Assembly: GCF_015207825.1 (NCBI RefSeq)
Contig: NZ_JADEWC010000012.1
Span: 1 to 64,000, forward strand
DNA from: Cyanobacterium stanieri LEGE 03274
GTDB taxonomy: Bacteria > Cyanobacteriota > Cyanobacteriia > Cyanobacteriales > Cyanobacteriaceae
Reading direction: 5' to 3'
DNA: 64,000 nucleotides
Within the stretch, counting starts at the first letter, position 1. Each line of letters opens with the position of its first letter. The notes under the pieces are model-generated. The model saw only the letters and a list, made by a program, of their open reading frames with translations. It was not told the DNA's origin and made no database searches. Both the position numbers and the translations under genes were made by a program. This document shows positions 1 to 64,000 of the stretch, in pieces.

Positions 1-895
1 CCGCAACCCCTTAACCATCAGTAAACAAATAAAACAAAGTTTTGAACTTCATCCCCAAGTAGAAATTGAAAACCTAGACGACATCGACAACATACCCGAT
101 GAAGAATCCCTTGAAGAAAGAACAACCATCATCATAATACCCACCCTAGAACAACTTTTCTTGCGCGACATAGAAGGTTGGGATAGTGTCATACTTTTGA
201 GAGAATTAATCATCCATAACCCCAACTGCTTTTGGATTATCGGCTGTAACCATCTAGCATGGAATTTTTTAGACTATGTCTGTCAAATCAAAGCCTACTT
301 TAATAGTATCCATTCCCTACCGCCCCTAGACGGAGAAATGTTAAAAAATTGGTTAAATCCCGTGATTCAAACCGTAGTTAGTAATAAATTTAAACAAAAT
401 CAACACCTAAGCCCTCTCCATAATCCCGAAGAAGATAAAGAAAACCATGACGAAAATTATTGGACATATCTTGCCGAAGAATCATCAGGTATTCCCAGCA
501 TCGCCCTTAATCTTTGGATTAACAGCTTAAGATTTGAAAAAGACAACGTTAACGAAGATGAATTGTCTGAAATTACCTTCGAGAAAATAATCGATTCAGA
601 CTCTAATTATACTCTAAAACAAATTACCCCATATCTACCCGATTTACCTTCTCTCACCATTGAAAATCGTTATCTATTACACTCAGTATTAATTCATGGA
701 CGCATTAGCCGATCGCACTTAGCCATCAGTCTAGGGGAGTCGGAAAGTCAAATAGAAGCCCAAATTCAACAACTTTTAAGACAATATATCCTAAAACGGG
801 AAAACGGTGCTTTATCTATTAACCCCACCTATTATAAAAAACTTAAAAATGAATTGATTAATAATAATTTTTATGTGGGCGAAGAAATAGAATAA
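1..895 (+). CDS. C-terminal part of an ATPase-like protein with a winged-helix end (partial)
   Basis: The reading frame is open from the left edge of the window to the TAA ending at 895, so the gene begins upstream. A TTG at 161 is an internal codon and not a convincing start. What is visible looks like the second half of an AAA+/STAND-type P-loop protein. A hydrophobic strand (TIIIIPTLEQLF) could be Walker B-like and is followed by a strand ending IIGCN, which could be a sensor-1 element. The last 70 or so residues (LLHSVLIHGRISRSHLAISL onward) have the helix-turn-helix and wing pattern of a winged-helix domain. No Walker A is visible because that part lies outside. The function is unknown. 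The 3' end runs straight into short A/T-rich repeats. Confidence 0.6.
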   Translation, partial: RNPLTISKQIKQSFELHPQVEIENLDDIDNIPDEESLEERTTIIIIPTLEQLFLRDIEGWDSVILLRELIIHNPNCFWIIGCNHLAWNFLDYVCQIKAYFNSIHSLPPLDGEMLKNWLNPVIQTVVSNKFKQNQHLSPLHNPEEDKENHDENYWTYLAEESSGIPSIALNLWINSLRFEKDNVNEDELSEITFEKIIDSDSNYTLKQITPYLPDLPSLTIENRYLLHSVLIHGRISRSHLAISLGESESQIEAQIQQLLRQYILKRENGALSINPTYYKKLKNELINNNFYVGEEIE

Positions 896-953
896 AGGTG
901 TTAACAATTAATAATGGACAATTAACAATTAATAAACTATTACCTACCACCGA

Positions 954-1160
954 ATATCAACTCCCCTTGATCATTTACAAATTAGCAATAGAGTTGTTGT
1001 GAATTAAATATCTGCGTATCTGAAACCCTTATCAAATAAATAGTAAATTGGTCAAAAAATCTATTTCGCAACAAGTTTAGTATCAATATCTTAGTTCAAT
1101 TTATTGAACGAACTATCGTTAGCTGTGTAATTTATTACACGGTGAGGGGGCGAAGATACT
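954..1160 (+). repeat. Dispersed double-palindrome element, copy 1, interrupted
   Basis: This fills most of the 896-1208 gap. The left module (954-990, ATATCAACTCCCCTTGATCA...) is separated by about 90 bp of unrelated sequence from the right module (1082-1159). The right module has palindrome 1, TTCAAT-TTATTGAA, near 1094-1107, and palindrome 2, GTGTAAT-TTATTACAC, near 1125-1140, followed by CGAAGATAC. The same modules lie side by side at 26908-27036 and 43683-43800, so this copy looks disrupted. Bases 899-945 hold TTAACAA/TTAATAA/TGGACAA short-period repeats. Confidence 0.7.
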
Positions 1161-1208
1161 CATCACCCCTACTCCCCATCTCCCATACTTACAAATCCCG
1201 AACGGAGG

Positions 1209-2402
1209 TTAACTATTAATAGTTTCCACACAACGAGCAAACATTTCCACCCCCAAACTAAGGGCAGTTTCATCAAAATCAAAACGGGGATGATGATGGG
1301 GAAAATTAAGCCCTTTTTCGGCATTAGCTGAACCTAAAAAGAAATAACAACCCGGAACTTTTTGTAAGAAAAAAGACATATCCTCCCCCCCCATGGTTTG
1401 ACATTCAGGCACAACCCCCAAAGGAGTTTCCACCACATCAAGGGCAACACTTCTCACTAAATCAGTAATACGAGCATTATTAATTACAGGGGGATACAGT
1501 TGCCAGTAGTCAAGGTCATATTTTGCTCCATGGCTTTGGCAAATTCCTTTGATAATAGCTTCTATTCTGTCGCCAATATACTGTTCGTATTTGGGATTAA
1601 AATAGCGCACCGTACCACTCATTTTAACGCTATCAGCGATGACATTTAAAGCTGTCCCCCCTTGAAATGTGCCTACGGTGACAACCGCTGAATCCGTGGG
1701 TTTTATGTTACGACTGACGATGGTTTGTAAGCTATTAACTATTTGTGAGCCTACCATAATTGAGTCAATGGTTTGATCGGGCATCGCCCCGTGGCCTCCT
1801 TTACCAAAAATTTGGCACTTAAAACATTCTACCGCCGCCATCAAAGCCCCTTCTCTCACACCCACAGTGCCTAGGGGTAAATTGTTCCACAGGTGTAAAC
1901 CTACGATCGCATCTACATCAGGATTCTGTAAAACCCCTTCTTCTATCATCGGTTTAGCGCCTCCTGGGCCTTCTTCTGCTGGTTGAAAGATGATTTTGAC
2001 TGTACCTCTAAATTTATCCTTGTTATGGGCTAAATAATGGGCAATTCCAAGGGCGATCGCACTATGTCCATCATGACCACAGGCGTGCATAATTCCCTCA
2101 TGGCGAGACTTATAAGATACTTCATTTAACTCTAGTACGGGCAAAGCATCCATATCCGCTCGAATTGCTAAAACTTTTCCGTCAAAGTCACTTTTAATGG
2201 TGGCAACAATACCTGTTTTGGCAACTCCTTTTTGATGTTCAATGCCCCATTCTTTTAGTTTATGGCTAATGAAATCAGCAGTTAAATTTTCCCTAAAACC
2301 TAATTCGGGATATTGGTGCATTCTACGGCGCCATTCTACTAATTGGGGTTGTAAATCAAAAATTTGATCACGAATTTGAGTTTTTTTAATGATAGTATCC
2401 AT
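1209..2402 (-). CDS. M20-family amidohydrolase (N-acyl-amino-acid/hippurate hydrolase type)
   Basis: A 397-residue cytoplasmic metallopeptidase-like hydrolase of the M20D group, which removes acyl groups from N-acyl amino acids. The metal-site motifs are visible: RADMDALP at residues 81-88, HACGHDGH at 106-113, FQPAEEG at 139-145, a GLH motif near 170 and GGEDMSFF near residue 340. The length and the full set of metal ligands fit an active enzyme. The exact substrate (N-acetyl amino acid, hippurate or an indole-acetyl conjugate) cannot be read from the sequence. The gene stands alone: downstream is the repeat-filled gap to 896, upstream a 534-bp A/T-rich spacer. ATG start at 2402. Confidence 0.88.
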   Translation of the reverse strand: MDTIIKKTQIRDQIFDLQPQLVEWRRRMHQYPELGFRENLTADFISHKLKEWGIEHQKGVAKTGIVATIKSDFDGKVLAIRADMDALPVLELNEVSYKSRHEGIMHACGHDGHSAIALGIAHYLAHNKDKFRGTVKIIFQPAEEGPGGAKPMIEEGVLQNPDVDAIVGLHLWNNLPLGTVGVREGALMAAVECFKCQIFGKGGHGAMPDQTIDSIMVGSQIVNSLQTIVSRNIKPTDSAVVTVGTFQGGTALNVIADSVKMSGTVRYFNPKYEQYIGDRIEAIIKGICQSHGAKYDLDYWQLYPPVINNARITDLVRSVALDVVETPLGVVPECQTMGGEDMSFFLQKVPGCYFFLGSANAEKGLNFPHHHPRFDFDETALSLGVEMFARCVETINS

Positions 2403-2936
2403 TAATTTAATTTTTATAACGCATCTTTATTCTTTTTTCAGTTTACTCTTATTTTTAGTTTTAATATATGATTTTATCCTTAATCTCATTGGTAAATTTT
2501 ATTGTTATCTAATCTTGTGACCAGTGTTTTAACTCTAATGAAGTAAACTTATTTTTATCTTTCTAATAGTTTTTATTATAAATATTTTATAGTATTTTTA
2601 TATCTTTTGTTTTATTTTTTTTGCAATCACATAATAATGATTAATCATGAAGCAAACCTGTAACTATATAATAACATATTATATATGTTTTAAAACAAGA
2701 TATTTTCATAAAAATCTGACCATAAAAATTAAGTTATTATGGGTTAATAGTAGGTTTATTAAATCCATTACTTAATAAAAATAACTAACATAAATTTAAT
2801 ATTATTGAGTGTTATTCATCAGTTATATAGCTAATGAAAAATTAATTAAATTGGGAAAATTTTATTTTTTGATAACCTATGACTCTCCTCCTAAAATTAA
2901 TGATAAACTCATGGATAAAAACTAGCCTTATTAGCA
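2403..2936. other. A/T-rich intergenic spacer without recognisable gene
   Basis: A 534-bp stretch between the divergent amidohydrolase gene and a 63-residue small gene. It is strongly A/T-rich with many TTTATT/ATAATA runs and stops in all frames. It must contain the promoters for both flanking genes, but no clear -35/-10 pair stands out. I see no tRNA-like or riboswitch-like core. Confidence 0.5.
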
Positions 2937-3128
2937 ATGACAGATAACATAGATAAAATAAAAATTATGATTGATACTGCCCTAATTGATAAGCGACTCA
3001 ATCGCAAAGATAGTAACTTAATCAGAAATGCGATCTATAATGATGGACAAGTAACAAAAGAAAAAATAAGATTATGGCGTGAATTACAAGCCAAAGTAAC
3101 TAATGGAGAAATACTCCTAGAAAATTGA
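2937..3128 (+). CDS. Small hypothetical protein, 63 aa
   Basis: A short charged protein (MTDNIDKIKIMIDTALIDKR...) with predicted helical character, no membrane segment and no cysteine. The reading frame has normal codon use for this genome and ends just as a 7-bp-period repeat begins (ATTGACA ATTGCTC), with the stop lying in the first repeat unit. gcvT follows 65 bp downstream on the same strand. No Shine-Dalgarno sequence is obvious before the ATG. I do not recognise the family. It resembles small conserved cyanobacterial proteins of unknown role, and a chance frame is not excluded. Confidence 0.5.
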   Translation: MTDNIDKIKIMIDTALIDKRLNRKDSNLIRNAIYNDGQVTKEKIRLWRELQAKVTNGEILLEN

Positions 3129-3193
3129 CAATTGCTCTTAGACCACTGACAATAGATAATTAAACTCTCCTAATTTTTTATCTCTTTTTATCT

Positions 3194-4297
3194 ATGAAGT
3201 CTGAATCATTACGTACTCCTTTATATTCCTTGTCGGTGGAGTCTAAAGCCAAATTTACTGATTTTGCAGGGTGGGAAATGGCTTTGCAATATGAAGGCTT
3301 AAAAAAAGAGCATCAGGCAGTTAGAGACGAAGCGGGAATGTTTGATATTTCCCACATGGGTAAATTTTATTTACGGGGAAAAAATTTACGCTCTAGTTTA
3401 GGTTATCTTGTGCCAACAGATTTATCAACTATGACAAGGGGTAAGGCTCTATATTCGGTATTATTGAACCAGCAAGGAGGCATTATTGACGATATTATTT
3501 TTTATTATCAGGGTAGCGGTGATGATGGGGTAGAATCGGGAATATTAATTGTTAATGCTTCTACTTGTGAGAAGGATTGGGCTTGGTTAAATAAACACCT
3601 CACACCTAAGGGCGTTGAGTTATTGGATAAGACTCAGGATTTAGCTTTAATTGCTATCCAAGGATGTAAGGCTGAGAGTTATCTACAGTCTTTTTTGAAT
3701 GTTGATTTAAGTCATTTACAGGCTTTTGAGCATTTAACCACCAGTTTTGAGGGGCAAAAAGTTTTTGTGGCTCGGACGGGTTACACTGGGGAAGATGGTT
3801 TTGAGGTGATGACTACTGCTACTGTAGCACAGGATATGTGGCGATCGCACTTAGAACAAGGGGTAATTCCCTGCGGTTTAGGGGCAAGGGATACCCTTCG
3901 ATTGGAAGCGGGGATGAGTTTGTATGGGCAAGAAATAGACGAAACCACTACCCCCCTTGAAGCTGGATTGGGATGGTTAGTCAATCTTAACCGTGAGGAT
4001 GACTTTATGGGGCGTGAAATCCTCGTTAAACAAAAGCAAGAGGGCTTGACTAAAAAATTGGTGGGCTTACAAATGGAGGGAAGATATATCGCCCGTCATG
4101 GTTATCCCATCAAACATAATAATAGTACCATCGGTGAAGTTACTAGCGGTACTCTTTCTCCTACCCTCAACAGTGCGATCGCCCTTGGTTATTTACCCAT
4201 ACAATTAAGTAAAATAGGGCAAACTGTGGATATAGAAATCAGAGGCAAACTCTACCCCGCCAAAGTTGTCAAAAAACCTTTCTATCGCCGTAAATAA
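3194..4297 (+). CDS. gcvT: Glycine cleavage system T protein (aminomethyltransferase)
   Basis: A 367-residue folate-dependent enzyme that takes the methylamine group from lipoyl-H protein and releases ammonia plus methylene-tetrahydrofolate. This is part of photorespiratory glycine breakdown in cyanobacteria. The family pattern is complete: LRTPLY at the N-terminus, FDISHMG near residue 50, GGIIDD (containing the conserved catalytic Asp) near 95-100, ARTGYTGEDGFE near 195, LRLEAGMSLYGQEID near 235-250, and the barrel-like C-terminal domain ending KKPFYRRK. gcvH and gcvP are not in this window, so the system is not an operon here. Start at ATG 3194, whose N-terminal residues match the usual family start. 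Confidence 0.95.
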   Translation: MKSESLRTPLYSLSVESKAKFTDFAGWEMALQYEGLKKEHQAVRDEAGMFDISHMGKFYLRGKNLRSSLGYLVPTDLSTMTRGKALYSVLLNQQGGIIDDIIFYYQGSGDDGVESGILIVNASTCEKDWAWLNKHLTPKGVELLDKTQDLALIAIQGCKAESYLQSFLNVDLSHLQAFEHLTTSFEGQKVFVARTGYTGEDGFEVMTTATVAQDMWRSHLEQGVIPCGLGARDTLRLEAGMSLYGQEIDETTTPLEAGLGWLVNLNREDDFMGREILVKQKQEGLTKKLVGLQMEGRYIARHGYPIKHNNSTIGEVTSGTLSPTLNSAIALGYLPIQLSKIGQTVDIEIRGKLYPAKVVKKPFYRRK

Positions 4298-4459
4298 GAG
4301 TCATTACCATCATAATATGGCATTGCTTAATAATGGTGGGAAATATAATTGAATGATGATAAAAATTGAGACATCAAAATATTATCACTATTCCCTATTC
4401 CCCTCCTAAAAGAGAAATTCATATCTAAAATAAGCAACGCCCATAGTATTATTAACACT

Positions 4460-4487
4460 ATTCCCCATTGCCCATTCCCTATTCCCC
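4460..4487. repeat. Heptamer tandem repeat (ATTCCCC type)
   Basis: Four contiguous 7-bp units, ATTCCCC, ATTGCCC, ATTCCCT and ATTCCCC, in the gcvT to carotenoid-oxygenase gap. A related partial array lies at about 4388-4402. This is the STRR type of short tandem repeat known from cyanobacteria. Confidence 0.8.
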
Positions 4488-4555
4488 GAAATGATGTTGT
4501 TATAATTGTTTAAAGAAATATGAATAAATATTAAGCAATTTTAACAAAATTCCCC

Positions 4556-6037
4556 ATGGTACAAATAGAAAATAAACCAGTAGAAAATAAATCCTATAGC
4601 TTAGAAGACTGGCGTAAAGGTTACGAATCTCAACCCCACGAAAAAGAATATTGGATAGAAGATATAGAAGGAGAAATCCCCCCTGACTTACGGGGTACAT
4701 TATATCGTAATGGGCCTGGATTATTAGAAGTATATGGCACACCCTTAAATCATCCCTTTGATGGAGATGGCATGATTTGCTCATTTAAATTTACAGATGA
4801 GGGTTGTTATTTTCGTAATAGTTATGTAAAAACAAAAGAATATTTAGAAGAAAAAGAAGCTCAAAAAATGCTCTATCGAGGGGTATTTGGTAGCCAAAAA
4901 CCAGGGGGAATTTTAGGTAATATCTTTGATATAAAAGTAAAAAATATTGCCAATACTAATGTTATCAAGCTAGGAAAAAAATTATTAGCATTATGGGAGG
5001 CCGCATTACCTTATTATTTAGATCCAGAAACCTTAGAAACAAAAAAATTAGATAATTTAGATGGTATTTTAAAAGACGGTGATGTTTTTTCAGCGCACCC
5101 TAGAATCGATCCTCATTCACCATTTAATAACGGTAAACCTTCCTTAATTAATTTTGGTATAAAGCCTGGTTTATCTAGCACCATCAATATTTACGAATTT
5201 GATTTAGAAGGAAATATCTTACAACAATATAGCCATATTACCCCCGGATTTTGCTTTATTCATGATTTTTTAATTACTCCCAACTATATTATTTTCTTCC
5301 AAAATCCTACCAGTTATAATCCTTTACCCTTTGTATTTGGGATTAAGGGCGCTGGGGAATGTTTAGATTTTAAAGAGAATGAAACCACTAAAATTATTTT
5401 AATTCCTCGCCATACACCCCATAAAGATGTCATTACCTTAGAAACAAATGCAGGGTTTATTTTTCACCATGCCAATGCTTTTGAAAAAGATGAAAAAACT
5501 TTAATTATTGACTCAGTATGCTATGCCAAATTGAGTCAAATTAACCCCGATAAAAGTTATAAAGAGGTAGATTTTGATGAACTTGCACCCGGGCAATTAT
5601 TCCGTTTTAAACTAGATTTAAATACTCAAAAAGTAGAAAAGGAATTACTTAATCAACGGTGTGTAGAATTTCCTTTTATCAATCCTGAAAATGTCGGGAG
5701 AGATTATCGTTATTTGTTCATCGGTGCTACCCATAACGCCACTAAAAATGCTCCTCTACAGGCTTTGTTAAAATTTGATTTATATACTAAAGAAGAACAA
5801 TTATATTCCTTTGCCCCTAAAGGTTTTGCCGGTGAGCCTATTTTTGTACCAAAAAACAATACTACAGGGGAAGATGATGCTTGGATATTAGATTTAATTT
5901 ATGACTCCGAAAATCATCGCTCGGATTTGGTGATATTTGATGGTAAAGATATTTCGCAACCTGTAGCTACTTTACATCTTAAGCAACATATCCCTTATGG
6001 GTTGCATGGTAGTTGGGCTTCCACAATTGACAACTAA
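4556..6037 (+). CDS. Carotenoid oxygenase (apocarotenoid-15,15'-oxygenase type)
   Basis: A 493-residue non-haem iron dioxygenase of the RPE65/CCD family, expected to cleave apocarotenoids to retinal-type products. The four iron-binding histidines of the seven-bladed propeller are in the right places: H181 (SAHPRID), H236 (FIHDF), H304 or H305 (FHHANAF) and H484 (GLHGSW). PPDLRGTLYRNGPG near 42-55 is the family's N-terminal signature. The gene is transcribed alone. Its stop codon lies inside a heptamer repeat array, so the last residues (TIDN) are encoded by repeat DNA. Substrate specificity (apocarotenal versus a bicyclic carotenoid) cannot be decided here. ATG start at 4556. Confidence 0.9.
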   Translation: MVQIENKPVENKSYSLEDWRKGYESQPHEKEYWIEDIEGEIPPDLRGTLYRNGPGLLEVYGTPLNHPFDGDGMICSFKFTDEGCYFRNSYVKTKEYLEEKEAQKMLYRGVFGSQKPGGILGNIFDIKVKNIANTNVIKLGKKLLALWEAALPYYLDPETLETKKLDNLDGILKDGDVFSAHPRIDPHSPFNNGKPSLINFGIKPGLSSTINIYEFDLEGNILQQYSHITPGFCFIHDFLITPNYIIFFQNPTSYNPLPFVFGIKGAGECLDFKENETTKIILIPRHTPHKDVITLETNAGFIFHHANAFEKDEKTLIIDSVCYAKLSQINPDKSYKEVDFDELAPGQLFRFKLDLNTQKVEKELLNQRCVEFPFINPENVGRDYRYLFIGATHNATKNAPLQALLKFDLYTKEEQLYSFAPKGFAGEPIFVPKNNTTGEDDAWILDLIYDSENHRSDLVIFDGKDISQPVATLHLKQHIPYGLHGSWASTIDN

Positions 6038-6060
6038 CAATTGACAATGGACAATTATTG
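6026..6060. repeat. Heptamer repeat overlapping a gene end
   Basis: Units ATTGACA, ACTAACA, ATTGACA, ATGGACA and ATTATTG run in a 7-bp frame. The carotenoid-oxygenase stop (6035-6037) lies in the second unit. Confidence 0.75.
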
Positions 6061-6070
6061 AGAGGTTGAT

Positions 6071-6087
6071 GGTGGGCATTGCCCACC
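6071..6087. repeat. GGTGGGC/GCCCACC hairpin repeat, copy 1
   Basis: A perfect 7-bp inverted repeat with a 3-base ATT loop, directly upstream of folP. The identical hairpin occurs at 47150-47166 next to por. No U-run follows, so it is more likely a dispersed repeat than a terminator. Confidence 0.75.
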
Positions 6088-6109
6088 CTACTTTGTGAGG
6101 AATCAAATA

Positions 6110-6949
6110 ATGCAGATAAGAAATTATAGTTTTGACTGGAATCAGCGCACCTACATCATGGGAATACTCAATGTTACTCCCGATAGTTTTAGTGATGGGG
6201 GAGAATATAATGAATTACAAAAAGCTGTAAATCAAGCCCTTACCATGGTACAAGATGGGGCGAATATAATTGATATTGGGGGGCAATCCACACGCCCTGG
6301 GGCGCTGGAGGTGACTTTGGAGGAGGAGTTAAATCGAGTTATTCCCGTTATCGAGGCTATTCGTGAAAAAACAGATATTCCTATTTCCGTTGATACCACA
6401 AGGGCTGAAGTGGCAAAAAGGGCGATCGCCTCTGGGGTTGATATAATTAATGATATATCAGGGGCAACATTCGATCCTAATATGTTAGATACTGTTGCCC
6501 GTTTACAAGTGCCGATTATTTTAATGCACATTCGGGGTAATCCTCAAACTATGCAAACCATGACGGATTATCAAGATTTAATCGCAGAAATTGAAGAATT
6601 TTTCCTTGATAGAATTGCCCAATGTCTCCAAAAAGGCATCCTTCAATCTAATATTATCATTGATCCTGGCATTGGTTTTGCTAAAAATTATCAGCAAAAT
6701 ATCGCAATTCTAAATAATATTAAAAAATTAAAAAATCTTGGTTTTCCAATGCTTATTGGCACTTCTCGAAAAAGTTTTATCGGTAAAATATTAAATGAAA
6801 ATGACCCAGCAAAAAGGGTATGGGGGACAGCTGCTACTTGTTATCATGCCATTGCTCAAGGTGCTGATATTTTGAGGGTTCATGATGTTGCACCAATGTA
6901 CGATATTACTAGGGTTGCTGATGCTATTACTCGGTCAAAACAAGGTTAG
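6110..6949 (+). CDS. folP: Dihydropteroate synthase
   Basis: The TIM-barrel enzyme that joins p-aminobenzoate to hydroxymethyl-dihydropterin diphosphate in folate synthesis. Motifs: MGILNVTPDSFSDGG near the N-terminus (pterin/pyrophosphate loop), GGQSTRPGA, DPGIGFAK, and GTSRKSFIG (sulfonamide/pABA-site region). The frame is open from a GTG at 6095, but I prefer the ATG at 6110. TGAGG at 6096-6100 then makes a ribosome-binding site with about 9 bases spacing, and the protein has 279 residues, usual for the family. Its partner in the pathway, a fused pabA-pabB, is at 29011-31065. It is separated from the preceding gene by repeats, so it is probably transcribed from its own promoter. Confidence 0.95.
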   Translation: MQIRNYSFDWNQRTYIMGILNVTPDSFSDGGEYNELQKAVNQALTMVQDGANIIDIGGQSTRPGALEVTLEEELNRVIPVIEAIREKTDIPISVDTTRAEVAKRAIASGVDIINDISGATFDPNMLDTVARLQVPIILMHIRGNPQTMQTMTDYQDLIAEIEEFFLDRIAQCLQKGILQSNIIIDPGIGFAKNYQQNIAILNNIKKLKNLGFPMLIGTSRKSFIGKILNENDPAKRVWGTAATCYHAIAQGADILRVHDVAPMYDITRVADAITRSKQG

Positions 6950-7224
6950 TAATAAAATTTGTAACGAAAATTCTTTTTTTTCTTGACTTTGTACTTATTT
7001 TAAGGGATTATAGAATTGTTTGTTAGATAATGGAAATATTATTGTTTATCTCTGAAAATGCATAGATTACCATTATATTATAAGCATATCATAAAAAGGG
7101 GCATGACACAATAAAAAAGTCCTTAATTTTCTCTATGCTCAATAATAGAGTTTTTAAGAACAAATATGATATTTTACGAGACTTGTTGGGCTTCGTTACC
7201 TCCACCCAAACTATGATAAATCAA

Positions 7225-7623
7225 TTATAAATATGCTTCGTAAGCCATCAACATTAGCTTAACCAAAGATACACCGAGTAAAGCTAAACCGCTGAGGGTA
7301 CTAATGGCGAATCCGGGGGCTCTTTTTTTAGCTTCCTTGGCATAACCCCAAGCATAAAGAATTCTACCCACAACCCAAGTACCACCCAATATCATACCCC
7401 ACATTTCACTAACAAAGTAAGAAAAAATCCAGAGGAGGGGTAAGAAGAAGATAAGTTGTTCGAGGGTATTTTCTTGTACTCTTAAGACTCTTTCAAAGTT
7501 TTCGTCTCCGCTAGTGGCAGGGGGCATGACGTTATATTTAAATCTGGCTCTACCTACGTTTATAATGGTGACAAAATAAACTAAAAGAGCAAATACTGTA
7601 ATAATGCTAGGTCCTAATAACAT
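7225..7623 (-). CDS. MAPEG-family membrane protein
   Basis: A 132-residue protein with four hydrophobic segments. It carries the MAPEG signature RVQENTLEQL near residue 47-56 together with NVGRARFKYNV and the RILYAWGYAKEAKKR loop. The family (membrane-associated proteins in eicosanoid and glutathione metabolism) includes glutathione-dependent transferases and peroxidases of the inner membrane. Bacterial members are mostly uncharacterised, so no substrate is claimed. The gene is alone on the minus strand, with a 275-bp spacer separating its 3' end from folP. ATG start at 7623. Confidence 0.85.
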   Translation of the reverse strand: MLLGPSIITVFALLVYFVTIINVGRARFKYNVMPPATSGDENFERVLRVQENTLEQLIFFLPLLWIFSYFVSEMWGMILGGTWVVGRILYAWGYAKEAKKRAPGFAISTLSGLALLGVSLVKLMLMAYEAYL

Positions 7624-7825
7624 GGTTTTTTATGGTTGATATAACTAGATTAGTATAACGTCTATGGTGTACTTGTGTTGTCATTTAAGAAGAAAAATAA
7701 TAACAATGTGCCACAAAGAATTTTTACTTTTTTGAGTTATTTCATTATTTTATTTATTTACTAATAGAAAACTTTCTTTGTCATAAATGTCTTAGATATA
7801 AATCATTAAAGCAAACAAATTATTT

Positions 7826-8191
7826 TTATTTCCAGTTATTTTTTGCTTGATTTAGAATATAGTTAGAAAGATCATTTATTTGTTGCTTTGAAAGGCGATC
7901 GCCATAAGCCGACATATTATTTTTGCCATTAGTGATTATAGTTGCTATGGACTCAGGGGTATCGTAACTATTTTTTTGAAGGGCTTTTAATTTTAAGTTT
8001 TTGCCCCTGCGAATGATATTACCTCCATTAAGATGACACCCTGCACAGTTAATCTCAAAAAGTTTACTAGGTTCATGAATATTTTGATTAATTTGAGTTA
8101 AGTTTATCTGGGCGATCGCCCTTGGAATATAAAATAAATTAAAGGCAATAATAGTAATTAGTGTAACTGTAAAAATAGATAATTTTCGCAT
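7826..8191 (-). CDS. petJ: Cytochrome c6 (soluble photosynthetic electron carrier)
   Basis: A 121-residue precursor. Residues 1-28 form a Sec-type signal peptide (MRKLSIF... ending AIAQ), so the mature protein is in the thylakoid lumen or periplasm. The haem c motif CAGCH is at 49-53 and the distal ligand Met is at 93 (NNMSAYG). TNGKN and the SKQQINDLSNYIL helix are typical of cytochrome c6, which carries electrons from cytochrome b6f to photosystem I or to terminal oxidase, often as a substitute for plastocyanin. Copper regulation is common for petJ, but no repressor site is recognised here. The gene diverges from glpD. Confidence 0.9.
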   Translation of the reverse strand: MRKLSIFTVTLITIIAFNLFYIPRAIAQINLTQINQNIHEPSKLFEINCAGCHLNGGNIIRRGKNLKLKALQKNSYDTPESIATIITNGKNNMSAYGDRLSKQQINDLSNYILNQAKNNWK

Positions 8192-8432
8192 AATTTACAA
8201 AGATAATAAAAACAAAATTGAAAGTGAATAAATTATTAATTAATAAATTAACAATGATCTTATCTTAATGCTAAATCATTTCGTAAGTTGAAAGCAAGAT
8301 ATAGCAATTTTCGTGATGGTGAGGTACAAAACTTATCGGTATCTCGGAATAGGGAATGGAAAATGCTATAAATACTGCACCTCATAGTTTAAATAAAGGC
8401 TATAAGGGGAAAATGAAAAGAAATAAAATTTG

Positions 8433-8461
8433 TTGACAACCCCAGATATTTCATTGATAAT
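8433..8461 (+). promoter_or_regulatory. Predicted sigma70 promoter of glpD
   Basis: TTGACA (8433-8438), a 17-base spacer, then GATAAT (8456-8461), about 70 bases upstream of the glpD ATG. The match to consensus is near-perfect at both hexamers. The rest of the 8192-8529 gap, which is also the 5' region of petJ, shows nothing else recognisable. Confidence 0.65.
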
Positions 8462-8529
8462 TCAGAATTTATGATTATGCCCAAAAAGGGATCAGCTATA
8501 CTGAAAGGGAAGTTTCAAGGAATAATTTC

Positions 8530-10131
8530 ATGACCATACAGCTAATTGAAAGGCAAAAACAATTAGAAAAACTGAAAAATGAAGAATTTGACTGCTTGAT
8601 TATCGGAGGAGGTGCAACAGGCACAGGCTCTGCATTAGAGGCTAATAAGAGAGGTTTAAAAGTAGCCCTGGTTGAAAGATTTGACTTTGCGTCGGGTACG
8701 AGTAGCCGTAGTACAAAATTATTGCATGGTGGGGTAAGATATTTAGAACAGGCTTTTAAACGTTTGGACGTTGAGCAATTTAATTTGGTAAGGGATGCCC
8801 TATCAGAAAGAAAAAATGTCATTCACATTGCCCCCCACTTAGCCAAGCCTTTACCCTTGATAATTCCTTTATATCAGTTTTGGCAAATTCCCTATTTTTT
8901 CACAGGGTTGTTAATGTATGATTTACTATCAGGAAAACAAAGTTTAGGGCGCAGTCGTTTACTTAGTATTAAAGATACTTTAGAGTTATTTCCCTCCCTC
9001 AATACCGAAGGTATGATTGCCAGTGTCATGTATTATGATGGGCAGTTTGATGATGCTAGGCTTAATGTGGAAGTAGCCATGAAAGCCATTGAGCAAGGAT
9101 GTGCGATCGCAAATTACCTCGAAGTCATTGAAATTATCAAGGAAAATGATAAATGTAGGGGGGCAGTGGTAAAAGATAGCCTTAGTGGTGAAACCTTCCC
9201 TATCAAAGCCGAAGTTGTAGTTAATGCCACAGGGCCTTATAGTGATAGTATAAGACATTTAGACCAAGCCGAAGCCGAAAAGATACTCAAAGTAAGCTCA
9301 GGGGTACACATTGTTGTCGATAAAGCCTACGCCCCTGGAGATGGTGCTTTATTGATTCCTAAAACCGATGATGGTAGGGTTATTTTCATTGTACCTTGGC
9401 GTCAATTTACCCTCATTGGTACAACGGACGAAGAAGCGCAAGTTAATGATAATCCTCAGCCGACGGAAGAAGAAATCGAATATTTAATGGCATACGCTAA
9501 CCGCTATCTAACCGAAACCATTAATCGTCAAGATGTCTTATCGGCATGGAGTGGATTACGCCCCCTTGTTTCTCCTAACCATAGTGCTAATTCTACCGCT
9601 AAAATTTCCCGAGATCATACTATTCTTAAGTCTAAAAGTGGTTTAATCACCATTACAGGGGGAAAATGGACGACTTTCCGCAAAATGGCGGCCGATACCA
9701 TCAACCAAGTTATTAAACAATTATCCTCCCCTAGTGGTTTTTCTGGTCATTCTTCTGAGTTAATTCCCGTGGCAGGGGGCGAAAACTATGATTTTGATCA
9801 ATTAGATCAAAAATTAGCTTTAACCATTGAAGATGAGGCTATTAGACATCACCTAATTAATTATTATGGTTCAAGGGCGATCGCCATTAATACCATCATA
9901 GAAGAATATGGCATCGAAAGATTAGCTCCCCAATATCCCTTCATCACCGCCGAGGTTGCCTACGTTTGTCGCTATGAAATGGCACAAAAATCAGAGGATA
10001 TTTTATCCCGTAGATTTAGGTTAACATTCCTAGACTCCGCCGTCAGTAAGCAAGTAACAGAAAAAGTAAATACCATCATTGAAAAGGAAAAAGCAACCAT
10101 AAATCAAGAAAAAATAACCGTTAACTCTTAA
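8530..10131 (+). CDS. glpD: Glycerol-3-phosphate dehydrogenase, FAD-dependent
   Basis: A 533-residue flavoprotein that oxidises glycerol-3-phosphate to dihydroxyacetone phosphate and passes electrons to quinone at the membrane. The FAD-binding Rossmann motif IIGGGATGTGSALEA lies near residues 24-38. SSRSTKLLHGGVRYLE, the characteristic GlpD segment, follows near 58-73. IPKTDDGRVIFIVPW and the ITGGKWTTFRKMA motif near 370-385 complete the family pattern. A good promoter lies at 8433-8461, AAGGA sits ahead of the ATG, and a rho-independent terminator follows at 10241, so the gene is monocistronic. Confidence 0.93.
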   Translation: MTIQLIERQKQLEKLKNEEFDCLIIGGGATGTGSALEANKRGLKVALVERFDFASGTSSRSTKLLHGGVRYLEQAFKRLDVEQFNLVRDALSERKNVIHIAPHLAKPLPLIIPLYQFWQIPYFFTGLLMYDLLSGKQSLGRSRLLSIKDTLELFPSLNTEGMIASVMYYDGQFDDARLNVEVAMKAIEQGCAIANYLEVIEIIKENDKCRGAVVKDSLSGETFPIKAEVVVNATGPYSDSIRHLDQAEAEKILKVSSGVHIVVDKAYAPGDGALLIPKTDDGRVIFIVPWRQFTLIGTTDEEAQVNDNPQPTEEEIEYLMAYANRYLTETINRQDVLSAWSGLRPLVSPNHSANSTAKISRDHTILKSKSGLITITGGKWTTFRKMAADTINQVIKQLSSPSGFSGHSSELIPVAGGENYDFDQLDQKLALTIEDEAIRHHLINYYGSRAIAINTIIEEYGIERLAPQYPFITAEVAYVCRYEMAQKSEDILSRRFRLTFLDSAVSKQVTEKVNTIIEKEKATINQEKITVNS

Positions 10132-10240
10132 TAATATAATGAACGATTACACTTGATTTAACTAGAAAAAAAATAGCATAAATTCTCTTTTTTCTTATTA
10201 TCCTAGGTATCATAAATATAATATTTTGAACTAGCCCTTT

Positions 10241-10263
10241 CCCCTCTTTTTGAGGGGCTTTTT
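10241..10263 (+). terminator. Rho-independent terminator of glpD
   Basis: CCCCTC (10241-10246), a T-rich loop, GAGGGG (10252-10257), then C and five Ts. It is about 110 bases after the glpD stop. A second small hairpin (CCGTC/GACGG, 10358-10374) lies just before the next gene. Confidence 0.75.
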
Positions 10264-10404
10264 GTAGGCAAAACATTGCTATTTTTCCAATATTAAAAAT
10301 ACTTTCATTCCCTGTCCATTCCCAAACTTCACCCCATCGTTTACCATTAACAAAAAGCCGTCTAAGAATGACGGGGTTTTAAACCTATTTTTGGATAAAA
10401 AGAT

Positions 10405-11739
10405 ATGCTAATTAAGAGAATATTATCCTGTTTGATTATCTTTTCTCTAAGTATAATGATCAGCAGTTGTAATGACACCATTGACAGTGTACAAGCCTTT
10501 AACACCAATAATGCACCCATTCCCAAAGTTGATAACATCGCCGAGGTAGCCCCCCCAAAATTAATTCAAGAATTAAATAAAACCTTCTTATCAAAACAAC
10601 CCCAAGTAAGTATTATTAGCCCCGCTGATAATGAAATTCTTTCTACCACCACAGCCCAAGTCAAATTAGAAATAAAAGGATTAGATATATTTAAAAATGA
10701 AGAATTACAGATGGGGCCCCATTTACACTTCTTCCTAGATGATCAACCCTATCAAGCCGTATATAATACCAATGAGCCTTTAACTTTATCCGATTTAGCC
10801 CCCGGCACCCATACCATTCGGGTTTTTGCCTCCCGCCCATGGCATGAAAGTTTTAAAAATCCTGATGCCTATGCCCAAACCACCTTCCATGTTTTCACTC
10901 CCACGGAGGATAACAATCCTTCAGGAAGCCAACCCCTTCTTACTTACAGTCGCCCCCAAGGAAATTATGGGGCTGAGCCCATTATGCTCGATTTTTACCT
11001 CACCAATGCGCCATTACATCTTGTTGCCCAAGAAAACCAAGAAGACGGTATTCGGGATTGGCGTATTCGAGTAACAGTTAACGGAGAAACTTTTTTATTG
11101 GATACTTGGCAACCGATTTATTTGACTGGTTTTAATAAGGGCGAAAATTGGGTAAAATTAGAGTTTATTGATGATCGTGGAGATGTGATTAAAAACTCTT
11201 TTAATAGCACTGTGAGGGTAATTAATTATGATCCCAAAATTAAGGATACTTTGTCAAAATTAGTGACGGGTAAAATTAGTTTAAATAAGGCAAAGGCTAT
11301 TACCATTCCTACTTATATAGAGTCTCCTGAAACTACGGTAGAAGAAGTTATCGAAAATGAAGTTGATGAGGTGATGATGCCTCAAGAAGAAACCATAGTT
11401 GAAGATAATATAAATCAAGAGTCTGATGTTAGTGACACTGAGAATAAGGATTTAAAAAAAGACTCTGAGACGATAACAGAGGAGGAAAATCAAGAAGCTA
11501 CCACGGAAGATATTCAGGCAACAACCAAGGAGGAGGATGTTATTAATGAAATCTTAGATACTGTGTTAGAGGAGGAAAATCAGAAAAATTCCCCAGAAGA
11601 TAATATGGTTAATAATGATGAAGAAAATAAGTCTTTAGAAGAAATTATTACGGAGGAGATTATCGATGTGCCACCCTCTAATGATGGGGAAAAGGATATA
11701 TCAGCCGATGATAATGATGAAGTAGTAACCATTAATTGA
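10405..11739 (+). CDS. Predicted lipoprotein with Ig-like domain and long acidic tail
   Basis: A 444-residue secreted protein of unknown function. The N-terminus is a lipoprotein signal (MLIKRILSCLIIFSLSIMISSC) with lipobox Cys22. Residues about 65-165 look like an Ig-like beta-sandwich (SIISPADNEIL..., APGTHTIRVFASRPWHE). A second beta-rich segment around 190-280 includes WRIRVTVNGETFLLDTW. From about 310 to the end, the chain is almost entirely Glu/Asp/Asn/Thr-rich with no hydrophobic core, presumably disordered. The acidic tail could bind cations or cell-wall material, but that is inference. Monocistronic, followed by a 240-bp A/T-rich spacer. Confidence 0.7.
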   Translation: MLIKRILSCLIIFSLSIMISSCNDTIDSVQAFNTNNAPIPKVDNIAEVAPPKLIQELNKTFLSKQPQVSIISPADNEILSTTTAQVKLEIKGLDIFKNEELQMGPHLHFFLDDQPYQAVYNTNEPLTLSDLAPGTHTIRVFASRPWHESFKNPDAYAQTTFHVFTPTEDNNPSGSQPLLTYSRPQGNYGAEPIMLDFYLTNAPLHLVAQENQEDGIRDWRIRVTVNGETFLLDTWQPIYLTGFNKGENWVKLEFIDDRGDVIKNSFNSTVRVINYDPKIKDTLSKLVTGKISLNKAKAITIPTYIESPETTVEEVIENEVDEVMMPQEETIVEDNINQESDVSDTENKDLKKDSETITEEENQEATTEDIQATTKEEDVINEILDTVLEEENQKNSPEDNMVNNDEENKSLEEIITEEIIDVPPSNDGEKDISADDNDEVVTIN

Positions 11740-11979
11740 TAAAATTTATTATAGTGTATTAATAATAATCACTGCTTAATTTGTTATGGATAATTGTTAA
11801 ACTATTGTATTTTTTACTTATTAATATTGTTATTTACAATAAATCAATATTTTATTAAAATAAAATTATATTATTAAAAGTATTGTTTTGTTGAAAATAT
11901 ATTATTAATGTAGTAATTTTTATTATAAATAGTCAATTATCCATTTTTATCTTTGATTAAAGTAATAGTTTAAATAATT

Positions 11980-12723
11980 ATGGCAGGGCATAGTAAGTGG
12001 GCGAATATCAAAAGACAAAAAGCGAGGGTTGATGCTAAAAAAGGTAAAACTTTTACCCAACTTTCTCGGGCAATTATTGTAGCAGCCCGTAATGGTATTG
12101 CTGATATTGATGGTAATTTTCAGTTACGTACGGCGGTAGAAAAGGCTAAGGCCGCGGGGATACCTAATGATAACATTGAAAGGGCGATCGCAAAGGGCGC
12201 TGGTACTTATAGTGACGGGGAAGCCAACTTAGAAGAAATTCGTTACGAAGGTTATGGCATTGGAGGAGTTGCGGTATTGATTGAAGCCCTAACAGATAAT
12301 CGCAATCGCACCGCCGCCGACATCAGGGAAGCCTTTAGTAAAAATGGCGGCAATTTGGGGGAAACGGGTTGTGTTAGTTGGATGTTTGATCATAAGGGGG
12401 TGGTAATATTAGAAGGGGAAATAGACGAAGATAAGTTGTTAGAAGTATCTTTGGAGGCGGATGCCCAAAGTTATGAAATTATTGAGGAGGAAGATTATCA
12501 GGGGGTAGAAATTTTTAGTGAGGTGACAAATTTAGAAAACCTTAACCAACATTTGCAAAATCATTTTTCGGTGAAGGAGGCAGAATTACGTTGGATTCCT
12601 AATAATTTTGTAGAAATTAATGATCCTGAACAAACTAAATATTTATTAAGATTAATGGATGCTTTAGAGTCTTTGGATGATGTTCAAAATGTCACCGCTA
12701 ATTTTGAATTAATTGATGATTAA
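11980..12723 (+). CDS. YebC/PmpR-family protein (TACO1-type)
   Basis: A 247-residue cytoplasmic protein beginning MAGHSKWANIKRQKARVDAKKGK, the diagnostic YebC N-terminus. KAAGIPNDNIERAIAKGAG, YEGYGIGGVAVLIEALTDNRNRT and FSKNGGNLGETGCVSWMFD are also present. Family members have been described as DNA-binding regulators and, more recently, as factors that relieve ribosome stalling, so the name 'transcriptional regulator' should be used with care. No functional partner is adjacent; convergent pheS lies downstream beyond a heptamer repeat. Confidence 0.92.
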   Translation: MAGHSKWANIKRQKARVDAKKGKTFTQLSRAIIVAARNGIADIDGNFQLRTAVEKAKAAGIPNDNIERAIAKGAGTYSDGEANLEEIRYEGYGIGGVAVLIEALTDNRNRTAADIREAFSKNGGNLGETGCVSWMFDHKGVVILEGEIDEDKLLEVSLEADAQSYEIIEEEDYQGVEIFSEVTNLENLNQHLQNHFSVKEAELRWIPNNFVEINDPEQTKYLLRLMDALESLDDVQNVTANFELIDD

Positions 12724-12810
12724 TAATTATCACTTCAGTATGCAATTTGTCTTTTAAGTGATGGGGAGTGTGGGTGATGGGGAGTGTGGGTGATAATAGT
12801 TTAATTATTT

Positions 12811-12838
12811 ATTGTCAATTGTCCATTGTTAATTGTCA
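12811..12838. repeat. Heptamer tandem repeat (ATTGTCA type)
   Basis: Units ATTGTCA, ATTGTCC, ATTGTTA and ATTGTCA lie between the convergent yebC and pheS genes. A short direct repeat, GATGGGGAGTGTGGGT, is immediately upstream (about 12760-12790). Confidence 0.8.
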
Positions 12839-12899
12839 ATTTTTAAAACCCTTAATGGCAAACAAATATGAGGTTGCACATCAAGGGTATATATGATGA

Positions 12900-13895
12900 T
12901 TAAAATTGATTGAGGAAACGTAAATCGCTATTGTACAAACGACGAATATCATCAATTTTGTGGAGAATCATGGCGAATCTTTCTACCCCTAAACCCGCAG
13001 CAAAACCACTATATTCTTCTGGATCATAACCTACGGCTTTTAGTACATTAGGATCAACCATACCACAACCCATGACTTCTAACCACTTACCTTGCCATTG
13101 TACATCAACTTCGGCGGAAGGTTCGGTAAAGGGGAAATAACTAGCACGGAAAACCGTGGGTAAGTCATCACCAAACATTTGTCTTAAAAATTCTTTGATA
13201 GTGCCTTTTAAATCGGTGAAAGTTAGGTTTTTGCCAATGGCTAAGACTTCGATTTGATGGAATACTGCTGAATGGGTAGCATCTACGGTGTCACGGCGAT
13301 AAACTCTCCCAGGGGCGATAATACGGATGGGGGGTTCGTTATTTTCCATGTATCTAATTTGTACCGAAGAAGTATGGGTACGCAATAGGCTACCATCTCC
13401 AAAGTAGAAGGTATCTTGCATATCTCTGGCGGGATGCTCGGGGGGGGTATTAAGGGCTTCAAAGTTGTAGTAATCGCTCTCGATTTGAGGCCCTTGGGCG
13501 ACTGTATAGCCTAAACCAACGAATATATCAATCACTCTGTCGATGGTGCTTTGGAGGGGATGGGATTTGCCGAGGGGTTTACTGACTCCTGGCATGGTGA
13601 CATCGATAGTTTCTGAGGCGATTTGGGCTTGTATTTGTTGTTGTTGTAATTTTTCTTGTTGTTGGCTGAGGCTATTTTGAATTTTATCTTTGATTTGATT
13701 GGCAACGGCACCGACAACGGGGCGCATTTCGGGGGAAAGTTTGCCCATTCCTTTTAAGATTAGTGATAGTTCGCCTTTTTTTCCTAGGTAGGCTACTCTT
13801 AATTCTTCTAATTTTTTTAGATTATCGCTATGGGCGATCGCACTTTGGGCTTCTTTTTCAAGGGTTTGTAGTTGAATTTCGATTTCTGTTGCCAT
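12900..13895 (-). CDS. pheS: Phenylalanine-tRNA ligase alpha subunit
   Basis: A 331-residue class II aminoacyl-tRNA synthetase subunit that charges tRNA-Phe as an alpha2-beta2 enzyme. The N-terminal coiled coil (residues 1-90, [13 protein letters not shown]) is followed by the catalytic core. Visible there are [10 protein letters not shown], the motif-2 region [35 protein letters not shown], and the motif-3 glycine-rich [14 protein letters not shown] near 298-311. pheT is not adjacent in this window; in cyanobacteria the two genes are often unlinked. ATG at 13895. The upstream gap holds a repeat cluster. Confidence 0.95.
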
Positions 13896-14020
13896 CTTTT
13901 TTTAATCATTCTCAGGTGTCGTTAATTCATTATTACTTAAAACACACCCTAGGACAATTGAATTGATAATTGTTTGACTCAATACCCGAAACCTAAATCC
14001 TATTAATCAAATTTATCATC

Positions 14021-14215
14021 ACCCACCGTGTAATGAATCACAGTGCCAAATCTGATTAGTAGAATTTACCATAACTCACCATGTAATAAATTATACAGCT
14101 GATATTAAGTTCGGATACTTTGTTATAAATAGATTGTATTTTCGCAGTTGCCCCACCGTGTAATGAATTACACGGCTAATTGTTTATCGTTCAATGAATT
14201 GAACTAAAATTAATT
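14021..14215 (-). repeat. Cluster of three decaying copies of the double-palindrome element
   Basis: The pheS-sdhA gap (13896-14371) holds three successive versions of the CACCGTGTAAT palindrome, near 14021-14046 (imperfect), 14076-14098 (imperfect) and 14156-14175 (perfect, CCGTGTAATG/AATTACACGG). The last is followed by the TTCAATGAATTGAA palindrome near 14190-14203. The element reads in the reverse direction; its distal part (TTATAAATAGATTGTATTTTCGCA) precedes it at about 14124-14147. No gene is seen in the gap. Confidence 0.75.
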
Positions 14216-14371
14216 ACTTTAATATTTTTGGCATTGCTGATTTTGAGTATGAAGCATTATTTAATTACAGTAAATGTATAGTATTAAAACTATTATTAAT
14301 ATTGCCCATTCCCTATTGCCAAACTAAACTAAAAATCTTACCTTAATTCACCAACGCCATATTTTTCATAC

Positions 14372-16120
14372 CTAATATTTTCTTTCCTTGGGTTCAAACA
14401 TATTGATAACTACGGGCATATAATCGATTTTTACCCCATCAGGGTGATGATAGGCGAGGGTATGTTGCAAAAATTGTTGATCATCACGTTGGGGGAAGTC
14501 TTCCCGTGAATGGGCGCCTCGGCTTTCCTGCCGTTGCATGGCGGAGGTGAGAATCATTTCTCCTACTACCATGATATTTTTTAATTCGAGAGCTTCGATT
14601 AATTCTGTATTCCAGTAGGTTGATTTATCGTCAAGGAAAATTTGATTGTAAAGGGATTTAAGTTCTTGAATTTTATCTAATCCTTGCTGCATTATATCTT
14701 GAGAGCGAAACACCCCACAATGTTCTGTCATGGTATCCTGAAACCTTTGCCTTAATTCATTAATTCTCAAATTTCCCCGCTGATTGAGTAAACAATCGAT
14801 TCTGGCTTGGGCGGTTTCTAAATATGGTATTTCGTTGATGGTAGGAAACTCTCTATTTTGCACATAAAGTGCGATCGCCCTTCCCGTTTTTCTGCCATAT
14901 ACCACGCATTCCAACAAGGAATTACTACCCAAACGGTTGGCGCCATGTACCGATACACAGGCACACTCCCCCGCCGCAAAAAAGCCTTCTACAAGGGTAT
15001 CTTTATCCTGACGTATCCTCCCATCGGTATTCACAGGGATTCCCCCCATACAATAATGGGCAGTGGGGCGCACGGGCATGGGCTCATGCACCGCATCAAT
15101 ACCCACCAACCGATGGGCTTCCTCCCAACAAAAAGGTACACGACTCATAATTTTTTCCTTACCCATGTGAGTCAAATCCAGATGTATATAAGGCCCTCCT
15201 GCCCTGCCATCGCTGTGGATACCCCTCCCCGCCCGAATCTCTTTCACAATCGCCCTAGAGGTGATGTCACGGGGGGCGAGTTCCATTTGATTGGGGGCAT
15301 AGTTTGCCATAAATCTTTCCCCCTCGCTGTTGCGCAAATAAGCCCCTTCTCCCCTCACCGCTTCCGAGATTAATACCCCCACAGGATATAAACCCGTAGG
15401 ATGAAATTGGACAAATTCCATGTCTTCTAAGGGCAACTGGGCGATCGCACACATTCCCAAACCATCCCCCGTAGAAGCATAATCATTAGAAGTAGTATTA
15501 AAAACCCGTCCATAACCCCCCGTGGCAAACATCACTGCCTTAGCCCTAGCCACTTGCACATTACCATCATCAATGTTAAACATTACTACTCCTTTGGCTT
15601 CCTGTTGCCCCGAAGGCTTCTCCTCCAAAATCAAATCCATCACATACCATTCATCATATATCTGCACCCCGAAACGTCGTAAATTGTTCACCAATTCATG
15701 TAAAATAGCATGACCAGTTTTATCGGCTGCATAACAGGTGCGCTTGTGAGAATGCCCCCCAAAAGCCCTTTGGGCAATTTTTCCATCTTCCAAACGGGAA
15801 AATAACACCCCCAAATGTTCCAACTCAATAATTACTTCGGGGGCTTCCTTGGTTAAATATGCCACCGCATCTTGATCGGCTAGATAGTCCGAACCCTTGA
15901 CCGTATCAAAGGCGTGGGCTTTCCAATCATCCTCAGGGTCAACATTTTTTAATGTTGCCGCAATGCCTCCTTGTGCCGCCACAGAATGGGAGCGAATGGG
16001 ATGGGTTTTTGCCACCAAAGCCACATCTATATCTTGATTTTGCTTTTTGATTTCCAAGGCCGCCCGACAACCTGCTAAACCACCGCCAACGATAATGACA
16101 TCATGCTGTAACATAACCAA
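14372..16120 (-). CDS. sdhA: Succinate dehydrogenase/fumarate reductase flavoprotein subunit
   Basis: A 582-residue FAD subunit of respiratory complex II, which in cyanobacteria feeds electrons from succinate into the thylakoid plastoquinone pool. The FAD dinucleotide fold is at IIVGGGLAGCRAALE (about residues 9-23). SHSVAAQGGIAA (about 44-55) contains the histidine normally covalently bound to FAD. HPTGLYPVGVLISEAVRGEGA and RPTAHYCMGGIPVNTDGR are active-site segments, and ECACVSVHGANRLGSNSLLE is the C-terminal FAD contact. The iron-sulphur subunit gene is not adjacent, as is usual in cyanobacteria. Start taken at 16120; an ATG two codons in (MLQHD) is an equal alternative. Confidence 0.93.
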   Translation of the reverse strand: MVMLQHDVIIVGGGLAGCRAALEIKKQNQDIDVALVAKTHPIRSHSVAAQGGIAATLKNVDPEDDWKAHAFDTVKGSDYLADQDAVAYLTKEAPEVIIELEHLGVLFSRLEDGKIAQRAFGGHSHKRTCYAADKTGHAILHELVNNLRRFGVQIYDEWYVMDLILEEKPSGQQEAKGVVMFNIDDGNVQVARAKAVMFATGGYGRVFNTTSNDYASTGDGLGMCAIAQLPLEDMEFVQFHPTGLYPVGVLISEAVRGEGAYLRNSEGERFMANYAPNQMELAPRDITSRAIVKEIRAGRGIHSDGRAGGPYIHLDLTHMGKEKIMSRVPFCWEEAHRLVGIDAVHEPMPVRPTAHYCMGGIPVNTDGRIRQDKDTLVEGFFAAGECACVSVHGANRLGSNSLLECVVYGRKTGRAIALYVQNREFPTINEIPYLETAQARIDCLLNQRGNLRINELRQRFQDTMTEHCGVFRSQDIMQQGLDKIQELKSLYNQIFLDDKSTYWNTELIEALELKNIMVVGEMILTSAMQRQESRGAHSREDFPQRDDQQFLQHTLAYHHPDGVKIDYMPVVINMFEPKERKY

Positions 16121-16286
16121 ACCTGAGTAAACATCACTATTTCTATGGTGTGACAGTTCTGGGAAAATGTACTATTTTGATTACAATTCTTTGTATTTTA
16201 ATCTAAGGTGCGATCGCATCTGCTTGATATTAAGTTGAAATAACTTGTTACAGTAAAAGCAAAAGAGTATTTCTTATTTAAATTAA

Positions 16287-17345
16287 CTAAAAATAATCTT
16301 CTTCTTCTAAGGATTGATGGTCATATAATTCTTCTAATTTTTGATGACTAAGACGACGGGATACCCGACGATATTTTTTTGTGTTTAATTTTGGTTCTGT
16401 ATAGACTTTACCAGAATTTTTGACCATTTTTTTTAAGCTCGATTCTGTATCACGGGTTTGGGCTATTTTCTCTTCTTGGGCAAGGATTTCGTCTAAAAAT
16501 TTGAGGTAATATTCATATCTTTCCCATGTTCCTTTGACGATACATTCTGGCTCTTCTTGATGTAAACAGTCGTTAAATTTACATTGCCCTTGACTTAGTT
16601 TTTGTCTGGCTTCGGGAAAGTAGTTAATCAAATTTTGGGAATCACAATCGAAGTCTGGTTGGTTAAATCCGGGGCTGTCGGCTATGTAACCTCCTTGGGG
16701 AATTTCAAATAATTCTACGTGGCGGGTGGTGTGTCTGCCTTTTTGTAGTTTTCCTGATACTTCACCGATGCGGATGTTTAATTGGGGAATGAGGAGGGAG
16801 GTTAAACTAGATTTTCCCACTCCGCTAGGCCCTGCAAAGATGGTAATTTTATTTTTTAAGGCTGTTTTAATTTCTTCGATTCCTTGATTATTTTCTACAC
16901 TAAAAAAGTATGGTTCATAGCCCCATAATTTTAATTTTTGTTTCCATTCTTTTTGTTTTTCTTGGGATATTAAATCAGCTTTATTTAGTCCTAATAATAG
17001 TTTTAAATTAGTGGATTCTGCTTTGACTAAAAAACGGCTAAGTTGGACGGGATCTAAGGTTGGTTCTTCGAGGGCAAAAACTAACAATATTTGATCTGCG
17101 TTGGCCATGGGGGGGCGTTGTAATTCTGTTTTACGGGGGGTTACAGAGGCGATCGCCCCTCGTTCAAATTCTGTAGATTTTACATAGATGCGATCGCCCA
17201 CAAGCACACTTTGACCAATTTTTTTAAGACGAGTGGGACGAGTACAAAGGAGCGTTTGCCCCTCATCTAGTCTTACCTGATAAAAGTTAGCCTGTACGGC
17301 CATTACAGTACCAATTTTGTGGTCAGATTTAGTCATAACACTCAA
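16287..17345 (-). CDS. rsgA: Small ribosomal subunit biogenesis GTPase RsgA
   Basis: A 352-residue circularly permuted GTPase that checks late 30S assembly. An N-terminal OB-fold (about 1-75) is followed by the GTPase motifs in permuted order: NKADL (G4, about 156) precedes GPSGVGKSSL (G1, about 192) and DSPGFNQ (G3, about 244). A zinc-binding segment CKFNDCLHQEEPEC follows. The C-terminal tail after about residue 300 is basic and somewhat longer than in many homologues. Its ATG overlaps the stop of the upstream tusA-like gene by four bases (ATGA-type junction), so the two are translationally coupled. Confidence 0.93.
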   Translation of the reverse strand: MSVMTKSDHKIGTVMAVQANFYQVRLDEGQTLLCTRPTRLKKIGQSVLVGDRIYVKSTEFERGAIASVTPRKTELQRPPMANADQILLVFALEEPTLDPVQLSRFLVKAESTNLKLLLGLNKADLISQEKQKEWKQKLKLWGYEPYFFSVENNQGIEEIKTALKNKITIFAGPSGVGKSSLTSLLIPQLNIRIGEVSGKLQKGRHTTRHVELFEIPQGGYIADSPGFNQPDFDCDSQNLINYFPEARQKLSQGQCKFNDCLHQEEPECIVKGTWERYEYYLKFLDEILAQEEKIAQTRDTESSLKKMVKNSGKVYTEPKLNTKKYRRVSRRLSHQKLEELYDHQSLEEEDYF

Positions 17346-17563
17346 GACTTGACCAACAAAGCAAAATAATCATCCAATGGAGTAATAGACTCTATCTTAT
17401 ACCCCTCCATTTTAAGACTATTTGGTACTTGTTCTATGGGTTCTCCTCCATCAAGCCAAATTTCTAATAACTCACCTGAGGACATTTTTTCTAATTGTAA
17501 TTTACTACGAATAAAATTTAGGGGGCAAGGTGTTCCTCTTAAATCTAATTTATTATCATTCAT
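17342..17563 (-). CDS. TusA-family sulfur carrier protein
   Basis: A 73-residue protein with the TusA signature LDLRGTPCPLNFIRSKL; the Cys of the CPxP motif is the sulfur-carrying residue. Family members relay persulfide sulfur for tRNA thiolation, molybdopterin or other pathways. Which route this protein serves is not known from context. It is the first gene of a two-gene unit with rsgA (4-base overlap). The 290-bp region upstream (17564-17853) is A/T-rich with no gene. Confidence 0.88.
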   Translation of the reverse strand: MNDNKLDLRGTPCPLNFIRSKLQLEKMSSGELLEIWLDGGEPIEQVPNSLKMEGYKIESITPLDDYFALLVKS

Positions 17564-17853
17564 ATTTTGCTATATTTTTAAAACTAATTTTTTGTAATAA
17601 AAACATTAATTGAACTATTATTTTTAGCTATTTAATTATTAAATAATACTTGTTCTTATTTTTGCAAATAAAGATCTTTTCAATTTTTAATACTTATCAA
17701 TAAGTCATACCAAGTGTGTTTCATTATTTGTTGAATAAATGACCAATAAATCCTAGTTGAATTCATTAAAAAATAAAGTATTACTCATAAAATTAGTCAC
17801 CCATTAAAGAAATTAGAAACAGATTATATTGATATTAATTATTTTAACTGACT

Positions 17854-18903
17854 TTAAGCAGGAGTATCTTTCCAATCATCCTCACTCCAATCAATTTCCT
17901 CAGGATTACAAGATATTTCACCGCCATCCTGACTTTCTATCCACTCATTCCAATCATCAATATTATCATCCTCAGGACTTGGGGTAACTACCTCCGCTGC
18001 CGAATTACTTTGACTATCTTCCAATAAATCTCCCCAATCAGCCTCATCCCCCTGACTATCATCGACAGAATCCATTTCCCCTAAATCCTCAAACAGTGCT
18101 TCAGAATCTTCCTCATCCGTTGAGACATAATCATTGCCAATAACTTCCCCATTAACGATGTCATTATTTTCTGAATCTTGAATTACAACATCATCAATCC
18201 AATTTTCTTCCGTGGAATCCTCCTCAAAGCCATCATCAAAATCATCATAACTAGCCTCTGACACGTCATCGGGGGATATAATTTGGGTAAATTCGTCTTC
18301 CTCTATGTCATCATCTTCAGAGGTATCAAAAGCCGATTCCATAATTAATGATTTATCTTCCTCCTCATCGTTAATAAAACTATCAAATTCAGATTCTGCA
18401 ATGGATAAATTTTCATTTTCATTATCTGTAGAAAAATCGTCAAATTCATCATCAGAAATAACTTGATTATTTTCTTCATCATCTATGGAAAAATCATCTA
18501 AATTATCGCTAATATCTGTACTAGATTGTTGAGGGGAATTATCTTTACAATGAGAATTATTCTGACCTATTAATAATGGCTCAAGATTAATATTACCCTC
18601 TGCGATGATTTCAAAAGCCTTGAGGAGAGTTTCTCTATTTTTTTCCCATGTTTGATAAATTTGACTACTTTTTTCTTGGTGAAAATTAACTATATATTCG
18701 TTATTTTTAGTCAAAAGTTCTGAATCAATGTGAGTTTTTGAGCCATTAACTAAGTCAATACTTTTAGTAATAGAATAGCTATTTTCGTTAGTTTTTAAAG
18801 ATGTTTTTAAAGTTATTTTTAAGCTATTACTAAGAGCTATTAATAGAGCTTTTTTATATTCTTTTTGATTTAGAGCTTCATTAATTTGTTGAGAGCTATC
18901 CAT
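17854..18903 (-). CDS. Hypothetical acidic protein, related at its N-terminus to the upstream gene product
   Basis: A 349-residue soluble protein. Residues 1-110 align with the whole of the neighbouring 109-residue protein (see 18923-19252): both have I..A....AL.IAxSxxLKI..xTS near the N-terminus and an FHQE...(N)xxxLxxxF element near the end. The rest (about 118-349) is a very acidic, probably disordered tail. It contains repeated Trp-in-acid motifs: ADWGDLLE, DDWNEWIES, IDWSEDDW. No enzyme motif, signal peptide or membrane segment is present. The family is unknown to me. It is the second gene of a tight pair, 19 bases after the first, and likely cotranscribed. Confidence 0.65.
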   Translation of the reverse strand: MDSSQQINEALNQKEYKKALLIALSNSLKITLKTSLKTNENSYSITKSIDLVNGSKTHIDSELLTKNNEYIVNFHQEKSSQIYQTWEKNRETLLKAFEIIAEGNINLEPLLIGQNNSHCKDNSPQQSSTDISDNLDDFSIDDEENNQVISDDEFDDFSTDNENENLSIAESEFDSFINDEEEDKSLIMESAFDTSEDDDIEEDEFTQIISPDDVSEASYDDFDDGFEEDSTEENWIDDVVIQDSENNDIVNGEVIGNDYVSTDEEDSEALFEDLGEMDSVDDSQGDEADWGDLLEDSQSNSAAEVVTPSPEDDNIDDWNEWIESQDGGEISCNPEEIDWSEDDWKDTPA

Positions 18904-18922
18904 ATTTTACAACTATTAAATC

Positions 18923-19252
18923 CTATGAGTTTTCTTGGAGTAAGGCGAACATATTTTGTAAACTTTGAATATTTTGTAATATTCTTTGATGGGCGTTATC
19001 TACCTCTTGAAAATGTATTTTTTGAACTTTTTCACCATTACCTTGATCTTCAAAAGAGTTCCCTAATTCGTTTTCAATTTCGTTTTCAAGAAGATTAATA
19101 ATACTGCGAAAATGTATATCTTGAGTAGTTGTTTGTTGAGGGGATGAACTGGTAACAATTTCGATTTTGAGAGCTTCAGACATGGCGATCGCCATTGCTT
19201 GATCAATGTTACCGTCTCTAATTTGTGCTTTAATTTCTTGTATTTTACTCAT
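18923..19252 (-). CDS. Hypothetical protein, 109 aa, helical
   Basis: A short cytoplasmic protein (MSKIQEIKAQIRDGNIDQAM...) with two helical regions and a central polar linker. It is the single-domain form of the N-terminal domain of the downstream acidic protein (17854-18903), which indicates an in-place duplication and divergence. Its ATG at 19252 lies 62 bases from the 3' end of the maf gene on the same strand. The function is unknown. The N-terminal helix pair (A..IA.S.ALKIE) resembles a protein-binding hairpin more than a catalytic domain; that is only an impression. Confidence 0.6.
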   Translation of the reverse strand: MSKIQEIKAQIRDGNIDQAMAIAMSEALKIEIVTSSSPQQTTTQDIHFRSIINLLENEIENELGNSFEDQGNGEKVQKIHFQEVDNAHQRILQNIQSLQNMFALLQENS

Positions 19253-19314
19253 ATCAAAAAGAGACTCTCTTTTAAAATTTCTTCAAATAGCTTAACCCAT
19301 AACTTAACCAAATT

Positions 19315-19899
19315 TTACCAAAAATCTGTCACCCGATAATTTAATTCAGATAACATCTGCCGTAACAAAGGTAAACTCAAACCAATCACATTACTATGAC
19401 AACCAATAATTTTATCAATTAAAAAACCTCCCCTACCCTCAAGGGCAAAACTTCCAGCGCACTTTAAAGGTTCACCCGTAGCCACATAGGCGACAATGGT
19501 ATCATCATCCACATCAGCAAAATAAACCTCCGTAATGCCACATTTAACCACTTTCTGATTATGATTTAGATCTAGTAAAGCGTGACCAGTGTAAAGTTTA
19601 CCCACATTACCACGCATTTTACGCCAACGGTTAATGGCTTCTTTTTCATTTTCTGGTTTACCATAAATTTCACCATTGACGGCTAACACAGAATCACAAC
19701 CTAAAATTAATCCATCACGGTGATTTTGAGCGACTGTAGAAGCCTTATTTTCTGCGAGGCTATTTACTAAATTATGGGGATTGAGTAAATCCACTAAAGA
19801 TTCATCATAATTACTAACTTCTACCTGAGGATTAATACCAATCATCTTCAATAGTTTTAGACGGGCAGGGGAAGCGGAGGCGAGAATAAATTTAGTCAT
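19315..19899 (-). CDS. maf: Maf-family nucleoside triphosphate pyrophosphatase
   Basis: A 194-residue house-cleaning enzyme that hydrolyses dTTP/UTP or modified nucleotides. The N-terminal [14 protein letters not shown] is the substrate-binding SxSxxR...L motif. [17 protein letters not shown] carries the catalytic Asp, and [17 protein letters not shown] and [28 protein letters not shown] are family blocks. It is the first gene of a minus-strand run with the two acidic-protein genes. The upstream gap (19900-20171) carries a palindromic repeat copy at 20014-20033. Confidence 0.92.
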
Positions 19900-20013
19900 A
19901 AATTACCTTGAAACAATACATATATTAGGATTTGAGCTAAAGTTGTGACCATAGGGATAATTAAGGCAAAAAATGAAAGAAAATAGTTGTTATGCTCTTA
20001 ATTAATTTGCCCA

Positions 20014-20033
20014 CCGTGTAATGAATTACACGG
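20014..20033. repeat. Perfect 20-bp palindrome, solo copy of the dispersed element
   Basis: CCGTGTAATG/AATTACACGG, preceded by GCCCA. It is the same palindrome as at 14156, 43761, 47074 and 50778, but without the accompanying TTCAAT palindrome. Confidence 0.75.
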
Positions 20034-20171
20034 CTATTAAATAACATTTATTCCTTTTCAAGTAAGATGATTGATAATTAATTCGTTGGTGTTAAAACGA
20101 ACTTAATATGATCTTGATTAGACATCATCTTAGATTATTATTAATTATCCACTATCAAAGGTTTACTATGC

Positions 20172-20729
20172 CTAATAAGAAGCAAGGGAAAAAGAATTAG
20201 CCACAACCCTAAATAAATCAGAGACATTATCCCAACGAGATTCCTTAGTAGAAATATTAAAAGTGAATAACTTACCGTTATTTGTTACCACACTAGCCAG
20301 ATTATGACGATATTGATCTTCATCTAACTTGACTCGGTATTCTAAGATGTAATAATCTTTACCATCTACCTCTCTTTTTTCAGCGGAAATTAATTCAGCA
20401 TTTCTGCCAGACTCAGGATCTTGATTTACCATTTTCATAAAACGATAACCCACATCGGTGGGAGTGCCTAAATCTGATAACTCCTTGCTATCTCCTACCT
20501 TACTGATAATGACGCTGAGGTTTTCGGTGCGCTCGATAAAATCTCGATAAACCACGTCAACACCTTCAGTAGCGTTTTGAACTTCCACGGGCATCCAACC
20601 ATTAGGATAGAGAAATTGATAACCATCAATGGCATCAGTATAACGTTGTAACCCAGACAAAGAAGCCGAACAAGAAACCAAGGAAAAGGTTAGAAAAATC
20701 AATAAACAAGAAACTAAGCGCTTTATCAT
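20172..20729 (-). CDS. PsbP-like lipoprotein (CyanoP type)
   Basis: A 185-residue protein starting MIKRLVSCLLIFLTFSLVSC, a lipoprotein signal with lipobox cysteine near residue 20. The frame continues open to 20903, but the extra upstream residues are not signal-like and the ATG at 20729 gives a proper export signal. The body has the PsbP fold pattern: DAIDGYQFLYPNGWMPVE, VVYRDFIERTENLSVIIS, GYRFMKMVNQDPESGRNAELI, KDYYILEYRV, LFTFNISTKESRW. CyanoP is a lumenal, lipid-anchored protein that assists photosystem II assembly. It diverges from the PilT gene with a 183-bp spacer. Confidence 0.88.
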   Translation of the reverse strand: MIKRLVSCLLIFLTFSLVSCSASLSGLQRYTDAIDGYQFLYPNGWMPVEVQNATEGVDVVYRDFIERTENLSVIISKVGDSKELSDLGTPTDVGYRFMKMVNQDPESGRNAELISAEKREVDGKDYYILEYRVKLDEDQYRHNLASVVTNNGKLFTFNISTKESRWDNVSDLFRVVANSFSLASY

Positions 20730-20865
20730 AACTTTTATCTTAAAAATATTTTGTTTTATTTTCCCATGAAAACCCATGATTATGTATTGTAAAATCATAA
20801 AACCATGGATAGTTTGTGGCTTAATCCATAAAAATAGAGTTTTATTAAGGGTAATTGCTTCAATC

Positions 20866-20893
20866 TTGATAGGCTCAGTACAATTGAGATAAT
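20866..20893 (+). promoter_or_regulatory. Possible sigma70 promoter of the PilT gene
   Basis: TTGATA (20866-20871), a 16-base spacer, then GATAAT (20888-20893). The ATG is at 20913, so the leader would be only about a dozen bases carrying AAGGGTGAAAG. Moderate match. Confidence 0.4.
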
Positions 20894-20912
20894 TATCAAC
20901 CAAGGGTGAAAG

Positions 20913-22487
20913 ATGACTAATTCAGCTGATAGACCAAAAAAACCATTACCCTTACCCCCTCTAGTACCTCCGGGGGCTAATGGGGGCAACAAAAAGATTG
21001 AAGATGAGGATGATCAAACCAGAGTTAGCTTGGGAAAAATGCCTCCCCTTTCATCCCGTCCCCCTGCTAGTAGTAATGTGCAGAAGGATATGATCAATAT
21101 TGGTAACAAAAAACCTCCTTCCCTAGACGATGATTTAGATGATATGGATGATGATGGTGTTACCCAAATTAATCCCACCACAAAAGTTCCTTCTTTGGAT
21201 GCCGGTAGATTAGGTAATAAACCTCCGAGTAGTCCCCCTCCTCTCAATAAAGGGGGTTTACCGGGTAGAACTTCCCCTAGTGGTGGGGCTACCACCCGTA
21301 GAATGCCTCCAGAACCCACGGGGGTGAAAAGGGGATCTCCCATTGCCCGATCGCCCTTACATCCCCCTGCTACCCCTCAAAAAGAATATGTGCCACTGAC
21401 TCCCCCCGCCCAACGTTCCCCCGGGCAACCGAGTTTAGAAGAATTAATTAAAATTGCTTATGATGAAGGTTATTCCGATGTCCATCTTGGGGTTGGAGAA
21501 TTGGTGCGTATGCGCGATCGGGGAGAAATTTTAACCCTAGATCAATACCCTGAAATTGACAGTAACACCTTCATGAGTTGGTTACAAGAAATTTTGCGCC
21601 CCGAAGACATCCAAAAATTTAAGAAAGAATTAGAATTTGACGGAGCAACCCAATATGAATTTGCACGGGTAAGGATCAATGTATTTGATACCCTCCGTGG
21701 CCATGCCCTCGTATTACGACTGATTCCCCTCAAAATTTTGACCATGGAACAGTTGAAATTACCCCCTATCTTTAAAGACGTTTGCGAAGCCCATAAGGGA
21801 TTAATCTTAATCACAGGGCCCACGGGTTCAGGTAAATCCACCACCCTAGCGGCCATGATCGATTATATTAACGCCGAACAAAATAAGCATATCATCACCA
21901 TTGAAGATCCCGTGGAATTCGTCCATAAAAGCCAAAAATCCCTCATTAAACAAAGGGAAGTGGGGGTTCATACCCTCAAGTTTGATAATGCCCTCAAGGC
22001 TTCTTTAAGGGAAGATCCTGACATTATCTTGGTGGGGGAAATGCGGGATAAGGAAACCGTAAACACTGCGCTCAAGGCCGCTCAAACAGGTCACTTGGTC
22101 ATGGGTACATTACACACCAACAGCGCCGTTAAAACCCTTGAACGTATTTTCACTTTATACACCGCTGAAGAACAAACTGCTATCCGTAGTGCCTTAGCTG
22201 AATCTTTGGTAAGTATTATCGCCCAAGGTTTATGTCGTACCACTGATGGTAGAAGGGCGGCTTATCATGATATTCTCATTAACACGGAAACTGTTAAGGA
22301 TTATATTTTAAGTAATAAATACGATGAAATTACTACCTTGATGGATGAAGGGGAATTTGACGGTATGATTACCATGAATAAGTCTTTATTCAATCTCTAT
22401 CAAGAAGGTCGTATCACCGAAGAAACGGCGCTCGAAAAATCCCCTGTACGTAATGAAATGGCGATGATGTTAAGGGGTAGAGTTTAA
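20913..22487 (+). CDS. pilT: PilT-type retraction ATPase with long proline-rich N-terminus
   Basis: A 524-residue hexameric ATPase of type IV pilus retraction, used in twitching and phototaxis. The core begins about residue 173 (SLEELIKIAYDEGYSDVHL). Visible are Walker A GPTGSGKST at 302-310, the Asp box TIEDPVEFVH at 329-338, Walker B IILVGEMRD at 371-379 and the His box TGHLVMGTLHT at 392-402. Residues 1-172 are extra compared with standard PilT (about 345-370 aa): proline- and acid-rich, probably disordered, with two DD..T..V-like segments (DDQTRV, DDGVTQI). Whether it is the main PilT or a PilT2/PilU-like paralogue cannot be told without the genome's other copies. Confidence 0.88.
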   Translation: MTNSADRPKKPLPLPPLVPPGANGGNKKIEDEDDQTRVSLGKMPPLSSRPPASSNVQKDMINIGNKKPPSLDDDLDDMDDDGVTQINPTTKVPSLDAGRLGNKPPSSPPPLNKGGLPGRTSPSGGATTRRMPPEPTGVKRGSPIARSPLHPPATPQKEYVPLTPPAQRSPGQPSLEELIKIAYDEGYSDVHLGVGELVRMRDRGEILTLDQYPEIDSNTFMSWLQEILRPEDIQKFKKELEFDGATQYEFARVRINVFDTLRGHALVLRLIPLKILTMEQLKLPPIFKDVCEAHKGLILITGPTGSGKSTTLAAMIDYINAEQNKHIITIEDPVEFVHKSQKSLIKQREVGVHTLKFDNALKASLREDPDIILVGEMRDKETVNTALKAAQTGHLVMGTLHTNSAVKTLERIFTLYTAEEQTAIRSALAESLVSIIAQGLCRTTDGRRAAYHDILINTETVKDYILSNKYDEITTLMDEGEFDGMITMNKSLFNLYQEGRITEETALEKSPVRNEMAMMLRGRV

Positions 22488-22563
22488 TTTTACTCACCTT
22501 GATTGGTTGTAAGGCAAGGGTTTTAAACCCCTTGTCATAGGTTTTATATAAAAAAAATATGAT

Positions 22564-23796
22564 ATGAAAATATTACATTTGAGTGATATTCACCTGGGAA
22601 GTAGTTTTAATCATGGAAAAATAAACAATGAAACGGGTTTAAATACTCGCTACCATGATTTTATCCATAGTTTATCCATTTGCATGGATAGGGCGATTAG
22701 TGAATCGGTAGATTTAGTCTTGTTTGGGGGAGATGCCTTCCCTGATAGTACCCCCGCCCCTTATCTTCAGTCTGCCTTTGCTTCTGAGTTTCGCCGTTTG
22801 GGGGATGCTGGTATTCCGACGGTTTTATTGGTGGGAAATCATGATCAACATGGTCATAATAATAAGGGGGTTGCGAATGCTAGTTTATCTATCTATCACA
22901 GTTTGGGTGTCCCTGATATTATTGTGGGGGAAAAGCTAGAAACCCATCATATCAAGACGAAATCGGGCATGGTTCAAGTTATCACTCTCCCTTGGTTAAC
23001 CCGTTCGGTGTTGTTGACGAAAAAGGACACCGTTGGCTTATCTATGGAGCAGATTAATCGGTTGTTAATCCAGAGGGTGGAAACGGCTTTGGAGGGCGAA
23101 GTTAGGGCTTTAGATAATTCCCTACCGACTATTTTATTGGGGCATTTGATGGCGGAGAGATCTCAAATTGGGGCGGAGCGTCATTTGTCTGTGGGTAAGG
23201 GTTTTCAGATTCCTTTGTCGATGTTGATTCGTCCTGAGTTTGATTTTGTGGCTTTGGGCCATGTCCATCGTCATCAAAATTTGAATTTACGTAATAATCC
23301 TCCTGTAGTTTATCCTGGTAGCATTGAGCGGGTGGATTTTTCGGAGGAGAAGGAGGAGAAGGGTTATGTTTTAATTGATATTGATGGGGAAAGGGGGGTT
23401 AGTTGGGAATTTTGTGGGCTTCCTGCTCGTCGTTTTTGTACCATTGAGGTTGATTGTAGTCAGGGTGATGATCCTTTGACCAAAATTTTAGGGGCGATCG
23501 CCTCTAATCCCATCGAAGATGCTGTGGTACGGTTAATTTATAAGGTGCGATCGGAACAAGTAGAGGAGATTAAGAATAAGCTCTTGGTGGAGGCCCTAAG
23601 CTCTGCCCATACCTATACTATCCGAGCAGAATTGGTGAGTGTGGAAAGTCGTAGCCGTTTACCAGAATTGGGGGTAGGTAATAATTTAGATCCCTACGGG
23701 GCTTTATCTACTTATCTGGAGAATCGGGAAGATATTCAAGATATTGCTGATGATATGTTGGCAGCAGCACAAAATCTATTGGCTCAAATCCCATAG
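22564..23796 (+). CDS. sbcD: SbcD-like DNA repair exonuclease (calcineurin-type phosphoesterase)
   Basis: A 410-residue Mre11/SbcD-type nuclease subunit. The metal-binding phosphoesterase motifs are in order: LSDIHLGSS near residue 6, FGGDAFPD near 53, VGNHDQHG near 93, GHLMAERS near 192 and ALGHVHRHQN near 229. The C-terminal part (ILGAIASNPIEDAVVRLIYKVRSEQVEEIKNKLL) resembles the capping domain. The SbcC ATPase gene is not adjacent in this window. ATG at 22564. A weak hairpin (CAAGGG/CCCTTG, 22515-22534) lies between pilT and this gene. Confidence 0.85.
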   Translation: MKILHLSDIHLGSSFNHGKINNETGLNTRYHDFIHSLSICMDRAISESVDLVLFGGDAFPDSTPAPYLQSAFASEFRRLGDAGIPTVLLVGNHDQHGHNNKGVANASLSIYHSLGVPDIIVGEKLETHHIKTKSGMVQVITLPWLTRSVLLTKKDTVGLSMEQINRLLIQRVETALEGEVRALDNSLPTILLGHLMAERSQIGAERHLSVGKGFQIPLSMLIRPEFDFVALGHVHRHQNLNLRNNPPVVYPGSIERVDFSEEKEEKGYVLIDIDGERGVSWEFCGLPARRFCTIEVDCSQGDDPLTKILGAIASNPIEDAVVRLIYKVRSEQVEEIKNKLLVEALSSAHTYTIRAELVSVESRSRLPELGVGNNLDPYGALSTYLENREDIQDIADDMLAAAQNLLAQIP

Positions 23797-23918
23797 TTAG
23801 GGTCATCAAATGATTGGATGATGTTCAAAAATAAGGTTAATGGATAACTTTTAATCAATTCAACTAATACCATAAGCATTAAAATTGTTAAGGAGTAATC
23901 TATATAGAAATTTTTAGT

Positions 23919-24128
23919 ATGAATAACCTAGTTTTTTTTGCCGTCGCTGGAGATTTTCCCATCTATTTTGTGGCGGTTTATGTGGTGGGTTTAGTGGCCG
24001 CCGTTTCCATTGGTTTAATTGCTTGGTACAATTCTAAGCGTCCTGTGGGTTGGGAGGATGCCCAAAAACCTGATTTTATTCCCGATCTCAACAGCAATTC
24101 TCGATCCTCGGAAGAAGATCAAGATTAA
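23919..24128 (+). CDS. psb35: Small single-helix membrane protein, Psb35-like
   Basis: A 69-residue protein with one transmembrane helix (about residues 14-37, YFVAVYVVGLVAAVSIGLIA) followed by WYNSKRPVGWEDAQKPDFIPD and an acidic tail. From memory this matches the small cyanobacterial photosystem II assembly protein Psb35 (Ssl2148 type), associated with CP47 modules. I recognise the SKRPxGWE...PDFxP block but could not confirm it by search. A good AAGGAG lies 24 bases before the ATG, further than normal. It sits between sbcD and a 60-residue hypothetical gene. Confidence 0.6.
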   Translation: MNNLVFFAVAGDFPIYFVAVYVVGLVAAVSIGLIAWYNSKRPVGWEDAQKPDFIPDLNSNSRSSEEDQD

Positions 24129-24304
24129 CTCTTATTTTGGGTGATTAGGACATAGGAATATTGATAATTACGATTTAACTTTCAGGTTAAAATATTTTTC
24201 AATTGTTAACTATTCCCCATTCCCTATCTAAACCAAGACGCTTTTTGAGCAAACCCTACTTAGGTTAGTGATATATTGACAAAGGAATATATACGCACAA
24301 TATT

Positions 24305-24487
24305 ATGGATTCAACAACGATTAAAGAAAAAGTAAAGGCGATCGCCTCTAAGCGTGAAATGTTAGTTAAACTGTCGGAAAAACCAGATCTTGGTAATCTA
24401 AAACTAGATGTAACCCAAGCCCTCGATGAACTAGACGAACTCATCGAAGAATTACATCTGACTTTTCCCGAAACCGCTAAAAATTAG
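24305..24487 (+). CDS. Small conserved-looking hypothetical protein, 60 aa
   Basis: A short soluble protein (MDSTTIKEKVKAIASKREML...) predicted to be two helices with an acidic second helix (LDVTQALDELDELIEELHL). A HIP1 octamer lies inside the frame (codons for AIAS), as it does in neighbouring real genes, and codon use is normal. No motif is recognised. It is followed after 63 bases by an alpha/beta hydrolase gene on the same strand, so cotranscription is possible. Confidence 0.55.
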   Translation: MDSTTIKEKVKAIASKREMLVKLSEKPDLGNLKLDVTQALDELDELIEELHLTFPETAKN

Positions 24488-24550
24488 CAACAAAAAATAA
24501 CTAAACACATTTTATGGGAAAATAGGAAGGGAACATTAAAAAACCAGTCA

Positions 24551-25417
24551 ATGAGTAAAATCGAAATTGGTGGCATAGAACATTTTTATCAACTAACTTC
24601 CCCACCGAACCCAGATTCATCCCTTCCTACCCTCGTGTTTATCCATGGATGGCTTCTCAGTAATAAATATTGGCAACCGCTCATGGATAAATTAGGGGGA
24701 AAATACTCTTGCTTGGCCTATGATTTAAAAGGTTTTGGTCATTCCCAATCAAACCTAGATTATTATGATGGTTCTGCTTTTAGTCTCAAAAGTTATGCCC
24801 AGGATTTAAAAGAATTATTAACGGCTCTCAATATTCAAAAAGCCTGGTTAATTGGTCATTCCCTTGGTGGTAGTGTGGCGATTTGGGGCGCTGATGTGTG
24901 TGCCTCAGTGGTAGAAGGGGTTATCTGTGTCAACGCCGGGGGTGGTATCTATCTTAAAGAAGAATTTGAACAATTTCGAGGCGCTGGGGAAAAAATGGTT
25001 AAATTTCGTGCTCCATGGTTGGGTTATGTTCCCCTCTTAGATTTGGTTTTTGCTCGAATGATGGTCAAAAAACCCCTACCTAGAAAATGGGGAAAAGAAA
25101 GATTAAATGATTTTTTACAGGCCAAAGAACAAGCTGCGATCGCCTCTTTACTCGAATCCACCACCGAAGAACAAGTCCACTACCTACCGCAAATCGTGGC
25201 TCGTCTGGCTCAACCCTTACACTTTATCGCAGGAAAACAAGACAAAATCATGGAAACTAAATATGTCAAACACTTAGCCAGTTTTCATGAACTCTTTAAA
25301 AATCATCATGATAACGTTTGTGAAATTGATAATTGTGGACATTTTGCCATGTTAGAGCAAACCGATCTAGTCTATGAGCAAATTTTAACAATTGTTCAAA
25401 AATACGAACATAATTAA
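24551..25417 (+). CDS. Alpha/beta-fold hydrolase
   Basis: A 288-residue hydrolase. The oxyanion-hole segment FIHGWLLSN (about 29-37), the nucleophile elbow GHSLGGS (about 103-109), an acid in IAGKQDKIM (about 231-239) and the catalytic His in NCGHFAMLEQ (about 266-275) give a complete Ser-Asp-His triad. A lid-like insertion lies around 130-190. The substrate is not predictable; related cyanobacterial proteins act on esters or lipids. No signal peptide, so probably cytoplasmic. Confidence 0.85.
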   Translation: MSKIEIGGIEHFYQLTSPPNPDSSLPTLVFIHGWLLSNKYWQPLMDKLGGKYSCLAYDLKGFGHSQSNLDYYDGSAFSLKSYAQDLKELLTALNIQKAWLIGHSLGGSVAIWGADVCASVVEGVICVNAGGGIYLKEEFEQFRGAGEKMVKFRAPWLGYVPLLDLVFARMMVKKPLPRKWGKERLNDFLQAKEQAAIASLLESTTEEQVHYLPQIVARLAQPLHFIAGKQDKIMETKYVKHLASFHELFKNHHDNVCEIDNCGHFAMLEQTDLVYEQILTIVQKYEHN

Positions 25418-25790
25418 AATAAAGTGCTACCATAATGGCAGTCTTAATAATAATTAGATCTTAAGCCAGACTAAATAAATTTAGAATGATACAAGTAACG
25501 TTCTCTCCACTGCTAGGGCTTAAACCACTAAGCCTCATCAATGATTTTAAGTCCCAAGCTGTATTGAAACTTTGGTTATTTTTCTCTGACATAAAACATA
25601 TATTTAACAGAAAGTTAATTTATTAATATGTGGGAATAAAAGCCATGGGCTTCACTCCTACATACAGGGAAATTAGTTATAATATAATGTTTAACTAATA
25701 CTTTGTTTCCCCACATTTCCCCTCGGAAATTAACATTTACTTTTATCGTAAAAAACAAATTTGATCTTTAGGAATATTAAGGGAAAGTCT
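25418..25790. other. 373-bp intergenic region with short hairpins
   Basis: No reading frame is convincing. Visible are a small hairpin AAGCC-ATG-GGCTT around 25641-25653 and a GCTTAAACCACTAAGC inverted repeat around 25519-25534. These could belong to the 5' leader of the downstream gene or to an unannotated small RNA; nothing decides between them. Its last bases, AAGGGAAAG, precede the ATG at 25791. Confidence 0.3.
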
Positions 25791-26099
25791 ATGCTAGACC
25801 GCAAGATTTATCAAATGTACAAAGAAGGTTGTGATGTCTCTGTGTTCTTGCGGGATCAACAACGATGGATTGAAGATGCACAAATCATCGGTATTGAAGG
25901 AGATGTCGTAACTATTCGCTATGAAATGGATGAAGACTACGAAAATAGCTCTTGGGAGGAGTTTGTTCGTTTAGAAAGTATCGGTGCTGTGAGTCGTAAA
26001 CTAGCTTGTGTACCCCGTGGCAATACGGAAATCAATGTTTCTGAAGATTGTCCCGAAGCTGAACAAATTTATCCTCGTCGTCAAGATCAAGATAAATAA
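25791..26099 (+). CDS. Cyanobacterial conserved protein of unknown function (DUF6679-like)
   Basis: A 102-residue soluble protein starting MLDRKIYQMYKEGCDVSVFL. A TTG at 25761 would extend it by ten residues, but the ATG at 25791 is preceded by AAGGGAAAG and starts at the point where the conserved-looking block begins. The middle (WIEDAQIIGIEGDVVTIRYEMDEDYENSSWEEFVRLESIGAVSRKLA) looks like a small SH3/Sm-like beta-barrel of the kind that binds nucleic acid or protein. I believe this belongs to DUF6679, but that is from memory. The stop codon abuts a heptamer repeat and a strong terminator, so the unit ends here. Confidence 0.7.
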   Translation: MLDRKIYQMYKEGCDVSVFLRDQQRWIEDAQIIGIEGDVVTIRYEMDEDYENSSWEEFVRLESIGAVSRKLACVPRGNTEINVSEDCPEAEQIYPRRQDQDK

Positions 26100-26133
26100 T
26101 TGACAATTAATGATTAACCATTGAAAATTGAGG
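26099..26133. repeat. Heptamer repeat starting at a stop codon
   Basis: Units ATTGACA, ATTAATG, ATTAACC, ATTGAAA and ATTGAGG. The first base is the last base of the preceding gene's TAA. Confidence 0.7.
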
Positions 26134-26156
26134 GGGTTGATTTTTCAGCCCCTTTT
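26133..26156 (+). terminator. Rho-independent terminator
   Basis: GGGGTTGA (26133-26140), a TTTT loop, then TCAGCCCC (26145-26152): an 8-bp stem with one G-T pair, followed by TTTT. It is 34 bases after the DUF6679-like gene. Confidence 0.8.
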
Positions 26157-26179
26157 ATCGTTATTGGAATTTAGATTTA

Positions 26180-26809
26180 ATGTCATTAGAGAATTTTTTA
26201 GTCTGTGAAGGGGATTTACCCTTTGATGTTTTTGAACAATATAATCAAAGCGATGTATTGGCTATCGACACCGAAACCATGGGTTTAATTCCTCAGCGCG
26301 ATCGCCTTTGTTTGGTGCAATTGTGCGATCGCAAAGGTTTTGTAACCGCCATCCGCATCAAAAGAAATCAAACCGAAGCCCCCCATTTGGTAAAACTTTT
26401 AGAAGCCCCCCACATTACCAAAATATTTCACTTTGCCCGTTTTGACGTTGCCCAATTTTTATACACCTTTGGAGCAAAAACAGAACCCATATTCTGTACC
26501 AAAGTAGCCAGTAAAATGGCTCGTACTTATTCAGGTAGCCACGGCTTAAAAACCATTGTTCAAGAATTAGAAGGAGTAGAGTTAGACAAAAAAGCCCAAA
26601 GTTCGGATTGGGGTAACGTTGAAAGCCTTTCCCCTGAGCAGTTGAGCTATGCGGCCAATGATGTGCGTTATCTTATTCCCATGCGCGAAAAGTTAATCGC
26701 TATGTTACAACGGGAGGAGCGCTGGGAGTTAGCAAGAAGATGTATTGAAACGATTTCTTTGTTTGTGGAGTTAGATTTAAACTATTACAAAGATATTTTT
26801 GAGCATTAA
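26180..26809 (+). CDS. Ribonuclease D-type 3'-5' exonuclease
   Basis: A 209-residue DEDDy exonuclease domain protein. Exo I is AIDTETMGL (about residues 29-37), Exo II is IFHFARFDVAQ (about 84-94) and Exo III is YAANDVRYL (about 158-166) with the catalytic Tyr and Asp. The HRDC domain of enterobacterial RNase D is missing, which is usual for the short cyanobacterial form. Expected role: 3' processing of tRNA or other stable RNA. ATG at 26180, only 24 bases after the previous gene's terminator. Confidence 0.88.
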   Translation: MSLENFLVCEGDLPFDVFEQYNQSDVLAIDTETMGLIPQRDRLCLVQLCDRKGFVTAIRIKRNQTEAPHLVKLLEAPHITKIFHFARFDVAQFLYTFGAKTEPIFCTKVASKMARTYSGSHGLKTIVQELEGVELDKKAQSSDWGNVESLSPEQLSYAANDVRYLIPMREKLIAMLQREERWELARRCIETISLFVELDLNYYKDIFEH

Positions 26810-26907
26810 AAAAAATCCCCTCATTAATAGGGGGAATTATCTACAGTCATCATGCCATAATTAAGTAATGCCAATTAATTGAACGATAAACTGTTGGCCT
26901 TGTAATA

Positions 26908-27036
26908 TCAACTCCCCTTGATCACTTACAAATTAGTAATATCAGTATCTTAGTTCAATTAATTGAACGAACCATCGTTAGCCGTGTAATTTATTACACG
27001 GTGGGGTACGAAGATACAATCTATTGATAACGAATC
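26908..27036 (+). repeat. Dispersed double-palindrome element, full-length copy
   Basis: ATATCAACTCCCC... (from 26906), TTCAATTAATTGAA near 26954-26967, the linker CGAACCATCGTTAG, palindrome CCGTGTAATT/TATTACACGG at 26982-27001, then the tail GGGG..CGAAGATACAATCTATT. It occupies the RNase D to membrane-protein gap (26810-27099). A second, shorter TTAATTGAACGATAAACTGTTGGCCTTGTAAT piece precedes it at 26875. Confidence 0.75.
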
Positions 27037-27099
27037 ATCCGAACTTGATACAATTTATTGCAAGACGAGTAATGATATATTGTCTAAATCGGATAATGC

Positions 27100-27612
27100 C
27101 TAATTTTTGACGGGGCAGGTGTTGTTATAGCACCATCGCAAGAGATTACCCACTAATAGATATTTAATGGCTTCTAATACCCAATATCCTTCATGCCAAG
27201 AAATCATTTCATGGGGCATTTCTGTGGAGGCACTAAACTGATTAATAGATAAGCCCCAAGCACTCATATGGGGAATGAAAATGTAGGTATAGGCCAAAGC
27301 AATGAGCAGTAAAAGATTAGCAAATACTAAAAAGATGGTCTGTTTTTGTTCAGGAAATTGATGATTAAAATAAAATACTAATGACACGGTTAAAATTAGG
27401 GCTGCGCAGATTACTTCGATGCGATTAAAAACACCAAAAATTACAAACCCCACACTGGCAAAACCGCCGTCATTCATCATACCACTGACTGACATACTAG
27501 GAATTAAAATGAAGTCTAAAAAGAGACTACTACAAAACCAAAATCCTAGGGTGCAGAGAATAATGGCATTCCAATTCAAATCTTTATGGGCGATCCTAGA
27601 AACTATATTCAT
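27100..27612 (-). CDS. Four-helix membrane protein of unknown function
   Basis: A 170-residue integral membrane protein with hydrophobic segments at about residues 15-35, 50-80, 93-115 and 145-160. The loop between segments 3 and 4 (HMSAWGLSINQFSASTEMPHEMISWHEGYW) is polar with several histidines. The pattern recalls small DUF4149-like proteins, but I cannot assign a family with confidence. ATG at 27612. The gene is alone between convergent RNase D and codirectional rsmA, whose gene lies upstream. Confidence 0.7.
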   Translation of the reverse strand: MNIVSRIAHKDLNWNAIILCTLGFWFCSSLFLDFILIPSMSVSGMMNDGGFASVGFVIFGVFNRIEVICAALILTVSLVFYFNHQFPEQKQTIFLVFANLLLLIALAYTYIFIPHMSAWGLSINQFSASTEMPHEMISWHEGYWVLEAIKYLLVGNLLRWCYNNTCPVKN

Positions 27613-27804
27613 AATAATAATACCTATTTTTCTCTATATTTCTAGGATAACTTAACCCTTAAGCTATTTATATTAAGTATTTTAACTTTTTTTCTTAAGT
27701 TTAATTAAGCGATTACCTAGTTATTTTTACTTATTAATTTTTGAGAAATAAGAGCAAATAAATTTATGGTCAATGCCATAGATAAATTTTATGATCGTCC
27801 ACTT

Positions 27805-28635
27805 TTATTTTTCATTAATGATTGTTTCTAATTTATCACTGAGGAAAATCCAATCATTAACACTTAAATTTTCTGCCCTTACAAGGGGATTTAAATTCAA
27901 CTCTATCAATACTTTTTCCAAAATATTATTATCAATAATAGATTTTAAATTATTTTTTAACATCTTTCTTCTACTAGAAAATCCTAATTTTATAATGGTT
28001 TCTAAAAATTTAGGATTATTAGCTTCTTTTTCTAATTTTCTTGGGGTTATTTTGACAACTACAGAATCAACTTTAGGGCGAGGACGAAAATCTTTTGCGG
28101 GTACTTCACAAGCAATTTCACAGTTTGCTAAATATTGGACTTTTACGGATAATGCTCCATAAATTTTATTGTTTGGTGGGGCTACGAGGCGATCGCCCAC
28201 TTCTTTTTGAATGAGCAAAACAATGGATTCTAGGGGATTGGGATTAGGATTGGCAATAGTGCCTAGGAGTTTTTCAATGATTGGTCCTGTGATGTTATAG
28301 GGTATGTTAGCTACGACTTTATTATAATTTCTAAAGTCAGGAAAATTAGTTAATATAGAGGAAATATCTAAGTTTAAAAAGTCTCCTTCTAATAATAAAA
28401 AATTATCTTTTTCTCCATATTCTTTAACTAAAAGTTTGCATAAATCTCGATCAATTTCAATGGCCAATAATTTATCTACATAAGGCAACATTCTTTTGGT
28501 TAAGACCCCTGTACCTGGCCCTATTTCTAAGATGCGATCGCCCTTATTTAATTGAGCTGTACGAATTATATTATTTAAAGCGGTTTCACTTTTTAACCAA
28601 TGCTGTCCAAACTGTTTTTTTGCTCTAATAGCCAT
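27805..28635 (-). CDS. rsmA: 16S rRNA dimethyladenosine transferase
   Basis: A 276-residue SAM-dependent enzyme that dimethylates the two adjacent adenosines near the 3' end of 16S rRNA (KsgA). The N-terminal AKKQFGQHWL is the family start. ILEIGPGTGVLTKRML (about residues 35-50) binds SAM, and NIPYNITGPIIEKLL (about 108-122) carries the catalytic NxPY motif. The C-terminal helical domain has FSSRRKMLKNNLK. It diverges from the pabAB gene over a 375-bp spacer with no other gene. Confidence 0.95.
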   Translation of the reverse strand: MAIRAKKQFGQHWLKSETALNNIIRTAQLNKGDRILEIGPGTGVLTKRMLPYVDKLLAIEIDRDLCKLLVKEYGEKDNFLLLEGDFLNLDISSILTNFPDFRNYNKVVANIPYNITGPIIEKLLGTIANPNPNPLESIVLLIQKEVGDRLVAPPNNKIYGALSVKVQYLANCEIACEVPAKDFRPRPKVDSVVVKITPRKLEKEANNPKFLETIIKLGFSSRRKMLKNNLKSIIDNNILEKVLIELNLNPLVRAENLSVNDWIFLSDKLETIINEK

Positions 28636-29010
28636 ATAATAAAAAATATTTTTTTTTTACGAAGAATTAGGGTACACTTAAATCTATTTTAGGTTGTTAT
28701 TTATTACTTTTTTATTAATCACTACCTACTTAAAATAAATTTTTCACCTAATACATAATATCTATCAATGTCTATTCACCTTGTAATTCTTTTTACGGCG
28801 GATGATAATAGACTTTATCCGTTGAATTGAATATGGTTTTAACCCCATAGAGAAATTATAAAGCCTAAGGGGAAAAGAAGGAAAATGAAGCATCAAAATT
28901 GATCGATTAATTGTTGACTATTTAGCTGATGTATTTTTGTTATTCCATCGGGGGTGAAGACAGGTTACAATTTAAACGGAAAATTAAATTTAGTCTATCT
29001 GTTATATTTA
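28636..29010. other. 375-bp divergent spacer between rsmA and pabAB
   Basis: A/T-rich with no gene or recognised RNA. It must contain both promoters. An in-frame GTG at 28954 would extend PabAB by 19 residues that look like non-coding DNA. Confidence 0.4.
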
Positions 29011-31065
29011 ATGAGAAGTTTAATAATTGATAATTTCGATTCTTTTACCCATAATATATATCAATTATTAGCCCAAGTTAATCAGGAATCTCCTACCGTC
29101 ATTACTAATAATCAATGGTCATGGGAACAAATTCAGGCAGAAAACTTTGATAATATTATTATTTCTCCAGGTCCTGGCAATCCTTCTAAAAAAAGTGATT
29201 TTGGTGTATGTGGAGAAGTTTTAGTTAAGGCAAATATTCCTATCCTCGGAATTTGTTTAGGGCATCAAGGATTGGGTTATTTTTATGGTTCAAAAATAGT
29301 TAATGCTCCTATTCCTATGCACGGGAGAATTAGCAAAATTTATCACAATAATGATCTTCTTTTTCAGAATATTCCTTCTGGTTTTGAAGTGGTTCGTTAT
29401 CATTCTTTAATGATAGATGATTTAGGAGAAGATATAGAGGCGATCGCCCATACTGATGATAATATAATTATGGCAATTAGACACAAAATCAGACCTTTTT
29501 GGGGGGTTCAATTTCATCCCGAATCCATCTGTTCTCAACATGGATTTGAGTTATTAAATAATTTTAAAAAGATAACTAAATTTAATTATAATTATTCAAC
29601 AAAAAAAAAATTTAAACAGTTAGTTAATTATTATAAAAAAGTAAAAGTAAACAATAATAAATACCAAGTTTACTCTTGTTTAATAAAAGGTTGGAGAGAG
29701 CCAGAATTAATTTTTAAACAATTTTATAACAAATCTACTAACAGTTTTTGGTTAGATAGTAGTATGGTGGCTGAGGGTTTATCTCGCTTTTCTTTTATGG
29801 GAGATACTAATAATGATGATAGTTTTACCATCCAATATACCGTCGATGATAATAAGGTATATACACAAAATAATCAAGGAGAAATAACAACATTAAATAA
29901 TATAGATTTTTATGGATATTTAAATGATATAATAGCAAAATATGCTTGTGAGGATGATCGTTTACCTTTTAATCTTTGTGGTGGTTTAATAGGTTATTTT
30001 GGTTATGAACTAAAACAACTATCAGGATATAATAATAAACATAAATCACCATTACCCGATTGTTATTTAATTAAAGGCGATCGCCTCTTAGCATTTGACC
30101 ATAAAGAAAAAAAAATTTATTTAATATATATAGGCACAAAAGAAGCCGAAAAAAAAGCTCAAGAATGGTTTAAAAATATAGAAAACAAAATTAGTCAAAT
30201 ATCCGTAAAAAATCAAGCAAAATCGCAAAATAATAAAATAACAAAAGAAAAATTAAACCTTACCAGAAATCAACAACAATACCTCCATAACATAGACACT
30301 TGTTTTCAAAAAATTAAACAAGGAGAAAGCTACGAAATCTGTTTAACCAATCAAATAAACTTACCCCCCATCGAAAACCCCCTAGAATACTACTGTCAAC
30401 TAAGAAAACAAAACCCAACCCCCTATAGCGCCTTCATCAAATTCCATGACATAACCATAATTTGCTCATCTCCCGAACGTTTTTTACACCTTGATAAACA
30501 AGGGTGGCTAGAATCAAAACCCATCAAAGGCACAGTTAGAAGAGGAATAAACCCCCAAGAAGACACCCAACTACTGCAACAATTAAGCCTTAGCGAAAAA
30601 GAAAAAGCCGAAAACCTAATGATTGTTGACTTATTACGTAATGATTTAGGTAAAATTTGTCAAATAGGTAGTATTCATGTACCAAAATTAATGGCGATCG
30701 AAAGTTATAGCACCGTCCATCAAATGGTATCTACCGTCAGAGGTAAACTAAAACAAGACATTACCCCCCTAGACTGTCTTAAGTATATATTCCCTGGAGG
30801 TTCAATGACAGGGGCTCCAAAAAAACGTACCCTTGAAATTATCGATGAATTAGAAACCGAAGCCAGAGGAATCTATTCAGGTAGTATTGGTTTCTTGAGC
30901 TTTAATGGTACTCTTGATCTTAATATTGTCATTCGTACGGCCATTGTTACCAAAAATAAAACCACCATCGGTGTAGGAGGTGCAATTACGGCGCTTTCTG
31001 ATAAAAATCAAGAATTTGAAGAAATCATCCTCAAAGCCCAAGCCCTTTTAACCGCCCTCCAATAA
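29011..31065 (+). CDS. pabB: Fused aminodeoxychorismate synthase (PabA-PabB)
   Basis: A 684-residue bifunctional enzyme of folate synthesis. Residues 1-190 are a class I glutamine amidotransferase: MRSLIIDNFDSFTHNIYQ, GICLGHQGLGYF (catalytic Cys) and VQFHPESICSQHGFELL (catalytic His and Glu). A charged linker leads to the chorismate-binding half (about 220-684) with SPERFLHL, KPIKGTVRRG, ENLMIVDLLRNDLGKIC and the PGGSMTGAPKKRTLEIIDELE motif. It makes 4-amino-4-deoxychorismate; no PabC lyase domain is attached. The ATG at 29011 is chosen because the amidotransferase fold starts there. folP is the next pathway enzyme in the same window. Confidence 0.92.
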   Translation: MRSLIIDNFDSFTHNIYQLLAQVNQESPTVITNNQWSWEQIQAENFDNIIISPGPGNPSKKSDFGVCGEVLVKANIPILGICLGHQGLGYFYGSKIVNAPIPMHGRISKIYHNNDLLFQNIPSGFEVVRYHSLMIDDLGEDIEAIAHTDDNIIMAIRHKIRPFWGVQFHPESICSQHGFELLNNFKKITKFNYNYSTKKKFKQLVNYYKKVKVNNNKYQVYSCLIKGWREPELIFKQFYNKSTNSFWLDSSMVAEGLSRFSFMGDTNNDDSFTIQYTVDDNKVYTQNNQGEITTLNNIDFYGYLNDIIAKYACEDDRLPFNLCGGLIGYFGYELKQLSGYNNKHKSPLPDCYLIKGDRLLAFDHKEKKIYLIYIGTKEAEKKAQEWFKNIENKISQISVKNQAKSQNNKITKEKLNLTRNQQQYLHNIDTCFQKIKQGESYEICLTNQINLPPIENPLEYYCQLRKQNPTPYSAFIKFHDITIICSSPERFLHLDKQGWLESKPIKGTVRRGINPQEDTQLLQQLSLSEKEKAENLMIVDLLRNDLGKICQIGSIHVPKLMAIESYSTVHQMVSTVRGKLKQDITPLDCLKYIFPGGSMTGAPKKRTLEIIDELETEARGIYSGSIGFLSFNGTLDLNIVIRTAIVTKNKTTIGVGGAITALSDKNQEFEEIILKAQALLTALQ

Positions 31066-31070
31066 AAAAC

Positions 31071-33836
31071 TTAGATTTTGAGATACTTCGCCAAATGAGA
31101 CTTTTTCGATGTGGCAATATCTTCGGGAGTGCCAATGGCCACCAATTCTCCCCCCTTGTTTCCCCCTTCCAAACCTAAATCGATAATCCAATCAGCACAC
31201 CTTATCACATCCAAATTATGCTCAATGACAATGATAGAGTTGCCTTTATCTGCCAATTTTTGTAATACATTTAAGAGATGATGCACATCATAAAAAGATA
31301 ATCCCGTGGTAGGTTCATCAATTAAATATACTGTTTTTCCTGTGGCACGGCGAGATAATTCCGTAGCAAGTTTTACCCGTTGGGCTTCCCCCCCCGACAA
31401 GGTGGGCGCCGATTGCCCTAGTTTGACATAGGTTAAACCCACATCCACAAGGGTTTGTAAACGATTGACAGCACGAGGGATATTTTCAAACACCTTCAAG
31501 GCTTCTTCTACCGTCATATCCAATACATCGGCGATGGAATAATCCTTATATTTCACCTGTAAAGTTTCTCGGTTATACCTTGCCCCCTTACATATATCAC
31601 ATTGTACATATACATCGGGTAAGAAGTTCATGGAAATGACATTTACCCCTTGCCCTCCACAGGCTTCGCACCTTCCCCCCTTGACATTAAAGGAAAATCT
31701 ACCTGGTTTATAACCCCTTGCTTTGGCTTCAGTGGTTTGGGCAAACATATCTCTAATGACGTCAAATACCCCTGTATAGGTGGCAGGATTAGAACGGGGA
31801 GTGCGTCCGATGGGAGATTGATCGATTACAATGACTTTATCTACCGCTTCTATGCCTTCTAGGCTATCTAATTCTTTGGGAAAAGGTACATTGCGATTAA
31901 GGTGGTGTTTGAGGGAGGGATATAGTAATTCGTTGATGAGGGTGGATTTTCCTGAGCCTGAAACCCCTGTGATACAGACAAATTTTCCGAGGGGGATTTC
32001 TACATCAATGTTTTTGAGGTTGTTACGGTGACAGTTTTTGAGGGTTAAAAAGTTGCCGTTTCCTTCCCTTCTGGTGTCGGGGGTGACAATTTTTTTTCTG
32101 CCTGATAAATAGGCACTGGTAAGGGATGCTTTGGATTTGAGGAAGTTTTTATAATCTCCTTGATAAACGATTTCCCCTCCATGGACTCCTGCTTTTGGCC
32201 CAATGTCAACAATATAATCGGCGCTCTTGATTGTGTCTTCGTCATGTTCTACAATAATCAAAGTATTGTCGAGATCTCGTAATTTTTTGAGGGTTTCTAA
32301 GAGGCGATCGTTATCCCGTTGATGTAAACCGATGCTAGGTTCGTCTAATACATATAATACCCCTGTAAGTCCCGAACCGATTTGGGTAGCGAGGCGAATC
32401 CGTTGGGCTTCTCCCCCTGAGAGGGTCATGGCGGTACGATCTAGGGTAAGATAGTCTAAGCCGACGTCGAGTAAAAATTTTAGTCGGGCTTTGATTTCTT
32501 TGAGGGCTAATTCTCCGATTTGGGCTTGTTTGGGGGTAAGTTGAATATCATTGACTCTGGTTAAGCATTCACCGATGGAAACGCTGGTTAAGTCGTTGAT
32601 GGTGTATTGTCCTAGTTTGACGGCGAGCGCCTCGGGTTTTAATCTTTTACCGTGACAGACTTCGCAGGTTTGATGTTCGATGTATTGTTCTAGTTTTTGT
32701 TTAATTACTTCGGAGTTACTTTCTTGGTAGGTTTTTTCGAGCATGGGGATTACTCCTCGATAGTAACCGTATTGGATTTGTTGAATTTCTTTGTCTCCGT
32801 AGAAAATTATCTGTTGTTGTTTTTCAGTGAGAGTATGCCATTTGTCGCTTAGTTTGAAGCCGTATTCTTCGGCAACATATTCGAGGAGGGAGACATAATA
32901 GGGGTTTTCCTTGTCTGCCCAAGGGGCGATCGCCTTTAGAACTATGGCATCGGGATCTGGTACAATCAAATGGGGTGAAAAGGTTTTGAGAGTACCCAAA
33001 CCATGACAATGGCCACAAGCACCATAGGGGGAGTTGAAAGAAAATAAACGGGGGGACAATTCTTCCATCACCGCGCCATGGGTTGGACAAGCGAAATTTT
33101 CCGAGAAAATGATGGTTTCTTCCTCTTTACCCACCATCTCCACCATGGCAACACCATCGGCAATTTTTAAACAAGTACCTAAAGAATCGGCTAATCTTTC
33201 TTGAATGTTTGCCTTGACTACGAGGCGATCGACTAATACACTTATATCATGTTTTTTCTGGGGTTTTAGCTCGATATTATCCCCTAACTCCCGAATTTCC
33301 CCATTAATTTTTACCCTTACAAATCCCTGAGAGCTTAAACTAGAAAGTAATTGATGATGATTTCCTTTTTTTCCTCTGACTACTGGGGCAAGTAAATGTA
33401 GTTTAGTTTTTTCAGGTAAAGCCATCACCCTGTCACACATTTCGTCAATGGTTTGGGGGGCGATAGATTGACCACATATTGGACAATGGGGTTCCCCTGC
33501 CCTACCATAGAGTAACCTAAGATAATCATAGATTTCCGTAACCGTGCCTACCGTTGAGCGAGGATTATGGGATGTGGATTTTTGATCGATAGAAATGGCG
33601 GGGGATAACCCTTCGATGCTATCTACATCAGGTTTATCCAGTTGCCCTAAAAACTGTCTGGCATAGGCACTCAATGACTCTACATAACGCCGTTGCCCTT
33701 CTGCGAAAATAGTATCAAAAGCAAGGGAAGATTTTCCGCTACCCGATACCCCTGTAAAGACTATTAATTGATTGCGGGGTAATTCTAAATCAATATTTTT
33801 GAGGTTGTGTTGCCTAGCGCCACGAATACGAATCAT
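31071..33836 (-). CDS. uvrA: Excinuclease ABC subunit A
   Basis: A 921-residue damage-recognition ATPase of nucleotide excision repair. Two ABC modules are visible: Walker [13 protein letters not shown] (about residues 29-40) and [12 protein letters not shown] (about 627), with signatures [14 protein letters not shown] and [14 protein letters not shown]. Zinc-binding cysteine clusters are at [27 protein letters not shown] and [28 protein letters not shown] is the typical segment after the second module. It is slightly shorter than the usual 940-970 residues but no domain is missing. It converges with pabAB, with only 5 bases between stops. Confidence 0.96.
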
Positions 33837-33884
33837 TTAGTTAATAAGAAATGGGAAATGTGTAATATAGGGAACAGGCAGTAA

Positions 33885-33916
33885 AATAATTGTCAACTGT
33901 CAATTGTTAATTATCT
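33885..33916. repeat. Heptamer repeat upstream of uvrA
   Basis: 7-bp-period sequence TAATTGTCAACTGTCAATTGTTAATTATCTATT in the 275-bp spacer (33837-34111) between uvrA and the divergent CorC/HlyC gene. Nothing else is recognised there. Confidence 0.55.
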
Positions 33917-34111
33917 ATTATTTAGGGACTTAGAAAACCCAAGCCCCTAGCGGTTGATTGTTGATTTAAATCTATGATACCGTATAACGCAAAACACCAG
34001 AATAATTAATTATCTACCAAACCTTCATCAAGATATACTATCTTAACTCGAGAAAACTTTATCCCCATAAAATAACTTTAAACCCTATTTTTTTTACCCA
34101 TCCCTAACTAA

Positions 34112-35503
34112 ATGAGTTTGCCTGATATTGGATTTAGATTACTAGCTATTTTTTCTCTGATTGCCATTAACGCTTTTTTTGTTACGGGAGAATTTGCTAT
34201 AGTTTCTGTGAGGCGATCGCGCATTAATCATCTAGTATTAGAAGGAGATATACCCTCCCAAACTGTCCAATCTTTACAAAAAAGTTTAGATAGACTTCTT
34301 TCTACCACCCAACTAGGTATCACCCTTTCTAGTCTTGCCCTGGGTTGGATAGGGGAAAGCACCATGGCACAAATCCTACAATCATGGATTATTGCCCTCT
34401 CTCTCCCCGCCAACATTAATCAAATTTTGATTCATTCTGTTTCCATTCCCCTTTCTTTTATTCTTCTGGTTTACCTACAAATCGTATTGGGGGAATTATG
34501 CCCAAAATCTTTCTCCCTATTGTATGCTGAAAATTTAGCTCGATTCCTCGCCCCTCCCATTCGAGTCATTGGCATTATTTTTAAACCTTTTATCGATATT
34601 CTCAACCAATCTACTAAATTTATACTCCGTTTATTTGGGGCTGAATACACTGGGCAAGGGTGGTATAAACAAGTTACCCCCGAAGAATTACAACTTATCA
34701 TTCGTACGGAAAAAGAGTCATCTGGTTTAGAAGCCGAAGAAAGGGAATTATTAAGTAATGTCTTTGAGTTTGGGGATGTGGAAGCCATGGAAATCATGAC
34801 ACCCCGAGTAAATATTGATTATTTATCCCTTGATTCTACCTATCAAGATTTAATTGAAGAAGTGGCGAAAACAGGCCATTCCCGTTATCCTGTCATTGGT
34901 GAATCTCTCGATGACATTCGAGGTATTATTAATCTTAAAGATAGTGTTTCTTTTTTAGGCAAACATGAAGACTTAGAAAATAATCAAAATCCTCCTTTAT
35001 CGGAAAATAAATTATCACAATCGATTAAGGATTTAATTCGCCCTGTTAAATTTTTATCGGAATTTACCCCCCTCAGTGAGTTACTTAATGTGATGCAACA
35101 ATCACGGCTAAAAATGGTAATTATTGTGGATGAGTATGGAGGCACTGCGGGATTAGTTTCTATGCAAAATCTGATTAATGAAATTTTAGGTCATGAGGAA
35201 AAAAGTATCACTAATCAGGAGTCGGAAGTTACGGTAATTGATGAACAAAATTTCTTGGTTTGGGCTCAAATTAATCTTGAGGAGTTAAACGATTTACTCG
35301 ATTTTAATTTACCTCTGACGGAGGAATATACTACCCTTGGGGGATTTTTAATTTATCAGTGGCAAAAAATTCCTTCTAGGGGGGAAAAATATGTTTTTGA
35401 TAATCTTGTTTTCACCATTGCTGATATGGATGGCCCTCGCATTCATAAGATTAAGGTTACTATTCAAGATTCTACGGGGGAAATGGTTGATAATCAAGGT
35501 TAA
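34112..35503 (+). CDS. CorC/HlyC-type membrane protein (DUF21-CBS-CorC_HlyC)
   Basis: A 463-residue protein. The N-terminal DUF21 domain has about four hydrophobic segments (residues 8-25, 65-85, 100-125, 140-165) and the motif GEFAIVSVRRSRINHL. Next is ELLSNVFEFGDVEAMEIMTPRV, which leads into two CBS motifs (about 220-350, HSRYPVIGESLDDIRGII and RLKMVIIVDEYGGTAGLVS). The C-terminal CorC_HlyC domain has YTTLGGFLIYQWQKIPSRGE. Families with this layout take part in magnesium/cobalt or other cation handling; the old name 'hemolysin' is misleading. Monocistronic. Confidence 0.9.
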   Translation: MSLPDIGFRLLAIFSLIAINAFFVTGEFAIVSVRRSRINHLVLEGDIPSQTVQSLQKSLDRLLSTTQLGITLSSLALGWIGESTMAQILQSWIIALSLPANINQILIHSVSIPLSFILLVYLQIVLGELCPKSFSLLYAENLARFLAPPIRVIGIIFKPFIDILNQSTKFILRLFGAEYTGQGWYKQVTPEELQLIIRTEKESSGLEAEERELLSNVFEFGDVEAMEIMTPRVNIDYLSLDSTYQDLIEEVAKTGHSRYPVIGESLDDIRGIINLKDSVSFLGKHEDLENNQNPPLSENKLSQSIKDLIRPVKFLSEFTPLSELLNVMQQSRLKMVIIVDEYGGTAGLVSMQNLINEILGHEEKSITNQESEVTVIDEQNFLVWAQINLEELNDLLDFNLPLTEEYTTLGGFLIYQWQKIPSRGEKYVFDNLVFTIADMDGPRIHKIKVTIQDSTGEMVDNQG

Positions 35504-35561
35504 TTAACAACATCTGAACGTTATTTTATTATGGAATGAAATATAGCTGAAGTATTAAAAT

Positions 35562-35587
35562 AACCTCAGTTCGGAATTTGTCAATAT
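35562..35587 (+). repeat. 26-bp direct repeat flanking the phytase-like gene (left copy)
   Basis: The sequence around AACCTCAGTTCGGAATTTGT (ending CAATAT) recurs at 36806-36831 with 24 of 26 bases identical. The two copies bracket the gene at 35657-36802. Confidence 0.65.
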
Positions 35588-35656
35588 GGTAAGTAAGTAC
35601 GTCCGCACATGTTGCTTTTTATCGTACCCTCGGTATAACAAAAATTGAGATAAAAT

Positions 35657-36802
35657 ATGTTAAATAAAATTTCTAAAATTATTACTCTATTAATCATAAT
35701 ATGTAGTTTATTTTTTATAGATATTAACCCAGTTTTTGCCCAAGAAAGACTATTTTTAGATTTATCTTTAGAATATTTAGACACCTATGAATTAAAAATT
35801 CAAGATTATGAAAATACAAAAGTTGGTGGATTTTCTGGTATTACTTATAATCAACAGAAAGATTATTTTTATGTGATTTCAGATGATCGCTCTCGTCTTG
35901 CTCCTGCTCGTTTTTATACGGTAAAAATTAACATAGAAAATGATAAAATAGATGATGTTATCCTTGAAAATGTTACTTTTTTAAAAGATAATAACGGGGA
36001 ATTATATGCTAATGATACCATAGACCCTGAGGCGATCGCCCTTAGCCCCAGAAATAGTATTTTCATCTCTAGCGAAGGCATTAGTCATCTAAGAGTTGCC
36101 CCTTTTATTAATGAATATGACTTAGATGGAAATTTACTTTCTGAAGTACCGATTCCCAAAAGATATATTTACAATAAGGAAGAAAAAAAAGGCATCCAAG
36201 ATAACTACGGCTTTGAATCTTTAACCATTAAAGCTAATGCTACCATGGCTCAAGATCCTTTTAGACTATTTACAGGCAGTGAATTAGCACTCACCCAAGA
36301 TTTTAATGATAAAATTCCCGAAACCTTATTACGTAGTCGAATGATGCACTATGTAGTTAATCCTTTTGGGCAACCTGTGTTAATTTCTGAAAATTTATAC
36401 CCTGTTAATCAAGCAGATTTTGGGGTAATTTATAATGGTTTAAATGAATTATACGCCCTCCCAGAAGAAGGTTATTTATTATCTTTAGAAAGAACTTTTG
36501 GTTTAAGGGGTTTTGGAGCAAAAATATTTCAAATAGTGATGGCAAATGCTACAGATATTTATGCAGAAAAAAGTTTGGCAGGAAATATTGATAATATTAA
36601 TTTGATTAAGAAAAAATTGCTCTTAAACTTGAAAGATTTAAATATAGATTTTGATAACTTAGAGGGCTTAACTTTTGGGCCTAGATTGCCTGATGGTAGT
36701 CAAAGTTTAATTTTAGTTAGCGACAACAACTTTAAATACTCCACCGAAAAAACTCAATTTTTATTATTTAAAATTGTAAAAAATACTCAAGGTAACAATT
36801 AA
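35657..36802 (+). CDS. Secreted 'esterase-like activity of phytase' family protein
   Basis: A 381-residue exported protein. Residues 1-28 form a Sec signal (MLNKISKIITLLIIIC... ending VFAQ). The mature part fits the phytase-like esterase family (a beta-propeller). Visible are GGFSGITYNQQKDYFYVISDD near residue 56-76, IDPEAIALSPRNSIFISSEG, NYGFESLTI, LYALPEEGYLLSLERTF and NLEGLTFGPRLPDGSQSLILVSDNN near the C-terminus. It probably acts in the periplasm on phosphate or ester substrates, but the natural substrate is unknown. It is bracketed by 26-bp direct repeats. Confidence 0.82.
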   Translation: MLNKISKIITLLIIICSLFFIDINPVFAQERLFLDLSLEYLDTYELKIQDYENTKVGGFSGITYNQQKDYFYVISDDRSRLAPARFYTVKINIENDKIDDVILENVTFLKDNNGELYANDTIDPEAIALSPRNSIFISSEGISHLRVAPFINEYDLDGNLLSEVPIPKRYIYNKEEKKGIQDNYGFESLTIKANATMAQDPFRLFTGSELALTQDFNDKIPETLLRSRMMHYVVNPFGQPVLISENLYPVNQADFGVIYNGLNELYALPEEGYLLSLERTFGLRGFGAKIFQIVMANATDIYAEKSLAGNIDNINLIKKKLLLNLKDLNIDFDNLEGLTFGPRLPDGSQSLILVSDNNFKYSTEKTQFLLFKIVKNTQGNN

Positions 36803-36805
36803 TTT

Positions 36806-37003
36806 AACCTGAGTTCGGAATTTGTTAATATTGTTGGGTTTCAGGTGACAGATATTAAGGAGATAGGGGGATGAGGGGTGTAGGAGATAAGGAGTAGAGG
36901 AGTATGGGTGATAATAGTTTATACTAAACCCGTAAATCAAAATATACCTTAGTTCAATTTATTGAACGATAAACCGTTAGCCTTGTAATTTTGCAAGACG
37001 AGG
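36806..37003 (+). repeat. Right flanking repeat plus a degenerate double-palindrome copy
   Basis: The 26-bp repeat (36806-36831) is followed, in the 300-bp gap to cinA, by a short GGAGATAGGGGGATGAGGGG stretch. A degenerate element copy is at 36949-37003 (TTAGTTCAATTTATTGAACG, then CCTTGTAATTTTGCAAGACG). No gene in the gap. Confidence 0.6.
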
Positions 37004-37058
37004 GATGATATATTTTCTAAATGAGATTTGGTATTAGGTACTAGGTAATAGTTTATTA

Positions 37059-37093
37059 ATTGTCAATTATCCATTATCAATTCTCAATTATTT
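37059..37093. repeat. Heptamer tandem repeat before cinA
   Basis: Units ATTGTCA, ATTATCC, ATTATCA, ATTCTCA and ATTATTT end 9 bases before the cinA ATG, leaving no normal Shine-Dalgarno sequence. Confidence 0.75.
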
Positions 37094-37102
37094 ATTAAAT
37101 CC

Positions 37103-38341
37103 ATGAGTGCAGAAATTATTTGTATTGGTACAGAAATTTTACTGGGAGATATTCTTAACAGTAATGCTCAATATTTAGCCCAAGAATTAGCAAAACTGGG
37201 TATTCCCCATTATTATCAAACCGTAGTGGGTGATAATTTAAACCGTATTCATCATGTTATTAAAACAGCCCTAGAAAGGTCATCGATTTTAATTTTTACA
37301 GGGGGTTTAGGCCCTACCCCAGATGATTTGACAACCGAGGCGATCGCCTCTTATTTTCAGACTAAAATGATCGAAGATGGGGAAATTATCGAAGATATAA
37401 AAATAAAATTTGCCCACAGGGGCAGAGAAATGACACCCAACAATCGTAAACAAGCCCTTATTCCCCAAGGGGCGTTAGTGTTACCCAACAAAACAGGCAC
37501 AGCACCAGGAATGATGTGGGAAAAAGAAGATAAAATTATTTTAACCTTCCCGGGTGTACCCTCAGAAATGAAACAGATGTGGCAAGATACCGCCGTGCCT
37601 TTTCTCAAAACCAAAGGTTGGGGGCAGGAAATTATCTATAGTCAAATGATGCGTTTTCGGGGCATTGGAGAATCTTCCCTAGCCCAAAAAGTCAACCACT
37701 TGTTTGATTTAACTAACCCCACCGTTGCCCCCTACGCTTCCCATGGGGAGGTAAAATTAAGGGTATCCACCAAAGCAAAAAACCCTGAGGAAGCAAGAAA
37801 AATAATTCAACCTATCACCGAGGAAATCAAAGCCATTGCAGGGCAAGATTATTTTGGCAGTGATAGCGATACCTTAGCTTCTGTGGTGGGTAATATCTTA
37901 AAACAAAAAGGAGAAACCATTTCCGTTGCCGAGTCTTGCACAGGGGGCGGTTTAGGGGCTATGTTAACCGACATTGAGGGCAGTTCGGAATATTTCATGG
38001 GGGGGATCATTGCCTACAGTAACGAGGTAAAAATGAAGCTCCTAGGGGTGTCTGAGGACGATTTAAATAAGGAAGGGGCAGTAAGTGCCATGGTGGCAGA
38101 GCAAATGGCGATCGGAGTTCGGGAAAAGTTAGGCACGGATTGGGGTATTGGTATTACAGGCATTGCAGGGCCTGGGGGTGGCACGGAGTCTAAGCCCGTG
38201 GGTTTGGTTTATATCGGTATTGCTTCGGCTAAAGGAGAAGTATTTAGTTATGGTGATACTTATGGTAGTAATCGGGGCAGATATTTAGTACGTTATTTAT
38301 CGGCTTGTAATGCCCTTGATAAGTTAAGGAGAATGCTTTAA
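37103..38341 (+). CDS. cinA: CinA-like protein (MoCF domain plus nicotinamide-nucleotide amidase)
   Basis: A 412-residue two-domain protein. The N-terminal MoCF/MoaB-like domain (1-170) has AEIICIGTEILLGDILNSN, FTGGLGPTPDDLTTEAI and FPGVPSEMKQMW. The C-terminal CinA domain (about 255-412) has ISVAESCTGGGLGAMLTDIEGSS and GIGITGIAGPGGGTESKPVGLVYIG, the pyridine-nucleotide amidase active site. It is thought to recycle NMN or act in ADP-ribose hydrolysis. Its stop codon TAA (38339-38341) overlaps TTA, the reverse-strand stop of a truncated copy of the ABC-exporter gene end (see 38338-38439). Confidence 0.93.
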   Translation: MSAEIICIGTEILLGDILNSNAQYLAQELAKLGIPHYYQTVVGDNLNRIHHVIKTALERSSILIFTGGLGPTPDDLTTEAIASYFQTKMIEDGEIIEDIKIKFAHRGREMTPNNRKQALIPQGALVLPNKTGTAPGMMWEKEDKIILTFPGVPSEMKQMWQDTAVPFLKTKGWGQEIIYSQMMRFRGIGESSLAQKVNHLFDLTNPTVAPYASHGEVKLRVSTKAKNPEEARKIIQPITEEIKAIAGQDYFGSDSDTLASVVGNILKQKGETISVAESCTGGGLGAMLTDIEGSSEYFMGGIIAYSNEVKMKLLGVSEDDLNKEGAVSAMVAEQMAIGVREKLGTDWGIGITGIAGPGGGTESKPVGLVYIGIASAKGEVFSYGDTYGSNRGRYLVRYLSACNALDKLRRML

Positions 38342-38439
38342 TGGGCTATACCCACAGAGTCAAGATACATATCAATGGCGGTGGTGGTATCTCCATCAAA
38401 GGCAACAGTACCGTTTTTTAGCCATATGGTGCGATCGCA
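38338..38439 (-). pseudogene. 102-bp duplicate of the 3' end of the exporter ATPase gene
   Basis: Bases 38338-38439 match 39208-39309 at 100 of 102 positions (differences at 38389 and 38421), offset 870 bp. In the intact gene this segment encodes the last 33 residues plus stop of the ABC ATPase. Identity stops at GCGATCGCA: the base after it differs, so the junction lies one base past a HIP1 octamer. The left end is the TTAA where cinA and the remnant stop overlap. Confidence 0.9.
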
Positions 38440-38507
38440 TCTTATTTTGAGATTAAACAGAAATTATTGAAGATACAATAAAAAAAAGGTTGAAAGGAGT
38501 GGTTAAT

Positions 38508-39146
38508 ATGTTTCTCCAAGAAAAAGTCAGTGATGATTTGAAACCAGAAGAAAAGTTAATAAGTTTAGAAGAGTTTCTTAACTGGTATCCTGATGGTTTT
38601 TATGGTCGATTTGAGTTACGTAATGGAGTTATTGTTAAAATGCAACCCACCGGCACCCATGAGCAAGTAGCTGGTTTTATAGCCTCAAAATTATCCGTCT
38701 ATATCGAACGTTTTAGTTTGCCCTTGTTTATTCCCCGACAAGGATTAATTAAAGCCATAGATACCGATAAATCTGCTTATATTCCAGACGTGATGGTATT
38801 AGACAACGATTGTGTCAAAAATGATGAACCCATGTGGAAAAAACGCTCGACCATTACTCAGGGAAAAACTGTTAAATTAGCCATAGAAGTTGTTAGCACC
38901 AATTGGCAAGATGATTATTTAACGAAGTTAGGGGAGTATGAAAAATTAGGAATTGAGGAATATTGGATTATTGATTATTTGGGTTTGGGGGGAAGGCGTT
39001 ACATTGGCAATCCAAAGCAACCAACTATTTCTATTTGTCACTTGGTAGAAGATGAATACACTATGGAGTCATTTAAAAATCAAGATGTTATCAAATCTCA
39101 GTTGTTTCCTGAACTTAATTTAACCGCTGAAAAATTTTCGAGGTAG
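38508..39146 (+). CDS. Uma2-family PD-(D/E)XK-type protein
   Basis: A 212-residue protein of the Uma2 family (restriction-endonuclease-like fold), which is highly expanded in cyanobacteria and has no firm biological role. The visible core is ISLEEFLNWYPDGFYGRFELRNGVIV (with a conserved Glu), then IPDVMVLDND with the catalytic-type Asp, and VKLAIEVVSTNWQDDYLTKLGEYEKLGIEEYWIIDYLG with the ExV..S and KLxEYxxxGIxEYW signature. All expected active-site residues are present. The ATG at 38508 has AAAGGAG 8 bases upstream, so the upstream TTG at 38490 is rejected. It lies in the 768-bp segment between the two 102-bp copies. Confidence 0.88.
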   Translation: MFLQEKVSDDLKPEEKLISLEEFLNWYPDGFYGRFELRNGVIVKMQPTGTHEQVAGFIASKLSVYIERFSLPLFIPRQGLIKAIDTDKSAYIPDVMVLDNDCVKNDEPMWKKRSTITQGKTVKLAIEVVSTNWQDDYLTKLGEYEKLGIEEYWIIDYLGLGGRRYIGNPKQPTISICHLVEDEYTMESFKNQDVIKSQLFPELNLTAEKFSR

Positions 39147-39207
39147 GGCAATAATATCTTTTATGGTTTTAAGACATTAAGTATTACAAATTAGGTGTTA
39201 GGTAACA

Positions 39208-39309
39208 TTAATGGGCTATACCCACAGAGTCAAGATACATATCAATGGCGGTGGTGGTGTCTCCATCAAAGGCAACAGTACCGTTTTTTAACCATATGGT
39301 GCGATCGCA
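39208..39309 (-). repeat. Right copy of the 102-bp direct repeat (in-frame gene end)
   Basis: This is the copy that supplies the working 3' end of the ATPase gene; see 38338-38439 for the remnant. A HIP1 octamer sits at 39301-39308. Confidence 0.9.
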
Positions 39310-39951
39310 CAGATCCTTTACAGACTCCAAACTGTGGGATACAAATAAAATGGTACTACTTTTTTCCCACAGAGATTCAATTCTTTGATGGGATTTTTGA
39401 GAAAATCTAGCATCTCCCACCGATAACACCTCATCCAAAATTAATATATCAGGTTGCACATCCGTTGCGATCGCAAAACCCAACCTCGCCATCATCCCCG
39501 ATGACAAACCCTTAACAGGAATATGAGCATAATCCATTAATTCTGCAAAATCAAGAATTTCAGGGGTTCGAACCTTCATTTCCTGACGAGAATAACCCAA
39601 CAACACCCCATAAAGAATAATATTATCCTGCACCGTCATATCAGGATTAAAACCCGCCCCTAACTCAATCAAAGGAGCAATATTCCCCCTAACCCTCACC
39701 GTGCCTTGGGTGGGCGGTAAAATTCCACAAATAACCTTCAATAAAGTTGACTTTCCCGCACCATTAGAGCCAATAATGCCTATTTTCTGCCCCGACTTGA
39801 TAGTTAAATCAATATTGTTTAAAACCCTTTTCTTGCTTGGTTTCGTATATTTACCCTGTAAAAAAGAAAAAATAGTCTTCTTTAAATCATAATTAAATTC
39901 CTCTTGGGTTCTTCTCCACAACTCTACATTATCTAATCTAATAATTTCCAT
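39208..39951 (-). CDS. ABC exporter ATPase, polysaccharide/teichoic-acid type (Wzt/TagH-like)
   Basis: A 247-residue nucleotide-binding subunit. Walker A GSNGAGKSTLLK lies near residues 59-70, the signature KGLSSGMMARLGFAIA near 144-159, and Walker B DILILDEVLSVGD near 167-179. The family-typical GSNGAGKSTLLKVICGI and IELGAGFNPDMTVQDN place it with exporters of O-antigen, capsule or teichoic acid. It lacks the C-terminal carbohydrate-binding domain of long Wzt proteins. It follows the permease gene by 33 bases on the same strand. Its final 33 codons are duplicated on the far side of the Uma2 gene. Confidence 0.9.
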   Translation of the reverse strand: MEIIRLDNVELWRRTQEEFNYDLKKTIFSFLQGKYTKPSKKRVLNNIDLTIKSGQKIGIIGSNGAGKSTLLKVICGILPPTQGTVRVRGNIAPLIELGAGFNPDMTVQDNIILYGVLLGYSRQEMKVRTPEILDFAELMDYAHIPVKGLSSGMMARLGFAIATDVQPDILILDEVLSVGDARFSQKSHQRIESLWEKSSTILFVSHSLESVKDLCDRTIWLKNGTVAFDGDTTTAIDMYLDSVGIAH

Positions 39952-39984
39952 TGATGAGCAAAAATAAAAACATCTAATTTTTGT

Positions 39985-40812
39985 TTAAAGTAAATCAATA
40001 AAAGCTGATTTACACCGTTGAAAAAAGAACCAACCAAAAGCAAGAATAATTATACCACCCAAAAAACTTCTCGCAAAAGATTCCATAGTAGGAATAGTTG
40101 ATTGTAAACTAATTTCCCTCAAACTTTCAATGATCGGCACTAAAGGATTAAGGTGTAAAAAAGGTTGTATATTTTCCGGTACAATTTCCGCAGGATAAAA
40201 CACAGGGCTAGTAATCCAGAGAATAAAAGTAGCAATTTCGTAAAAATAGCCCAAATCCCGAAAAAATACATATAGGGCAGCCATGAACAACCCAACCCCC
40301 GTACATACCAAAACTAAAGCAAGAAATGGTATTAACAACAAAGGTATATAAAAAATATTCTGGGAATTAACCAAAGTTACAATGGCAAGGAGAGGAAAAG
40401 AGCCAACTAAAAATTGAAATACATTAACCCCAATCATCGTCAGGGGAAATACAGGCAAAGGTAAACGAATCTTGTTAAGTAAACTTCCATTGGCTACAAT
40501 ACTTCCTAAGGCTTGGCTAGTAGAACCACTAAAAAAATTAGTAATTAATAACCCTGTAAAAGCAGCCAAGGTATAGTTAATAATCGAATCTCCATAATAG
40601 GAAGCAAAGGTAGCCCCGAAAATAGCTGTATATAATCCCGTCATGGTTAAAGGGTTTAATAATGACCAATATACCCCTAAAAAAGAACCTCTGTAGCGGG
40701 TATGGAGATTTTGAGGTATCAAAACAGCTAACAATTCTTGGTATCGTTTGGCCGTTGACCAAAAAGATGTTTTTTGTAATACTAGCCAATGCTTTTTGAG
40801 AGCTACAACCAT
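39985..40812 (-). CDS. ABC-2 type polysaccharide exporter permease (Wzm/TagG-like)
   Basis: A 275-residue membrane protein with six hydrophobic segments. The start PQNLHTRYRGSFLGVYWSLLNPL is the typical Wzm/TagG N-terminal interface helix. Later segments include FRDLGYFYEIATFILWITSPVFYP and LNPLVPIIESLREI. With the downstream ATPase it forms an exporter for a lipid-linked or undecaprenyl-linked polysaccharide. No glycosyltransferase genes are adjacent, so the cargo is unknown. ATG at 40812. The upstream spacer separates it from divergent prmC. Confidence 0.9.
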   Translation of the reverse strand: MVVALKKHWLVLQKTSFWSTAKRYQELLAVLIPQNLHTRYRGSFLGVYWSLLNPLTMTGLYTAIFGATFASYYGDSIINYTLAAFTGLLITNFFSGSTSQALGSIVANGSLLNKIRLPLPVFPLTMIGVNVFQFLVGSFPLLAIVTLVNSQNIFYIPLLLIPFLALVLVCTGVGLFMAALYVFFRDLGYFYEIATFILWITSPVFYPAEIVPENIQPFLHLNPLVPIIESLREISLQSTIPTMESFARSFLGGIIILAFGWFFFQRCKSAFIDLL

Positions 40813-40930
40813 GAAGTAATTTAGTACAAAAGGATTAACGGTGAAAATGTCTGAAAATCATTGTATCTTACATTAGGTTAATCTGAGTTCGGGATAAAAT
40901 TTATAGTCTTCAAATTCAAAATATATTTTT

Positions 40931-41827
40931 ATGGATGAAATAATAATTTCTGGGAAAGATTTATTTTCTTGGTATCAAGAAACAGTTTTCAATGCTAAAA
41001 AATACAATATATCCATAGAAGAATTACATTATCTTTTAGCTGAACTCACCGAATTAGATGCCTTGAGTATTAAATTAAAAAATTATCAATATAGGCAACA
41101 AATTTTCAGCCAGAAAAGTTTATCAGATTTAGCAAAAATATGGCAATTAAGAACCGAAAAAAGATACCCCATTCAATATCTAGTCGGTAAATGTTATTGG
41201 CGAGATTTAGAATTAAAAGTAACCCCCGATGTCTTAATTCCTCGCCCTGAAACTGAATTAATTATTGATATTGCTTTAGAGATTACCAAAGAATATCCTC
41301 AACTAAAAACAGGACATTGGGCTGATTTAGGTACAGGAAGCGGTGCGATCGCCCTTAGCCTAGCCAAAACCTTTCCCCAAGCCACAATCCACGCCATCGA
41401 TCAAAGCTCCAACGCCCTCTCAATCGCCACAGAAAACGCCCACAACCTCGGTCTAAAAGAAAAAATCACTTTTCACCACGGAAGTTGGTTTGAACCCATC
41501 TCCCATCTTAAATACACCCTTTCTGGCATACTTTCTAACCCCCCTTACATCCCCTCCCATATAGTCCCAACCCTACAACCAGAAGTTGCCAACCATGAAC
41601 CAACCAGCGCCCTAGATGGAGGAAAAGACGGCCTAGAAGACATTAAAATAATTATCAATCAAGCCCCAGAATATTTACAAAAAAACGGACTACTAATCAT
41701 CGAAATAATGGCAGGACAAGCCCCCCAAGTATGTAAAATATTAGAATCAAACCATCAATATCACTCCATAAAAACCCATGCCGACTTAGCCAAAATTCCC
41801 AGGTTTATCATCGCCCAAAAACATTGA
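40931..41827 (+). CDS. prmC: Release factor glutamine methyltransferase
   Basis: A 298-residue SAM enzyme that N5-methylates the GGQ glutamine of peptide release factors. The N-terminal helical domain contains YLVGKCYWRDLELKVTPDVLIPRPETE, the PrmC signature. The SAM loop is DLGTGSGAIALSLA (about residues 138-151), and NPPYIPS near 200 is the catalytic NPPY motif. The C-terminus has LDGGKDGLEDIKIIINQAPEYL. The base composition of the second half is richer in C than its surroundings but codon use is normal. The gene diverges from the exporter permease. Confidence 0.94.
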   Translation: MDEIIISGKDLFSWYQETVFNAKKYNISIEELHYLLAELTELDALSIKLKNYQYRQQIFSQKSLSDLAKIWQLRTEKRYPIQYLVGKCYWRDLELKVTPDVLIPRPETELIIDIALEITKEYPQLKTGHWADLGTGSGAIALSLAKTFPQATIHAIDQSSNALSIATENAHNLGLKEKITFHHGSWFEPISHLKYTLSGILSNPPYIPSHIVPTLQPEVANHEPTSALDGGKDGLEDIKIIINQAPEYLQKNGLLIIEIMAGQAPQVCKILESNHQYHSIKTHADLAKIPRFIIAQKH

Positions 41828-41967
41828 ATTTCATCAAAGTGTTAAATTTCCCAACTTAACTTGAATTCAGGATATAGTTTATGGTCTTAGGTATCAACTA
41901 TCAGATATTAGGTGAAAGAATTTACCTAGAAATGTATTTATACAGACTCACTGAATCAAAATATACT

Positions 41968-42024
41968 TTAGTTCAATTTATTGAACAAAGTACCATTAGC
42001 CTTGTAATTCATTACAAGGTGGGG
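41968..42024 (+). repeat. Dispersed double-palindrome element, variant copy
   Basis: TTAGTTCAATTTATTGAACA, the linker AAGTACCATTAG, then palindrome 2 in the variant form CCTTGTAATT/CATTACAAGG, followed by TGGGGC. Both arms changed together (CCGTG to CCTTG, CACGG to CAAGG), so base pairing is kept. The rest of the 41828-42194 gap holds the purF 5' region, with GAAGAG ahead of the ATG and no other gene. Confidence 0.75.
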
Positions 42025-42194
42025 CAACTGACATATTAACAAATATATAATATCCCCATGAACTCAACAGATCACCTCAAATCTTGATTAAGAATAGGTT
42101 AAAGAAAATAATCGGAAAAACATTAAACAATGGTAAAATGAAACAGAGAATAACTATCACCCGAGCCGAGTAAGTAGGAAGAGAAAAGTTAAAC

Positions 42195-43640
42195 ATGAAC
42201 TCTAACCATCAACTAGAATACCGTCCAGATAAACCAGAAGAAGCCTGTGGTGTATTTGGTATTTATGCCCCCGAAGAAAACGTCGCCAAATTAACCTATT
42301 TTGGACTTTATGCCCTACAACACCGAGGACAAGAATCCGCAGGAATCGCCACCTTTGACGGGGAAAACTGCTATTGTTACAAAGACATGGGCTTAGTCTC
42401 CCAAGTATTTAACGAATCCATTCTCTCCAACCTTGCCGGACAAATAGCCGTAGGCCATACCCGTTATTCCACCACAGGATCAAGTTTACAAGCCAACGCT
42501 CAACCAGCAGTAATTGACACAAGGCTGGGTAAATTAGCCCTTGCCCATAACGGTAACCTCGTTAACGCCGTTGATTTGCGCACCGAATTAATTAAAAGAG
42601 ATTGTCAGTTTATCACCACCACCGATTCAGAAATGATCGCTATCATGATTGGTAGTGAAGTAGATAAAGGCAAAGACTGGTTAGACGCTTCCATTAGTGC
42701 CTTTTCTTGGTGTAAAGGAGCTTATAGCCTTGTCATCGGTACACCCCAAGGGATTATCGGTGCAAGGGATGCTAACGGTATTCGTCCCCTAGTCATTGGT
42801 GCATTACAAGAAGAAAATACCACCCGTTACGTTTTAGCATCGGAAACCTGTGCGCTCGACATCATTGGAGCAGAATATGTTAGAGATGTTGAACCAGGAG
42901 AATTAGTTTGGATTACCGATGAGGGTTTATCCTCCTATCATTGGGCAACCCCTGAACACAAATTATGTGTCTTTGAAATGATTTATTTTGCCCGTCCCGA
43001 TAGTATCATGGGTAATGAAAGTTTATATGCCTATCGTCTCAGATTAGGGGAACAACTGGCCAAAGAATCCCTCGTAGATGTAGATTTAGTCATGGGTGTA
43101 CCCGATTCAGGAATCCCCGCTGCGATCGGCTATTCTCGTCAAAGTGGCATTACCTACCAGGAAGGATTAATAAAAAATCGTTACGTAGGCAGAACATTTA
43201 TTCAACCAACCCAACATATGAGGGAACATGGTATCAGAATGAAACTTAATCCCCTCAAGGATGTCTTGGAAGATAAAAGAATTTTGATTATTGATGATTC
43301 CATCGTTAGGGGTACAACTAGCCGTAAAATTGTCAGGGCTTTGAGGGATGCAGGGGCAAAAGAAGTACATATGAAAATTTCTTCTCCTCCCGTTACCCAT
43401 CCTTGTTTTTATGGTATCGATACCGATAGTCAAGATCACCTCATCGCGGCTAAAATGTCGGTGAAAGAAATTGAAAAACAAATTGAAGTCGATTCCCTAA
43501 CTTATCTTTCTGAAGAGGGTATGTTGAAGGTAACAAAGGAAAATCCTTTACATTTTTGTACTGCTTGTTTTAATGGTAATTATCCCATTACTATTCCTGA
43601 TGAAATTAAACGTTCTAAATTAGTTTTAGAAAAAGCCTAG
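42195..43640 (+). CDS. purF: Amidophosphoribosyltransferase
   Basis: A 481-residue enzyme for the first step of purine synthesis, converting PRPP and glutamine to phosphoribosylamine. A propeptide (residues 1-17) precedes catalytic Cys18 (EEACGVFGIY). The glutaminase domain has HTRYSTTGSS and HNGNLVN. The PRPP motif is ILIIDDSIVRGTTS near 366-379. Cysteines in CVFEMIYF, HPCFYGID and FCTACFNGNYP fit the [4Fe-4S]-containing type. In many cyanobacteria purF follows purL; here it is alone, with a palindromic repeat on either side. Confidence 0.96.
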   Translation: MNSNHQLEYRPDKPEEACGVFGIYAPEENVAKLTYFGLYALQHRGQESAGIATFDGENCYCYKDMGLVSQVFNESILSNLAGQIAVGHTRYSTTGSSLQANAQPAVIDTRLGKLALAHNGNLVNAVDLRTELIKRDCQFITTTDSEMIAIMIGSEVDKGKDWLDASISAFSWCKGAYSLVIGTPQGIIGARDANGIRPLVIGALQEENTTRYVLASETCALDIIGAEYVRDVEPGELVWITDEGLSSYHWATPEHKLCVFEMIYFARPDSIMGNESLYAYRLRLGEQLAKESLVDVDLVMGVPDSGIPAAIGYSRQSGITYQEGLIKNRYVGRTFIQPTQHMREHGIRMKLNPLKDVLEDKRILIIDDSIVRGTTSRKIVRALRDAGAKEVHMKISSPPVTHPCFYGIDTDSQDHLIAAKMSVKEIEKQIEVDSLTYLSEEGMLKVTKENPLHFCTACFNGNYPITIPDEIKRSKLVLEKA

Positions 43641-43682
43641 TACCATTTATTAATGATAGATAATTGATAATACCAAAGGCCA

Positions 43683-43800
43683 TATATCAAGTCCCTTTGA
43701 TTACTTATAAATTAGCAATATCAATATCTTAGTTCAATAAATTGAACGAACTATCGTTAGCCGTGTAATTCATTACACGGTAGGGCTGCTCGAAGTTGAT
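43683..43800 (+). repeat. Dispersed double-palindrome element, complete copy
   Basis: ATATCAAGTCCCTTTGATTA (left module), AGCAATATCAATATC, TTAGTTCAATAAATTGAACG, the linker AACTATCGTTAG, palindrome CCGTGTAATT/CATTACACGG (43761-43780), then TAGGG...CGAAG. It occupies the spacer between purF and the nuclease gene. Confidence 0.8.
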
Positions 43801-43843
43801 AGAATATACCCACAGCAAAAAACATTAAGGATGTTATATCATC

Positions 43844-44632
43844 GTGAAAATTTATCAATCCTTATCACAAAACCATCTCAACCTCTTTGAAACTTGCCCT
43901 CCATTATTTCAAAAAAAATATTTAGAACAAATTAGTTTTCTCCCCAGTGTTATCCAAGAAGAAAGAAGCGAATGGGGAAAAAAGTTTCATCTTTTAATGC
44001 AACAATATAATCTTGGCTTACCCCTAGATAATTTTGATTATGATGACGTTACCTTTCAACAATCTTTACAAGCATTAATTGCCGAGACTCAGAATATTTG
44101 GACATCTTCTGAGGTGTTATCACGGGAAGCAGAATATAAATTGCAATTAAAGTTTAATAATTATATTTTTACCGTTATTTATGACCTCTTAATTTTATAC
44201 AAAGACCGAGGGATTATTTATGATTGGAAAACATTTTTACAACCTGAAAATGAAAAGAAGCTAATTAATAATTGGCAAACAAAATTATATCTATACGTAT
44301 TAACAGAGAAGATGAATTATAAACCTTCTCAATTAAGTATAACTTATTGGTTTGTTAAGTTACCCCATAAAACTCAGAGTCTGACGATTAAATATAATGA
44401 AGTGATGCACAAAAAAAATCGTCAAGAGATAGAAAATATAGTTAATCAAATAGATAAGTCTTTGAGTCATTATCTTAAGAATAATGTTGATTTTGACCAT
44501 GTTGCAAATTGTCAAAAAAAATGTCCTTATTATCAATCATTAATAGAAAATAATTTAATTAATAATTCAACTGACAAACTTGATCATTTACCCGATGACT
44601 TAGAGGAAATAAAAGAAATAAATCCTTTCTAA
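43844..44632 (+). CDS. Stand-alone PD-(D/E)XK nuclease of RecB type
   Basis: A 262-residue protein read from GTG at 43844. The N-terminal LSQNHLNLFETCPPLFQKKYLE is the RecB/AddB-like entry helix with a cysteine. EWGKKFHLLMQQY follows. REAEYKLQLKFNNYIFTVIYDLLILYKDRGIIYDWKTF carries the nuclease core, with the Asp of IYD and Asp-Trp-Lys of DWKT in the D...(D/E)xK positions. QTKLYLYVL is the motif-IV region, and CQKKCPYYQS near the end gives two more cysteines. The four-cysteine pattern recalls the Fe-S nucleases of the AddB/Cas4 type, though the first spacing is unusual. No helicase, Cas or phage gene is next to it. Biological role unknown. Confidence 0.75.
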   Translation: MKIYQSLSQNHLNLFETCPPLFQKKYLEQISFLPSVIQEERSEWGKKFHLLMQQYNLGLPLDNFDYDDVTFQQSLQALIAETQNIWTSSEVLSREAEYKLQLKFNNYIFTVIYDLLILYKDRGIIYDWKTFLQPENEKKLINNWQTKLYLYVLTEKMNYKPSQLSITYWFVKLPHKTQSLTIKYNEVMHKKNRQEIENIVNQIDKSLSHYLKNNVDFDHVANCQKKCPYYQSLIENNLINNSTDKLDHLPDDLEEIKEINPF

Positions 44633-45369
44633 TTTTACATAGCTATACGAAAGGTGAAGTCATGGAAAAAGTTGATTATGGACAATAATTAGGTTTTACT
44701 ATCTTGATGTTGTATCTATTTATAATCTCAATTCGGTAATAATTATGAGTATCCTTTAGTATCACGCTTGACGGTGAAAAGTTTACGCCAGTTTTCAAAT
44801 TGCTCAATAACACCAAGAAATGGTGAAAAATATTCTTCTCACTATTGCCCATTGCCGATTCCCTATTCCCTGCCTTAACTAAAAAATGTTATCCCGAACT
44901 CATGTTATTTATAACTATATTTTTGCCAAAATATGATTATTTGTGTGTATTTTTTGACAAATTTACTCCTTTAAAAATCTTATTTGTCAGATGATTCATC
45001 ACAGCGCACCTTAATTATTAAGAATAATGAATAGAATTTTAAAATATTCTTTAAAGTACGACAAAATTAGAACTAATCCTATACCATTAAGATAAATACA
45101 CCTGTCAAAGATTATAAAAAGATCGAAGCAAAATATCAAACTATTGTCCCTTTTATTCCCCTCGACAATTAGGAGGAATGATTTAAAATAAACCTGAAAT
45201 AACATTTCCATAGGTGAAAGCCTTAGCAACTTGTTATTTAAAAATAAATAAATCAAAAATAGGGTTTTTTTACTATTCCAAATTTTCAGCCATAATTAAG
45301 AAAATTAACACCTTTTGATCTTGACTTTGACACCAATATTAAGAACAACATAAACCAAAAGAAACAAAT
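44633..45369. other. 737-bp intergenic region with a possible structured leader before gltD
   Basis: No convincing gene; a reverse frame at 45011-45256 is A/T-rich noise. A heptamer array (ATTGCCC ATTGCCG ATTCCCT ATTCCCT) is at 44844-44871. At about 45158-45182 a hairpin can be drawn with arms ATTCCCCT and AGGAGGAAT (one bulge). It lies between CACCTG (45099) and ATAGGTG (45210), which could close a longer structure of about 120 bases. I could not match it to a known riboswitch; the glutamine riboswitch core is absent. Confidence 0.35.
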
Positions 45370-46854
45370 ATGGGTAAACCAACAGGATTTTTAGAATTTG
45401 CCAGAGAATTACCAGTCGATAAACCCCCCCTCGAAAGAATTAAAAATTGGGATGAATTTCATTTACATCTACCCGAAGAAAACTTAAAAAATCAGGGCGC
45501 AAGATGTATGGATTGCGGAACGCCCTTTTGTCATACAGGGGAATTAATTAGTGGCATGGCCAGCGGTTGCCCTGTGAATAACTTAATTCCCGAATGGAAT
45601 GATTTAATCTATCGTGGGTTATGGGAAGAAGCATTAGAAAGACTTCATAAAACCAATAATTTCCCAGAATTTACGGGAAGGGTATGCCCTGCACCCTGTG
45701 AGGGCTCTTGTGTTTTAGGTATCAATAACCCCCCTGTCACCATCAAAAACATTGAATGTAGTATCATTGACCATGGTTGGGAGCAAGGTTGGGTAACTGC
45801 TAATCCCCCTGAAAAAAGGACGGGCAAAAAAGTTGCGGTGGTTGGCTCTGGCCCTGCGGGATTGAGTGCGGCGGCTCAGTTAAATAAGGCAGGCCATTGG
45901 GTGACGGTATATGAGAAGGGCGATCGCCCCGGGGGCCTTTTGATGTATGGTATTCCTAACATGAAACTAGATAAAGAAAAGGTAGTCATGCGCCGCATTA
46001 AAGTCTTAGAAGAAGAAGGCATTAAATTTATTTGTAATACCGAAATCGGTAAAGATATAAGCGCCGAAGCATTAGTTAAAGAAAACGACGCTGTTATCCT
46101 GTGCATTGGGGCAGGAAAACCAAGGGATTTACCCATAGAAGGTCGCAATCTCAACGGAATTCACTTCGCCATGGACTTCCTCACCGCCAACACCAAAGCA
46201 CTGTTAGACGCCAATCCAGAAGGGTTAATTTCGGCCCAAGGAAAAGACGTGGTTATCATCGGTGGTGGTGATACGGGTACAGATTGCGTTGGTACATCTG
46301 TTCGCCATGGTTGTACCGCAGTAACTCAACTAGAGATTATGCCCAAACCCCCAGAAATGAGGGCAAAAAATAATCCTTGGCCTGAGTATCCAAAAATTTA
46401 TCGTCTCGATTATGGGCAAGAAGAAGCCGCCGCCAAGTTTGGAGATGACCCCCGTTTTTACACCACCACCGCCACCAAATTTGAAGGAGATGACCATGGT
46501 AACGTTAAGGCAGTTCATACCGTGCAGGTGGAGTGGCAACGCAACCAAGATGGTCGTTTTATTCCTAACCCCATAGAAGGAACAGAAAAAGTTATCCCTG
46601 CACAGTTAGTGTTACTCGCCATGGGTTTCTTAGGGCCTGAACAATTTTTATTGGATCAAATGGGCTTAGAGAAGGATCACCGTAGTAATATTAAAGCCGA
46701 TTATGATGATTATACTACGAGCATTGCCAATGTTTTCGCCGCTGGGGATTGTCGTCGGGGTCAAAGTCTTGTGGTTTGGGCTTTTAACGAAGGTCGTGGG
46801 GTGGCTCAAAAGTGCGATCGCTTCTTAATGGGTTACAGCGATTTACCAAATTAA
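45370..46854 (+). CDS. gltD: Glutamate synthase small (beta) subunit
   Basis: A 494-residue NAD(P)H-oxidising flavoprotein subunit that delivers electrons for glutamate synthesis from glutamine and 2-oxoglutarate. The cysteine clusters for two [4Fe-4S] centres are visible: [12 protein letters not shown] (about 47-58) plus GCPVNN, and [12 protein letters not shown] (about 108-119). The first nucleotide fold is [17 protein letters not shown] (about 155-171), the second [21 protein letters not shown] (about 291-311). The C-terminus has [17 protein letters not shown]. The large subunit gltB is not in the window. Cyanobacteria mainly use ferredoxin-GOGAT, so an NADH-type pair would be the second system. 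Confidence 0.93.
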
Positions 46855-46860
46855 ATTATA

Positions 46861-47140
46861 ATATCAAGTCCGCTTAATCACTTACAAATTAGCAATATCA
46901 ATATTTGGCGTTGGTGAATTAAGGTATGATTTTTGATTGAGGGAGGAAACGGGGAACAGGCAATAGTGATACTATTTTAATGTCTTAATTTCTAGTGTTA
47001 TTCAATTATATTTCACACCATGATTAAGCAATGCCCAATATTTTAGTTCAATAAATTGAACGAACTACCATTAGCCGTGTAATTCATTACACGGTGTGGC
47101 AAGTGCGAAGATACAATCTATTTATAACGAATTACCCAAT
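46861..47140 (+). repeat. Two separated modules of the dispersed element
   Basis: The left module, ATATCAAGTCCGCTTAATCA...AGCAATATCAATAT, is at 46861-46904. About 130 bp later come TTAGTTCAATAAATTGAACG (47043-47062), palindrome CCGTGTAATT/CATTACACGG (47075-47094) and the tail GCGAAGATACAATCTATTTA (from about 47105). Between them is a different stretch rich in GGGGAACAGGCAATAG. This fills the 46855-47187 gap. Confidence 0.75.
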
Positions 47141-47149
47141 TAAATATAG

Positions 47150-47166
47150 GGTGGGCATTGCCCACC
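47150..47166. repeat. GGTGGGC/GCCCACC hairpin repeat, copy 2
   Basis: Identical to 6071-6087. It lies about 20 bases from the 3' end of por, but no T-run follows on the por strand. Confidence 0.7.
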
Positions 47167-47187
47167 ATTCCAAAAGTCAGATAGCCT

Positions 47188-48207
<1,020 letters not shown>

Positions 48208-48327
48208 TTAATTATTTTAATGATCCCACAGAACTATATTTTCTTTCTCTAAGTTTCTTTAAGCTAGGAGTGATGTTTTTTAATATTTCTTCATCTGTAC
48301 TAACGGCTTTAGCCCTCATTTAAGGGA

Positions 48328-48750
48328 TTATGGCTCTAGTCGAGGCTCAAATTCAAATTTACCGTTTTCACAAGTTAAGGTTTGGATGAAAAAATCTTCC
48401 ACTTGATTATCTTCCCCTGCTATTAATACCCTTGCCTGATGTCCTTTTTGCAGAATATAATCCCTATGGCACTGCTCATAAGCATAAATAATTAAAATAT
48501 CTCCTTTCTCACATAACAAGGCCGCTCCCCCATTGGGGCATATTTCCCGACTCCCCCTAGTACCCGGAATGGCATAGGTTGTCCACCGTTGAGCATTATT
48601 CAAGTTCGCAATTTCCACTTCTTCTAGGGGTAAGATACCCACCATTTCCATTAATTCTGGATCGATGGTAATACTACCCACATAATTAACATTTGCCTCC
48701 GTCACCCTCACTCGATGCAACTTGCCGTGCATTAACTTGATAGTTTTCAT
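48328..48750 (-). CDS. panD: Aspartate 1-decarboxylase
   Basis: A 140-residue pyruvoyl enzyme that makes beta-alanine for pantothenate and coenzyme A. The start [28 protein letters not shown] is typical, with the self-cleavage Gly-Ser pair at residues 25-26. The frame is open to 48783, but the extra 11 residues are not conserved-looking, so ATG 48750 is preferred. [36 protein letters not shown] carries the active-site Tyr/Arg segment. It is the second minus-strand gene upstream of por (168-bp gap), probably not in one operon. Confidence 0.93.
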
Positions 48751-48783
48751 AAAAAATAGTGTAGATTTGATGTTGCCAACCAA

Positions 48784-49481
48784 AAATTATCCATAACTAT
48801 GCTACATTGTCTCGACTATCTTCCCAAATGCAATATCATTTTTTTCCATGGTTAAGGATTCTTTCTAGGTTTTAGTTACAATAACTGAAGAATATTTTTT
48901 AAGATAAACTTTACCAAAATTTTATATACTTACGTATATTGATGATTGTGAAGATGATAAAAATTTATATTTTTTGATACTAGAAAAACTAAGCTAATAA
49001 TTGACTTAAAAATATTATATATTAATGGCTTTTTTTTCACAGCTATAAAAAATGTAACCTCAGTTACAAGTTTTCCTGCTTTTTCGTTTTATCTAAGATA
49101 TGGATTGTATGCTGATTTTAACGAGAGCCTAAGATAAAGAGACGCTCTAATAATTACTTTAAGGCGGTTTTAGGACTTTTAAAATTGAGGATGAATAATA
49201 ATAGCTGTATTTAGTAGAATATAACCTACACTACATATGTAGTAAGCCCTAAGCATTATTTCAATAGTCTTAAGTTTTTATATCAATAATTATTCATTCT
49301 GTATGGCTATTAAAATTCATTTTTGTGACTCGATAGATCCGATGGTCTTGATTAAAATATGATGTGAATTATACTATTTTTAAGTTTATCAAAGTTTCAT
49401 ATAAAATGTGTTGACAAAACCTTGCTACTTAGCTACGATAAATGGGTAAATGATAAGATTTATAATCTCAGAAAGTATATT
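48784..49481. other. About 700-bp A/T-rich region before the PEP-CTERM gene
   Basis: No gene seen. A 14-bp perfect palindrome, ACTACATATGTAGT, is at 49230-49243 and may be an operator. The promoter of the next gene is at the right end (49411-49439). The region is unusually long for this otherwise compact window. Confidence 0.4.
49411..49439 (+). promoter_or_regulatory. Strong predicted sigma70 promoter of the PEP-CTERM gene
   Basis: TTGACA (49411-49416), a 17-base spacer, then TACGAT (49434-49439), 42 bases before the ATG at 49482. This rules out the in-frame TTG at 49422, which lies inside the promoter. Confidence 0.65.
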
Positions 49482-50246
49482 ATGAAAAAATCTACTCTAT
49501 CAACCCTTTTAGTCGGTGGTTTGATTGCTCCCACTGCCATGATTGGGTTAACGGCTAGGGGCGCTGATGCCGCAGCCTTCTTCCAAATTGATGATTTTAA
49601 TACAGCTAGAGGTGGAGCACAGATTGGAACAAATCAAGGCGACTTTTCAACCATTGGAACTAACGGCGGAACACAAGTTTTTGAAGTAACTGCTGGAAAT
49701 GGTACTCCCATTATTAATAACCTCGGAAATTACAGAAAACTATCTTTAACTTCAGTTTCTGGTTTTGATAACGGCATATCTAGCTTTACAGTAGGTCCTG
49801 CTAGTCCCACTAGTTTATCTTGGAGTAATCCAGCCAACGTACAAACTTCAGCAAGTGTTTTGTGGGATGCTAACGGTGCAGGATTAAACTTTAACGCGGC
49901 TCCCTTTGCAGGTATTGGTATAGATATTCTTAGTGTTGATTTGAATACTAGTGTGCAGTTTGTTTTAAGTGATGGTACAAACACTACATCTCTAGCTTTA
50001 TCTGGTTTAAATGCTGGAAATGCTTTTTTTGCATTTGATAACTTTACCAATTCATCTAGCTTCAATTTTGGTAACATTACCAGTATCACGATGAATCTAA
50101 CAGGACCAGCAGACGTGGATGCAAGTTTTGATGCCTTGGGCTTTGTCGCCGTGCCTGAACCCGGTACCGTTGGTGGCTTGTTAGTGCTTGGTTTACTAGG
50201 GGCAGCAGGTGCTAAAAAGAGTTCCCGCAAAGCTGAACAAAACTAG
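49482..50246 (+). CDS. Secreted PEP-CTERM sorting-domain protein
   Basis: A 254-residue exported protein. The signal peptide is MKKSTLSTLLVGGLIAPTAM...ADAA (about 30 residues). The body is Asn/Ser/Thr/Gly-rich beta-sandwich-like sequence with low charge. The C-terminus has the complete sorting signal: VPEPG, a hydrophobic helix (TVGGLLVLGLLGAAGA) and a basic end (KKSSRK). In bacteria this tag is processed by an exosortase and goes with exopolysaccharide production. No exosortase gene is in the window. The function of the body is unknown. It has a strong promoter and a strong terminator, so it is a monocistronic, possibly well-expressed gene. Confidence 0.85.
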   Translation: MKKSTLSTLLVGGLIAPTAMIGLTARGADAAAFFQIDDFNTARGGAQIGTNQGDFSTIGTNGGTQVFEVTAGNGTPIINNLGNYRKLSLTSVSGFDNGISSFTVGPASPTSLSWSNPANVQTSASVLWDANGAGLNFNAAPFAGIGIDILSVDLNTSVQFVLSDGTNTTSLALSGLNAGNAFFAFDNFTNSSSFNFGNITSITMNLTGPADVDASFDALGFVAVPEPGTVGGLLVLGLLGAAGAKKSSRKAEQN

Positions 50247-50282
50247 ATACGATCAATTATTAAGCAGTGATTATAGAACCTA

Positions 50283-50320
50283 AAAACGTTGTCTGATTAG
50301 TCGGATGACGTTTTTATTTT
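50283..50320 (+). terminator. Rho-independent terminator of the PEP-CTERM gene
   Basis: A 14-bp stem (AAAACGTTGTCTGA with TCGGATGACGTTTT, several G-T pairs) and a TTAG loop, followed by TATTTT. It lies 37 bases after the stop. Confidence 0.85.
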
Positions 50321-50432
50321 GATGGGGGGTAAAGTCCCTTTACAGAAAGATAAAATTGTGGATAAATAAAGGATACAATCAATTATTACCATGCTAAGCT
50401 AAAAAACTTTAGCATCATCATTTGTAAGTTTA

Positions 50433-50702
50433 ATGACTACTGAAACATATATTAATCATCCTACTTTTGGACTACTTTATCGATTGTGCCTCATTGAGAA
50501 ACAGGAGGAATTGTTTACTACCCTTTATGCTCAAAGGCTTTTTTTTCGTGTGAAGGTTGAACAACGGGAGACTTTTTTTGAGCCCCTGACGCGCTCTGAA
50601 GCGAGGTTATTAATGGAGAGTAAGTTAAGGGGTTTGAGGAGTAATGGAGATTGGAATGCTTATAAACAGTTAAATGAGATTTACCAGCGCACCTTCCAAT
50701 AA
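50433..50702 (+). CDS. pipX: PII-interacting protein PipX
   Basis: An 89-residue small regulator found only in cyanobacteria. The start YINHPTFGLLYRLC, then ELFTTLYAQRLFFRV, FEPLTRSEARLLMESKLRGLRSNG and the C-terminal helix NEIYQRTFQ match PipX along the whole length. The first part is the Tudor-like domain that binds either the nitrogen regulator NtcA (as coactivator) or PII, depending on 2-oxoglutarate and ADP. This links the window to nitrogen control. The usual neighbour pipY (YggS family) does not follow; instead a palindromic repeat and the antiporter gene do. Confidence 0.95.
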   Translation: MTTETYINHPTFGLLYRLCLIEKQEELFTTLYAQRLFFRVKVEQRETFFEPLTRSEARLLMESKLRGLRSNGDWNAYKQLNEIYQRTFQ

Positions 50703-50777
50703 GCATCAGTTGCTAGGAGAGGAATTGTAAATAATAATGATTTACCCACCATTTAATGGAATCAAATTAAATAACCA

Positions 50778-50826
50778 CCGTGTAATGAATTACACGGCTA
50801 ACAGGTTATCGTTCGATAAATCGAAC
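50778..50826 (-). repeat. Dispersed double-palindrome element, reverse copy
   Basis: Palindrome CCGTGTAATG/AATTACACGG (50778-50797), CTAACAGGTTATCG, then TTCGATAAATCGAA (50811-50824), a variant of palindrome 1 in which both arms changed. It lies between the convergent pipX and antiporter genes. Confidence 0.75.
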
Positions 50827-50872
50827 TAAGATTTGTTTTTCTTAACATCTATTTTCAGTGCTCCTTAATTAT

Positions 50873-52780
50873 TTATGCCTGTTTTATATTGACTGATAAA
50901 GGAATCTCCTCAACCTTCGGTAATTTTTCCAAATTGAGGCGCGAAGAAGCAGTTACCCCCGATAAACGTTTCAATAATTGGGGACGAGGATCATGGAGAA
51001 GATAGATAATTTCGTCTCCTAACTTCCATTCCTCATTAGCTTGGATAATATCTAGCTTACCATTACGACGCACCAACAGGGGCAACAATTCCCCCGAGGT
51101 AATCAGGGCTTGAATATGTACTTGCTGAAAATCGATCGCCTCTCCTTTGCCCCTAATTACCGTTTTACCGAGCCTAAATAAACCATCCTGTAAATATTGA
51201 TTCCAGATTTTAACGGGTAACTCATTGATAAAAGGTTGATTAATTTTTTGCTTATTTGCCTTGACATTATTATCATTTTGCTTAGGAAATACCGCCAACA
51301 CCTTGGGGGGGGCAAACTCTTCGATCGCCCTTTGTGCAATCATTAAATTAACATCCCCATTATTAGTAAGCGCCACCAAAGTTCCCACGGAAGTAATACC
51401 AGCCTTTTCCATCACCTCAGGATCTAAACCGCTACTCTCAAACACAGGCAAACTCTCCTGTTTAGCCTTCTCACAAGCATCCTTATCCGTATCAATTAAA
51501 ACCACCGATTCCCCTTGATTTTGATAAATACGCCCAATTAAACGGCCCAGAGGATTACACCCCACAATCACTGCCCCCCCAGCATAGGAAGATTTGATTT
51601 TAAGTAAATTCGCCACCGCCCCTGCGCTCAAACCTTGGGCAAAAACCGTCATCATGATCGTTAAAAAAACTAACCCCTTAATAGAATCTCCCCCGTTAAT
51701 ACCATTTTGGGTTAACAAAATAGAGAACAAAGAAGCCACAGAAGCCGAGACAATTCCGCGGGGGGCAATCCATGCTAAAAAAATCTTTTGACGCCAATTA
51801 AGATCACTATTCCAAGTACAAATTAAAATACTCAGGGGGCGAACCAAAAACATTAACACTAACACCGTTAAGACACTTCCCCACCCCAGGGCAAAAATAC
51901 TATCAATGGATAAATCCGCCGCCAAGAGGATAAACAAAACCGATACACACAATACCGTTAACTGTCCTTTAAAACGCAGTAGTAACCTTTCTTCGGGAAT
52001 ACCAGACGCCCTCACCACAATTCCCGCCGTCACCGTTGCCATTAATCCTGACTCACTGATGATCATCTGGGATAGTCCAAATGTACCCCATACCCCAGCC
52101 AAAACTACTAAATTTTTTAATTCTTCAGGGACAAAATTGGCGTTTTTTTGAAACGAGCCTAATAACCAACCACTGACACCCCCAATGATAGCCCCGATAC
52201 CGAGGCGAAATAATAACCCCGTGATAATTTCGAGGGAATAGGCAGAGCTATTGAGAATGGTATCTAATACCACCACCGCTAAAATGGCGCCCACGGGATC
52301 GATTAAAACCCCTTCCCCTTCTAATAAGGTGGCTACGCGCTTATCTACGGCTACTTGTTTTAATAATGGGCCAACCACCGTAGGGCCTGTGACAACCACC
52401 AAGGATGCGTACAAGAAGGCGATTTCCCAGGGAAATTCTGCTAACCAGTGGGCGGCCATGCCACCACCGATAAAGGTTATTAATGTACCGATGGTGACGA
52501 GATTTCGTAAACTCCCGGAGACTTTATCTAGTTGTTTTAATTCTAGGTTTAAGCCTCCTTCAAATAAAATGATGGCTACGGCAAGGGCGACTAATACTTC
52601 TAATCCTACTCCTAAAAGTTCAGGTTCTAGTATTCCTAAACCATCTCTACCGAGTAACACTCCAAAGATGAGTAGGAAGACGATACTGGGTATTTTGAAG
52701 AATTCTCCCAATACTTGAGAACTGATCCCCGCAAATACGGTTATGATGATTAGTAGGGTTAGAGTGAAAGAGTCTTCCAT
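50873..52780 (-). CDS. CPA1-type sodium/proton antiporter with RCK-like C-terminus
   Basis: A 635-residue membrane protein. The first 390 or so residues hold about 12-13 hydrophobic segments of a Na+/H+ exchanger. Typical blocks are FEGGLNLELKQL, VVTGPTVVGPLLKQ, LEGEGVLIDPVGAILAVVVLD (with the ion-binding Asp region) and AWIAPRGIVSASVASLF. The cytoplasmic half has a TrkA-N/RCK-like fold (GGAVIVGCNPLGRLIGRIYQ, VVLIDTDKDACEKAKQESLPVFESSG) and a TrkA-C-like end. It probably exchanges Na+ or K+ for H+ with nucleotide gating. ATG at 52780. The cation preference is not decided by the sequence. Confidence 0.9.
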   Translation of the reverse strand: MEDSFTLTLLIIITVFAGISSQVLGEFFKIPSIVFLLIFGVLLGRDGLGILEPELLGVGLEVLVALAVAIILFEGGLNLELKQLDKVSGSLRNLVTIGTLITFIGGGMAAHWLAEFPWEIAFLYASLVVVTGPTVVGPLLKQVAVDKRVATLLEGEGVLIDPVGAILAVVVLDTILNSSAYSLEIITGLLFRLGIGAIIGGVSGWLLGSFQKNANFVPEELKNLVVLAGVWGTFGLSQMIISESGLMATVTAGIVVRASGIPEERLLLRFKGQLTVLCVSVLFILLAADLSIDSIFALGWGSVLTVLVLMFLVRPLSILICTWNSDLNWRQKIFLAWIAPRGIVSASVASLFSILLTQNGINGGDSIKGLVFLTIMMTVFAQGLSAGAVANLLKIKSSYAGGAVIVGCNPLGRLIGRIYQNQGESVVLIDTDKDACEKAKQESLPVFESSGLDPEVMEKAGITSVGTLVALTNNGDVNLMIAQRAIEEFAPPKVLAVFPKQNDNNVKANKQKINQPFINELPVKIWNQYLQDGLFRLGKTVIRGKGEAIDFQQVHIQALITSGELLPLLVRRNGKLDIIQANEEWKLGDEIIYLLHDPRPQLLKRLSGVTASSRLNLEKLPKVEEIPLSVNIKQA

Positions 52781-52901
52781 GATGTCAGAGGTTTAAATAA
52801 TACGCCTTTGATTTTGCTAGTAATTTCTAGTCAAGTTACGATAATGTCTTATCCATGGTAGCTTAATTTCAACAATGATTGTCTTTGCCCTTGCTTTGCT
52901 C

Positions 52902-54095
52902 TTAACCCATCATGATTAATTGACGCCTAAGGAGCGATCGCACCTCATCCAAGGTACAATTAACCTGAGAAAGAATGTCTTTAACGGTTAAATTTCGTTG
53001 AGGATTACCAGAGGCTAACTTCATCACCTCAAATTCTTGGTCGTTGAGGGTAATGGGTTGATAGTTATAATCTAGTAAACTCTTACTTTCCCAACCTAAC
53101 ATACAGGGATTTAATTCAGGTTTAGCGGTTAATAATAATTGATCATCTTGCCATGTTTCTCGATTAAGAGGGGGTTTAGCAAGGAAAAATTCATAGTGGG
53201 TAACATTGGAAGGGTCTAATAATTCTATCAAACGGTAACGCTCTTGGATCGTTAATTGTTTTACCCTTTCTCGTAAATCCTCGCTTTTAATTAACCTTTC
53301 TATTTGCCAAAAGTCACAGTTGGAAAAGTCCACAAACTCTAAGCCCGAAGTGTTAATAAACTCGAATAAACTATCGATATTATAATCAAATTCATTGGGG
53401 TGAACATACATATCGGCAAAACATTCATCCCGTTGATTTTCCAATGCCCAACGTTCCTTTTCCCGTTGTAATATACGGCTAGATTCTGGTAATCCTGCAA
53501 ATAACTCCCTACCTACCGCCACACCATCTCGATAATCCCCTATTTTATCTCCTTGGATAAGGGCGATCGCCCTTTGCATCAACAAAATCTCCCATCTACC
53601 CAACTCCCCATAAACGAAGATATGAAATAATCCATCATCAGCCAACTTATCCGCCAAGGCTTGAATACCCACCACAGGATTAGGTAAATGATGTAATACC
53701 CCCACCGAATTAATAAAATCAAAAGAGCCTTCCAACTCCCTTGCCCTCTCCAAATTAAACTGACGAAATTCAATATTTCCTTGAAAATCCTTTAAAACTC
53801 CCGACTTTTCCAACCTTTTTTGAGCCGTAGCCAAAGCATTTTCACTAATATCCACCGCCAAAATATCCGCCGTCGGATTATGTAAAACTAAATATTCGGT
53901 ACTCGAACCCGTACCACAACCAGCATCTAAAATTCTAACCTGTGGTTTATGGGGTTTTTTTCCCTTACAAAAATTGTACGCCGATTGATAATGCCATCGC
54001 CAATTATATCCAGGGGGTGGCTCATCCAAGAGAGGATCGGGGGGAAAAGGATAGGTATTATATAATTTTTGCACTGCGTTTCTAACTTCAGACAT
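52902..54095 (-). CDS. SAM-dependent methyltransferase with C-terminal helical domain
   Basis: A 397-residue class I methyltransferase. The start VQKLYNTYPFPPDPLLDEPPPGYNWRWHY is an aromatic/proline-rich lid. The SAM motif I is RILDAGCGTGSSTEYL (about residues 53-68), DILAVDISENALATAQKRL is motif II and INSVGVLHHLPNPV (about 128-141) is the motif-IV region. Residues about 340-397 (LNDQEFEVMKLASGNPQRNLTVKDILSQVNCTLDEVRSLLRRQLI) look like a winged-helix segment, as in other cyanobacterial family members. The substrate is unknown. Monocistronic; 317-bp spacer to pstS with no gene (a weak A/T hairpin near 54378-54396 only). Confidence 0.85.
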   Translation of the reverse strand: MSEVRNAVQKLYNTYPFPPDPLLDEPPPGYNWRWHYQSAYNFCKGKKPHKPQVRILDAGCGTGSSTEYLVLHNPTADILAVDISENALATAQKRLEKSGVLKDFQGNIEFRQFNLERARELEGSFDFINSVGVLHHLPNPVVGIQALADKLADDGLFHIFVYGELGRWEILLMQRAIALIQGDKIGDYRDGVAVGRELFAGLPESSRILQREKERWALENQRDECFADMYVHPNEFDYNIDSLFEFINTSGLEFVDFSNCDFWQIERLIKSEDLRERVKQLTIQERYRLIELLDPSNVTHYEFFLAKPPLNRETWQDDQLLLTAKPELNPCMLGWESKSLLDYNYQPITLNDQEFEVMKLASGNPQRNLTVKDILSQVNCTLDEVRSLLRRQLIMMG

Positions 54096-54412
54096 AACCT
54101 GTTGCTCATTAAAATAAATAAACCATTAACAATTTACCATTGAGTTATGCCCAACTTGATTAATACTATCCCTCCCCCGAAAGATATTTACTCTATGGTA
54201 CAAATTTTATGTAGATTTGTTACGAAAAATCCTTTTTTCATTGATATTTGCCTTGGAATAGCCTATTATGAGAGTGTGTTTTTAATAATAGAAATATGAC
54301 CGTTAGCTTTTAAAAAAGTTTAGCCTCCCATTATATAACAAGCATAACATGAAACAGACCGAAAACGAAAAAAAGCCAAAAAATCAGTGATTTTTGTAAC
54401 AAACATTAACAA

Positions 54413-55450
54413 TTAAAGCACCTCATCTAACTTAACCCCAATAGTAGAAACCCCCACAAATACCGAACCAGTGGTTTTTTCCCGTAAACGAGCTTGAGCT
54501 TTTTCATATACAGAAGAAGATAATTCAATTTGTCCGGCTTCCCGAATAAATACCGCATTATCCTCAGAGAGATAAAAATCAACAAAAGCCTTAACTTCAG
54601 GACGTTCTAAAGATGTTGTTTTCACATAAATAAATAATGGACGCGCAAGGGGTTGATAAATTCCAGCCTCCACATTCGCCACACTAGGTTCAATGCAACC
54701 ATCACCACCATCATCAGCATTTTCATTATCCAGCGCCACGGGTTTAAGCTCATCCAAATTTTCATCAAGATAAGACAAACCAAAATAACCTAACCCACCA
54801 ACATCATTACTAACACCTTGAACAATGACATTATCATCCTCCGTAGCAGTAATATCCCCTCTACTCAAACCCTCCTCACCGTTAATGGCTTCGGTAAAAT
54901 AATCAAAAGTACCTGAATCAGTACCGGGGGCATATAAATTAAGCGGTACATTGGGGAAACCCTCCCTAACTTGACTCCAATTATTAACTACCCCTTGAGA
55001 TTCTGGACTCCAGATAGTGCGCAATTCATTAGCAGTAAGACAAGCAGCCCAATCATTTTCCTTATTAACCACCATGGAAAGGGCATCAAATGCCACGGGT
55101 AATTCGATAAACTCCACTCCATTTTGATTACATTGCTCAATTTCCTCTGGTTTAATCGCCCGTGAAGCGTTGGAAATATCCGTTTCCCCTGCACAAAACT
55201 TGCTCAAGCCTCCTCCGCTGCCAGAAATACCAATGGCAATGCGCACGTTAGGATTATCAGTTTCAAATTCTTCACTGACTATCTCGGTAATAGGATAAAC
55301 GGTGGATGAACCATCGATAACAATATCACCAGTTAAACCGTTACTACTACTTACCGAAGAATTATTGGCGCATCCTGCCAATGCCGTAACCAACATAGAA
55401 GACATTAGTAAACTATTTCTTAATACTTTCTCTCTGGTAGTAATATTCAT
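54413..55450 (-). CDS. pstS: Phosphate-binding periplasmic lipoprotein (PstS/SphX)
   Basis: A 345-residue high-affinity phosphate receptor of the Pst ABC importer. The signal [16 protein letters not shown] has its lipobox Cys at residue 27, so it is anchored to the membrane. [37 protein letters not shown] and [12 protein letters not shown] are the phosphate-contact segments. Two starts are possible: GTG 55474 or ATG 55450. I choose the ATG because it leaves a normal signal peptide. The gene diverges from the mcp-like/pstCA/pstB operon across a 245-bp spacer that contains a Pho box. Confidence 0.93.
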
Positions 55451-55587
55451 AATATTTATTGTATTTATAAACACTTATTCAAATAATAATTACTCTTTAA
55501 ATAAAGCATAAAAAACAAAATTATAAATTAACAACAGGTTAAGAAATTAAATCTATTATGTCCGTAAAATTACGTAATAGTCTTGTC

Positions 55588-55617
55588 TAAGAAGGTTTAA
55601 GTTAAGAGAAGATTAAG
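55588..55617 (-). promoter_or_regulatory. Pho box (SphR/PhoB binding site)
   Basis: On the minus strand CTTAATCT (55610-55617) and CTTAACTT (55599-55606) lie exactly 11 bp apart, as in the cyanobacterial Pho box (8-bp repeats of the CTTAACCT type with 3-bp spacers). A third, poor repeat (CCTTCTTA, 55588-55595) keeps the spacing. It lies about 140 bp before pstS and about 80 bp before the operon on the other strand, and could serve both. Confidence 0.65.
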
Positions 55618-55695
55618 ACAAAAAAAGTTGAAAATAAGAGGTTTATTTTTTACAATAAATATGACGTAAATAAATGAGCAGTTCTGCTAAATGAT

Positions 55696-56844
55696 ATGCC
55701 CCCTAAATTAGATATTCTGGAGAGGAAAAATATTCTAGCTGAGTTACCCCTTGATAACTATCGGGTTGAAGTTGATGTTTTAACTAGCTTAGTGGAAAGT
55801 CATCTTTTAGCCAATCCTACTCTTTCTGGGTTTTTTGTCATAGAAGATAGGGAAATTTTAGGGGTTGTACCTAGACAAAAATTTTTTGAGATTATGAGTA
55901 GGGAATATGCTAGGGATATATACGCAAAACGACCTATTAAATTATTTTTGAATAACTATGATTATCAATCTCTAAAAATAGATATTTTTACGGGTATAAA
56001 TGAAGCGGTGCAAAAGGCTTTGAGTCGTCCTCCAAAACAAATTTATAGTCCTATTGTAGTGATAGAAAATGGAAAAGAAGTGGGGATGTTGGAGTTAAGT
56101 TCATTAATTTTGGCTCAGGCTCAGATGTTTTCTAATATTAATGAAAAATTAACAAGTCAAGAAAAAGATTTGAGAAAATATGCTAGAAAAATAGAGAAAG
56201 AAAAAGAGAAGGTTAAGGAATATTCTCAGCAATTAGAAGAACAACAGGCTAATTTGAAAACTAGCAATAGTTTATTGAAAACTCAAACTCAAAGGCTAGA
56301 GCAACAGAAGGAGGAGTTGTCGAAACAAAGTAAAGAAATAAGTTTATTAAATCAAAGTTTTAATGAGCTAGGGGCTTTACTTTCTAAGAAGGGAAAAACT
56401 ACTTTTAGTTCTTTGGAAAATAGTATTAAATCTATTATTGAATTTACTACAGAAGTAGGTCAAGTTTGTGATAGTTTTAGGGAAAAATTTAAGGGAATTG
56501 ATCGGAGTACGTTTTTAATTGAAAGAATTAGTAAAAAGGTAGATAATTTGTCTCAACAAGTATCAATTATTTCAGCTAATTTACCTGCGGATAATAGTCG
56601 TTCTAGTTCTTTTAATGTTATTGCTAGTGAGATTGCTAGTTTAGGAAGTCAGATTAATGAGGCAAATACAACTATTAATAGTATGGCACAGCAGTTAAAG
56701 CCAGAAATTAAGTTTTTGGTTAAAATTTCGGAGAAAAATAAAACCGTAGTTAAGAAATTAGAACGGGATTCTATGGGAACACAATCAGCGTTAAGTGCTT
56801 TAGAAAATTTAATTGAAAAGGGGACAGATGATCAAGGAAATTAA
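55696..56844 (+). CDS. Soluble coiled-coil protein with CBS-like N-terminus and degenerate MCP-like hairpin
   Basis: A 382-residue cytoplasmic protein with no membrane segment. Residues 1-140 resemble the CBS-pair-like sensor domain found before GGDEF or MCP modules (SGFFVIEDREILGVVPRQKF and SPIVVIENGKEVGMLEL). Residues 150-222 form a long Lys/Glu/Gln coiled coil. Residues 230-375 look like a chemoreceptor signalling hairpin: SSFNVIASEIASLG (304-317) fits the MCP segment of type GxGFAVVAxEVRxLA. However, the CheA/CheW-binding tip (LNAAIEAARAGE type) is replaced by QQVSIISANLPAD. It overlaps the pst permease gene by 17 bp, so it belongs to the phosphate operon. Possibly a signalling partner of the transporter; function unproven. 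Confidence 0.7.
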   Translation: MPPKLDILERKNILAELPLDNYRVEVDVLTSLVESHLLANPTLSGFFVIEDREILGVVPRQKFFEIMSREYARDIYAKRPIKLFLNNYDYQSLKIDIFTGINEAVQKALSRPPKQIYSPIVVIENGKEVGMLELSSLILAQAQMFSNINEKLTSQEKDLRKYARKIEKEKEKVKEYSQQLEEQQANLKTSNSLLKTQTQRLEQQKEELSKQSKEISLLNQSFNELGALLSKKGKTTFSSLENSIKSIIEFTTEVGQVCDSFREKFKGIDRSTFLIERISKKVDNLSQQVSIISANLPADNSRSSSFNVIASEIASLGSQINEANTTINSMAQQLKPEIKFLVKISEKNKTVVKKLERDSMGTQSALSALENLIEKGTDDQGN

Positions 56845-58768
56845 TTATAAAAAAAAGTTTAATATTGATAATTTTCCCAGTGTTTTGGTAGAATTTTTGA
56901 TAACGGTTTTGGGCTTTATTCCTATTCTTATTACCGTTGGCATTGTGGGAATTTTTCTTTATGAAACTTGGGCTTTTTTTCAGGTGGTTTCGGTGGGAGA
57001 ATTTTTGGGTAGTAGGGAATGGACTCCTAATTTTTCTGACCCTCAATTTGGTATTATTGTTTTGTTATCGGGAACTTTTTTGGTTACGATAATTGCTTTG
57101 TTAGTGGCGATTCCTGTGGGAATTTTGGGGGCGATTTATTTATCGGAGTTTGCCCCGAAAAATGTGAGAAGGTTTTTGAAAATAGCTATGGAGTCTTTGG
57201 GGGGAATTCCTGGGGTTGTTTATGGTTATTTTGCTTTGCTTTTTTTGACTCCTTTATTGAGAAATAGTTTGTTTCCGAATATGGGGGGTTTCAATGCTTT
57301 GAGTGCGGGAATTTGTGTGGGAATTTTGATTATTCCGATTATTTCTTCTTTGACGGAGGATGCTTTGAGTGGGATTTCTGATGATTTACGAAATTCGGCT
57401 TATGCTCTTGGTTTTACTCGTTTTGAGATGATTTACAAGGTGTTGTTACCTTTGACTTATCCTGCGATTCTTTCTTCTTTTACTTTGGCTACTTCTGTAG
57501 CATTAGGAGAAACAATGGTAGTGGCGATCGCCTCTGGGCAACGACCAAATTTAACTTTAAATCCGTTACAACCCATTGAAACAATTACATCATTTATCAT
57601 CAAAGTGAGTTTAGGTTCAGTACAATTTGATTCTATTTTATTTAAGACTATTTTCACTTTAGGTTTTATTTTATTTTTAGTAACTTTTACTCTGAATACC
57701 ATTAGTTATTGGTTACAAAATAAATCGGAAAAACAACTGTTTTCTTTTAGTACCAGTGTTAATAAATTAGCAAAAAAAGAATTAATTAATGTTAATCAAG
57801 AAACCAATGTAATTCCTGCTTTTTATTCCTCAGGGGGCAATAGTTATCAACCTTTGTTGAGGGAATCTTTGAGCGCCCCTGGCTTGAAAGCCCCTATTAA
57901 TAATGTTCGTCTATGGTGCGATCGCACTTTTACCATTTTGGCATTTTTAGGAGCGATTTTTGGGGTAGTATTTATTGCTATTTTATTATGGAATTTATCT
58001 CAAACAGGGTTAGAAAAAATTAATTGGGCTTTTTTAACCAGCTTTGCTTCCCGTAGGGCAGAAGAATCAGGAATACTATCGGCATTAGTGGGAAGTTTGT
58101 GGCTGTTTATATTAACCCTTGTGATGGTAATTCCCTTGGGGGTAGGTAGTGCCATTTACCTTGAAGAATATCGCAAAAATAAACGCATTGATAACATTCT
58201 CGAAATCAGCATCGCCAATCTTGCTTCCATCCCTTCCATTCTTTACGGCTTGTTAGGTTTACAAATTTTTGTGCGCTGGATGCGCCCGATTACGGGGGGG
58301 CCTAGTATTTTATCAGGGGCATTGGTATTGACGGTGATGAGTTTACCTACCCTTATCATTGCTAGTCGTAGTGCCATTAAAAGTAGTAGTAAAAGATTAA
58401 AAAATGGTGGCTATGCCCTGGGAATGTCGAAACAGCAGGTATTAAGAAAACTAATTCTCCCCTCTGCTTTACCTGGAATTTTAACGGGAGTATTGCTTTC
58501 CCAAACGAGGGCATTGGCGGAAACTGCTGCTTTGATTGGGGTTGGGGTAGCCGCATCCGTGCGTTTTCTCCCACCTTTGTCATGGCAAGGGTTGCAAAGT
58601 AGTTATACCACTTTACCCGTGCAGATTTTTAACTGGTTACAAAATCCTAGTGCGCAAGTACAACAGTTAGCCGCCGCTGCCACCATAGTTTTAGTAGTTA
58701 TTTTAATTATTTTAAACTTATTTTCTGTACTTATTAGGGAATATTTTAATAATCTTCAACGTAATTAA
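56828..58768 (+). CDS. pstCA: Fused phosphate ABC permease PstC-PstA
   Basis: A single 646-residue chain contains both permease subunits. Residues about 10-290 are PstC: IPVGILGAIYLSEFAPKNVR, SLGGIPGVVYGYFAL and the EAA-like SAYALGFTRFEMIYKVLLPLTYPAILSS. A 50-residue linker follows. Residues about 340-646 are PstA: IPLGVGSAIYLEEYRKNKR, NLASIPSILYGLLGLQIF and the EAA loop GGYALGMSKQQVLRKLILPSALPGILTG. About 12 hydrophobic segments in all. Normally PstC and PstA are separate proteins that dimerise. Start: ATG 56828 with AAAAGGGGA upstream; an in-frame TTG at 56813 is rejected. There is no stop or frameshift between the halves. Confidence 0.92.
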   Translation: MIKEINYKKKFNIDNFPSVLVEFLITVLGFIPILITVGIVGIFLYETWAFFQVVSVGEFLGSREWTPNFSDPQFGIIVLLSGTFLVTIIALLVAIPVGILGAIYLSEFAPKNVRRFLKIAMESLGGIPGVVYGYFALLFLTPLLRNSLFPNMGGFNALSAGICVGILIIPIISSLTEDALSGISDDLRNSAYALGFTRFEMIYKVLLPLTYPAILSSFTLATSVALGETMVVAIASGQRPNLTLNPLQPIETITSFIIKVSLGSVQFDSILFKTIFTLGFILFLVTFTLNTISYWLQNKSEKQLFSFSTSVNKLAKKELINVNQETNVIPAFYSSGGNSYQPLLRESLSAPGLKAPINNVRLWCDRTFTILAFLGAIFGVVFIAILLWNLSQTGLEKINWAFLTSFASRRAEESGILSALVGSLWLFILTLVMVIPLGVGSAIYLEEYRKNKRIDNILEISIANLASIPSILYGLLGLQIFVRWMRPITGGPSILSGALVLTVMSLPTLIIASRSAIKSSSKRLKNGGYALGMSKQQVLRKLILPSALPGILTGVLLSQTRALAETAALIGVGVAASVRFLPPLSWQGLQSSYTTLPVQIFNWLQNPSAQVQQLAAAATIVLVVILIILNLFSVLIREYFNNLQRN

Positions 58769-58792
58769 TTATCAAAAAAAAGAGGATATTTT

Positions 58793-59590
58793 ATGAAAAC
58801 ATTAAATAGTATTATTACCGTTCAAAATTTATCAGTCTATTATGAAAATACACCCTTATTACTAGGGGTTAATTTGGAAATTCCTGAAAATAAAGTAACA
58901 GGAGTAATTGGACGTTCTGGCTCTGGGAAAAGTATGTTATTAAGGTGTTTTAACCGTCTTAATGACTTAATGGAAGGCATCAGGGTAGAGGGTAAAGTTT
59001 ATTTTGATGGTGAAAATATTTACACTTCTGGCATTCAGCCTATTCAGTTAAGGCGACGCATTGGCATGGTATTTCAACGGCCAACCCCTTTTCCTACTTC
59101 TATTTATGAAAATATTGCCATGGGTTTGAAGGTAAATGGTTTTCGTCAAAACTTGGATGATATTATTGAGGATTCCCTTAAGCGAGTGGGTTTATGGCAG
59201 GAGGTAAAAAATAATCTTCGTAAAAATGCCATGTTATTGTCTGGGGGGCAAAAGCAACGATTATGTATCGCAAGGGCGATCGCCCTTCAACCAGAAGTGA
59301 TATTATTAGATGAACCATGTTCAGCCTTAGACCCTATTTCTACCCTTGAAATAGAAAACTTAATTTATGAGTTGAAAGATGATTATACCATTATCATGAG
59401 CGCCCATGACCTTAAACAAATAGCCAGGGTATGTGATGAGGTGATTTATCTTGATGTGCGAGATAATCAAGTAGGACAAAGGGTGGGATTTGTGCTAGAA
59501 CAAAATTCAGTGGAAAAAATCTTCCTTAGCCCCGAACAATCGGAAACCCGTAATTATACCCGTGGGGTTATGCTTGAATCGGATTTTTAA
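58793..59590 (+). CDS. pstB: Phosphate ABC transporter ATPase
   Basis: A 265-residue ATPase that powers the Pst importer. Walker A GRSGSGKSMLLRCFNRLNDL (about residues 37-56), the Q loop FQRPTPFPTSIYENIAMGLK (about 97-116), the signature LLSGGQKQRLCIARAIAL (about 148-165), Walker B VILLDEPCSALDPIS and the H loop MSAHDLKQIARV are all intact. Pst-specific RPTPFP and NRLNDL are present. It follows pstCA by 24 bases with AGAGGA ahead of the ATG. No phoU gene follows, unlike in many bacteria. Confidence 0.95.
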   Translation: MKTLNSIITVQNLSVYYENTPLLLGVNLEIPENKVTGVIGRSGSGKSMLLRCFNRLNDLMEGIRVEGKVYFDGENIYTSGIQPIQLRRRIGMVFQRPTPFPTSIYENIAMGLKVNGFRQNLDDIIEDSLKRVGLWQEVKNNLRKNAMLLSGGQKQRLCIARAIALQPEVILLDEPCSALDPISTLEIENLIYELKDDYTIIMSAHDLKQIARVCDEVIYLDVRDNQVGQRVGFVLEQNSVEKIFLSPEQSETRNYTRGVMLESDF

Positions 59591-59599
59591 GGGATAAAT

Positions 59600-59640
59600 A
59601 TGGGGAATAGATTATATGTTTATAATTTCCCCATCCTTTT
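59600..59640 (+). terminator. Rho-independent terminator of the pst operon
   Basis: ATGGGGAA (59600-59607) pairs with TTCCCCAT (59627-59634); inside, ATTATA pairs with TATAAT around a TGTT loop. CCTTTT follows. It lies just after pstB and before the convergent murE. A further AAAGCC/GGCTTTTT hairpin (59670-59701) overlaps the end of murE. Confidence 0.7.
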
Positions 59641-59678
59641 ATTTATCAACACTAATCCACGTTTTTATTAAAGCCTAA

Positions 59679-61157
59679 TTAATTATTATTGAGGGCTTTT
59701 TGGGCTTCTTCCCTATCATCAAAATGCACTTTTTCTGTACCTAAAATTTGATAATCTTCATGGCCTTTTCCTGCAATTAATACCCCATCACCTGCTTGGG
59801 CAGTTTGGATGGCGGTTTGGATGGCTAAGGAGCGATCGCCCTGTACAATGGGGTTAATATGGTTAGGAATACCCGTCAAAATATCTTCAAGGATTTGATT
59901 AGGGTTTTCGGTGCGAGGATTATCGGAAGTTACTACCACCACATCTGCTAAATCCGCCGCTATCTTACCCATTATAGGACGTTTGGTGCGATCGCGATCG
60001 CCCCCACAACCAAACACACATATCATTTTACCCGTAATAAAAGGGCGAGAAGCCTTGAGTAAATTTTCTAAACTATCAGGAGTGTGGGCATAATCCACGA
60101 TTACCGTAATATCCTGATTCGGTTTTACCTGCACCCTTTCCATGCGCCCCGGCACTCCTGTAAAATGGGGTAAACCTTGGGTAATGGTATCCAAATCAAT
60201 ACCCAACTGTAACACAGCACCCACCCCAGCCAAAAGGTTAGAAAGATTAAATTGCCCCACTAGAGGAGAAGAAAACTTAGTTTTCCCTTTGGGAGTGTGT
60301 AAAATTCCTTCTACTCCCGTGGCTTGATAAACTAAATCAGTGGTGTATAAATCGGCTTCAGGGTTAGTGACACTATAACTCCAAACATCTTTACTAGATT
60401 GGATCAATCTTTGTCCATAGGGGTCATCATAATTAATAATAGCCTTACCATGGAGATATTCATTATTAAATAGAAGGGCTTTGGCTTGAAAATAATCCTC
60501 CATATCTTTGTGATAATCGAGGTGATCTTGGGTTAAATTAGTAAATACAGCCACATCAAAATGACAGCCTTTAATGCGTTTTTGGGCGAGGGCATGGGAA
60601 CTTACTTCCATTACGGCGTATTGGTTTCCAGCGTTTACAGCTTCCGTTAATTGTGCCTGTAAATCCACGGCAAAAGGAGTGGTATGACTAGCGGTTTTTT
60701 GATAATTTTGCCAACGGGCATACAATGTGCCAAAGAGGGCGGTTTTTTTCTGGGCTTGATGGAGGAAAAATTCGATTAAGTGAGTGGTGGTTGTTTTGCC
60801 GTTAGTACCTGTAACCCCTATCATACCTAACTTTTGGCTAGGATAATCATAAAATTTACTCGCAATTTGCGCACATACATCATTCATATCATCAGCAACG
60901 ATGACGCAATCAGAGTCGGCGGGGGGCATTTTATCATAGGCTTCTTGACTAATTATAGAGGCGATCGCCCCTTCATTCAAAGCACTTTGCCAAAACTCAC
61001 CCCCATCAACCCTCGTGCCAGGCATCCCAATAAATACATCCCCCGCTGAAACCAACTGAGAATTTGTCACAATCCCTTTCACATCAGTATCAAGGGCGGG
61101 ATGTTCAGGAATTGAGTTAATCTGTTTTATATTGGACAACAATTGACGTAATTTCAT
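59679..61157 (-). CDS. murE: UDP-MurNAc-tripeptide synthetase (meso-DAP adding)
   Basis: A 492-residue cytoplasmic ligase that adds the third residue of the peptidoglycan stem peptide. ATP loop GVTGTNGKTTTTHL (about residues 115-128); the carbamylated Lys lies in the DYFQAKALLFN region; TSDNPRTENP (about 405-414) contains the DNPR motif that selects meso-diaminopimelate over lysine. GHEDYQI is near the C-terminus. The start is ATG 61157, since the codon before it in frame is TTG. It is the last gene of the minus-strand run after sufD, 101 bp downstream of it. Confidence 0.94.
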   Translation of the reverse strand: MKLRQLLSNIKQINSIPEHPALDTDVKGIVTNSQLVSAGDVFIGMPGTRVDGGEFWQSALNEGAIASIISQEAYDKMPPADSDCVIVADDMNDVCAQIASKFYDYPSQKLGMIGVTGTNGKTTTTHLIEFFLHQAQKKTALFGTLYARWQNYQKTASHTTPFAVDLQAQLTEAVNAGNQYAVMEVSSHALAQKRIKGCHFDVAVFTNLTQDHLDYHKDMEDYFQAKALLFNNEYLHGKAIINYDDPYGQRLIQSSKDVWSYSVTNPEADLYTTDLVYQATGVEGILHTPKGKTKFSSPLVGQFNLSNLLAGVGAVLQLGIDLDTITQGLPHFTGVPGRMERVQVKPNQDITVIVDYAHTPDSLENLLKASRPFITGKMICVFGCGGDRDRTKRPIMGKIAADLADVVVVTSDNPRTENPNQILEDILTGIPNHINPIVQGDRSLAIQTAIQTAQAGDGVLIAGKGHEDYQILGTEKVHFDDREEAQKALNNN

Positions 61158-61225
61158 CAAACTTCACCCCTCACTTAACAATAAAAGATTTTTACTATGT
61201 TATAGCAATATTTTGGGGAATAGGT

Positions 61226-61258
61226 AATTGATAATTAATAGTTGATAATGAATAAAAA
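61226..61258. repeat. Heptamer repeat at the sufD stop
   Basis: 7-bp-period units AATTGAT, AATTAAT, AGTTGAT, AATGAAT and AAAAATT; the last abuts the reverse-strand stop codon of sufD (61259-61261). Confidence 0.6.
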
Positions 61259-62632
61259 TTAATCAATGGTGCGACAGGCAACACATTGGGTTAAACGTTG
61301 TCTTAAAGATTGATAAGGAATCTTCTCGATAATTTCCCCCGCAAAAGCATCTAACAAGAGATGACGGGCATCATCTTCATTTAAACCACGACTACGAAGA
61401 TAAAAAATTTCATCGGCTTCTAGTTGGCTAACCGTCGCACCATGGGCGCATTTAACGTTATCGGCGGTAATCTGTAATTCGGGTTTGGTATTAATTCGTG
61501 CCTTGGGAGAAAGTAACAAATTGCGGTTAAGTTGCGCTGCATTAGTTTCTTGAGCAAGTTTTGGCACATCTACCCTACCATTAAAAATACCATGGCCAGA
61601 GTCATCTAAAATATACTTATGGAGTTGGTTTACCGTGCCATAGGGGTGGTTTAAACTCACATGGCTATGGGTATCAGCTATCTGTTTTCCTTGCACCATG
61701 GTTAAGCCGTGAAGGTTAGTATAGGTTTGTTCGCCTTTTTGAAGTATGTCTAGGTTATGACGGTATAGTTTTCCACCCAAACTTATTTCATTTATAGTAT
61801 AACTACTGTTACGGTACTGGGCGATCGCACTTTGGGCAATATGAAAACCATCCCCCGATTCCCGTTGAATGCGACAATGACTCAAAGACGCATTTTCCTG
61901 TAAATGAATTTCGGTGACAACATTTGTAAAATAAGGCTTACCACCCACCGCATCAGAACAACCAACGCTAGTTGCTCCATAATATTCTATAATCTGACAA
62001 CGGGAATTAACCTCCCCAATCATCAAAATGCGGGGTTGTATAAAAATTGGTAAATCTTCCTTCGCCACAATATGGAGTAAATGAATAGGAATATCAACCT
62101 CCACATTTTTATCTACCCACACCACAAAAGCATCATTAATTCCTGCGGTATTGAGAGCGGAAAAAACTTCATTGTCAGAGTGATTTTGTCCTAAAAAATG
62201 ACTAACTTTTTCCTTTTTACTCCCATCCAAGTTTGTCAAATTACCCACATAAACTCCATCAGGTAATGCAGAAATATCCGACAAGTTTTCATCATAAAAA
62301 CCATTAACAAAAACTAGCCTAGAATTAGGGGCTTCTTGTAACTTAAAACCATCTAAAATAAAGTCAGATAAATTTTGTTTAGTAGGGGCATGGAAATCAA
62401 TTTTTTGTAAATCACTTAAATCAGTAAAACGCCATGCTTCATCCTTGTTATTAGGAATATTTAACTTAACAACTTCCCTTGCAAACTTTTGTTTTAATTC
62501 TTCCATAGAAGTATTTAAATGATCACCAAAATTATTGGTCATACTTTCTGCTACTTGTAATAAATTACCTAAATAGGCATCACTATTGATTTGAAAGTTA
62601 TTAGCATTGATAGTAGCTACAGAATTAGACAT
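61259..62632 (-). CDS. sufD: Fe-S cluster assembly protein SufD
   Basis: A 457-residue scaffold subunit of the SUF machinery, which builds Fe-S clusters for photosystem I and ferredoxins. The N-terminal helical part (KLNIPNNKDEAWRFTDLSDL) is followed by the right-handed beta-helix. HLLHIV, YGTVNQLHKYILDDSGHGIFNGRV, AQETNAAQLNRNLLLSPKARINTKPELQITADNVKCAHGATVSQLEADEIFYLRSRGL are SufBD signatures, and the segment CAHGA contains the conserved Cys-His pair. sufC lies 61 bp upstream in the same operon. sufB and sufS are not on either side. Confidence 0.94.
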   Translation of the reverse strand: MSNSVATINANNFQINSDAYLGNLLQVAESMTNNFGDHLNTSMEELKQKFAREVVKLNIPNNKDEAWRFTDLSDLQKIDFHAPTKQNLSDFILDGFKLQEAPNSRLVFVNGFYDENLSDISALPDGVYVGNLTNLDGSKKEKVSHFLGQNHSDNEVFSALNTAGINDAFVVWVDKNVEVDIPIHLLHIVAKEDLPIFIQPRILMIGEVNSRCQIIEYYGATSVGCSDAVGGKPYFTNVVTEIHLQENASLSHCRIQRESGDGFHIAQSAIAQYRNSSYTINEISLGGKLYRHNLDILQKGEQTYTNLHGLTMVQGKQIADTHSHVSLNHPYGTVNQLHKYILDDSGHGIFNGRVDVPKLAQETNAAQLNRNLLLSPKARINTKPELQITADNVKCAHGATVSQLEADEIFYLRSRGLNEDDARHLLLDAFAGEIIEKIPYQSLRQRLTQCVACRTID

Positions 62633-62693
62633 AAAAATAAAATATAAAATTTACAACAAAAAATAATAAACCTAACACGAAAACCACAAAAAA

Positions 62694-63464
62694 TTATACC
62701 TCTACTAACTCTTCATCTTCCAAGAAATTGTATCCCCTTTCTTCTAACTCAAGAGCTAAATCTTTATTGCCACTCATGACGATTTTTCCTTGGGACATAA
62801 CATGGATAAAATCAGGGGTAATATAATCTAATAATCTTTGATAATGGGTAATTAATAAGAAAGCATTATCAGGTTTTTTCAACTGATTTACCCCCTCAGA
62901 AACAATGCGTAAAGCATCAATATCTAACCCTGAATCAATCTCATCCAAAATACCCAAATTAGGCTCTAATAAAGCCATCTGCAAAATCTCATTGCGCTTT
63001 TTCTCTCCCCCAGAAAAACCCTCATTTAAGCTACGACTGAGGAAAGCAGAATCCATTTTGACAACGCCCAATTTTTCCTCGATTAAATCTTCAAAATCAA
63101 AAGCGTCGATTTCTTCTAAACCTAAATATTTACAACGGGCATTATAAGCCACTCTCAAAAAGTCTAAATTACTTACCCCAGGAATTTCTAAAGGATATTG
63201 AAACGCCAAGAAAATTCCAGCTAACGCCCTCTCATCAGGCTCTTTTTCTAATAAATTTTCTCCTTTATAGATTACCTCTCCCCCTGTGACTTCATATTCG
63301 GGATGCCCTGTTAAAACTTTGGAAAGGGTACTTTTTCCAGAACCATTACGCCCCATGATAGCATGGACTTCTCCTGCTTTGATTTCTAGGTTAACCCCTT
63401 TGAGGATAGGAGTGCCATCAACAGAAGCGGTAAGGTTACGGACAGATAATATAGTTTCAGTCAT
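62694..63464 (-). CDS. sufC: Fe-S cluster assembly ATPase SufC
   Basis: A 256-residue ABC-type ATPase that drives conformational change of the SufBCD complex. Walker [15 protein letters not shown] (about residues 39-52), the signature [17 protein letters not shown] (about 149-165) with the SufC-specific KKRNEI, Walker [17 protein letters not shown], and the H loop [12 protein letters not shown]. No membrane segment, so it is a soluble ATPase. It is the first gene of the sufC-sufD pair and diverges from ppa across a 192-bp spacer. The suf repressor gene sufR is not present here. Confidence 0.96.
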
Positions 63465-63656
63465 AATGAGTTATTTAATAATGGTGAGCGTTCTTAATTT
63501 TTATATATTTTCTTCTGTGGATCTATTTTAAGGTACTTTAGCAACATTTTTGTTGTTTTATTCTTTTTCCCCATGAAAAATTCACAAAACCCCATGAGTC
63601 GAATCTGTGATTAAATAGGTAGGCGTATAAATAACTTTTATGAAGGAGAATTTTAA

Positions 63657-64000
63657 ATGGATTTATCTCGTATTCCCGCACAACCCAAGGCTGGTTTAAT
63701 CAATGTTTTAATTGAAATTCCTGGGGGAAGTAAAAATAAGTATGAGTTTGATAAGGATATGAATGCTTTTATTTTAGATAGAGTATTATTTTCTTCGGTG
63801 AAATATCCTTATGACTATGGTTTTGTACCTAATACTTTGGCGGATGACGGTGATCCTTTAGATGGTATGGTAATAATGGATGAACCTACCTTCCCTGGTT
63901 GTGTGATTGCGGCGCGCCCTGTGGCTATGTTGGAAATGGTTGATGGGGGAGATAGAGATGAGAAAATTCTTTGTGTTCCTGCCGAAGATCCTCGCTATGA
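63657..64000 (+). CDS. ppa: Inorganic pyrophosphatase (5' part, cut by window end)
   Basis: Family I soluble pyrophosphatase, which removes diphosphate made by biosynthesis. The first 114 codons are in the window. The start [34 protein letters not shown] is typical; [25 protein letters not shown] contains the metal-binding Asp cluster (DDGDPLD), and a further Asp-rich stretch ([21 protein letters not shown]) follows. GAAGGAGAA at 63641-63649 is a strong ribosome-binding site for ATG 63657. The rest of the gene lies to the right of the window. Confidence 0.93.

Follow-up and report, generated by a model that had tools for sequence, protein, structure and literature searches.

A copied gene end joined at a HIP1 octamer, probably a duplication scar, beside a horizontally mobile Uma2 gene in Cyanobacterium stanieri

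Architecture of the locus

The window analysed here is a stretch of 64,000 nucleotides (G000:C12:1-64000) of the genome of Cyanobacterium stanieri LEGE 03274, a 3.19-Mb draft in 67 contigs referred to below as G000. It contains an intact cinA gene (37103-38341, forward strand, stop codon at 38339-38341), recognized as an open reading frame with CinA, MoCF_biosynth and CinA_KH domains and with PRK00549 and cinA_nterm above cut-off. The gene facing it is an intact ABC exporter ATPase gene (39208-39951, reverse strand), Wzt/TagH-like by similarity at scores below the NCBIfam cut-offs. The 3' end of the ATPase gene is present twice. The right copy (39208-39309, reverse strand) is the end in its place, as given by the reading frame and the repeat alignment, and an extra, left copy (38338-38439) lies against cinA at a spacing of 870 bp, identified by the repeat alignment and by a decayed orthologous copy in a related genome, G004. 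A first-pass annotation made from the letters alone had described this repeat, and its description is borne out: the copies are identical at 100 of 102 positions, far beyond chance (BLAST E 1.24e-48); the 768 bp between them hold a single Uma2 gene, whose frame (38490-39146) is the sole one of at least 80 amino acids on either strand; the left copy begins with TTA within the CTTTAA of cinA, giving a TTAA overlap; and both copies end one base beyond a HIP1 octamer, GCGATCGC (38431-38438 and 39301-39308). HIP1 occurs 45 times in the 64-kb window, and no second copy of the 972-bp segment that spans the repeat was found in G000.

The Uma2 gene (38508-39146, forward strand) has an ATG at 38508 with AAAGGAG ahead of it, in a frame open from a TTG at 38490. 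Its product passes the curated cut-off of the Uma2 profile PF05685 (103.4 bits against a cut-off of 27, E 1.3e-29, profile positions 1-171 of 172); among solved structures it shows a weak match to one chain, 9y1l_A (E 0.0014), and PADLOC places it under the candidate group PDC-S03. No match to the protein was found in 50,697 phage records. The family (PF05685, DUF820, COG4636) is described, in the available passages of one source, as having a PD-(D/E)XK fold and as a predicted endonuclease and likely solo toxin (PMC2701414). Around the gene, an approximate unit (38479-39161, forward strand) can be delimited that is absent in G004 and common to genomes G001 (BLAST limits 38473-39190) and G011 (38483-39155). 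The right flank of this unit (39162-39207) is in part common to G004 (AAGTATTA..GTTAGGTAACA) and possibly contains remnants of the downstream tail of a Uma2 gene.

Uma2 being the only frame of at least 80 amino acids between the copies, no integrase, recombinase or transposase frame is present in the unit, and its ends show no convincing inverted match. No short target-site duplication was seen by eye against G004 or G001, the limits being known to about 10 bp. With regard to a cognate site of the homing-endonuclease type, the G001 gene lies at a different site, and the G004 site has lost the gene or never had it.

A junction inside HIP1

From the HIP1 octamer at 38431, the left copy runs into a degenerate copy, about 55 bp long, of the interior of cinA (38431-38486, forward strand). 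This fragment, a fact beyond the earlier annotation, is a copy of 37340-37408 with a 13-bp gap; it starts from the HIP1 octamer of cinA (37340-37347), which is the donor-side join point, and it is also found in G004. When the octamer is left out, none of 2000 Markov shuffles scores as high as the fragment against the 83 bp that follow HIP1 in cinA, and none of 500 does so against all of cinA. Because homology switches to the cinA interior at HIP1, beyond what shuffled sequences give, the left copy and the cinA fragment are one chimera joined inside the octamer. The junction lies within HIP1 of both parent sequences, the octamers at 37340, 38431 and 39301 all reading GCGATCGC. The order of the parts, from ATPase end through HIP1 to cinA interior, fits a duplication or template switch made locally at HIP1, and is not what the target duplication of an element would be expected to give.

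A deletion at smtB in Synechococcus is reportedly bordered by HIP1. The octamer has been linked to site-specific and to illegitimate recombination (review PMC4390886, citing Akiyama 1998 and Robinson et al.), and according to the available passages of the same review no evidence ties it to homologous recombination. The window locus offers a concrete chromosomal junction formed inside this repeat.

The locus in related genomes

Comparison genomes of the same genus were G001, G002, G003 and G004. Although cinA is present in 58 of 60 relatives and ABC ATPases in all 60, the two genes are neighbours in G004 only, as judged by eye from the best places (draft contig ends may hide other cases, and the true orthologue of the ATPase may be absent from some genomes); in G003 both are on one contig, 0.63 Mb from each other. 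The annotation had named an empty site, with the genes tail to tail and a single copy of the ATPase end, as what would support insertion. No such clean site was found, and the only relative with adjacent genes has a decayed junction without Uma2. In G004, cinA is followed by 53 bp with the decayed left copy (last 26 bp matching at 92%), the HIP1 junction, the cinA fragment with its 13-bp gap at the same place as in G000, a spacer and the ATPase gene. Over about 62 bp across the junction, G000 and G004 differ at two positions. The junction is common to both genomes and is therefore older than their split. That it results from an assembly error is extremely improbable: the draft comprises 67 contigs, but both copies lie inside one 92-kb contig and the junction is independently present in G004, which is assembled in three contigs.

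At seven sites the right copy of G000 differs from G004 and G003, which agree with each other, and the left copy has the G000 state at six of these seven. Since the junction is older than the split, the shared states point to gene conversion in G000.

The G004 genome has seven Uma2 genes, none of them at the cinA-ATPase site. Its spacer contains a repeat with TATAGTTA..TAACTATA ends, which is also present elsewhere in G004 and is here split by another repeat that ends in ACCAAATCCT..AGGATTTGGT and is likewise found elsewhere. The two nested repeats are MITE-like, multi-copy in G004 and together 199 bp long (L003:2827-3025); without them, 64 bp of spacer are left before the ATPase stop. A motif in this spacer, ACAATTTGARAYATTTAMAGYGGAGA, was found with up to three mismatches at two places in the six genomes searched (G000, G001, G002, G003, G004 and G011), namely the G004 spacer and G001, and a backward control pattern had no match in the same six. 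The G001 match is situated about 85 bp beyond the Uma2 stop and 50 bp beyond the end of DNA homology with the window. The motif in the G004 spacer is thus probably the tail of a lost Uma2 unit, and G004 probably lost its Uma2 gene here. A Uma2 tail in G004 weakens the case for a duplication that preceded Uma2, and both may date to the common ancestor. Only two genomes carry the locus, and both the route and the order of duplication and Uma2 arrival are therefore judged from one comparison.

A MITE-like repeat with TATAGTTA ends was also seen at the start codon of another Uma2 gene (L186, L293; G000:C4, about 156022-156117). The G003 site without the repeat (L168) reads straight into the ATG, and insertion at TA kept the ATG of that gene.

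Mobility of the Uma2 gene

The DNA of the G001 Uma2 gene is 94.6% identical to that of the window over 719 bp (window 38473-39190), and homology ends close outside the gene. Among the listed matches of at least 200 bp to window positions 20000-37000, identity is 67-81% for G001, and 79-88% with one match at 68% for G004. In G001 the gene occupies another site, downstream of a reading-frame end that looks like gltB by eye and upstream of an NhaD-like transporter gene, also named by eye, which follows a different gene in G000 and G004; in G003, homology to the G001 Uma2 locus likewise ends upstream of the transporter. The contig concerned is apparently record PXEJ01000392.1, from a metagenome bin. 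Compared with the G001 gene, the window gene is out of frame near its end and stops 8 bases earlier; a TAA of the G001 type would be at 39152-39154. Because the identity of 94.6% at another site stands against 67-81% in the core, Uma2 moves as a nearly bare gene, and the G000/G001 pair represents one clear case of horizontal mobility between species. None of the listed titles or abstract openings in the PubMed Central literature for Uma2/DUF820 deals with Uma2 mobility.

The G001 copy also bears on the limits of the moving unit. Its match covers 38473-39190 only and includes no ATPase end in the roughly 170 bp of upstream sequence, where the contig begins; an upstream repeat farther out would lie beyond the covered DNA. 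The idea that the 102-bp repeat forms the boundary of a Uma2 element is not supported, as the G001 copy shows no ATPase end in this flank and HIP1 fuses the left copy to the cinA interior.

Uma2 genes are multi-copy in these genomes, with PF05685 matches numbering 34 in G002, 18 in G003, 9 in G000 and 7 in G004; G001, which is incomplete, has 2. A related Nostoc gene (87% DNA identity over 652 bp) is found in two positions and orientations near recQ. On a Nostoc plasmid (L419:4213-9948), the methylase and hsdR genes of a type I restriction system have a Uma2 gene between them, in the opposite direction and 12 bp from the hsdR stop, and on an Anabaena plasmid (L424:4270-8476) another lies between dnaX and dnaN, again in the opposite direction.

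Copied neighbour ends at Uma2 and other genes

Loci were collected in three steps (144, 60 and 34, that is 238), and 16 superseded ones were dropped; the 222 used contain 277 distinct Uma2 proteins and 1069 other mechanically called frames of at least 300 bp. A directed scan looked for the facing end of a neighbour recurring, on the same strand, beyond a gene of 400-1300 bp (E <=1e-4). Pairs of neighbouring Uma2 genes and low-complexity hits were excluded from all counts, and tandem arrays of Uma2 and DUF29 genes were removed after visual inspection; L218 (low complexity by eye) and L246 (a tandem cobW paralogue by its look) are still counted among the other hits. Since each locus was selected for its Uma2 gene, the controls are neighbours of Uma2.

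At this threshold the 3' end of a convergent neighbour was copied at 7 of 92 Uma2 genes against 2 of 165 other genes (p 0.012). The remaining classes together gave no Uma2 hit in 314: the downstream neighbour's 5' end (0/113 against 3/338), the upstream neighbour's 3' end (0/146 against 6/345) and the upstream neighbour's 5' end (0/55 against 1/158). Over all classes, the counts are 7/406 and 12/1006 (p 0.45). The seven convergent Uma2 rows are the window, one locus of G007 (L093) and a single recQ site represented by five Nostoc species. When each lineage is counted once, the convergent class falls to 3/88 against 2/165 (p 0.35), and without the window to 2/87 against 2/165 (p 0.61). At E 0.01, Uma2 hits appear outside the convergent class as well (12/314): the counts are 9/92 against 9/165 for the convergent 3' end, 9/113 against 10/338 for the downstream 5' end (p 0.03), 2/146 against 14/345 for the upstream 3' end, 1/55 against 2/158 for the upstream 5' end and 21/406 against 35/1006 overall (p 0.17). 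The annotation had called for a search of other Uma2 genes for flanking repeats of a neighbouring gene end: the geometry recurs in two other lineages, and the excess at Uma2 over neighbour genes is not significant per lineage.

In the Nostoc loci (L106, L108, L109, L123 and L124), a gene named by eye recQ ends in KWRRENRK-stop, and 27-34 bp of this end recur upstream of the convergent Uma2 gene; genomes G063 and G064 have no copy of the recQ end within 1.5 kb of recQ. In G007, 120 bp of a glycosyltransferase-like gene end recur at 86% identity upstream of a convergent Uma2 gene, possibly as the remnant of a tandem paralogue. At another Uma2 gene of G000 (L189), a 29-bp terminator stretch after psbA, a gene named by eye, recurs after the Uma2 stop at 27 of 29 positions (0 of 1000 shuffles); this case was found by eye, its flank is too short for the scans, and it enters no count.

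The same signature attends unrelated genes. In G011, a signal peptidase gene (PF10502; lepB) lies between copies of a mutS-like 3' end (231 bp, 98.3%; L249:432-1989), and a glycosyltransferase gene (PF00535) between copies of an aminotransferase-like 3' end (240 bp, 95%; L259:5334-6810), both ends being named by eye. In G012, psbA and a 51-bp copy of its last codons (84%) enclose a DUF29 gene, and a Uma2 gene follows (L325:3192-3907), an end-restoring pattern in another expanded solo family; a DUF29 gene (PF01724) beside another gene likewise shows a copied end (L103). DUF29-like genes in the loci number only 16, too small a base for judging their share.

Several candidates were set aside: in Moorena (L117/L118) the copied end of an antitoxin gene brackets both that gene and Uma2, in a different geometry; the 137-bp repeat of L103 has three copies there; the repeats of L251 look dispersed; and that of L115 is intergenic. 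A break of homology at the Uma2 stop was also considered as a Uma2-specific trait. Of the gene-alignment pairs in the window's genus, 34 of 50 at Uma2 break within 5 bp of the stop, compared with 0 of 36 at other genes; these pairs are not independent and collapse to 12/17 breaks against 0/5. In a second genus the collapsed counts are 18/29 and 10/26 (p 0.11), and such breaks would also follow if neutral sequence were lost as far as the stop, so the trait was not taken as Uma2-specific. Convergent spacers of at most 50 bp are mildly more frequent at Uma2 (44/110 against 38/142, p 0.03).

Origin of the arrangement

We consider it somewhat probable (roughly 0.58) that the locus is a HIP1-joined duplication scar that hosts a horizontally mobile Uma2 gene, with Uma2 as passenger and not as cause. 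In a common ancestor of G000 and G004, the ATPase 3' end up to its HIP1 would have been joined to cinA from the HIP1 of that gene, 1-2 kb away on the same strand. The join itself is apparent in the alignments; as for the route, the two HIP1 octamers may have taken part in an unequal exchange, after which most of the surplus cinA copy was lost, or the template may have been switched serially, at TTAA and then at HIP1. Either would leave both genes whole and a spare ATPase end beside cinA. The redundant spacer holds a Uma2 gene that travels almost bare, at about 0.7 kb, between related cyanobacteria and that most likely arrived before the two genomes split. Later, gene conversion in G000 would have kept the two 102-bp copies alike, and G004 would have lost Uma2 and gained two nested MITE-like repeats while its spare copy decayed.

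Some observations count against this duplication. No remnant of a duplicated cinA 3' end is found left of the right copy, as a full unequal exchange would first give. That the copies are nearly identical has to be put down to gene conversion here, whereas a recent one-step insertion explains it without, and if G004 did lose Uma2, a single event may have brought both the gene and the junction.

An additive, one-sided integration is an unlikely alternative. An imported piece with Uma2 and a homologous ATPase end would have recombined on one side and been joined by HIP1 microhomology on the other, by homology-facilitated illegitimate recombination or by single crossover of a circle, as a general entry route of accessory genes at gene ends in which selection keeps the restored ends. 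It would account for gene restoration and the HIP1 join together, and for the same pattern at lepB, glycosyltransferase and DUF29 genes; yet no donor locus was found, and a cinA-like fragment in the import would make sense only if these genes were neighbours in the donor too.

We regard as slightly less probable still that Uma2 itself was inserted in an end-restoring manner, duplicating 102 bp and restoring the ATPase gene, with predicted cutting at or near HIP1 by Uma2 or a host system, and likewise at recQ in Nostoc and in G007. The recurrence of the geometry in three independent lineages, the confinement of Uma2 hits to the convergent class at the stricter threshold, the psbA terminator stretch on both sides of another G000 gene and the probable loss of Uma2 from G004 speak for it. 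However, a copy fused to cinA interior is not expected in a Uma2 element, the G001 unit shows neither repeat nor cinA fragment, transposase or integrase frames and convincing terminal inverted repeats are missing from the unit, the excess fades once lineages are counted singly or all classes pooled, and at the looser threshold Uma2 hits also fall in the other classes. What stands of the annotation's proposal that Uma2 entered at the ATPase end is the Uma2 segment between an intact end and its copy, HIP1 at the junction and nearly bare movement; the repeat as element boundary is not supported. A duplication joined at HIP1, with a mobile Uma2 in the redundant spacer, fits the junction better than such an insertion. 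The neighbour-end copies at recQ and in G007 give a hint of a link with Uma2. More speculative yet, and doubtful, is the generalization that Uma2, perhaps with DUF29, forms bare single-gene cassettes in cyanobacteria that enter at the 3' ends of genes, rebuild those ends and leave one copy behind, with a break that the Uma2 nuclease fold would make or favour and that in the window would lie at or near HIP1.

Flanking repeats at a Uma2 gene are, on their own, no evidence of movement driven by Uma2. Copied gene ends beside Uma2 and DUF29 genes make the spread of these large families testable among closely related strains.

Comparison with known systems

Integrative elements restore the 3' ends of genes (tRNA, tmRNA and protein-gene ends) on insertion. 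The window resembles them in its intact gene end with a copy on the far side of the insert, and differs in that the unit has no integrase frame, the repeats are not the limits of the G001 unit and a host cinA fragment lies inside. Homology-facilitated illegitimate recombination would leave one gene end restored and a joint at microhomology, both of which the window displays, with no donor locus found. As to the Uma2 family, the window gene is a member by profile, solo and multi-copy in these genomes; the available passages of PMC2701414 do not include movement as a bare gene, which is seen here for one genome pair. With HIP1-associated recombination, as presented in the available passages of PMC4390886, the locus shares a join within an octamer found in both parent sequences, while the present case is a chromosomal duplication between two genes, known by sequence alone.
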